The position numbers and the translations under genes were made by a program. A DNA stretch of 34,237 nucleotides from Aneurinibacillus terranovensis DSM 18919 (GTDB taxonomy: Bacteria > Bacillota > Bacilli > Aneurinibacillales > Aneurinibacillaceae): the NCBI RefSeq assembly GCF_000430625.1, contig NZ_AUMJ01000061.1:1-34237 (forward strand). Reading direction: 5' to 3'. How positions within the stretch are numbered: position 1 is the first letter of the stretch; each line of letters begins with the position of its first letter. The notes below the pieces were generated by a model. That model was not told where the DNA came from. It did no database searches and worked only from the letters and a program-made list of their open reading frames with translations. Of the stretch, positions 1 through 34,237 are shown piece by piece.

Positions 1-325
1 CCTTTTGCATCTTTTCTACAGCGAATTGGATGAATTCAGAGGCTTGAGCAAGTTTGTACTTCGCACCACAATGAGAACGGTTCTTTTCGTAAACGGCTTG
101 TCCAGTGTCAGGGAAATAGACGGTATGTTCCGTTAGATCCGATCGTCTTTGGGTGACTCTGCCACGTTTGAGTTCTCGTGAGATCGTGGATTTGTGGCAG
201 CCGATCTCGTTTGCAATCGCTTGTAGGGACTTCCCTTGTTTCCACAGAACTTGGATTTTACCACGATCAAATGCATTCAAATGTGTAAAGGTTCGTTTCT
301 TTGTGTTACGATAAGAGCGAGCCAT
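1..325 (-). mobile_element. IS30-family transposase, N-terminal part (runs off left edge)
   Basis: Reading the minus strand from the ATG at 325 gives an open frame to the window edge (108 codons). The protein starts MARSYRNTKKRTFTHLNAFD and carries a helix-turn-helix typical of IS30 transposases at about residues 20-55 (DRGKIQVLWKQGKS, then IANEIGCHKSTISRELKRG). The DDE catalytic domain lies outside the window. A good ribosome site (AGGAGGAATTACC) precedes the ATG. The element lies downstream of ugpC in the same direction. Its outer end should be within 326-480, but I could not fix the terminal repeat. Confidence 0.85.
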
Positions 326-480
326 TGGTAATTCCTCCTGTTATGAATTGGTTTGGTCGACTTAATCATAACGGAATTACCGTGGCTTTTGTGATATTTT
401 ATTTGTTGCATTTCATTTTACAATGAACCAACCCAATTGTCACAATTAATAAAAACCATTCCAAAATAATCCCTCATTCA

Positions 481-1557
481 TTAACTCATTCTTTTTTGCG
501 TTTCAGCATCAAAAAAGTGTAGTTTTTCCATCATAATCGAAAAAGAGATGGACTGATTTATAACCAATGAAGCTGGGGCCTGTAAATAAATAGTATGATC
601 ACCTAACTTTGTCGTTACATTCTGCTGACTTCCTAAATGCTCAACATGTTCCACTTCTGCTTTAAATCCTTCCTCAAATCGTACATCAGTTGCTCTAAAA
701 CCAATTAATACATCCTTATTAATATAATGGTTGTTTTCGAACACGCTTGCTATCTTCGAGTGAATGGCCAACTTCCTTCCTGCAAACAGCAATTTGATCT
801 GGTCTTCTTCTTTTAAAATAGCAGCGGTACAAATATTCATTTGAGTATTTCCAATAAAAGCTGCTACAAATGTGTTTGCGGGTTTTTCATAAATGTTTTT
901 AGGAGTATCCATTTGTTGAATCATTCCATCCTTCATTACGACAATCCGGGTTCCCAAAGTCATTGCTTCAACCTGATCGTGTGTGACATAAACAACAGTA
1001 TTCTTTAAATACTGATGGAACCTTTTAATTTCTTTTCTCATTTCAGTTCTTAAAGCTGCATCCAAATTGGATAATGGTTCGTCCATCAAACATATTGAGG
1101 TATTTGCCACAATAGCTCTGGCTAAGGCTACACGTTGACGTTGACCACCTGAAAGCTGCCCTGGTTTTCTTTTTAAATAATGTGAAACTCCTACAATTTC
1201 GGCTGCCTCTTCGACTCTTCTTTTAATTTCGATTCTGCCAAGATTTCTCATCTTTAGTGGAAAAGCGATGTTATCGAAAACTGTCATATAAGGGTATAAA
1301 GCATAGCTTTGGAAAACCATCGACATATCGCGTTTCATTGGTTCTAAGTCATTAACTACCTTGTTTTTCACTTTAATTTGACCATTAGTTACCTTTTCAA
1401 ACCCTGCAATCATTCGAAGTGTTGTCGATTTACCACAGCCTGAAGGTCCAACTACTACAATAAACTCTCCCTGTTCTATGTCCATGTTCAACTCTTTAAC
1501 AGCTTGTACACCATTTTCATAAAACTTGTCGATATTTTGTAGTGATAGAGTAATCAT
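481..1557 (-). CDS. ugpC: ABC transporter ATP-binding subunit, UgpC/MalK type
   Basis: 358-residue ATPase that would energise import through the UgpA-UgpE permease encoded nearby. Walker A is GPSGCGKSTT (residues 37-46), Q-loop Q83, signature LSGGQ (135-139), Walker B ends in D159-E160 and the H-loop is in THDQ (about 193). The last 120 residues look like the TOBE regulatory domain of the MalK/UgpC group, which serve sugars and glycerol 3-phosphate. Start ATG at 1557 follows GGGAGGTGTTAGGATAG. That ribosome site is shared with the end of an IS110 element inserted just upstream. Before the insertion the gene would have followed the HAD phosphatase directly. The ugp assignment rests on operon context; the substrate is not proven. 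Confidence 0.88.
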   Translation of the reverse strand: MITLSLQNIDKFYENGVQAVKELNMDIEQGEFIVVVGPSGCGKSTTLRMIAGFEKVTNGQIKVKNKVVNDLEPMKRDMSMVFQSYALYPYMTVFDNIAFPLKMRNLGRIEIKRRVEEAAEIVGVSHYLKRKPGQLSGGQRQRVALARAIVANTSICLMDEPLSNLDAALRTEMRKEIKRFHQYLKNTVVYVTHDQVEAMTLGTRIVVMKDGMIQQMDTPKNIYEKPANTFVAAFIGNTQMNICTAAILKEEDQIKLLFAGRKLAIHSKIASVFENNHYINKDVLIGFRATDVRFEEGFKAEVEHVEHLGSQQNVTTKLGDHTIYLQAPASLVINQSISFSIMMEKLHFFDAETQKRMS

Positions 1558-1574
1558 CTATCCTAACACCTCCC

Positions 1575-3383
1575 ACTATAATTAATTGTTTTCTCGTATT
1601 TCCTCACTCATTCTCAGGATTTCATCAATGACTTTTCACAAGAGGTGGAAGTGGATATGCTTTAGTGTGATATTTTTCCTCTATAGGCGTAAGGGGAAGT
1701 AGAGCTTGGAGCCCTATTTCCAAACAATGGGTGAACAATATGATCGCACAATGGATCTCCACATGTTCCCTTGTGGTTTACCCTCCCATGTCACGCTGGG
1801 TCTATGCCCTTACATTCCTTCGTTCTACCTCTCAAGGGGTGGATGCCGATTCTTGCTCCTTTACAGGGTCGTTGCCCTTATGGTGTGTGGTTCTTCGGCT
1901 TCTCCGGTGCTTCCATTGTCATTGTTATGCACATGTGAATAAGTGAAAATTAGATGATCGAATGTTGATTCTATTTAGGCAGCAGCCTGTTGTAACTGCG
2001 CTTGACGAACGGGTCCTAACACATCGTTAGCGTTGTACTTTTTCTGCTTTGTCCCCAGTGTATAAAGGACGCGAATCAGTTTTCCACACAATGCGATGAG
2101 AGACTGCTTCTTCTTTAACGGGTTTTGGCTTCGTGTCGTGTACTGCTTGTGCAGCGCTTTAAACTCTTCGTTTTTAGCCACCAACGGTAAGATACAACGG
2201 AATAGCAATGCCCGCAGACGAGAACGTCCTCGCTTACTTATTCCCGTCTTTCCTTTGCGGTCACCTGAACTGTTCTCTACGAGATTCAATCCAGCCAAGC
2301 GTATAATCTGCTGTCCATGGTCATACCTATTTATATCCCCAATTTCAGCAAGGAAACCGGCGATAGTGACAATGCCTACTCCTGGAATGGTCAGCATTTC
2401 TGCCGTTCCTGGAATCTTTTCAAGGATCTGCATGACGTCATTCATTATCTTCTCTTCCTGCTTCATATATAGATCAAACTCTTCCAACAACAATTCAAGC
2501 TGGACGCGAGCGGCTGTCAGCCCTTCGGTGAGCCCGATCGAAGACATTGCAGCTGCGTAAAGCTGCTCTGCTCTCTTGATGCCTACTCCACACTTCACTT
2601 CCTTCTTCCAACACGTAAGAATGCCTCTGGCGCCTTTGGAGACAATCTCTTCTGGTGTTGGGAATTGACGCATGGTCATGAGTGACGCTTTGCCCTCCCA
2701 GTCCTTAAACACCTGAGAATATTCAGGAAAGTAGCGGTCAAACCAGTTTGCAACCCTTGCCTATACTCGATTCAAGCTTTCCGTGACCTTCTCTCGAACA
2801 TTCGTCAGAATCCGTAAGTCCACATATTCCTTTGTCGGTAGATTGGGCTCCGTATACTTCCCGTTTCGAATAAGGTTGGCAATGACTTTCGCATCTTTAT
2901 AGTCACTTTTCGTCTGCATATTGTCCTCAAGTTCCTTGCTTTTGTTCACATGGTGTGGATTGACGAGAACGATTTTGATCCCTTGATCCTGTAAAAATGC
3001 AGCTAATGGAAACCAGTAGTGTCCCGTAGGCTCGATACCAAAAACAATATCTGTTTTGCCATGAACTTGTTGAAGTTCCTTCATCCACATGACCAGTTGC
3101 ATCAAGCCTTCTTGATTGTTGCTGAACACGCAATCCTTTCCGAGCTCTATACCTCGAAAATCCACAGCACGAGCTACGTGAATCCTCTTTGCAATATCTG
3201 CGCCCACAACCAGCGTTGCTTCGGTAATTCTTGTAATACGTTGATTTTGTTTCTGTTTCATCTTATGCTTCATAAGTAAGTGCCTCTTTTCGTATATGGG
3301 ATTTGTTCTTGGATGGAACGTTCCTCAGTATACTAGAGGCGCTTTTTTCTTTCAAAGCTCAAATTACTTCATTACAGGAATGG
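1575..3383 (-). mobile_element. IS110-family insertion sequence, copy 1 (about 1.8 kb)
   Basis: Ends were placed by comparing this copy with the related copy at 9381-10503. The right ends share TATAGTGGGAG and the left ends share GGAGC-ATTCCTG-AATGAA (minus strand). Both junctions fall on a CTCC (plus strand), at 1570-1573 and 3384-3387, which fits the short core used by IS110 enzymes. Removing the element rejoins the HAD gene to ugpC with AAAGGAGGTG ahead of the ugpC start. About 400 bases beyond the transposase stop (1575-1974) hold no convincing gene. In IS1111-like members the guide (bridge) RNA lies on that side, so it may sit here. Confidence 0.75.
1975..3273 (-). pseudogene. IS110-family transposase interrupted by one in-frame amber codon
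   Basis: A single frame of 433 codons from ATG 3273 to the stop at 1975, broken only by TAG at 2761-2763 after ...TESLNRV. The same place in the related copy at 9377-10393 reads NLGQVQR, so the amber is probably a CAG-to-TAG change. The N-terminal RuvC-like DEDD part shows VVGADIAK, FGIEPTGHYW and SDYKDAKVIA. The C-terminal part shows LTIPGVGIVTIAGFLAE, RLAGLNLVENSSG and GKTGISKRGRSRLRA, the region that carries the serine nucleophile of this family. Apart from the amber the protein is complete. It is either a recently killed copy or a sequencing error. Confidence 0.85.
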
Positions 3384-4113
3384 CTCCTTTATCAAAAATG
3401 AAGTTGTCATTTTCATCAATCAGATGTTGAACAGTTGGGATCACAAAATTAGCAAGCTTCTGAAGTTCTTTTTCAGTGCCTACTCCTGATAATACGCCAA
3501 TTCCGAATCCAGCCTTGCTATTTTTTGCTGTTTGTAAGTCAACAACAGTATCACCAACGATGACAACTTCTTCAGCTTTTAGTCCAAATTTCTCACAAAA
3601 AATTTCTACCATTTGAGGTGAAGGCTTTTTCTCATATAAGTCGGCAGTTCCTAAAAATTGTATATCATCTTGAATGCCTAAATACTCCAAACAAAGTGTA
3701 GTAGTTTCATAGTCATCTGCAGTAGCAATACCAATCACAATTCCTTTGTTTCTAATTATTGAAAAAAGCGGGGATAAATCACAAACAGGCTCTACATATT
3801 CTATCCATTGCCTTGATTTTATAAAAATTTGCTCTGACATCCACTGGTGTAAAGATGGTACCTCAATTGGCAGAACTTCCTTAAATGCACTGGAAATATC
3901 CAAAGATGTCCCAGATGCTAAAATTCCCTTTTCATCCACTTCTCCATTCATAAGTCCAATTGAGATACCCAGTTTTTGTTTGAGTTCAAAATTACCAGTT
4001 TCGCCTATTACTTGCAGCAATTGATTGATTACATCATCAATTACTTTGATCCAAATGGATCCGAACTTTAATAAAGTTCCATCTTTGTCAAAAAGAATTC
4101 CTTTAATTTTCAA
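3364..4113 (-). CDS. HAD-superfamily phosphatase (phosphoglycolate-phosphatase-like)
   Basis: 249-residue haloacid-dehalogenase phosphatase. Motif I is DKDGTL (nucleophile D9, acid D11), motif II lies in GIATADD and motif IV is VGDTVVDLQTAK, with a helical cap between. It should hydrolyse a small phosphomonoester in the cytosol, plausibly one released by the neighbouring PHP phosphoesterase after import. TTG start at 4113, overlapping the end of the PHP gene by 11 bases, which implies translational coupling. The last residues (GAIPVMK) and the stop come from the left end of the inserted IS110 element, since the same bases occur next to the other copy. The native C-terminus was therefore different, perhaps about 20 residues running into the start of ugpC. 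The catalytic core is intact. Confidence 0.8.
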   Translation of the reverse strand: MKIKGILFDKDGTLLKFGSIWIKVIDDVINQLLQVIGETGNFELKQKLGISIGLMNGEVDEKGILASGTSLDISSAFKEVLPIEVPSLHQWMSEQIFIKSRQWIEYVEPVCDLSPLFSIIRNKGIVIGIATADDYETTTLCLEYLGIQDDIQFLGTADLYEKKPSPQMVEIFCEKFGLKAEEVVIVGDTVVDLQTAKNSKAGFGIGVLSGVGTEKELQKLANFVIPTVQHLIDENDNFIFDKGAIPVMK

Positions 4114-5617
4114 TCCCTAACCACCCTGCCTTTTCCAAAAGCTTGTCCCAAGTCTTGACTTCCGGGTGTTTTTCTCCATAATAAACTGGGTTTGTAAAAG
4201 CAAGTAGTTCTCCTTCTATTGTACGTACTTCTATGCGCAGCCAGTGATAAGCTTTATCTGCCCAATTTACTGAATAAGTGGAAGAAAGGCCTTTTTCTTC
4301 GTGTACCTTTTTTCCATCCTCAATCCAGTGAACCACTGTATCTTCATGTTTGTAATCTAATTTAACCTGACAAATCGCTTCATACCCATTTTTATCCATC
4401 ACATCTGTTAAATTTTCACCAATTTTATGTTTGGACTTTCCTACCTGAGCAGTGAAGGTAATTGTCGGTCCTCTCGATACATAAACATGCCCTTTTTTTA
4501 CATTTTTCAATATCGCAGAGGCGGATAAATGCTCAGCCCATACATAAGTGCCAGGATCTCCTATTAAAGAGGGGTCTCCACCTGGTTCATAGCTATCGCT
4601 CGGAAGCAAATGGGAATCAGAACCACCTATACCTGTAAGGGTGTAGCCTTCATTCCAAATATGGGACCAGAAGAGAAGGGCTTTTTCTGTAGCTTTTGGA
4701 TTTGTTTGAAAAGTCGGGTCATTCCAAATCTCAATGCTGTCAAGATCTGATAAAGATGTGTCCTCCATCTGCCAATGCCATGGAAAAAGGAATGGGTGAT
4801 TCATAGAACAAAGTGTTCCTGATTCCTTTGCTTCCTTAAAGAGATTGTTCATTCCTTGAGTTGTTTCCAACCCACCATCTTCCCTGCTTGGGAGATAATC
4901 AATCCATTTTTTGACTCCTAATGCATTCCAATGCCCTTTTGTAGAAGTAATTTCAACACCTGGAATCACTAGAATCTCACCTTTAGCCCATGAAGTTGAA
5001 ACAATATTATGGTCAGTAGCAACAAAAAAGTCCAGTTGTTGTTGCTTAGCCATTTTTAAGTTATCTTCCTGAGTCATATTGCCGTCAGATAAAATCGTGT
5101 GCGTATGAAAATCTCCTTTATACCATCTTGCTTCCTTATTGATAACTTCATCCCATTTATACAAATTTAATGTGAGACCACTCAAATCATACTCTGCCCA
5201 CTTATTTCCGCCAAAAGGGGTAATAGCTTCTACTTTTTTCGGCAGTTCTTGATTGCCCGCTTCACATGTAATTTGATATTCTAATTCTTTTTTTATCGTA
5301 TCCGTAATCCCCTTGTCCGTTACGAATACTTCTATTCTCCATTCTCCAATAGGGAGCGGACCTGGAAGTGTGCCTGCACTTGAATGAATAGCATTCTGAT
5401 GAAGCATAATTCCTTTCGGTGCCTTTCCGTCCATATATTGCAAACGAAGAACACCTTGTGGATCAAACACAAGCATGTTAAACCAGCAAGCTCTGCTTGT
5501 TTTAATCTCAAAATAAAGCCAATTCGTTCCTTCCGCCATTTCAAAATGATGATGAAAGATAGGAAGGAGCATTTCATCTGAAATGCTCTGTTTGAAATTA
5601 TACGATGTGGTAACCAT
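4103..5617 (-). CDS. PHP-domain (CehA/McbA-like) metallophosphoesterase
   Basis: 504 residues. The N-terminal 160 residues look like a beta-rich accessory domain. The PHP domain follows, with metal ligands GDFHTHTILSDG (H171, H173), ATDHN (D202, H203), GVEITSTKGHWNALG (E222, H229), NHPF (about 275) and GIGGSDSH (about 337). A C-terminal beta domain ends the chain. PHP proteins of this kind cleave phosphoesters with two or three metal ions. No signal peptide is seen, so it should act in the cytosol on imported substrate. Its ATG overlaps the ugpB stop (TAATG), and its end overlaps the HAD gene. A phosphodiesterase followed by a phosphatase within an ABC importer operon suggests stepwise breakdown of a glycerophosphodiester-like compound; this is inference. 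Confidence 0.78.
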   Translation of the reverse strand: MVTTSYNFKQSISDEMLLPIFHHHFEMAEGTNWLYFEIKTSRACWFNMLVFDPQGVLRLQYMDGKAPKGIMLHQNAIHSSAGTLPGPLPIGEWRIEVFVTDKGITDTIKKELEYQITCEAGNQELPKKVEAITPFGGNKWAEYDLSGLTLNLYKWDEVINKEARWYKGDFHTHTILSDGNMTQEDNLKMAKQQQLDFFVATDHNIVSTSWAKGEILVIPGVEITSTKGHWNALGVKKWIDYLPSREDGGLETTQGMNNLFKEAKESGTLCSMNHPFLFPWHWQMEDTSLSDLDSIEIWNDPTFQTNPKATEKALLFWSHIWNEGYTLTGIGGSDSHLLPSDSYEPGGDPSLIGDPGTYVWAEHLSASAILKNVKKGHVYVSRGPTITFTAQVGKSKHKIGENLTDVMDKNGYEAICQVKLDYKHEDTVVHWIEDGKKVHEEKGLSSTYSVNWADKAYHWLRIEVRTIEGELLAFTNPVYYGEKHPEVKTWDKLLEKAGWLGIEN

Positions 5618-6927
5618 TATTTCACTACCTTATCCAAAGCTTTTTGCGCTTCTTCTTTTGCATCTTTTAATGCTTGTCCGGCTGGAATATTTTCAATTTC
5701 TACTTTATCCGCTGCTTTCGAAAGAGCATCTAAGATCTTTCCGCCTGTTGGATCAATAAAGCCAGGTGTTCCATGCTGCGCTTGCTCAAGGGGTACAAGA
5801 ATTTGTGGATTTTTAGCAGCAAATTCTTTATAAGCCGGAACTTCAGTAGCTGATTTGCGAACTGCTATATAACCTGAATTTTTAGACCAATCTGCAGTAA
5901 CTTCAGAGCTTGTAAAATACTTTATCCATTTGTAAGCTGCCGCTTGTTGTTCACTAGATGCCTTTGCAGGTATGACAAGCATTTGCGCCTCTGCTGCAGG
6001 AGCAGCCTCATGATTTTGCCAGCCTGGTTGAGGAGTTGCCACAATTTTAGTGAAATCTAAATCTCCTTGATCACCACTTGAACCTGTATAACCCGCGGCA
6101 CGATCTTGCATTACATCATCGATTGTCTTATACCAATATTCCCAACCTTGACCACCGTGATGAATTTGCATAGTTTTATCTTCGTGAATCGCTTTACGGA
6201 AGAAATCCCATGTATTAACCCACTCTGTTGAATCAATCATTACTTTTTTACCATCATCGCTTAAAACTTTTCCGCCTGCGCTTAATGAAGCATCAATTAA
6301 ATTTCCACTGCCCCACATTGGTTCCCAGCCAAAAACTTTTTGTTCAGCTTTGATTTTCTTAGCTGCCTCTCCTAAAGACTCCCAAGTTTTTAATTGAGAA
6401 GGATCAATGTTCGATTTCGCTAAAATATCTTTGCGAAAATATAGAACTTGAGTTGTGCCATAAGCAGGTAATGCATATTGTTTTCCATTTACTTTACCTA
6501 AATCTAAGAAGGTAGGAACATAATCTTCTACATTTGATTCCTTATCCTTTTTAAGGAAAGAATCCAAAGATGCTAACACTTGCTTGTTTGCTAAAACATT
6601 CGCCGTAGTGTACTGCAATAGAGCCACAGCTGGTGTTTGCCCCGAAGCCGTTGCTGCCTGCAGTTTTTGATACGTTTCGGTATAATCTGCCTGAGCTACT
6701 CCATTAACGATGACTTCATTTTGAGATTTGTTGAAGGCATCGATTTTTTTCTTCATGTTTTCTCCTAATTTCCCGCCTAATCCGTACCAAAATTCGATCT
6801 GGACTTTATCCTTTCCTTGGCTGCTTTGAGTTGCATTTTCTTTTGTACCACATCCCGCCAAGAGAGATAGCGACATGATTCCTATTGCCATTGCAAGAAT
6901 TGATTTTTTTAACAGCTTCTTTTTCAT
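5617..6927 (-). CDS. ugpB: ABC transporter substrate-binding lipoprotein, UgpB-like
   Basis: Extracellular solute-binding protein of the importer. I place the start at the ATG of 6927 because AAAGGAATGGGTATAAAC precedes it; an in-frame ATG at 6957 would add ten unlikely residues ahead of the signal peptide. The product begins MKKKLLKKSI, has a hydrophobic stretch and a lipobox LLAGC, so it is a membrane-anchored lipoprotein of 436 residues before processing. Blocks such as IEFWYGLGGKLGENM and LPAYGTTQVLYFRKDIL resemble UgpB and other family 1 sugar-binding proteins. Glycerol 3-phosphate or a glycerophosphodiester is plausible from the adjoining phosphoesterase and phosphatase, but a sugar cannot be excluded. 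Confidence 0.82.
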   Translation of the reverse strand: MKKKLLKKSILAMAIGIMSLSLLAGCGTKENATQSSQGKDKVQIEFWYGLGGKLGENMKKKIDAFNKSQNEVIVNGVAQADYTETYQKLQAATASGQTPAVALLQYTTANVLANKQVLASLDSFLKKDKESNVEDYVPTFLDLGKVNGKQYALPAYGTTQVLYFRKDILAKSNIDPSQLKTWESLGEAAKKIKAEQKVFGWEPMWGSGNLIDASLSAGGKVLSDDGKKVMIDSTEWVNTWDFFRKAIHEDKTMQIHHGGQGWEYWYKTIDDVMQDRAAGYTGSSGDQGDLDFTKIVATPQPGWQNHEAAPAAEAQMLVIPAKASSEQQAAAYKWIKYFTSSEVTADWSKNSGYIAVRKSATEVPAYKEFAAKNPQILVPLEQAQHGTPGFIDPTGGKILDALSKAADKVEIENIPAGQALKDAKEEAQKALDKVVK

Positions 6928-6950
6928 GTTTATACCCATTCCTTTCGCTT

Positions 6951-7000
6951 CGCTCAAGGCACAAAACGGAATGAAATCCGTTAGCTTTGAGCGATTTTTT
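6951..7000 (+). terminator. Terminator-like hairpin at the junction of ugpB and an IS110 element
   Basis: Nested complementary arms: CGCTCAA pairs with TTGAGCG (outer) and AACGGA with TCCGTT (inner), followed on the plus strand by ATTTTTT. As written it would stop plus-strand transcripts. It lies at the start of the plus-strand IS110 element, so it could belong to the element end or be the native upstream region of ugpB. The function is inferred from shape only. Confidence 0.5.
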
Positions 7001-8460
7001 GTATTCTTGATTTACAGGGATACCAGCACACTACAAATCACGCGGAGATGAGTGGGCCGCCCCAATTATACGGTGACCGCATGTTTATATATGTAGATTG
7101 CCTTTCCAAGCACAAATAAGTGTCGCTTCGAGCACGCAGACTTATCTTTGTATAAACAACTCGTTTATTGCTGGGCAATCAGTCCCTGCTGACTATCTCT
7201 TATATCACGGAAAGGAGCTTCCCTATGGCTTTAAAAATTGTCTACCCCGTCTGTTGTGGAATCGACCAGAAAATACTGGATCCCCGTGTTCAACATTCTG
7301 GAGCATTCCTGCAACATCACGCTGGCTCACCCCAAATACGTCAAGGCCATTCGTGGCAAGAAGACGGACAAAAAGGACGCCCAATGGATTGCCGATTTGT
7401 TCAAGCATGACCTTGTCGCGGGAAGCTTTATACCTCCCTTGCCGATCCGGCAGCTCCGCGACCTGACGCGCTACCGCTTTAAGCTGACGAACTTTTCGTC
7501 GAGCGAGAAGAATCGGCTCCAGAACAGCTTGACGGTTTCGAACATTCAGCTTGGAAATGTCGTTTCCGATACGTTCGGCAAAAGCTCGATGAATATCATC
7601 GATAAGCTGCTGGACAATCCGCACGATACGTCTTTTGACATCGAACCGCTCATTCACCGCTCCATGAAAGGGAAACTTCCTGAACTGGAACTCGCGATTG
7701 ACGGACTGATTACGCCCGAACAGGTTGGAAAAATCAAGGTTGTCAAGCAACACTACGAAGACCTGGAATCCCGCAAAGCGGATTTGGAAGCCATTATTCT
7801 TTCCCTTGCCGAGTCCTACTCCAAGGAAATCAACTTGATCTTGACTGTTCCGTCCTTCAAAAACCTGTTTTCCGCCATTGCCGTGGTTTCGGAAACGGTG
7901 TGAATATGGACGTGTTCCCGACAGCCAAGCATTTGTGCTCCTGGGCAGGACTTACACCTTCGAATGATGAAAGTGCCGGCAAGAAAAAGTCAGTAAGGAT
8001 TTCGAGAGCCGGCTATTACATCAAGCCTCTTTTGGTACAGTGTGCAACCGCTGTAGTCAAAAGCGCGAAACATTCCGAAATCCGAAACCGCTACTTACAA
8101 CTGAAAAAGCGCAGAGGCCACAAACGCGCCATTATTGCGATTGCGCGAATGCTGTTAACGGCCATCTACCACATCTTGAAGAACAAAGAACCCTATAACC
8201 CTGATTTGTATAAAAAATCCGATGTTCGTCCAGAAAACCGTGAAATTACGGTAGAACAAGCGATTTTATTGGCACAAACTCAGGGTTACCGAATTATGAC
8301 GATTGCAACCTGATTTCCTTCACCCTATCAGCAATACATAATTTACCATTTAGTCGTCTTGGGAACGGCTTATTTGGCATGCTCATTTTCCTTGTTGAGT
8401 GCGTTTGCTAAGGATTTCAGACTTTCAGACTTCACCTCCCCTCCGCAGTCTATTACATTT
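7001..8460 (+). mobile_element. IS110-family insertion sequence, copy 2 (different subgroup), approximate ends
   Basis: A plus-strand element between ugpE and ugpB carrying a broken IS110 transposase. It is not closely related to the other two copies: its protein begins MALKIVYPVCCGID, a widespread Bacilli subgroup. The roughly 220 bases before the transposase (7001-7224) hold no open gene and contain several short palindromes. That is the place where the guide (bridge) RNA lies in the IS110 subgroup. The ends are uncertain. On the far side the minus strand shows GGAGGGGAGGTGAAG, a strong ribosome site that probably belonged to ugpB before the insertion. Confidence 0.6.
7225..8313 (+). pseudogene. 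IS110-family transposase with an internal deletion and a frameshift
   Basis: The start ATG at 7225 follows AAAGGAGCTTCCCT. After MALKIVYPVCCGI the frame breaks and resumes as ESTRKYWIPVFNIL, so roughly 60-70 residues of the N-terminal RuvC-like domain are missing. The junction carries GGAATCGAC, which would be expected both at the GID codons and at the EST codons, suggesting deletion between short direct repeats. A second break near 7893-7900 separates FSAIAVVSE from VNMDVFPTAKHLCSWAGL and looks like loss of one base. The C-terminal Tnp_20-type part (AGLTPSNDESAGKKKSVR, ISRAGYYIKPLLVQCA) is otherwise whole. The copy is inactive. Confidence 0.85.
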
Positions 8461-8467
8461 ATAGTAT

Positions 8468-9364
8468 TTAACCTTTTACCCCACGATCATTGATGCCTTT
8501 AATAAACCATTTTTGTGCGATAAAGAACAATAACAGCAGTGGTGCAACAGCAAACACATTTCCCGCCATAACTAACGGCCACTTGATTCCATATGCCCCC
8601 CCTTCAATGAAAAATTGGCGAAGACCAATGGTAATTAAAAATTTATCTTGGCTTTTTAGAATTAGCGATGGCCAGAGATAGTTATTAAACATTTGAACAA
8701 AGCTTATTAAGCTAAAGGTTAGAAATGATGACTTGGTCATCGGAAATAAAACCTTCCAAAGAATGGACCAATGACTCGCGCCATCAACTTTTGCTGCTTC
8801 AACCATCTCAACTGGAACCTGTAAGAATGCTTGGCGAATAAAGAAAATACCGAAAACGCTAACTGCATTTGAAAGAATCATCCCTTGATAGCTATCCAGC
8901 ATATTTAACTTCGCTAAAATCACATAACTAGGCACATAAGTTGTTGCTGCAGGAAGCATGTATACAGCTAAGATCGATGCAAAAAGAATTTTTTGACCTT
9001 TAAATCGAAATTGCGTTAATGCATACGCCATCATGGCAGCCGTGATGATTTGAAACAGCACAATGGCACTTGCAGTAAATATACTGTTAAACAAATACTG
9101 TCCAAAGGATGCACTATTCCAAGCATCAATAAAATTTTGCCATTGAGGTTTTGCCGGCAAAAATGAAGGCGGAAACTTCCATATTTCATCTCTTGTTTTA
9201 ATAGCGCTAACTAACATCCAAAAGAATGGAAAGGCGGTGATTACACTAAAAAAAATTAGTATAATATGTCTTACTGTTTTTTTTACAATAAGAGAAAGAG
9301 TGATTTCTTCTTTTTTTTTCACTTTCAAAAATTCTTGTTGTGCCTCGATAGCTATCTCTTTCAA
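8468..9364 (-). CDS. ugpE: ABC transporter inner-membrane permease, UgpE-like
   Basis: 298-residue permease of the MalG/UgpE family with about six membrane helices. The EAA loop that contacts the ATPase is near residues 185-205 (VPVEMVEAAKVDGASHWSIL). It would pair with UgpA and UgpC. The start is TTG at 9364, nine bases after GGGAG on the minus strand. That ribosome core is the junction of an IS110 element, and the element supplies the bases just upstream. Without the element, the gene would follow the ugpA stop by only about 20-25 bases. The reading frame itself is undamaged. Confidence 0.85.
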   Translation of the reverse strand: MKEIAIEAQQEFLKVKKKEEITLSLIVKKTVRHIILIFFSVITAFPFFWMLVSAIKTRDEIWKFPPSFLPAKPQWQNFIDAWNSASFGQYLFNSIFTASAIVLFQIITAAMMAYALTQFRFKGQKILFASILAVYMLPAATTYVPSYVILAKLNMLDSYQGMILSNAVSVFGIFFIRQAFLQVPVEMVEAAKVDGASHWSILWKVLFPMTKSSFLTFSLISFVQMFNNYLWPSLILKSQDKFLITIGLRQFFIEGGAYGIKWPLVMAGNVFAVAPLLLLFFIAQKWFIKGINDRGVKG

Positions 9365-9380
9365 TCATCCCATCTCCCAC

Positions 9381-10393
9381 TATAAATTAATGTTTTCTCT
9401 TTGCCGAAACTGTTCTCTTTGAGATTCAGGCCGGCGAGTCGAATGATTTGCTGCCCATGCTCATATCCCTGCAGATCGCCAACTTCCGCCAGAAAACAGG
9501 CCAATGTAACAATTCCTACTCCGGGCACAGTCAGCATCTCGACAGTTCCTGAAATCTGCTCCAGAAGGTGCTCAACCTACTTCATGATGTCGTCAAGTTG
9601 GCGCATACACAGCTCGTACTGTTCCACAAGGCTTTGAGTTCCATTCTGGCTGCTGCAAGGCTTCTTTAAGCCCAATGGAGGTAGCTGCAGCGGCAACCAG
9701 TTTCTCGGCTCTTTTCAGGCCTACGCCTCGTTTCACTTCCGTTTTCCATCGCTTGAGAATCTCGTTGGCGCCTAACGAGACGATCTCATCCGGCGTTGGA
9801 AACCCATGAAGCGTGATGAGCGAAGCTTTTCCTTCCCAATCCTTAAACACTTGCGTGTATTCCGAAAAGAAGCGGTCCAGCCAGTTTTGGATACATCTTT
9901 GAACCTGGCCCAAGTTCACCATCACCTTCTCCCGAAGGTTCATTAAAATCCGTAAATCGGCATAAACGCTTTTCGGGAATTTCGGTTCGGTGTACTTCCC
10001 ATTCCGGATTAAATCCGCAATGACTCTGGCATCTTTGTAGTCGTTTTTGGTGGGCGAGTTATCCTCCAGCTCTTTGCTCTTGTTGACGTGATGCGGATTC
10101 ACCACAACCACTTGGATGCCTTCGTTTTGCAAAAATTCCGCCAATGGAAACCAGTAGTGTCCGGTCAGTTCAATGCCAAACACAATGATTGTCTTGGCAT
10201 GAATCCGTTGCAATTCCTTCATCCACATGACCAGTTTGGTCAGTCCCCGTCCTGTCACAAGGTTGGGACTATTTTACGCTTACACTGCACGGGCGACATG
10301 TGTTTGTTTGGCGATATCCGCCCCCACTACAAGCGTGGATTCGGTAATTTTTTGAACCCGTTGATTTTGCTTCTGTTTGTGCTTATACTTCAT
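9381..10393 (-). pseudogene. IS110-family transposase remnant
   Basis: The ATG at 10393 opens MKYKHKQKQNQRVQKITEST and VVGADIAKQTHVARAV, then hits a stop where the sister copy continues DFRGIELGK; about 20 residues are lost and replaced by unrelated bases. The frame resumes as LTKLVMWMKELQRIHAKT and FGIELTGHYW and runs to about 9650, where a frameshift occurs. A recognisable RLAGLNLKENSFG near 9420 then runs straight into the element end. The C-terminal serine-bearing domain is missing, so it is inactive. Confidence 0.85.
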
Positions 10394-10503
10394 CTTGAGC
10401 GTCCTCCTCTTAATAAGGGCAGTGAATGTCGTGCATTCGAGACCCAGCATACAGGAGGCGCTCTTTTTTGTTCAAACCTCAAATTAATTCATTTCAGGAA
10501 TTG
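9381..10503 (-). mobile_element. IS110-family insertion sequence, copy 3 (internally deleted, about 1.1 kb)
   Basis: Shares both ends with the element at 1575-3383 (right end TATAGTGGGAG, left end GGAGC-ATTCCTG-AATGAA on the minus strand) and is bounded by CTCC at 9376-9379 and 10504-10507. It lacks the end of the transposase and most of the roughly 400-base 3' region, so it is about 0.7 kb shorter. It lies between ugpA and ugpE in the Shine-Dalgarno of ugpE. Both sister copies point in the operon direction. Confidence 0.75.
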
Positions 10504-10516
10504 CTCCTTCCTCTTT

Positions 10517-11395
10517 TTAGTAATGAACCCATCGTTTAGAAGCTAAGAATTGAACCGTTGATAATAACGCTGTGATGAGTACTAATAGCGTCGAGACCGC
10601 TGTAGCTTGTCCCATGTTAAATTGTTCAAACGCCAGTTGATAGTACATGTAAAGCAATGTTCTCGTACTTCCTGCAGGCCCGCCTTGTGTCAATACTTGA
10701 ATTTGATCATATGCTTGTAAAGCATCAATTGTAGTTACAATTATTAAAAAGAATGTAGTGGGAGAAATCATCGGCAGCGTTACATAGCGAAATCTTCTCC
10801 ATTTTGGAGCTCCATCAATGGATGCTGACTCATATAGATCCGCAGGTACACGCTGTAACGCTTCTAAATAGAAGATCATTACCCATCCAATGCCCTTCCA
10901 CACAGTAACGATAATTACGGCTGGCATCGCCCACGAAGAGCTTCCAAGCCAATCTATTTTGTGGATGCCAAGTGCAGAAAGGAAAGAGTTTAGAAGTCCT
11001 ACATCCGGTTGAAAAATCCAAGACCAAACAATGGAAACCGCAACCATTGGTGTGACCCATGGCGAAAAAATAATTGCCTTGTAAATAGTGCTTCCGGCTA
11101 TCTTTTTATTTAATGCCAGCGCGAGGGTAAGACCAATAATCATCGTTGGCAATACGGTAAACACCACGAATGATAGAGTATTTATAATCACCTTGTAAAA
11201 CTCTTTATCGGTTACTAGGCTGGTATAGTTCTCTAACCCAACGAAAGAAAACTTTGGACTTATATAATCCCAGTCTGTAAAACTAATAAATAGAGATACG
11301 ATCATTGGAATAAACCAAAATGCCAATAATAGTAAGAGAGCTGGCAACATAAATATTACCATTGTGGATATTTGTTTGTTTTTACCTTTATTCAT
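10517..11395 (-). CDS. ugpA: ABC transporter inner-membrane permease, UgpA-like
   Basis: MalF/UgpA-type permease, 292 residues from the ATG at 11395 (GGTGATGAG upstream; an ATG at 11401 or 11431 is also possible). About six hydrophobic helices, the first near residues 13-33. The EAA loop is near YLEALQRVPADLYESASIDG. It would form the channel with UgpE. It is the first transporter gene after the regulator and has three DeoR-type direct repeats just ahead of it. The stop is followed by AAAAAGAGGAAGGAG, the native ribosome site of ugpE, now split by an IS110 insertion. Confidence 0.85.
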   Translation of the reverse strand: MNKGKNKQISTMVIFMLPALLLLLAFWFIPMIVSLFISFTDWDYISPKFSFVGLENYTSLVTDKEFYKVIINTLSFVVFTVLPTMIIGLTLALALNKKIAGSTIYKAIIFSPWVTPMVAVSIVWSWIFQPDVGLLNSFLSALGIHKIDWLGSSSWAMPAVIIVTVWKGIGWVMIFYLEALQRVPADLYESASIDGAPKWRRFRYVTLPMISPTTFFLIIVTTIDALQAYDQIQVLTQGGPAGSTRTLLYMYYQLAFEQFNMGQATAVSTLLVLITALLSTVQFLASKRWVHY

Positions 11396-11399
11396 TCTC

Positions 11400-11451
11400 A
11401 TCACCACACAAAAATACAATTTATACCACAAATAATTTCTTTACACCACAA
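11400..11451 (-). promoter_or_regulatory. Three direct repeats at 20-base spacing upstream of ugpA (candidate DeoR-type operator)
   Basis: On the plus strand ATCACCACACAA (11400-11411), TTTATACCACAA (11420-11431) and TTTACACCACAA (11440-11451) repeat at exactly 20-base steps, about two helical turns, so the same face of the DNA is presented. The inner repeat touches the ugpA start. DeoR-family repressors often bind repeated sites, and such a gene lies just upstream. The most likely binder is that protein; no experiment supports this here. Confidence 0.5.
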
Positions 11452-11530
11452 TAATACACATTATTTGTAAATCAAATATGAACCGATCGTAAATATTTGT
11501 GTTTTAATTGTAAAAACCACACTTTTCCCC

Positions 11531-11564
11531 AAAAAAAGAGAGAGGAATCTCCTCTCAAAAAAAA
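11531..11564 (-). terminator. Intrinsic terminator after the DeoR-family gene
   Basis: Seven-base-pair stem GAGAGGA (11540-11546) and TCCTCTC (11550-11556) with a 3-base loop. A-runs flank it on the plus strand, so U-runs follow in either direction. It lies 10-40 bases past the regulator stop and separates regulator and transporter transcripts. Confidence 0.85.
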
Positions 11565-11572
11565 GAAAACCA

Positions 11573-12337
11573 CTATTTATTAATAATTTCAATTCCTTCT
11601 TTTGTATATTTTTGCAGAACTCTATCTGGCAGTTTTGAATCAGTTATAATTCGGTCAATCCGATCGAAGAAACAAACCCTTAAAAGAGAGGCCACGTCGA
11701 ATTTACTGCTGTCGGCTAATACTGTACAATTCCGTGAACTCTCCAGCATTTTCATTTTTACCTGAAATTCTCCAATCCCATAGTCTGTAAATCCTTCGGT
11801 TAATGAGATCCCGCTTATACTCATAAAAAATTGGTCAATATGGAAACCTTTAAAAAAATTCTCAGCCATATGCCCTACTATACATAGTTCCTCATTTCGG
11901 AGAATTCCTCCAGGCATAATAATGGTGAAATTGGGTTTTTCCGCAAGTTCATTTGCAATGATTAAAGAGTTTGTTAATATAGTAAGCTTTTCAAACTTCT
12001 CTTTTAACACTCTAGCAAATTCTGTATTTGTGGTACTGACATCTAATGCAATCGATTGTCCCTCCGTAACATACCGAGCTGCAATTTGGGCGATTTCTCT
12101 TTTTTCATCGATATTTTTAGCTTCACGTAGAGTGAAATTTACTTCGTTACTGTTGATCTCATCTAAAACTGCGCCGCCTCTGACTCTTCGCAAACGTCCT
12201 TCTCTTTCCAGATATTCCAAGTCTCTCCTTACCGTTTCATTTGAGACATTGAACATTTTCGTTGCTAAGGATACTTTTATTGATTTATTTTTGTTTAGCA
12301 TTTCAATAATTTTTTCATGCCGATCGTGCGCTAACAA
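11573..12337 (-). CDS. DeoR-family transcriptional regulator
   Basis: About 254 residues from a TTG start at 12337 (LLAHDRHEKI), chosen because AGGTG lies eight bases ahead; a GTG at 12346 is inside that ribosome site. The N-terminal winged helix-turn-helix is VSLATKMFNVSNETVRRDLE followed by YLEREGRLRRVRGGAV. The C-terminal DeoRC sugar-phosphate-sensing domain has LDVSTTNTEFARVL and a late SSKFDVASLLRV segment. Family members usually repress until a phosphorylated sugar or polyol binds. Its position directly before ugpA and the repeats there suggest it controls the ugp-like operon. Confidence 0.88.
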   Translation of the reverse strand: MLAHDRHEKIIEMLNKNKSIKVSLATKMFNVSNETVRRDLEYLEREGRLRRVRGGAVLDEINSNEVNFTLREAKNIDEKREIAQIAARYVTEGQSIALDVSTTNTEFARVLKEKFEKLTILTNSLIIANELAEKPNFTIIMPGGILRNEELCIVGHMAENFFKGFHIDQFFMSISGISLTEGFTDYGIGEFQVKMKMLESSRNCTVLADSSKFDVASLLRVCFFDRIDRIITDSKLPDRVLQKYTKEGIEIINK

Positions 12338-12427
12338 TATAAACACCTACTTTTTCCTTATATACTTCTTATTAATATCACATTTTCTCACATTTTCACA
12401 AGTTATTTTGAAAAATATCCCATGTGA

Positions 12428-12521
12428 GGTCAGACCCCCACTACTATATAGTAGCAATGCGTTAAAGCGGCGAGCGGCGGGGTCAGTCCCCTATTAAGTT
12501 AAAGCATTGGGAGTCTGACCC
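12428..12521. repeat. Nested palindromic intergenic element with GGTCAGAC/GTCTGACC ends
   Basis: Arms GGTCAGAC (12428-12435) and GTCTGACC (12513-12520) enclose CAATGC/GCATTG (12455-12460 and 12504-12509), a CTACTATATAGTAG palindrome (12441-12454) and an imperfect palindrome GGGGTCAGTCCCC (12479-12491). No gene fits. The form resembles small dispersed palindromic repeats. The gap from the regulator to the ISL3 remnant (12347-12633) shows nothing else. Confidence 0.5.
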
Positions 12522-12633
12522 CATAATCCAAACGAAATTCTCATTATCCTCGGCCTAAACAAACGTATGTTTAAATTTGCTTAAAGGCCTTTTATATAAG
12601 GCTTTCATTCATTTCAACGATATAAAAATTTGT

Positions 12634-13660
12634 TGGCTCTTCGCCGTTAGCGATACTATTTGCAAAAAATCGCCCTATCAATTTCCAGAAAACCTTTGAA
12701 AATCGGACAAGGAAATTGGTGATGCGAGTGATGCGTGGCTCCATGCTGTTGCCAATTCTTTTTTACGATTTTAGGGACAAATTCAATTTCCCCGCCAGCA
12801 GATACACCATAATTTTGTCCGAACGGTAGCCGCGAGCTTTTCGTTTTGCAGCTTGGAACAGACTATTAACGCCTTCAAGTAAGCCATTGGTAAGCTTAGA
12901 GCTAAACCATCGGATTACACCGTCATAGTGTTTTTGAAGTATTCTGTCCACTTCAATCATGGGTTCTAAACGACAACGTAGTCCCTGCTGAATCCAGTCT
13001 TTTAGTACCATCGGCTCAATCACGGCAGGATAGCGGTAGATCTATTGAAAGATTAAGCGCATTCGGTAGGCCTTGGCCGTATCTAAATCGCAGTCCTTGA
13101 GTTTGTCCATCATCTCTTGCTGCGCCGTGGTTAGGTTCTCTGGATTCTTCAGTCACATATAGCGCGTATTCTTGAGTTCAATGCTACTTTTACTCTCGGA
13201 CCGCCGTACCTCATCGACGGCTTCGTTGGCCGCCTGAATGACGTGGAACTTGTCAAACGTGATCGCCGCATTCGGGAAATGCTCCCCAGTACCTTTGATG
13301 AAGGCCGGCGACATATCCATGCATACTTCCGTTACTTGCGCCTTGCCTCCGTGCGCTTCTAGCTGTTTTCTGCATTCGTTCCAAGTACTGGAGTGTTTCC
13401 CTTTGGTCACGCACATGACGTTCTTCTGCTCAGGATCCATAAAGATCGTCACGTCTTTAGACAAAAGCATGATCAGCGCGTCAAAGTGAAGCGTAAAATA
13501 ATGCTTCGGTTTATTCAATGCCCATGGCACATGCACCCGCATGATTCGGTTGCATGAGTCGCAGTTCGTGCGCGGAAGCTCGGCATGGATGTAGCAGGGG
13601 GATTAAAAAAAGTTAAGATGCCGCCACTCCCGATCTTTATCTGCGATATCTTTCATGGGT
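12634..13660 (-). mobile_element. ISL3-family insertion sequence remnant
   Basis: The right terminus is visible as GGCTCTTCGC at 12634, typical of ISL3-family inverted repeats. Transposase pieces read, from N to [11 protein letters not shown], then CYIHAELPRTNCDSCNR (a cysteine pair), VHVPWALNKPKHYFTLHFDA, the catalytic-core part CMDMSPAFIKGTGEHFPNA with FDKFHVIQAANEAVDEVRR, and the C-terminal SKLTNGLLEGVNSLFQAAKR with KARGY. Several stops and frameshifts interrupt it (13544-13605, 13150, 13020-13080). The N-terminus is missing and runs into a P-type ATPase fragment, so the left end of the element is lost. Confidence 0.8.
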
Positions 13661-14200
13661 TGGTTTGAAGTGTATATTCTGGCAAATCTATCTACAAAAT
13701 CCTGGGTAGGAGCCTTTTTCTCCTGAGCTTCTTCAACCAAGTGATTAATGCGTGAAATTGTTGTCTCTTCCACTAATTTCGTAACTTTAACTTCTAACGA
13801 ACCACTTTCGTTCAAGGTTCCAGCATAAATTGAATCCCCAATACCTTTGTCAACTGGGATTTGATTCTCCTGTAATAGGAGCTTGATTAACACTGGATGA
13901 TCCTTCGATAATCTGTCCATCCAACGGGATTTTCTCACCGGCTTTGATGATAATCGTTTCTCCAACAGTATCTTCTACTGGCTTACGAACCAAGTCCCGG
14001 CCCACTTTAACCCAATGCCCCACTTTTAATCACATAATAAGCACTTCTTGCTGGTTTATATCCACTCATTAAAATAACCGCTGCGTATAATGCTGTTACG
14101 AGAATGGGGGAAAGGTTTATATAGGTACCAAGAAATCCAAGTGATGTTAGACTAAAAAGTGAACACAGAGAATATAGAGATTAAGGTACATCCTATCTCA
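13661..14200 (-). pseudogene. P1B-type metal-transporting ATPase fragment
   Basis: Minus-strand fragments in more than one frame match the middle of a CadA/ZosA-like cation pump. They include membrane segments around LTSLGFLGTYINLSPILVTA and [17 protein letters not shown], then [16 protein letters not shown], the actuator region [28 protein letters not shown], and [18 protein letters not shown] through [17 protein letters not shown]. About 60 residues are missing between KSG and WVKVGRD, and there is a frameshift in the TGES loop near 13860. The DKTGT phosphorylation site and the rest are gone, replaced by the ISL3 remnant. Confidence 0.85.
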
Positions 14201-14222
14201 AGGTATGTTAATAGAATGATTT

Positions 14223-14317
14223 ATTTTCAGTAGTGGCGGAAGAGGACGTAGCCCCGTTGTGAACCTAACCGAAGGGAAGGTGAACTAGAGGGGCCGACGG
14301 CAGCTTGCTCTGAAAAT
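14223..14317. repeat. Palindromic, RNA-like structured element
   Basis: ATTTTCAG (14223-14230) pairs with CTGAAAAT (14310-14317). Inside, GCCCC (14251-14255) pairs with GGGGC (14290-14294), and there are further short CCT/AGG complements. It is more GC-rich than its surroundings, has no open frame and lies between the ATPase fragment and an IS3 remnant. It may be a dispersed repeat or part of an element end. I do not recognise an RNA family. Confidence 0.4.
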
Positions 14318-14408
14318 CTATCCATCGTTTATAAATTTTTCCTAAGAATATAGAGGTAGGTGGCCTGTATAATAAAAAAATGATCTTAACGTCGAGGTGT
14401 GTCCAACA

Positions 14409-14936
14409 TGAAACAACAATACGATCGTGAATTTAAGATGAATACTGTCCAGTGGATTTTGGAGCAAGGAAAATCAGTACCTCAAGTGAAGAGCTAGGCA
14501 TATCGGAGAAAACGTTGTATGCATGGGTGAAGCAGTTTAAAAAGGATGCGAATCAAGCCTTTCCTGGAAGTGGCAACCTGAAGCCAGAGGATGCTGCAAT
14601 TCGCGAACTTCAAAAGTAAATAAAGGACCTACAGGAGAAAAATGCGATCTTAAAAAAGGCTATGCACATCTTCATCAAAGACCGGAAGTGATTTATTCCT
14701 TCATCCATGAACACCGCTTCGAATTCCGTGTCGGGAAGATGTGCCAGATATTTGAGGTTTCTAGAAGCGGTTATTACGCTTGGTTAAAGCGGCCTACCAG
14801 CTAGCGCCGGAAGTGGCGGGAAAAACTAGCTAAGCAAATCCAACACATCTTCCTGTAGTCCCGTCGTCTTTACGGAAGCCCAAAGATTACACAAATACTC
14901 CGTGCTGAGGGAATGGCGGATATCACCTATATCCTG
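14409..14936 (+). pseudogene. IS3-family transposase remnant (orfA plus start of orfB)
   Basis: orfA starts at ATG 14409 after GAGGTGTGTCCAAC: MKQQYDREFKMNTVQWILEQ, then a helix-turn-helix ([19 protein letters not shown]) and a leucine-rich coiled coil (IRELQK...[15 protein letters not shown]). A deletion before ELGIS and a nonsense codon (QK then TAA) break it. orfB follows: [49 protein letters not shown], with several stops. It then jumps to MADITYI, the start of the integrase core, showing a large internal deletion. It ends inside the 3' end of larB. The DDE core is lost. Confidence 0.8.
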
Positions 14937-15681
14937 ATGTAAATCCTTCCTGGATAGCCTGTTGGATCATAGACGCAGCCACAGCAGCACCAAATCCATT
15001 GTCAATGTTAACTACCGTGACACCCGCCGCACAAGAGGTGAGCATGGATAACAATGGGGTCAATCCAGAAAAATGCGCACCATAACCGACACTAGTGGGG
15101 ACAGCGATTACCGGACGACGTACTAACCCCCCCACGACGCTCGCTAACGCACCTTCCATTCCGGCAACAACAATGACGATACTGGCTGCCTGAATCCGCT
15201 CCCGCTGAGCAAGCAAGCGATCAATTCCCGCTACCCCAACATCATAGATACGATCAACTTTATTTCCCATCCACTCAGCTGTTTGGGCTGCTTCCTCGGC
15301 TACCGGTAGATCTGCGGTCCCCGCGGAAATAACAGCTACTGTACCAATAAAAGTTTTTTCTCTCCTGCCGATTGTGATTAAACGTGACATTGGATCGTAA
15401 ATGGCATCTGGAACATCCTGCCTAACAAGCTCCACCATTTTTTCATTGGCTTGCGTAACCATTGCCTTTCCATGCTTCTGATGAATTCGGGAAAAAATAA
15501 GCCTGACTTGCTCTGGTGTCTTTCCTCTTCCAAATATAACCTCCGGAAATCCCGTTCGAGCTTCCCGGGCATAATCGATTTTCACAAACCCCAAATCTTC
15601 AAAGCCGCGAATTTCTTGTTCCGCTTGTTCAACAGAGATCTCTCCGTTTTGAATACGATGTAATATCTCTCGTAAACTCAT
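14923..15681 (-). CDS. larB: LarB: NaAD carboxylase/hydrolase of nickel-pincer cofactor synthesis
   Basis: 252 residues. LarB carboxylates the pyridine ring of nicotinic acid adenine dinucleotide at C5 and hydrolyses the phosphoanhydride, giving pyridine-3,5-biscarboxylic acid mononucleotide. The PurE-like C-terminal half is clear: VAVISAGTADLPVAEEAA, VAGMEGALASVVGGLV, VIAVPTSVGYGAHFSG, TSCAAGVTVVNIDNGFGAA. The N-terminal part has DYAREARTGFPEVIFGRGKT, also typical. Start ATG 15681 after AAGAAGGGGACAAC. It is the last gene of the island, just past the sigma-54 activator. The final codons overlap bases matching the IS3 orfB motif ADITYI on the other strand, so the last few residues (about SGYR) may be altered by that insertion. 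The conserved core is complete. Confidence 0.93.
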   Translation of the reverse strand: MSLREILHRIQNGEISVEQAEQEIRGFEDLGFVKIDYAREARTGFPEVIFGRGKTPEQVRLIFSRIHQKHGKAMVTQANEKMVELVRQDVPDAIYDPMSRLITIGRREKTFIGTVAVISAGTADLPVAEEAAQTAEWMGNKVDRIYDVGVAGIDRLLAQRERIQAASIVIVVAGMEGALASVVGGLVRRPVIAVPTSVGYGAHFSGLTPLLSMLTSCAAGVTVVNIDNGFGAAVAASMIQQAIQEGFTSGYR

Positions 15682-15710
15682 GTTGTCCCCTTCTTTCCAG
15701 TTAAAAATAC

Positions 15711-17516
15711 TTACACTTCCCTTTTTCGCTCAATGCCGTACTTTCTCATTTTCTTAATGACGGTGGTGTGGGAAACTCCAAGAGCCTGTCCCACCTTGCG
15801 GATCGAACCGTAACGGGATAATGATTGAATGATCAAATCACGTTCCATTTCGTTAAAAGCGTTATAGCTCATATTTTCATCTGTCGTTTGAAGAACGGAA
15901 ATATCTTTTGCATATTCCGCCTTTTCCATTGGTAAAGAAGGATGATGATCGGGCTTTGTCAAGGAATCCTGCAAAGACATGACATCACCCGGAAGATGAT
16001 GCTGCTGGATGGTAGAATCCGGTATAGTAACGACCAAACGTTCAATCAGATTGGACAATTGCCGAACATTCCCCGGCCACGGATACTGTTGCAAAATTTG
16101 AATCACATGCGAGTGAATTATTTTTTTTGTCCCGTATTTTTGATTGTACCGATTTAAAAAATACTGAATCATGGCTGGAATGTCCTCATGCCTTTCACGT
16201 AAAGGCGGGATATGGATCGGAACCACATAAAGCCGGTAAAATAAATCCTCGCGGAACAATCCCTGCTGAATCCGCTCCTGCAAATTGCGGTGAGTAGCGG
16301 CAATAATTCGACAATTCACCTGAACAGGTTCGACTCCACCCACCCGGGTAATTTCCTGTTCTTGCAAAACGCGAAGGACTTTTACTTGAAGGGAAGGTGA
16401 CATTTCGCCAATTTCATCTAAAAAGATCACCCCACCCTCGGCCGCCTCGAATAATCCGACTTTTCCGGATTTTTTGGCGCCGGTAAAAGCACCTGATTCA
16501 TAACCGAACAATTCTGATTCAAGTAACTCCTCCGGAAGAGCTCCACAATTGATTTTCACGAAAGGGCCATGCGAACGGGCGCTATTTTTATAAATAAAAG
16601 AAGCAAGTACTTCTTTTCCGACTCCAGACTCCCCCAGTATTAAAACAGTAGAATCAAAACCGGCTACCCTTTCTGCCAAATCAAATACATTTAACATCTG
16701 CGGAGAGACCGCAATAATTTCCTCAGATTGAACTTGTTTGCGAAGCTTCGATAATTCTATTTGATACTGCTGACTACGGTTTTGTACTATATTCAATTCT
16801 TCCCGTAATCTAGCGAGTTCTGTCGTGTCCCGAATGGTAGAAACCGCGCCTTTGATCTTTCCTGATTCGTCAATAATGGGGACAGCGCTTACAATGTGCT
16901 CTTGACCTGTTGGATATCGTTGCAATCCAATTACTTCCCGTTTTTCCTGCAAAGCTTTCCAGGTTGTCGAGTTTTCCTTAAAAAATCCTTTACTAACCAA
17001 TTCAGTCAGATGCGATCCGACAAAAGTTTTTTTAGGTACGCCGGAAAAACGGCAGAGAGCTGGATTTACCATTGTGACATAACCCAGTGCATCCGTAATT
17101 AAGATTCCATCATAAGCATGTTCGATAATGGAATCAAGCTGGCGGCTTCGCTCTAGGGCTTCCTTATATATATTGTGAATTATCTCCTGCAAGTCGGCTA
17201 CATAAACAACACCGACAAATCTATTTTTTTTATCTACTACACCAACCAAATTGTATCCGACAGGCAGCTTTACTTCTTTTACCTGAGTATCTTCGCAAAA
17301 GAAGGGGACATGCTGAATCCAAACCCCATTTTCTGCTTCTGATGAACAAGACTGAGAACAAATACGAAAAACCCCTGCCCAGTATCCTTCATTGAGAACG
17401 GGTATTTCTTGAAGGGATAGTGATCTCATCTTCGCTGTAATTTGGTGTGCTTGATGCTGTAGTGTATTCAGTTCAATCGTAAAAGCAGGCTTTTGCACAA
17501 TATCCGAAAGAAGCAT
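15711..17516 (-). CDS. Sigma-54-dependent transcriptional activator with PAS domain
   Basis: 601 residues. The N-terminal 115 residues look like a sensory region with CBS-like strands (VGVVDKKNRFVGVVYVADLQ). A PAS domain follows at about 120-230 (DGILITDALGYVTMVNPALC). The AAA+ domain has Walker A GESGVGKE (295-302), the sigma-54-contacting GAFTGA loop (342-347) and Walker B VIFLDEIGE (about 363-371). A Fis/TyrR-type helix-turn-helix ends the chain (GQALGVSHTTVIKKMRKYGI). It must act on -24/-12 promoters, and two such promoters are found in this island; the palindromes upstream of one are its likely sites. It lies between larE and larB. The inducer is unknown, presumably a pathway substrate sensed by the PAS or N-terminal region. 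Confidence 0.93.
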   Translation of the reverse strand: MLLSDIVQKPAFTIELNTLQHQAHQITAKMRSLSLQEIPVLNEGYWAGVFRICSQSCSSEAENGVWIQHVPFFCEDTQVKEVKLPVGYNLVGVVDKKNRFVGVVYVADLQEIIHNIYKEALERSRQLDSIIEHAYDGILITDALGYVTMVNPALCRFSGVPKKTFVGSHLTELVSKGFFKENSTTWKALQEKREVIGLQRYPTGQEHIVSAVPIIDESGKIKGAVSTIRDTTELARLREELNIVQNRSQQYQIELSKLRKQVQSEEIIAVSPQMLNVFDLAERVAGFDSTVLILGESGVGKEVLASFIYKNSARSHGPFVKINCGALPEELLESELFGYESGAFTGAKKSGKVGLFEAAEGGVIFLDEIGEMSPSLQVKVLRVLQEQEITRVGGVEPVQVNCRIIAATHRNLQERIQQGLFREDLFYRLYVVPIHIPPLRERHEDIPAMIQYFLNRYNQKYGTKKIIHSHVIQILQQYPWPGNVRQLSNLIERLVVTIPDSTIQQHHLPGDVMSLQDSLTKPDHHPSLPMEKAEYAKDISVLQTTDENMSYNAFNEMERDLIIQSLSRYGSIRKVGQALGVSHTTVIKKMRKYGIERKREV

Positions 17517-17614
17517 CCGTTTCTCTCCCCACCCTTTACGAAAAATAAGCGGTTATGTTTAAAATGTTCTCATTCATATGTTTGCACTTGTAAACACAAC
17601 CGCCAGGAAAAACT

Positions 17615-18442
17615 TTATTTTGCCATTTCTAATTTTGGAGTCTCTAGTGTTTCATTTAAACTGCCGGTACGGTAGCCTTGTAAATCAATCGTTATATACA
17701 TATATCCGATACTCTTCAGTTTGCTTACAATCATTTCATTGAAACCCGCTAGTTTCTGGATATCTTGAGGTAAAACCTCGATACGAGCTAATTTATCGTG
17801 CTGGCGTACCCTGACTTGACGGAAGCCAATGTCCATTAAGAACTGTTCAGCCTTGTCAATCATCGTTAACTTCTCCTGCGTAATCACCTCACCATAAGGA
17901 ATACGAGAAGAAAGACATGCAAACGATGGTTTATCCCAGGTTCGTAAGCCCAACTGATGTGATAGGGCACGAATTTCCGTTTTGGCTAGCCCCACTTCCT
18001 GCAGGGGAGCACGAACTCCTTTTTCTAAAGCCGCCTTAAATCCTGGACGATAATCACTTAGATCATCAGCAATCGCCCCAAAAACGACGTGATCATAGCC
18101 TCGTTCTTGTGCAATCGGGATCAAATGGCTGAAAAGCTCCTGTTTGCAGTAGTAGCAACGGTTGATTGGATTTTCCGCGTACCCTGGAATATTCAACTCG
18201 CTCGTTTGAATGACAAGGTGTTGGCTACCGATTTCTTTGGCCAGAGCCATGGCTTCTCTCCGTTCGCGCTCTGGATAGGTCTCGGCATCAGACGTTACTG
18301 CCAAAACATTATCTCTTCCTAGCGCTTCAACTGCTGCTTTAAGCAAAAAGGTGCTATCAACTCCACCTGAAAATGCGACCACAACTCGTCGAAGCTGGCG
18401 AAGATTCTCCAGCAACTGTTCATATTTAAGTTGAAATGGCAT
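17615..18442 (-). CDS. larE: LarE: ATP-dependent sacrificial sulfur transferase of nickel-pincer cofactor synthesis
   Basis: 275 residues. LarE adenylates the carboxylates of the LarB product and transfers sulfur to give the dithio-pincer nucleotide. The PP-loop SGGVDS lies at residues 25-30. A single cysteine in FACLSSRIPYG is residue 176, the same position as the sacrificial Cys176 known from Lactobacillus plantarum LarE. The motif lacks extra cysteines of the [4Fe-4S]-dependent LarE type. Other blocks are NPINRCYYCKQELF and FGAIADDLSDYRPG. Start ATG 18442 after AAGGGAGCGTTACAAC. It sits 70 bases after the aldolase gene and about 100 bases ahead of the activator, so it is probably co-transcribed. 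Confidence 0.94.
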   Translation of the reverse strand: MPFQLKYEQLLENLRQLRRVVVAFSGGVDSTFLLKAAVEALGRDNVLAVTSDAETYPERERREAMALAKEIGSQHLVIQTSELNIPGYAENPINRCYYCKQELFSHLIPIAQERGYDHVVFGAIADDLSDYRPGFKAALEKGVRAPLQEVGLAKTEIRALSHQLGLRTWDKPSFACLSSRIPYGEVITQEKLTMIDKAEQFLMDIGFRQVRVRQHDKLARIEVLPQDIQKLAGFNEMIVSKLKSIGYMYITIDLQGYRTGSLNETLETPKLEMAK

Positions 18443-18511
18443 GTTGTAACGCTCCCTTTAAGAAAATATTATAAAACTCCCAACTTTATATCAAGTTTGT
18501 TCCACAATCTT

Positions 18512-19534
18512 CTAGAGGGTTGCTATTTTACAAGTGTTCTGACTTAACTCATATGCAACGTCAATAATTTGGTCCTCTTGACCACCAACGATACGACGTT
18601 TTCCTAATTCAACCAAAATAGCAAGGGGGTCTACACCAAATTGTTCAGCCGCACGCTTTGCGTGCAGGAAGAAACTGCTATATACTCCTGCATAACCAAG
18701 AATTAAAGCCACACTATCAATGATTTGCGGACCAGACATCTTCGGAGCTACAATATTTTCGGCTGCATGGATTAACTTGCCAAGATCACAACCGGTTTGG
18801 TATCCTGCTTTATGCATAGCCGCAATCATGACTTCCGTTTGCGAATTTCCGGCTCCAGCCCCCATGCCGCGCAAGCTTCCATCAACAAACGTAGCTCCTT
18901 CTGCAAGAGCGGCAAGCGTGTTGCCTACTGCACAGCCGAGGTTGTTATGGGCATGGAATCCGACTGGAATATGTATCGCTTCCCGTAAAGCCGACACACG
19001 GGCCCGCACTCCATCCGGCAATAAGGCACCCGCCGAATCTGTCACATATACCACGTCCGCACCATAGCTTTCCATCTTCTTGGCTTGTTCAACCAAACGC
19101 TCCGGTTCTTCCATATGAGCCATCATTAAAAACCCAACGGTAAACAATCCTTCTTTTTTAGCATATTTAATATGCTGTTCGGAAATATCAGCTTCTGTAA
19201 TATGAGTTGCCACGCGAACGGCCTTCGTCCCGTATGCAACAGCCGCTTGCAAGTCCTCAATTGTGCCGATACCAGGCAGAAGCAATACGGTTACTCTACC
19301 GTTCGTAACTGCCTCACTGACTGCTTTCAAATACTCTACATCTGTAGCGCGGCTAAATCCGTATTGAAAGGATGAACCCGCTAAACCGTCACCATGTCCG
19401 ACTTCAATCAGATCTACTCCGGCTTGATCCAAAGCGCCGGCAATTTCAGCCATTTCCGCAGGAGTAAACTGATGTCTGATTGTGTGCATTCCATCGCGAA
19501 GCGTTGAATCTGTAATGGTAATTTTTTGTGTCAT
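18512..19534 (-). CDS. 4-hydroxy-2-oxovalerate aldolase (DmpG/MhpE type)
   Basis: 340 residues. It cleaves 4-hydroxy-2-oxopentanoate to pyruvate and acetaldehyde and belongs to the DRE-TIM (HMG-lyase-like) family. Visible are [18 protein letters not shown] at the N-terminus (metal and catalytic Asp/Arg/His), [16 protein letters not shown] and the metal-binding HAHNNLG near 200. Its ATG overlaps the stop of the preceding dehydrogenase gene (ATGA), as expected for the two-protein complex that channels acetaldehyde. The length is that of the family (about 340-345). Confidence 0.95.
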
Positions 19535-20418
19535 AGTTTAGATGCCTCCTCTTCAACTGCCTGATATTTCGCAATCCGCTGAGCGACGCCCACTGCAGCT
19601 GCCGTAATGATATCCAGGTTACCAGAATAATTCGGTAAATAGTCTCCTGCGCCCTCTACCTCAATAATGGTCGTTACTTTATCCCCGTCCACAATGGAAG
19701 GAACCTTCAAACGGTATCCGGGAACGTAGGTTTGCACTTCTTTTACGATTTCTTCTACAGCCTGTTCAATCGCTTTTTGATCCGGATTCTTCACTTTCGT
19801 ATAGACAGTGTTACGCATCATGATCGGTGGATCGGCCGGATTCAGAATAATGATCGCCTTTGATCGATCTGCGCCGCCAACTTGGTGAATCGCACGGGAG
19901 GTTGTTTTCGTAAATTCATCAATGTTTTGACGGGTTCCGGGTCCTGCGGAACGACTGGAAATCGTCGCTACGATTTCGGCATATTCCACATCCGCAACTT
20001 CATTGATTTTTGCCACAATCGGAATGGTCGCCTGTCCACCGCAAGTAACCAGATTAATATTTGGGCTATTTAGATTTGCCTCCATGTTAACCGAAGGTAT
20101 AACATATGGTCCGACTGCTGCCGGAGTTAGATCGATCGCGCGAATTCCGGCTTCACGTAAGAGCGGTGCATGCTTTACATGAGGTTTTGCCCCCGTACAG
20201 TCAAACACAAGATCGATTTCATCCTTCCGCTCTAAAATGGCGTCAATCCCTTTATCGGAAGTTTCAATGCTCCGCTCGCGGGCCATACGCAATCCGTCCG
20301 ATTCAGCAACAATCCCTACCATTAAACCAAGTTCTAATTCCTCGCAGCGCAACACTTTTAACATTAAGTCAGTACCGATATTTCCCGGTCCGATAATCGC
20401 AGTTCTTAATTTTTTCAT
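19531..20418 (-). CDS. Acetaldehyde dehydrogenase, acylating (DmpF/MhpF type)
   Basis: 295 residues from the ATG at 20418 (GGGGGAATCAAGG upstream; an ATG 18 bases earlier lacks a good site). It converts acetaldehyde, NAD+ and CoA to acetyl-CoA, receiving acetaldehyde from the partner aldolase. The N-terminal Rossmann motif is [11 protein letters not shown], and the catalytic cysteine is in [12 protein letters not shown] (C126 from this start). Other family blocks are [20 protein letters not shown] and [15 protein letters not shown]. The 4-base overlap with the aldolase gene suggests coupled translation in fixed ratio. Confidence 0.95.
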
Positions 20419-20442
20419 CCTTGATTCCCCCTGCAATCGATT

Positions 20443-21228
20443 TTACTTTGACTGAAAACCAACCTGAACAGTTCCAACGCCGCCGAAATAGGCTGTATAA
20501 AGATCTCCAGGCCTTACCTCGTATGCTTTCGTAAATGAGCCTGACAGAACGATATCTCCTGCTTTCAGACCCTCACCAAATGCAGCCAACTTGTTACATA
20601 ACCACGCGACCGCCGCTGCCGGATGGCCCAACACTGCTGCGCCTGCGGCTGTGTCAACTACCTCTCCGTTACGCTCCAATACCAAACCAATCGTCCGGAG
20701 ATCCAAATCACTCACAGGAATACCTCGGCTCCCCAGTACTAAAGCTCCAAACGATGCATTATCGGCAATTGTATCTTGGATTTTAATTTTCCAATCCCGT
20801 ACTCGGCTGTCGATAATCTCAAAAGCAGGGACGATGTAATCGGTCGCCCGGATAACATCATGGAAATGTACGCCAGGCCCCTGTAAGTCATGCTTCATAA
20901 CAAAAGCCAGTTCCGCCTCTACCTTAGGTTGAAGAAATTGTTCATACGGAACAAGGCTTCCTTCCGGTAAAAGTGCATGTTCGAACAATGAACCAAAATC
21001 CGGTTCGGGAACTCCAAGTGCGTTTTGCATGGCCTTTGAAGTTAACCCGATCTTATGTCCGATTAGACGGCTTCCGGATTCCAGTTTCCATGCCTGGACT
21101 TGTTTTTGTATTGCATAAGCATCCTCCACTGTAATATCCGGGTACGTTTCCGTCAACGGATCGATCGGCTGCCTGTTGTTGTCGGCTTCCCATAAATTTT
21201 TCGCTGCTTGTTCTACTATCAGACGCAT
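20443..21228 (-). CDS. 2-oxopent-4-enoate hydratase (DmpE/XylJ/MhpD type)
   Basis: 261 residues of the fumarylacetoacetase-like hydratase/decarboxylase family. It adds water to 2-hydroxypenta-2,4-dienoate to form 4-hydroxy-2-oxopentanoate. The metal ligands are in KVEAELAFVMK and FEIIDSR, followed by VRDWKIKIQDTIADNAS, which fits the hydratase branch (DmpE) better than 4-oxalocrotonate decarboxylase (DmpH). I rely on remembered family sequences, so the hydratase/decarboxylase call is likely rather than certain. Start ATG 21228 after AAGGAAGATTCA. A MITE-like repeat lies just upstream, between this gene and the MoCF gene. Confidence 0.9.
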   Translation of the reverse strand: MRLIVEQAAKNLWEADNNRQPIDPLTETYPDITVEDAYAIQKQVQAWKLESGSRLIGHKIGLTSKAMQNALGVPEPDFGSLFEHALLPEGSLVPYEQFLQPKVEAELAFVMKHDLQGPGVHFHDVIRATDYIVPAFEIIDSRVRDWKIKIQDTIADNASFGALVLGSRGIPVSDLDLRTIGLVLERNGEVVDTAAGAAVLGHPAAAVAWLCNKLAAFGEGLKAGDIVLSGSFTKAYEVRPGDLYTAYFGGVGTVQVGFQSK

Positions 21229-21257
21229 TGAATCTTCCTTTCCATCCTTTTATATAG

Positions 21258-21447
21258 TATATAAATCGCTTTTGATATATCGACATTCTTTTGTGGATCG
21301 AAATAAGAAGTAGGAGAGAAGAAGGTAGAAAAAGAAGACCCTCGACCTTGTTACGGTCGATACGCAGGGCGCATCCACCCTCTTACTTCCACCCTTCTTA
21401 TCCTCTCACCGCCCTATCTATGTCGAAACATCAAGCGTTATTTATAT
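21258..21447. repeat. MITE-like element, copy A (190 bp) with terminal inverted repeats
   Basis: Left end TATATAAATCGCTTTTGAT continues to ATCGACAT, and the right end is ATGTCGAAACATCAAGCG followed by TTATTTATAT. These are about 28-base imperfect inverted repeats. Inside, GTGGAT pairs with ATCCAC and CGACC with GGTCG. A close second copy lies at 33678-33835. No transposase is inside. TA-rich ends suggest TA target choice, as for IS630/mariner-driven MITEs. It occupies the 238-base gap before the hydratase gene. Confidence 0.8.
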
Positions 21448-21466
21448 GGTAGATTGCGTTACACCG

Positions 21467-22402
21467 CTAGCTTGAATAGTGAACGTGTACTTGATGAGGA
21501 TGATGGGAATGACCATGTACACCTACCGTTTTCATCCACCGCTCTCGAAGAAGGTTGGCCAACTGTTCTCCGAGGACTTCCGGCTCCGGCTGCTGCTCGA
21601 TGCTGGCTACAAGGGCATCGGCACAGAGCCGGACTTCCTCATTCGGTCCGGGAAGTGTAACTAAATAACTCAACCCTTCCTTGGCAACTCCAATGCGAAT
21701 GCCATCCTTAACATGTCTGCCATGTCCACGAGTGAATTTCGCAATATAAGGCGTTGCTGCATCCGGACAAACCTTAAGTAAAGCTTCGACCGTACAATCC
21801 TTATCTTCCGCCCCAACCCCGCCGGTGGTTACAATCAGGCCGAACCCCTGATCCAGAGCTTGCCTTAACGCGCCAGCAATTTCATCAATATCGTCCGCTA
21901 ACGGTCGATGGGTTTGCACCTTACATCCCACATCCGTAAAACGGTTTACAAGGTATGGCGTATTCGTATCCTCGATCATGCCCTTTCCAACCTCAAAGCC
22001 GGTAGGGAATACCTTCACACGGCGGCGAATGCGATTTTGAATTTCGCTGCCCATCGCAGCGCTCTGTTCGACTACCTGTTTGGCTTCTACCGGAGATAAA
22101 GCAATCATGCCCAATACCCCTTCGGAATGAATATCCGCATTCGGACCGAGATGAACTCCCGGAAAGGAACCGACCGCATTCAGCAGTTCTTCCTTCTTCC
22201 CTACAAACTGATCATCATTCATTGAATGAACGAGCAAGTCCAAGGCAATGTGATCTTCCCGGACGTCGATGACAAATACTCGGTCCCTGGGCAGTTTTAA
22301 TACCGCGGCTACCGTATTTGCGATTTCCGACAAATCGCAATCACTCAGATAAACGTCCGTCAAACGGAGTTCCGTTTTATTTAAAAGACTATACTCCATC
22401 AT
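21467..22402 (-). CDS. MoCF-domain (Mog/MoeA/CinA-like) protein with His-rich C-terminal tail; candidate metal-insertion factor
   Basis: 311 residues. The first 120 or so are not recognised. From about 120 the MoCF nucleotide/pterin-binding fold is seen: VFPTGFEVGKGMIEDTNTPY, then VTTGGVGAEDKDCTVEAL and VTLPGPNEE. Relatives of this fold adenylate molybdopterin or insert molybdenum. The last 16 residues carry seven histidines (VHGHSHHPHQVHVHYSS), a likely nickel-binding tail. It starts 47 bases after the NadC-like gene, within a locus holding LarB, LarE and a nickel transporter but no LarC. I infer a role in activating or metallating the pincer nucleotide. A molybdenum-cofactor role is the alternative, but no molybdoenzyme gene is seen in the window. 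Confidence 0.75.
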   Translation of the reverse strand: MMEYSLLNKTELRLTDVYLSDCDLSEIANTVAAVLKLPRDRVFVIDVREDHIALDLLVHSMNDDQFVGKKEELLNAVGSFPGVHLGPNADIHSEGVLGMIALSPVEAKQVVEQSAAMGSEIQNRIRRRVKVFPTGFEVGKGMIEDTNTPYLVNRFTDVGCKVQTHRPLADDIDEIAGALRQALDQGFGLIVTTGGVGAEDKDCTVEALLKVCPDAATPYIAKFTRGHGRHVKDGIRIGVAKEGLSYLVTLPGPNEEVRLCADALVASIEQQPEPEVLGEQLANLLRERWMKTVGVHGHSHHPHQVHVHYSS

Positions 22403-22448
22403 CTCCGCCTCCCTTTCGTTTGATAGATTCTCTTTGCTGACTGTTTTT

Positions 22449-23294
22449 TTATTCGAACGCTACGATATCCACACGCATATCGAGCAGTGGAGCGTTTAGA
22501 ATGGATGCTCCCACATCTACCAAATCAACCGGAAGATCGCGAAGCAAGAGTAATGTCTCCTCTGTCACGCCACCCGCAAAAGCTACCTTGACATCTCGAC
22601 GAACGCTAAGCTGGTCCAGGATTTTCAAAACGACCTCAAGATCCTTCAGGGATCCAGTATCCACCATGAGTACGTTAGCTCCTCCTTGAACTGCTTCCTG
22701 TGTTTCCTCGGCAATTGATTGCAATTCACCTCGAATTTGGATGACTGTTTTATGATCAGGAAACTGCGCAGCCGCATCTAGTGCTTTGCCGACCCCTCCG
22801 AACATCCGGACATAATTTTTGTCAATGTACACAAACTGACCATCTACCATACGCATACCGATGCCCGCTGCCGAAAGTGCAGCATGCAGACCTGACTTGG
22901 ATTCCTGCGGTAGTTTTTTCCACCCCCCGCAAACGACCTTCAATTTGGAACCTGCAATAAGCTGAAGTTGACGAGCACGCGTTGCGTAACCGGATGGAAC
23001 CATCATAGCCCCAAGCACCCTATCTTCTGCTATGGCTACACTCTTTGGCGTCCCACGGAAGGATAAGATGACGTCCCCCGGCCGCACAGCCGTCCCGTCT
23101 TCCAAACAGTACAATAATTCACAACCAAGTTCATGCACGAACTCCGTTGCGCGCCTGGTATGTGCTAAAATCCCACAGTTCGTAGCTACCACTTGAGCTG
23201 TAAATATACGTTGTTGAATCGGTTTAAATAGCGTATCGCGAAGATCAGGCGCCCCATCTCCTATCTTTTTTTGGGCTACTTGAGACATGCTCAT
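22449..23294 (-). CDS. NadC-like phosphoribosyltransferase with altered substrate pocket
   Basis: 281 residues, the length of quinolinate phosphoribosyltransferase (NadC) and ModD. The C-terminal barrel side is family-typical: VLMVDTGSLKDLEVVL, VKVAFAGGVTEETLLLL, DVGASILNAPLLDMRVDI. The usual DTRKT block reads GGWKK (123-127), the NHR block reads GMR (146-148), and DNH is replaced by IDKNYV. So the pyridine-carboxylate side differs while the phosphoribose side is kept. It could make nicotinate mononucleotide for the LarB pathway or use another ring acid. Start ATG 23294 after AAGGAGGATCCTC. It is the first main gene behind a sigma-54 promoter and is followed by the MoCF gene. Confidence 0.75.
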   Translation of the reverse strand: MSMSQVAQKKIGDGAPDLRDTLFKPIQQRIFTAQVVATNCGILAHTRRATEFVHELGCELLYCLEDGTAVRPGDVILSFRGTPKSVAIAEDRVLGAMMVPSGYATRARQLQLIAGSKLKVVCGGWKKLPQESKSGLHAALSAAGIGMRMVDGQFVYIDKNYVRMFGGVGKALDAAAQFPDHKTVIQIRGELQSIAEETQEAVQGGANVLMVDTGSLKDLEVVLKILDQLSVRRDVKVAFAGGVTEETLLLLRDLPVDLVDVGASILNAPLLDMRVDIVAFE

Positions 23295-23310
23295 GAGGAT
23301 CCTCCTTCTT

Positions 23311-23388
23311 CTAACAGTCCCTAACCTTCATAGAATATACTTCTTGTTCAGCAACATGGCTGCTATCATATTGGTTAAGCGTATTCAT
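23311..23388 (-). CDS. 25-codon leader ORF behind the sigma-54 promoter
   Basis: ATG 23388 to TAG 23311 (MNTLNQYDSSHVAEQEVYSM, then KVRDC). It has a strong ribosome site, GAGAGGAGTGAA. This start region is nearly identical to that of the ferredoxin gene at 33014 (GAGAGGAGTGAAATGAAT-CGCTTAA), so it is probably a duplicated promoter and start whose coding part has been lost. It could still act as a leader peptide for the NadC-like gene 16 bases downstream. Confidence 0.4.
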   Translation of the reverse strand: MNTLNQYDSSHVAEQEVYSMKVRDC

Positions 23389-23428
23389 TTCACTCCTCTC
23401 GTTTCACTTTCATATATTTTTAAATTTA

Positions 23429-23446
23429 TGCAATATTTATACCAAT
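23429..23446 (-). promoter_or_regulatory. Sigma-54 (-24/-12) promoter for the NadC-like/MoCF unit
   Basis: On the minus strand TTGGTATAAATATTGCAT has GG and GC ten bases apart, matching TGGCAC-N5-TTGCA at TGG, A and TTGCA. It lies about 40 bases upstream of the leader ORF start. It is similar in sequence and position to the promoter ahead of the ferredoxin gene. The island encodes a sigma-54 activator, so the match is meaningful despite two differences in the -24 box. Confidence 0.7.
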
Positions 23447-23474
23447 AATAAAAACACCAATAATTATGTTTTTA

Positions 23475-23640
23475 TGGAAACTCTGTATTTCCATTTTCAA
23501 AAAAGGTTTCCAACAAACTCGGAAGCTCTGTGTTTCCATTGTCGTTAGACATGGTAACTTGATGGTGTCAAATGCTTAACAACATAGTTGGAAATATTCT
23601 AACATGGTACATATCAGGAAACCGGAATGCTATGTTTCCA
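23475..23640. promoter_or_regulatory. Three palindromic sites, likely activator-binding (UAS) sites
   Basis: TGGAAACTCTGTATTTCCA (23475-23493), GGAAGCTCTGTGTTTCC (23521-23537) and GGAATGCTATGTTTCC (23624-23639) share GGAA-N-TTTCC dyad symmetry. They lie 30-200 bases upstream of the -24 box, the usual zone for enhancer sites of sigma-54 activators. The activator gene ends in a Fis-like DNA-binding motif that binds such dyads. Further GGAAA half-sites are present near 23589 and 23661. Confidence 0.7.
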
Positions 23641-23683
23641 CTATGAATTGGGTAACATGCGGAAACTGTAACGACAAAAACAA

Positions 23684-23741
23684 AGGGGTGATTATCTCAA
23701 GAAAACAACCTTTCTATCGTTTTCTTGAGATAATCACCCTT
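23684..23741 (-). terminator. Long inverted repeat, probable terminator after the nickel transporter gene
   Basis: A 23-base arm AGGGGTGATTATCTCAAG...AAAAC (23684-23706) is complementary with one mismatch or end difference to 23719-23741, with a 12-base loop. On the minus strand it is followed by TTTGTTTTTG. It lies about 55 bases past the transporter stop and upstream of the sigma-54 activator sites, so it would insulate the next promoter. Confidence 0.7.
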
Positions 23742-23795
23742 ACAAGTAGCATGGAATATTTCTATTCTACGGACATAAATTCTTATTTTTCAAAT

Positions 23796-24512
23796 CTATT
23801 GCATCCAAAGTTTGAATAAACCCTCGGTTACTCCCAAATTATACATATAATAAAGCCCAAATACGGTACTAATTCCACCGGTAATTTGCGTAAGTTTTAT
23901 ATTTACACTGACCTTATTCGCACTAAACACAAACGGAATCCCAATAACTGTTGTAAATAGGAGCATACCAATGACAGTTCCGACCCCAAATACAAGTATA
24001 TACACAGCACCTTCCCAAGCGCTCTTAACTGTAGACATTGTTAACAGAACCATTGCTGCACTTCCTGCTAGTCCATGTATTAGACCAACTAACATTGATT
24101 TTATATAGAAAATATCTTTATGTTGGTGTTTATGCCTATGCTCACTATCATGTTTGTGGGAATGGAAATGCTTATGTAACTCTCCATTATGTTTATGCTC
24201 ATGAGAGTGGATATTTTTAAAAGAAAGGATACTTGTAACTCCAAGATAAACCAACATAATCCCCACCAAAAATTCTAAAGACATAGCCCATTTATCTGGT
24301 ATTTCACCCTTCATAAAAATAAGAATAAGACCAACAATAAACAACGTTGTCGTATGGCCAATTCCCCAAAAAACTCCCGCTAAAGAAGAGCGCCATAGTC
24401 TTTTACTTTGACTTGCAATGGTCGAAACGGCTATGACATGGTCAGGTTCAATTGCATGTTTAACCCCAAGAAGAAATCCTATGGCCAAAACCGATAGTAA
24501 GCTCCCTTCCAT
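23796..24512 (-). CDS. NicO/UreH-type nickel transporter with His-rich loop
   Basis: 238 residues, about six membrane helices. The first helix carries the nickel/cobalt-transporter signature HAIEPDH within LLGVKHAIEPDHVIAVST. A second motif, GLIHGLAGSAAMVLL, follows a cytoplasmic or external loop (about 100-135) with more than a dozen histidines (HSHEHKHNGELHKHFHSHKH and on). Family members bring in Ni2+ or Co2+. Placement between ubiD and the NadC-like gene makes nickel supply for the pincer cofactor the natural role. Start ATG 24512 follows ATAGGAGTGGGATGA. Its base composition is more AT-rich than its neighbours, so it may have joined the locus separately. Confidence 0.88.
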   Translation of the reverse strand: MEGSLLSVLAIGFLLGVKHAIEPDHVIAVSTIASQSKRLWRSSLAGVFWGIGHTTTLFIVGLILIFMKGEIPDKWAMSLEFLVGIMLVYLGVTSILSFKNIHSHEHKHNGELHKHFHSHKHDSEHRHKHQHKDIFYIKSMLVGLIHGLAGSAAMVLLTMSTVKSAWEGAVYILVFGVGTVIGMLLFTTVIGIPFVFSANKVSVNIKLTQITGGISTVFGLYYMYNLGVTEGLFKLWMQ

Positions 24513-24548
24513 TCATCCCACTCCTATCTTATAAAAATGATAAACCCT

Positions 24549-24599
24549 GCATGTAGAACACAACGCAGAGCCTTTTCTTTTTCTGCTGTTTCTACATGC
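24549..24599 (-). promoter_or_regulatory. Hairpin between ubiD and the nickel transporter gene
   Basis: GCATGTAGAA (24549-24558) pairs with TTCTACATGC (24590-24599), with an inner GCAGA/TCTGC. On the minus strand it is followed by AGGGTTTATCATTTTTAT and lies about 40 bases before the transporter start. It could be the ubiD terminator or a leader structure controlling the transporter. I do not recognise a known riboswitch. Confidence 0.4.
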
Positions 24600-24669
24600 C
24601 GGTATACTATTCGACTGTTTCTGATTTGCCTGTAAGGCATTCTTAACATTTTCGCTATCGACCATTATG

Positions 24670-26052
24670 CTATTCTGAATGTACCGATTTGATAGTGGCC
24701 TCAGAATTGATATAATCGTCTACTTTTATTTCGTCATAACCAGGAATATATACTTTTAAATAGCGCATAGGTTCGCTGTTTAACGGAACGGTACAATCCA
24801 ATCCCATCTTAGAGCCTACTCCTTCCTCCGTAGACGGATCCAGTTTTGATCCCTGGGAACTGTGGACTAGTACTAAATCTTTTTCCGCTTGAAAGCGAGT
24901 TGCAATCGCCCACTCTACCTCTTCCATATTAAAAATATCGACTTCTTCATCCACAACAACGACATGTTTAATATCAAAACTATTGGCAAAGGCTGCGATA
25001 ATGGCATTTTTCGCCTCACCCTCGTTTCTTTTCTTAATGGAGACGATGGCGTGGTAGCGGCAGGTTCCACCTGGGCTCATGTGGACAGCCTTTACACTTG
25101 GAACAGTTTGACGGATGGTTTGGAACAAACTTGCCTCGCGAGGAATGCCTCCCAATAGAAGATGCTCATAGCCAGCTGGTACAATCGTATAAAAAATCGG
25201 ATTATTCCTGTGAGTAACCGCTGTAATTTGGACGACCTCCTTGTTACTACGCGGTCCGTAATATTTTGGAAATTCGCCAAAAGGTCCTTCCGGCTCACGC
25301 ACATGAGGTAGAATCTTACCTTCAAGCACAATTTCTGCAAAAGCAGGCACATCGATGTCAACCGTCTCACAACGAACCACTTCCAGCGGCTCTCCGCGTA
25401 GGGAACCCGCAATTTCCAGTTCATCGACTCCATATGGTGTACTCGCTTGCGAAGCCAGCAAAGTAACCGGATCGACTCCTATGACAATCGCACATTCCAA
25501 AGCCCTTCCTTCTTCCTCTGCCTGCTTGTACAGATGGAATGTATGGCGAGGAAGGATCAGCGCGCCCAGCTTGTCTTTTCCGGAAACCTGAAGACGATGA
25601 ATGGAAACGTTCTGCTTGCGGGTTACCGGATCACGAACAATAAACAGTCCTGCTGTAATATAGTTGCCCGAATCTTTCTCATGGTGAACAGGAATCGGAA
25701 ACATCTTCATCAAATTGATATTTTCTAGAATGATATTTTCCTTTACTGGAGCCTCGGTATGATCCACCAACCGACAGGGTGTTGGTGACGCTACCGCTTC
25801 AGTAAACTTAGGGATAATTCCGTGCTGATCGGTTTCCAACGCTTCAGCGAAATCTTCACGGCTGGAACAAATGCCGGAGACAACGGGAATTGAATATCCC
25901 TCTACCGCTGTAAAATAGGTTGCTTTTTTTCCATCCAACTTCTTGCTTACAGCAGCAACTTCATATTGTAAACTGACGTTTTTATCAATCACAGCCAATC
26001 GGTCTTTCGATTGAAGATACTGCATCCACGTTCGGAATGTCTTTGCTCTCAT
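24670..26052 (-). CDS. UbiD-family prenylated-FMN decarboxylase
   Basis: 460 residues from the ATG at 26052 (GGAGGAGACATTAGG upstream; an in-frame ATG at 26097 lacks a site). UbiD enzymes use prenyl-FMN to remove or add CO2 on alpha,beta-unsaturated or aromatic acids. The catalytic region REPEGPFGEFPKYYG shows the E-x4-E pair, and an arginine lies in VSIHRLQVSGKDKLGA, matching the conserved Arg-Glu-Glu set. Other blocks are CAIVIGVDPVTLLASQ and SKMGLDCTVPL. The cofactor partner UbiX is encoded 3 kb upstream in the same direction. The substrate cannot be read from sequence; context suggests an aromatic, furanic or muconate-like acid made by the adjacent oxidoreductases. Confidence 0.92.
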   Translation of the reverse strand: MRAKTFRTWMQYLQSKDRLAVIDKNVSLQYEVAAVSKKLDGKKATYFTAVEGYSIPVVSGICSSREDFAEALETDQHGIIPKFTEAVASPTPCRLVDHTEAPVKENIILENINLMKMFPIPVHHEKDSGNYITAGLFIVRDPVTRKQNVSIHRLQVSGKDKLGALILPRHTFHLYKQAEEEGRALECAIVIGVDPVTLLASQASTPYGVDELEIAGSLRGEPLEVVRCETVDIDVPAFAEIVLEGKILPHVREPEGPFGEFPKYYGPRSNKEVVQITAVTHRNNPIFYTIVPAGYEHLLLGGIPREASLFQTIRQTVPSVKAVHMSPGGTCRYHAIVSIKKRNEGEAKNAIIAAFANSFDIKHVVVVDEEVDIFNMEEVEWAIATRFQAEKDLVLVHSSQGSKLDPSTEEGVGSKMGLDCTVPLNSEPMRYLKVYIPGYDEIKVDDYINSEATIKSVHSE

Positions 26053-26140
26053 CCTAATGTCTCCTCCTATAATCCTTTTTCTGATTTTTATGCTCAAGTT
26101 TGCGGCTAGTCAGCCATGATAGTTTTATGATGAAGTATGA

Positions 26141-27328
26141 TTAAAATATTTCTTTTAGCAATTGTAACACTTCCGACTCGGATGGCTGACGTGGATTAAA
26201 CTTCATCATCCCGCTCTTGAACGAATCCTTAGCAATTTCGAAAAGCTTCTTCTCTGTTACATCCACTTCCCTCAAACGAGTTGGAAGTCCAATATCCTCT
26301 ACAAGCCGTGCAACAGCAGGACTTGCCTGAAGAGCCAGCTCTTCCGAATGCTCCCCCTTCATTCCCATTAACCCGGCAATCTTGGCCGCTTTATCCGGAC
26401 GGACAGTAGCATTAAATTCTACTACCTTTGGCAACAAGAGTCCTATGGCAACTCCATGCGGGACATGACAATGTCCGGAAAGAGCGCTGCCAATCGCATG
26501 GGCAAGACCCAAAAATCCGTTGTTAAACGCCATTCCTGCTAATAAACTGCCATGTGACATTCCGATTCGCGCTTCCATGTCGGAACCATTATGCACAGCA
26601 CGACTAAGGTACCTATTTACTGTATGGATTGCTTCTATCGCTAAAGCATCGGACGCCGGACTCGACCCGAGAGAGAAGAATGTTTCAATACCGTGGGCCA
26701 ATGCATCGATACCGGAAGCAGCGGTCATTTTCGCAGGCAAGCTCATAGTCAATGCCGGGTCGACCCATGCAATGGTTGGTGCCATATACTGACTGGTCAC
26801 AGTTACCTTCACATTATTTTGCCAATCGGAATAAACGCCAAAGTTCGTCACCTCACTCCCTGTGCCGGATGTAGTCGGGATAGCGAGCAGAGGAATCGTT
26901 GGAGCAACCGGAATCTGGTTTACTCCGGCATAATGACCGATATTTCCTCCATTGGCTGCAACGACGCGGATTCCCTTCGCTGTATCAATTGGACTTCCAC
27001 CACCGACCGCGACAATGCAGTCATAAGGTTTTTGCTGAAAAACTTCAACTCCACGGTCAATTGTCTCTAGGCTAGGGTCAGATTCTACATCTGTATAGAT
27101 ATCAAATTGAATTGCCGCTGCCTGCAACGAATCAGTCAATGCAGCGAGCAATCCAGCTGATTCAACTCCTTTATCTGTTACCATAAATATCCGTTTAACT
27201 CCAATTGATATAAGCTGTTGTCCAAATTTTTCCATTTTTCCGTACCCGAACTCAATAAGAGTAGGGAGATTAAATGAAAATTCAAAATTTATCGCCTTCA
27301 CTGCCGGGCTTATAGTCACTATATACAC
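26141..27328 (-). CDS. Iron-type (group III) alcohol dehydrogenase
   Basis: 395 residues. NAD(P)-binding GGGSPIDTAKG (109-119). Metal ligands D206 and H210 in GIDALAHGIE, H275 in LAHAIGSA and H289 in CHVPHG. It interconverts an alcohol and an aldehyde. It sits between the aldehyde dehydrogenase gene (20 bases upstream) and ubiD (about 90 bases downstream), so oxidation alcohol to aldehyde to acid to decarboxylation is suggested. Several ATG/GTG/TTG starts are possible; the annotated one follows GAAAAAGGAGTGTAT. Confidence 0.92.
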   Translation of the reverse strand: MYIVTISPAVKAINFEFSFNLPTLIEFGYGKMEKFGQQLISIGVKRIFMVTDKGVESAGLLAALTDSLQAAAIQFDIYTDVESDPSLETIDRGVEVFQQKPYDCIVAVGGGSPIDTAKGIRVVAANGGNIGHYAGVNQIPVAPTIPLLAIPTTSGTGSEVTNFGVYSDWQNNVKVTVTSQYMAPTIAWVDPALTMSLPAKMTAASGIDALAHGIETFFSLGSSPASDALAIEAIHTVNRYLSRAVHNGSDMEARIGMSHGSLLAGMAFNNGFLGLAHAIGSALSGHCHVPHGVAIGLLLPKVVEFNATVRPDKAAKIAGLMGMKGEHSEELALQASPAVARLVEDIGLPTRLREVDVTEKKLFEIAKDSFKSGMMKFNPRQPSESEVLQLLKEIF

Positions 27329-27349
27329 TCCTTTTTCATATAGTCGCTA

Positions 27350-28816
27350 TTAATCGATTTCAAAATGAATGTGCTTCGTTTCACAATATTCCATTAAGCC
27401 GTCAATTCCACGGGTACGTCCTTGACCACTTTGCTTATATCCACCAAATTCCGCTTCTGGAAAGTTCTTATTGTATGTGTTAATCCAAACTGTACCGGCT
27501 TTGATGCCTTTTGACATCCTCATAGCACGATTTACGTCTGTTGTCCAAACACCGGCAGATAGTCCAAAATCGGAATCATTAGCCATGACAAGTGCTTCTT
27601 CATCAGTAGAGAAGGATTGTACTGCTAGAATCGGCCCAAAAATTTCTTCCCGTACTACCCGGCAAGAGGACGCCAATTCATCAATGATCGTTGGAGCAAA
27701 GAAATAACCCTTATCGTAGTCCCCACCTGTTAGCCGATAACCGCCCGTAATGATTTTTCCTTCACGGCGGCCAATTTCACTATACTCTGCAACCAAATCC
27801 AACTGGCTTTGTGAAGCAACCGGCCCCATATCTGTCGTCTCATGAATTCCATTGCCCACCTGCAGATTTTCCGCATACTGTTTTAAGCGGAACACTACTT
27901 CATCTTTAATAGACTTATGTACTAACAATCGAGAACCTGCCATACAAATCTGTCCGGCAGAAATAAAGATGGATCGTCCAATTAAAGGAATCGCCTTATC
28001 CAAATTGGCATCTGGGAACACGACATTTGGTGATTTTCCGCCCAACTCCAACGCCAGTTTTTTGATATTGCTCGTTGCCATTTCCATTATCGTCTTACCG
28101 GTGGAAGTATCGCCGGTGAAACTGATCATATCGATTTTTTTGCTTTTTCCCATGGCTGCACCAATCGCACGCCCAGGTCCCGTTACAATACTCACAATTC
28201 CTTTTGTAAAGTCCGGAACTTGGTCAATCAGCTTGAAAATTTCCACGGATATTGCAGGTGTTAGGCTTGCCGGTTTCACAATTACTCCGTTACCAGCTGC
28301 CAAAGCAGGGGCCAACTCCCGAATCATGAGAAGGGCAGGCCAGTTCCAGGGACAAATAATCCCTACTACGCCAATCGGCTCCTTTGCAATGACACCAAAA
28401 TTATTGGGTTCAAGCTGGATCGAGCGTCCAAATATCGTTCGGGCCGCACCAGCAAAATATTTTAAAGTATCGATACAACCCGTTAGCTCTTGTCGTGACT
28501 CACGAATGGTTTTGCCCTGCTCCATCGTCAATACACGTGCAAGATGCTCTATATTTTCTTCCATTAATTGAGCTAACCCTAACAAAGCATTATAACGGCG
28601 CTTTGGATTATACCCCCAATCACTCTGGTTAAACGCATGAAATACCGTATCAATCGCTTGTTTCACATCCTGAACGGTTGAATTTTGCGCGTACCCTACA
28701 ACCTCACCCGTTGCTGGGTTTTTCGACTCCAGCAATTCTTTAGAGGAAGAATCTGTCCACTCCCCATTAATATAGTTGTAATAAATAACCTGTTTCGAGT
28801 TAGTTAATGTAGCCAT
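27350..28816 (-). CDS. NAD(P)-dependent aldehyde dehydrogenase
   Basis: 488 residues from the ATG at 28816, preceded by GAGGAGGAGAAAA; a longer start at 28837 would overlap ubiX and is less likely. Family marks are PWNWPALLMI (about 155), LALELGGKSPNVVF with the general-base Glu (about 260), SAGQICMAGSRL with the catalytic Cys (about 295) and EIFGPILAVQSF (about 390). It oxidises an aldehyde to the acid. It could be the 2-hydroxymuconic-semialdehyde step of a meta pathway or act on the aldehyde formed by the adjacent alcohol dehydrogenase. The exact substrate is not visible. Confidence 0.92.
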   Translation of the reverse strand: MATLTNSKQVIYYNYINGEWTDSSSKELLESKNPATGEVVGYAQNSTVQDVKQAIDTVFHAFNQSDWGYNPKRRYNALLGLAQLMEENIEHLARVLTMEQGKTIRESRQELTGCIDTLKYFAGAARTIFGRSIQLEPNNFGVIAKEPIGVVGIICPWNWPALLMIRELAPALAAGNGVIVKPASLTPAISVEIFKLIDQVPDFTKGIVSIVTGPGRAIGAAMGKSKKIDMISFTGDTSTGKTIMEMATSNIKKLALELGGKSPNVVFPDANLDKAIPLIGRSIFISAGQICMAGSRLLVHKSIKDEVVFRLKQYAENLQVGNGIHETTDMGPVASQSQLDLVAEYSEIGRREGKIITGGYRLTGGDYDKGYFFAPTIIDELASSCRVVREEIFGPILAVQSFSTDEEALVMANDSDFGLSAGVWTTDVNRAMRMSKGIKAGTVWINTYNKNFPEAEFGGYKQSGQGRTRGIDGLMEYCETKHIHFEID

Positions 28817-28827
28817 TTTTCTCCTCC

Positions 28828-29418
28828 TCAAGTCCATTTTTTAGCCTTCCCTATCGTTTGCTCCATTCCTTCCCACCGCGTAAACAAATTGGCTTCAATA
28901 TCGAATTGATCCAGTGCTTTCTGAATACTTTGATCTACAATATCATCAATCGTTTTGGGTAAATGATAGAAAGATGGAACCGGGGGAAGAATAACTCCTC
29001 CCATTTGAGTAACGCTCATCATATGTTGAATATGCCCCAGATGTAAAGGGGTCTCGCGCAGCATAAGCACCAGTTTTCTGCGTTCTTTTAATTGAACATC
29101 CGCAACTCTGGTCAGCAGTTCACTATTAAAACTATTAGCAATCCCTGCAAGCGTCTTTATGGAGCAAGGAGCAACAATCATTCCATTTACTTTAAAAGAC
29201 CCGCTTGAAATCGCGGCCCCCAAATCACGGTTGTCATATACTTTTGCAGCCATCCTGTATATATCTTGCGAACGATAATTCGTTTCGTATTCGATCGTTT
29301 TCAAGGCTGTTTCACTGATTACGAGGTGAACCTCGATTCCCAACCTGTGCAGCGCTTCCACGGTCCGAACACCATATATGGCACCGCTTGCACCTGAAAT
29401 CCCTACAACCATTCTCAC
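28828..29418 (-). CDS. ubiX: UbiX flavin prenyltransferase
   Basis: 196 residues. It makes prenylated FMN, the cofactor of UbiD. Rossmann-like FMN site GISGASG (6-12). Further blocks are MIVAPCSIKTLAGIANSF, LKERRKLVLMLRETPL (phosphate binding) and ILPPVPSFYHLPKTIDDIVD. Length matches the family. Start ATG 29418 after GGTGAACAAACGTGAGA. Its presence beside ubiD, rather than at a housekeeping site, indicates a dedicated supply for this pathway. Confidence 0.95.
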   Translation of the reverse strand: MRMVVGISGASGAIYGVRTVEALHRLGIEVHLVISETALKTIEYETNYRSQDIYRMAAKVYDNRDLGAAISSGSFKVNGMIVAPCSIKTLAGIANSFNSELLTRVADVQLKERRKLVLMLRETPLHLGHIQHMMSVTQMGGVILPPVPSFYHLPKTIDDIVDQSIQKALDQFDIEANLFTRWEGMEQTIGKAKKWT

Positions 29419-29449
29419 GTTTGTTCACCCCATCAGTCATTATAAAGAA

Positions 29450-30806
29450 TTATTGAAAATTGCCTTTTGTTTCTGGAATAATAAAACTTCCTATCAGATA
29501 AATGATATAGATTGCTATGGAAAAATAAGCAAGGGCATGAGGAATACTGCCGGTCCAACTGCTGGCCAACGATACAAACGTCGGCATAATACCGCCAAGC
29601 GCAAACCCTATGTTCCAGGAGATACCTGTACCGCTGGAACGAATGGCTGTCGGAAACCTCTCATTCAAAAAGATCATTACAGGTGCGTATCCGGCATTAC
29701 CTAATGCCGCAAGTCCCATAGCATACAACGTAATCGAAGTGACATCCGTTGAGTTCCCTAATCCTAACGCAAGCAGAGGCATCCCAATTATGTTCATAAT
29801 TCCGATAAGCACAAAGGATTTCTTTCTTCCAATCACATCGCTAAGATACCCGAATCCTAACGCAGAAACGATCGCAGCCACACTTGCTCCCATCAGAATA
29901 AATGATGCTGTAGAAGGCGGAATCTTGTTAACCATCTTCAAAAACGTCGGAAGGTATCCGGCTGTCAAATAGTAACCGGCACCACCAAAAACAATCATCA
30001 GGTTTACAAGTAATACCGATAGATATTTGGAAAACACAATACGAACTGGTGATTCTTCTAGCTTTGGTTGTTCCACCTTATTTTTTCCCTTCTCTTTACG
30101 CAATTGAACCCATAACGGGGATTCTTTCCAATGCCTTAAATACATAGATACCGAAGATAGAGCTAAGGATACCGCTAAAGAACATCATCCTCCAGCCCCA
30201 TTCGTTAAACGCTTCATTTGGAGACGCTGCCGAAACGATGAAATATACAATAGATGCCAGCAATGCTCCAAAACCAGCACCTCCACCGCCGATTATACCG
30301 GACATCGTTCCCCGCCACTGAGGCGGAACAGATTCAGTGCCGATCGTATGAGTAGCTACCACCCCGCCAACAAAAATCCCCTGAACTAAGCGAAGGACAA
30401 GAAAAATAATTGAAGCCATAATACCAACTTGATCAACTGTAGGCAGAACGCCGAACAACGCGGAAGCCACACCGACACCAACAAACGCTACGATCATAGC
30501 TCCTTTTCTCCCATGTTTATCAGCATATGCACCAAAAATGGCGGAACCGACCGGACGCATAATTAACGTCACCGCAAACGATGCGTAAACAGCAGCCAGA
30601 GAAAGCACAGGAATATCCGAAGGAAAGAACAGCTGGCCAACCACAGGCGCAACATAAAGCAGAATAAACAAATCAAAAAGATCCAAAGATCATCCTAAAA
30701 CAGATGCAATCGAAGCCCTTACCATTTGACGATTATCAACAGGTGGGATTGACGGGTTTGTATTTGAAGCAGTTGATACATTAGATGCACTGGATAGATT
30801 AGACAT
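29450..30806 (-). pseudogene. MFS transporter (aromatic/organic-acid type) with a nonsense codon and a frameshift
   Basis: The native start is ATG 30806 after GGGGGAGAAAT: MSNLSSASNVSTASNTNPSI and on to ASIASVLG, then TGA (30688-30690), then SLDLFDLFILLYVAPVVG. A tryptophan (TGG) is expected at that place. A second lesion near 30125 shifts the frame: VFKALE continues as KESPLWVQLRKEKGKNK in the next frame, an extra base in TTGGAAAG. Joined, it is about 450 residues with 12 helices, GAYADKHGRKGA after helix 2 and GYLSDVIGRKK in the second half. It resembles MHS-type uptake carriers for aromatic or small organic acids. Unless these are sequencing errors, it is inactive. Confidence 0.85.
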
Positions 30807-30890
30807 ATTTCTCCCCCTATACTTATGCCATGACTATTACCAAGCAATACTATAAATCCGACTTCTTATCTTGTGAACGAACATTGCTTT

Positions 30891-30922
30891 CATAGGGGAA
30901 AAGCCTTCTGGTTTCCCCTATG
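30891..30922 (-). terminator. Stem-loop after the larA-like gene
   Basis: CATAGGGGAAA (30891-30901) and TTTCCCCTATG (30912-30922) form a perfect 11-base stem just past the larA-like stop. No U-run follows on the minus strand, so it may protect or attenuate the transcript rather than fully stop it. The rest of the gap to the MFS gene (to 30806) shows only the ribosome site. Confidence 0.55.
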
Positions 30923-30927
30923 AGTCT

Positions 30928-32355
30928 TTATGAATTAACTAGGATTCCTCTTTGTTTCAGCCATTTCGGCATCAAGATATTATCAACTTTCGCACTAACC
31001 TTCGGAGCGATCTCCAATAGTTGATCCGCCAAGGAACGGCTCACATTGATACCACCGACTGCACCGTCAAACACAATCACTTTATCCGTTCCGGTCGTCT
31101 TGTAGGCAAACTTCATCGAATCGTCCAGGTTTTCTGCTACCATTGCATATTTCATATACTCCATATTTTGCGGATCATGTTCAAACAGATCCGCCTGTTC
31201 CTTTCCTACTACCAGCGTTGGCACCTGCTGTGAGAAGAAAGCGCTCGGATATCCGATCCACGCGTAATTATGCACTACCATTTTGATCGCAGGGTTGACT
31301 GGTTGTACATCCGGAATCAGTGGTTTTCCATCCTTTCCATACAACGCTTCCGTGTACCACGTATATGGTGCGAGCTTAACATCCAGGTCGAACAGATCGC
31401 AATTTGCTCCGACAAAGTTACAATAAATCACCCCAGCTGAGAATACATACGGAACCGGACAAGGGAAATCCAAACCGACAATACACTCATCAATTTCCCC
31501 TAACAACTGAAATACTTTCCCATAGTGACGCAGACCATCCAGAGTGATAATATCATTAATACGGTATAAGTCATTATCTGCTTCAATGCTAATTACACCG
31601 CTTGGAGACATGTTCATAAACACGGCTCCCACGAATTTGCTTTGCACAAACGGAGATTCGAAAATCGCTCTGGCCGTAAAATTCGCCCCCCGCGGTCCTA
31701 AATTTTGATGGTATGTCGACCGCGTTTCAATCCGCGCATAAGACATTCCAAACGGTTTCACCGCACGGTCTACCTGGCGGTGGAAATGGACTTCGCGTAC
31801 ATCACTGTTATGTACGTGGATAATCCAATCTGCGTCATATGTCCATTTCAGACCATAAAGTGTTCCGATTTCTGTTTCAATGGGAATGCCTTCATCAATT
31901 GGGGCCATTCCTCTGGCCCGGTCAAAATGCTTTTTCAAATCAAAACGTTTAATATATTCTTCTGTCTCCCGAAAACGAAGTCCCACTCCTGCACGCAAAC
32001 GGACTTCCTTGGCTCCTGTCCGTTTCTTCACCACGTCATAAACCGTTTTCAGTAATTCTGCATATGGCTCTCCGCCTAGGAGCGTAAATCCATGGTGGGA
32101 GGCCAGGATATTGACGGTATGGTTCGGCTGAATCATGGACAGATCAACTTTTTCCAATGCCGCTTCAGCATGGCGACGAATGGAGTAGATCCCTTCTTCA
32201 CTCGGATAAATGATCTCAGGGACATCTGGAAATAGTTCATTCAGCATCAGCGACGTCATATCTGGCAGATCAGCAAACCGCTTTTTCACCAATCCCGGAT
32301 CTACGCCATATCGCGAAGCCCGGGGGGCAAGAGGTTGAATCGGTGCACGGTACAT
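30928..32355 (-). CDS. Divergent LarA-family nickel-pincer-nucleotide enzyme
   Basis: 475 residues, longer than lactate racemase (about 425). Alignment by eye to Lactobacillus plantarum LarA places H190, K200 and H216 at the spacings of His174, Lys184 (covalent cofactor link) and His200 (nickel ligand), 10 and 16 residues apart. Local matches are REVHFHRQ against the EPHYFAG region and K+10/11 E-T in both. The upstream GIPIETEIGTLYGLKWTYDADWII fits the family segment before it. The THR segment with catalytic His108 appears as GLR (about 125-127) and the Arg75 site as SHH (86-88). So the cofactor site is kept but the acid/base set is changed, arguing for a different substrate or reaction. Its ATG overlaps the ferredoxin-gene stop (TAATG). 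LarB and LarE are encoded in the same island. Confidence 0.72.
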   Translation of the reverse strand: MYRAPIQPLAPRASRYGVDPGLVKKRFADLPDMTSLMLNELFPDVPEIIYPSEEGIYSIRRHAEAALEKVDLSMIQPNHTVNILASHHGFTLLGGEPYAELLKTVYDVVKKRTGAKEVRLRAGVGLRFRETEEYIKRFDLKKHFDRARGMAPIDEGIPIETEIGTLYGLKWTYDADWIIHVHNSDVREVHFHRQVDRAVKPFGMSYARIETRSTYHQNLGPRGANFTARAIFESPFVQSKFVGAVFMNMSPSGVISIEADNDLYRINDIITLDGLRHYGKVFQLLGEIDECIVGLDFPCPVPYVFSAGVIYCNFVGANCDLFDLDVKLAPYTWYTEALYGKDGKPLIPDVQPVNPAIKMVVHNYAWIGYPSAFFSQQVPTLVVGKEQADLFEHDPQNMEYMKYAMVAENLDDSMKFAYKTTGTDKVIVFDGAVGGINVSRSLADQLLEIAPKVSAKVDNILMPKWLKQRGILVNS

Positions 32356-33014
32356 TATTCTTCCCCCTTTTTAACTAGACAAGATTGATTGGATAGAGGG
32401 GCGTTGCGAATCTTATCCATGAAATCGATGTCTGCATCAAAATAAAAACCGCGTTGAGCATACTTCTCTTTCACCTCATCAGGAATATCCCAAATTGTTG
32501 GTGTCGCCCCATACCATTGGTACCGACCCGTTGGCGTTTCTGGTTGGATTCCCGCGGCACTCAGAAGGCGAATGGCCGGTTGGAGGCATTCCACGGTACA
32601 GCCTGTGCGCAAGCCGGTTGCCTGCGAAATTTTATCCGGAGAATCCGCTCCCTGAAGAATGGCGGCAGCCACCTCTTCCGCACGGGTGCTGGTACAGTAG
32701 CAAATGATTTGTTCCGGATGAAAATGTGCATCATAACAAATTTTCCGTACTTCTTCATAATCTGATTGACCAACATCCACGCCAATCATGCGCGATTTCT
32801 CCAACTTTGTCATCTCAATGGCATCAAACGGACAGCGCTGTTCGCAAGCGGTACAGCCTGTGCAGTTTTCCTCTTTGACTACTGCCAGCTTTCTATGCTT
32901 GGTTCCTGGAACTGGATCCATGGTAATGGCTAAGGTTGGACAGACTTGAGCGCAAATCTTACAGCCCGTACATTTATCATTGATAATGACTGCTGTCGTA
33001 TTAATTAAGCGCAT
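32355..33014 (-). CDS. Ferredoxin with two [4Fe-4S] clusters plus BFD-like [2Fe-2S] domain
   Basis: 219 residues. N-terminal cysteine sets C15-C18-C21-C25 and C51-C54-C57-C61 fit two [4Fe-4S] clusters. A BFD-like domain follows with CYC (105-107) and CTVEC (139-143), the usual CxC-N31-CxxxC arrangement for one [2Fe-2S]. The last 70 residues are not recognised (GRYQWYGATPTIWDIP). No membrane or export signal. Start ATG 33014, eight bases after GAGGAG; an ATG four bases earlier gives only five codons. It is translationally coupled to the larA-like gene, so it is probably the electron partner or a subunit of that enzyme. Classical lactate racemase needs no such partner. Confidence 0.85.
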   Translation of the reverse strand: MRLINTTAVIINDKCTGCKICAQVCPTLAITMDPVPGTKHRKLAVVKEENCTGCTACEQRCPFDAIEMTKLEKSRMIGVDVGQSDYEEVRKICYDAHFHPEQIICYCTSTRAEEVAAAILQGADSPDKISQATGLRTGCTVECLQPAIRLLSAAGIQPETPTGRYQWYGATPTIWDIPDEVKEKYAQRGFYFDADIDFMDKIRNAPLSNQSCLVKKGEE

Positions 33015-33063
33015 TCATTTCACTCCTCTCAGTATCAAATCGCATTAATCGTTTAAAATTTAA

Positions 33064-33081
33064 TTGCAAATATTATGCCAA
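33064..33081 (-). promoter_or_regulatory. Sigma-54 (-24/-12) promoter for the ferredoxin/larA-like unit
   Basis: On the minus strand TTGGCATAATATTTGCAA matches TGGCAC-N5-TTGCA with one change (T for C) and has GG and GC ten bases apart. It lies about 50 bases before the start codon. The leader downstream is closely related to that of the NadC-like unit, so both should answer to the same activator. I saw no clear copy of the GGAA-TTTCC dyads here; they may lie inside the permease remnant. Confidence 0.75.
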
Positions 33082-33138
33082 TTATAAATTCATAGAAATA
33101 TTGGAAGTATTAAATATAAAACTTCAGCACCTGGTATC

Positions 33139-33630
33139 TTATTGCACCAAAATGGAACCTAATTGGTACCACATAGTTTCCATATAACCATTAACCCAAT
33201 TGATGCTAATGGAACCAGAAAGCAAAACCAATGAGCTGTAATCGGAACCGGAAGCCAAACCGGAGGACTCAACCACAGCTTCAAGAGCCTGAGGGGCAAT
33301 CATTTTCCCTCCTACCGCAGCTACTGCAAAACAGGCCGCAATTCCAACAGTGGGCAAGTGAGTAATTTGCGCCGCATAGGACTGCAAACCACCAAACAAC
33401 GCAATGGATGCCGAATTGCTGCCTGTTAAAAACGTTCCGAGCCAACCCATAAGGGGAGCTTTCCACACTATTCCGGCCAATCTTGCGGTCAGCAACAAAA
33501 CCACACCGTACGTAATTACCGGCTTTATCCATCCAGTTACAAGCAGCAGGCAAAGGATGAATAGCGGTAAGACAGCCAATAGCACCGACCACCCAATGGG
33601 AGAGACGGGAGTATAAGTCTGCATGAACAT
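33139..33630 (-). pseudogene. L-lactate permease (LctP/LldP) with a large internal deletion
   Basis: An open frame of 163 residues from ATG 33630 (GAAGGTG upstream). The first 35 residues, MFMQTYTPVSPIGWSVLLAV and on, match the start of lactate permeases. After VTGWIKP the text jumps to the C-terminal part, WKAPLMGWLGTFLTGSNSAS with ALFGGLQ and AVGGKMIAPQALEAV. The family has about 530-560 residues, so some 370 are missing in frame. It cannot be a working carrier. Its place ahead of the larA-like gene suggests the island once imported a 2-hydroxy acid. Confidence 0.8.
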
Positions 33631-33677
33631 GATCGATACACCTTCGTTCATGATTAAATGATAATTTGATAGGAACC

Positions 33678-33835
33678 TATATAAATCGCTTTTGATCTAT
33701 CGACATTCTTTTGTGGATCGAAAGCGCCTCGCCCTTGTCACGGTCGATACGCAGGGCGTATCCACCTTCTTACTTCCAACATTCCTATCCTCTCACCACC
33801 TCATCTATGTCGAAACATCAAGCGTTATTTATATA
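33678..33835. repeat. MITE-like element, copy B (158 bp)
   Basis: Same ends as the copy at 21258-21447 (TATATAAATCGCTTTTGAT on the left, CGAAACATCAAGCG with TTATTTATATA on the right) and a shared interior around CACGGTCGATACGCAGGGCG and TTCTTACTTCCA. It lacks about 30 bases present in the longer copy after GGATCGAAA. It lies just upstream of the permease remnant. Same orientation as the other copy. Confidence 0.8.
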
Positions 33836-33962
33836 TTGTGTTCAATAGCAAATACGCACATTTCCCTATTTCATAGCGGATTAACCCCGCTTATTTGGAC
33901 ATACCTTCTATTTTGAGTCATTTTCGTTACATTTCGTATTAAGCTTTTCTCCCTGTCGTTGG

Positions 33963-34088
33963 CCATTGACGGTGAGCCTCTCGAAATCGAGTATTGAGTT
34001 CAAGGCCGATGCGAATGTTTTGAACTCAGGATGCTCTTGACGCACCGGCAGGTGCGAGTGTACTCGATTTCGTTCTCACCGTAAATGG
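33963..34088. repeat. Complex inverted-repeat element (long outer stem with two inner hairpins)
   Basis: Outer arms CCATT-ACGGTGAG...CGAAATCGAGTA (33963-33993) and its complement at 34061-34088 pair over about 25 bases with a small bulge. Inside are TGAGTTCA/TGAACTCA (33995-34002 and 34021-34028) and GCACC/GGTGC (34042-34055). The region 33836-34108 has no gene; this element fills its second half, about 20 bases beyond an IS3-family orfB stop. It may be an untranslated RNA, a strong terminator or an element end. Confidence 0.6.
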
Positions 34089-34108
34089 TTCGCTACGCCC
34101 AACTCTAC

Positions 34109-34237
34109 CTATACATGTATGGTTTTTACTGGCATCAACCCATTTTCTATATGCTGCTGATAGAACGTTTTCGGAGACAAGTAATGCAAACTTGAGTGAA
34201 TTCGCCGGTTATTATAATACTCCATGTATTCTACGAC
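34109..34237 (-). mobile_element. IS3-family transposase OrfB, C-terminal end (runs off right edge)
   Basis: The minus strand from the window edge reads VVEYMEYYNNRRIHSSLHYL, then SPKTFYQQHIENGLMPVKTI and HV, stop at 34109-34111. YNNRRIHSSLHYLSP is the typical end of the IS3-family integrase core. 42 residues are visible; the rest is outside. It points toward the catabolic island, opposite to the IS3 remnant on its left side. Confidence 0.85.

Follow-up and report, generated by a model that had tools for sequence, protein, structure and literature searches.

The locus examined here raises the question of whether a diverged relative of lactate racemase, encoded next to a ferredoxin and amid genes for nickel-pincer cofactor synthesis and, putatively, furan breakdown, is a racemase at all. 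The window (the whole stretch of Aneurinibacillus terranovensis DNA that was analysed, 34,237 nucleotides) contains an open reading frame that a first-pass annotation had described as a LarA homologue with its cofactor-binding residues kept and its catalytic set changed. The coordinates given for this frame proved exact, and the gene, which lies on the minus strand, is itself intact. We term its product LarAx and its neighbour FdBFD.

30928..32355, minus strand: LarAx, predicted LarA-fold catalytic subunit; 475 aa, K200/H216 corresponding to Lys184/His200 of LarA
32355..33014, minus strand: FdBFD, ferredoxin subunit with 2x[4Fe-4S] and a BFD [2Fe-2S] (Pfam)

Fold and active-site residues of LarAx

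None of the 52 LarAx members matched PF09861 or any other plausible Pfam model, the window protein had no NCBIfam match, and phmmer and hmmsearch searches of PDB sequences connected LarAx with no LarA. An unconstrained profile-profile alignment (hhalign) with about 30 LarAs placed K200 on Lys184 and H216 on His200 with an E value of only 0.017. Given these negative and marginal outcomes, the case for LarA homology from sequence alone was dropped.

A structural model was predicted with AlphaFold2 from alignment A2, which holds 52 sequences (relatives 42-89% identical to the window protein); its mean pLDDT is 89.5 and its pTM 0.89. With this model as query, only five Foldseek matches fell below 0.001, all of them LarA or malate racemase (Mar2) structures. 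VIA-align superposed it on LarA entries with Z of 19.3-20.5 over 314-352 residues (rmsd 3.8-6.7) and on 4nar with Z of 17.8; the next row, a methyltransferase, is the best unrelated chain at Z 6.7. The two-domain fold seen in both comparisons bears out the LarA membership that had been proposed, with structure prediction as its check, and judging from the model LarAx almost certainly has the LarA fold.

The spacings of 10 and 16 noted by eye between H190, K200 and H216 are as described (H190-x9-K200-x15-H216). In A2, residue 190 is His in 36 sequences, Tyr in 12 and Asp in 4. The match of the three residues to LarA exceeds chance, since K200 and H216 are invariant in 52/52 relatives from several phyla. 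Two further observations also held up. The GFSGG stretch (LarA 178-182) is replaced by QVDRA at 194-198, so that the FSGG loop is gone, and LarAx is about 50 residues longer than LarA: 475 aa versus what we take to be 424 in the L. plantarum enzyme, whose PDB chain has 433 residues.

His108, reported to read Leu, corresponds to L126 without gaps and to R127 under hhalign, so that His is missing in either register; most relatives have Leu, Met or Phe at residue 126. LarAx thus lacks the catalytic His108/His174 pair of LarA, residue 190 being His in the 36 of 52 sequences already mentioned. Because His108 is lost and the counterpart of His174 varies, a two-base (two-histidine) racemase mechanism appears unlikely from the alignment.

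The cofactor site is only partly preserved. The Lys and His ligand positions are invariant, whereas the full set of cofactor-binding residues claimed to be kept is not: Asp72 and Arg75, the residues with which LarA holds the nucleotide's ribose and phosphate (PMC12611868, PMC11770544), have not been conserved. In a register mapped by sequence and not by coordinates, this region reads HHGFT in clade A and EHGF or QYGF in clade B, the two groups of the family described below. Clade A has no Asp or Arg at the two positions, except for one Arg at residue 87 (L071). The His assigned to Arg75 was misplaced: Asp72/His73 align with H87/H88, and depending on the register Arg75 is matched by Phe, Thr or Gly.

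Ferredoxin partner and cofactor genes

In the window, the last base of FdBFD is the first base of LarAx. FdBFD lies upstream of LarAx in every named locus for which upstream sequence is available (49/49), and its stop is separated from the LarAx start by 0-138 nt or overlaps it slightly (L086 judged by its nearer copy). At two loci (L065 and L078) FdBFD is extended N-terminally into a Pyr_redox_2/Fer4_20 NAD(P)H-FAD reductase of 434-514 aa, and in L061 a pyruvate:ferredoxin oxidoreductase is encoded shortly downstream of LarAx. The pairing of the ferredoxin with LarAx is well supported, and the simplest reading is that electrons run via FdBFD to LarAx. The first-pass annotation had suggested another substrate or a non-racemase reaction. 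Its second half gains from the constant ferredoxin partner and the NAD(P)H-reductase fusions, which argue for a non-racemase reaction; a substrate is proposed below. LarAx is the catalytic half of a ferredoxin-coupled family, not an isolated racemase variant, and is probably a redox enzyme.

Several copies may occur together. L086 carries three FdBFD-LarAx pairs at one locus (1578-15278), with a UbiD gene between two of them; three LarAx genes are also present in the MAG behind L083, L090 and L091, and two in the MAG behind L087 and L089.

Every characterised LarA homologue is a racemase or epimerase (PMC7583248, PMC11770544), and a chiral C5 hydroxy-oxo acid occurs in the downstream enzyme set. 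LarAx might likewise be a nickel-pincer isomerase of a hydroxy or oxo acid of the pathway, with the ferredoxin serving only to reactivate or reduce the cofactor. We regard this as improbable. The two-histidine mechanism cannot run with His108 lost family-wide and His174 variable, and the one-to-one ferredoxin partner, fused to an NAD(P)H reductase at two loci, suggests that electrons are used in turnover.

The genes that bear on a cofactor of LarAx are the following.

14923..15681, minus strand: LarB, the carboxylase of nickel-pincer cofactor biosynthesis (NCBIfam NF033503: 291 bits against a cut-off of 175)
17615..18442, minus strand: LarE, sacrificial sulfur transferase (NCBIfam TIGR00268, 349.9 bits, cut-off 150)
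23796..24512, minus strand: NicO-type nickel/cobalt transporter (Pfam PF03824 and PF13386)
22449..23294, minus strand: QRPTase/NadC-like protein, a NadC paralogue with the quinolinate Arg replaced (TRKT to GWKK)
21467..22402, minus strand: MoCF protein of MogA/MoaB fold, extended at the N terminus by a further domain of ~120 aa

Of 25 further LarAx genomes, 22 have a LarB that scores above its cut-off; none above the cut-off was found in Breznakiella or Oscillibacter sp. 1-3. The complete chromosome of Breznakiella homolactica (L056) has LarAx, the QRPTase-like and MoCF genes and four PF09861 matches, with no LarB above the cut-off. Eight genomes have LarB but yielded no PF09861 LarA (G000, which is the window's genome; G307, G114, G092 and G030; G603, Fusibacter; G604, Desulfomonilaceae; and G607, Anaeromyxobacter), so that LarAx is the sole candidate recipient of the cofactor there. 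Such genomes, the Lys and His invariant in 52/52 sequences, and the presence of LarB/LarE, usually with LarC, in the same cluster as LarAx in Bacilli all speak against a LarA fold with a non-nickel cofactor or none, whose neighbouring LarB and LarE would serve other LarAs. That alternative draws on the loss of Asp72 and Arg75, the lack of any Pfam relationship and the few LarAx genomes without LarB above the cut-off; we think it quite doubtful. LarAx very probably carries a nickel-pincer-type cofactor.

Whether this is the same tethered nickel cofactor as in LarA, as had been suggested, is a separate matter. The invariant Lys/His positions favour the suggestion, as do the genomes that pair LarB with no LarA candidate other than LarAx, whereas the loss of Asp72/Arg75, together with two extra co-conserved genes, brings sameness into question. 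The cofactor may be a modified version of NPN.

The two extra genes encode the QRPTase-like and MoCF proteins, each found in 42/51 named loci and fused in one protein in five (L048, L070, L071, L073 and L075). The former belongs to the QRPTase family and retains Lys126, Arg148 and Asp212 of NadC; unlike NadC, it has Trp-Lys-Lys in place of the quinolinate Arg-Lys-Thr motif. It scores 83.6 bits against the NadC model TIGR00078, under the cut-off of 198.4, and an identity as ordinary NadC was rejected because a genuine NadC is encoded elsewhere in the genome. The MoCF part resembles MogA/MoaB molybdopterin adenylyltransferases in domain fold (Z up to 16.9) and in its TTGGxG motif; it differs from them in the extra ~120-aa N-terminal domain, which falls outside the matches, and in co-occurring with LarAx and the QRPTase-like gene. 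By predicted fold and GG motif this gene is of MogA/MoaB type, and its function is likewise a prediction. We infer that the pair acts in making, modifying or loading the cofactor. With the ribose and phosphate contacts lost in LarAx, a modified cofactor is conceivable. In G095, a canonical LarA cluster (LarE, LarA, nickel transporter, LarC and lactate permease; L017/L018) lies ~7 kb from a complete LarAx cluster on the same contig, and neither a QRPTase-like nor a MoCF gene stands beside the canonical cluster.

The first-pass annotation had counted on local larB/larE and accessory genes. LarB and LarE are indeed in the window; the assembled genome, however, has no LarC, and making the cofactor may therefore take more than the local genes provide. 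Each of the nine Bacilli relatives has LarC within or close to the cluster (9/10 Bacilli when G000 is counted), and a LarC-free system with MoCF as a new nickel insertase was rejected for this reason. In Alicyclobacillus-type clusters (G208, G307, G114, G092 and G030) LarC consists of two genes or pieces flanking FdBFD-LarAx, and nickel insertion may therefore differ there. Given the absence of LarC, the local LarAx copy may be unloaded; the pathway is perhaps in decay in this strain, or a gap in the assembly may hide the LarC gene. Two neighbouring genes are damaged.

29450..30686, minus strand: MFS transporter split by a frameshift into two overlapping frames (a single ORF in relatives)
33139..33651, minus strand: lactate permease-family gene, C-terminal fragment, near IS-like sequence at the contig end

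The right end of the window (33139-34237) holds this truncated gene and the IS-like sequence. Together with the missing LarC, the damage points to a cluster that is decaying or incompletely assembled in this strain. Several transposase-like fragments (1975-3273, 7223-8313, 9593-10258 and 13153-13965) break up the sugar ABC-transporter genes in the left part of the window and the stretch downstream of LarB.

Furan pathway genes and a proposed reaction

The remaining genes of the cluster point to furan metabolism.

24670..26097, minus strand: UbiD family, HmfF-like (2,5-furandicarboxylate decarboxylase); PDB 6h6v, active-site His and Arg kept
28828..29418, minus strand: UbiX-like prenyl-FMN synthase (tblastn matches to UbiX genes that adjoin UbiD in relatives; UbiX identity by eye)
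26141..27328, minus strand: iron-type alcohol dehydrogenase (ADH; conserved linkage, family by eye)
27350..28837, minus strand: aldehyde dehydrogenase (ALDH; conserved linkage, family by eye)
20443..21228, minus strand: 2-oxopent-4-enoate hydratase-like, DmpE family (best model TIGR03220; conserved linkage)
19531..20436, minus strand: acylating acetaldehyde dehydrogenase (AcDH), DmpF-like (family by eye)
18512..19534, minus strand: 4-hydroxy-2-oxovalerate aldolase, DmpG-like (family by eye)
15711..17516, minus strand: PAS/sigma-54-type activator, probable regulator (by eye)

The closest PDB entries to the window UbiD are 6h6v/6h6x (E 1.4e-171; the next unrelated entry has 5.8e-60), which we take to be HmfF of Pelotomaculum. 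The His and Arg of the HmfF furan site are kept by alignment (PMC7976604). With HmfF as closest relative and the furan-specific residues present, this UbiD is, by sequence, of HmfF type. The product of HmfF is 2-furoate (PMC12064950).

At the other end of the pathway, the hydratase scores 309 bits against the DmpE model TIGR03220, which is under the cut-off of 408.8 yet still makes this its best model. Together, a hydratase, aldolase and acylating acetaldehyde dehydrogenase of this kind convert 2-hydroxypenta-2,4-dienoate to pyruvate and acetyl-CoA. The mass balance connects the two ends: 2-furoate (C5H4O3) plus 2H gives C5H6O3, which is 2-hydroxypenta-2,4-dienoate, the substrate of the hydratase set. 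The known aerobic furoate route needs a molybdenum furoyl-CoA dehydrogenase. No HmfA-type molybdenum hydroxylase was found in G000, G116, G114 or G092 (4/10 cluster genomes), and the known furoyl-CoA route is consequently absent from these; oxidation of furoyl-CoA by a molybdenum enzyme encoded elsewhere was rejected on the same ground. Hydration of 2-furoate was also rejected, since it would give 2-oxoglutarate semialdehyde and need neither the ferredoxin nor the hydratase and aldolase.

We propose that LarAx is a nickel-pincer, ferredoxin-fed reductive ring-opener of 2-furoate, a reading of substrate and reaction that we hold to have even chances of being right. 5-Hydroxymethylfurfural (HMF) and related furans would be oxidised by ADH and ALDH to 2,5-furandicarboxylate (FDCA), which the HmfF-like UbiD would decarboxylate to 2-furoate. 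LarAx and the adjacent ferredoxin would form a two-subunit oxidoreductase, in which an NPN-type pincer would be loaded on K200 with H216 as nickel ligand and FdBFD would relay electrons, with reduced ferredoxin or NAD(P)H as their source. The pincer would thereby become a net hydride donor rather than a hidden-redox racemase. Hydride addition at C5 of 2-furoate with opening of the C5-O bond would yield 2-hydroxypenta-2,4-dienoate. From there the hydratase, aldolase and acetaldehyde dehydrogenase would lead to pyruvate and acetyl-CoA.

Besides the loss of Asp72/Arg75, the missing LarC and the genomes without LarB above the cut-off, further points weigh against this reading. The hydratase, being under the curated DmpE cut-off, could act on another oxo acid, and the substrate could be a CoA ester rather than the free acid in Alicyclobacillus, where an AMP-forming ligase is encoded beside LarE. 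More broadly, LarAx might reduce a CoA thioester (2-furoyl-CoA) or another unsaturated or aromatic acid, with the C5 set receiving the product of some other ring; AMP ligases and MaoC-type dehydratases near clade B loci also fit this option. Within the available locus sequence, however, no AMP ligase was found in the Aneurinibacillus cluster or most clostridial operons, the HmfF product is a free acid, and the BenE aromatic-acid transporter gene that adjoins LarAx downstream in L051 suggests uptake as the free acid. This option is unlikely in our estimation, albeit the most serious competitor to ring opening of free 2-furoate.

The relatives show how far ring opening of 2-furoate by LarAx might extend. 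Clostridia have a compact operon (QRPT-MoCF-hydratase-AcDH-aldolase-ferredoxin-LarAx), often without UbiD, which implies that the core reaction connects the substrate of the hydratase with some acid. The hydratase is present in 27/51 named loci, all of clade A, and despite rearranged gene order is usually co-operonic with aldolase, AcDH and ferredoxin. Clostridial loci often carry a neighbouring gene for a protein of the M24 (creatinase/prolidase) family (L051 13480-14586, with similar ORFs in L048, L049, L052 and L061); its product perhaps frees furoate from an amino-acid conjugate.

The tree of the family has two fully supported groups. Clade A (36 rows) is mainly from Bacillota, with H190 and HHGFT and with the hydratase in the locus for 28 rows. 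Clade B (16 rows) comes from Desulfobacterota, Myxococcota and other MAGs, and has Tyr or Asp at 190. None of the 16 clade B sequences has the hydratase set in its locus, and a tie to furoate therefore does not hold for the entire family. Active-site residues covary with context, as would be expected of one chemistry acting on several substrates. The viral contigs searched contained no LarAx relative.

Implications and comparison with known systems

To our knowledge, racemases and epimerases are the only enzymes in which the nickel-pincer cofactor has been found to date, and the literature searched yielded no paper that joins it with furoate or ferredoxin and no enzyme for oxygen-free furan ring opening. 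Tentatively, and with less assurance than we attach to furoate ring opening itself, LarAx may represent a new class of nickel-pincer oxidoreductase: ferredoxin-coupled LarA-fold enzymes whose modified pincer is finished by the QRPTase-MogA-like pair, and which reduce aromatic and heteroaromatic acids without O2, with 2-furoate ring opening in clade A and other substrates in clade B. If true, the cofactor drives real redox reactions besides racemisations, and a ferredoxin-paired LarA-fold family would place it in net redox catalysis. The family would offer a candidate enzyme for opening the furan ring without oxygen, which bears on how furfural and HMF might be removed biologically from biomass streams, and would point to two unrecognised cofactor genes, the QRPTase-like and MoCF genes.

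Compared with the LarA superfamily (PF09861, DUF2088; PDB 5huq, 6c1w, 9eia and 7s91), LarAx shares the two-domain fold (Z ~20), the covalent-tether Lys and ligand His at identical spacing, and, in many genomes, the proximity of LarB, LarE and LarC. It differs in lacking detectable Pfam similarity, a conserved His108, Asp72 and Arg75 and the FSGG loop, and in having a constant ferredoxin partner and extra QRPT and MoCF genes in place of a hydroxy-acid racemase context. The nearest precedents for a changed catalytic set are LarA Sp and LarA Bw (PDB 9q3k and 9q3j), for which unknown chemistry has been proposed; they have the same fold, keep the Lys/His and have lost one catalytic His (PMC12611868). 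There, His108 and Asp73 are kept and His174 is replaced by Asn (PMC12611868), whereas LarAx shows the reverse, with His108 and the Asp lost, and LarAx, unlike these proteins, has a redox partner.

The upper part of the proposed pathway resembles the HMF/furoate pathway of Cupriavidus and Pseudomonas (hmfABCDE, hmfFGH; PMC12064950), in which an HmfF-type decarboxylase and alcohol and aldehyde dehydrogenases likewise lead to 2-furoate. The present cluster differs in having no molybdenum furoyl-CoA dehydrogenase or oxoglutaroyl-CoA hydrolase. Its lower route would instead consist of LarAx-ferredoxin followed by a meta-cleavage tail.
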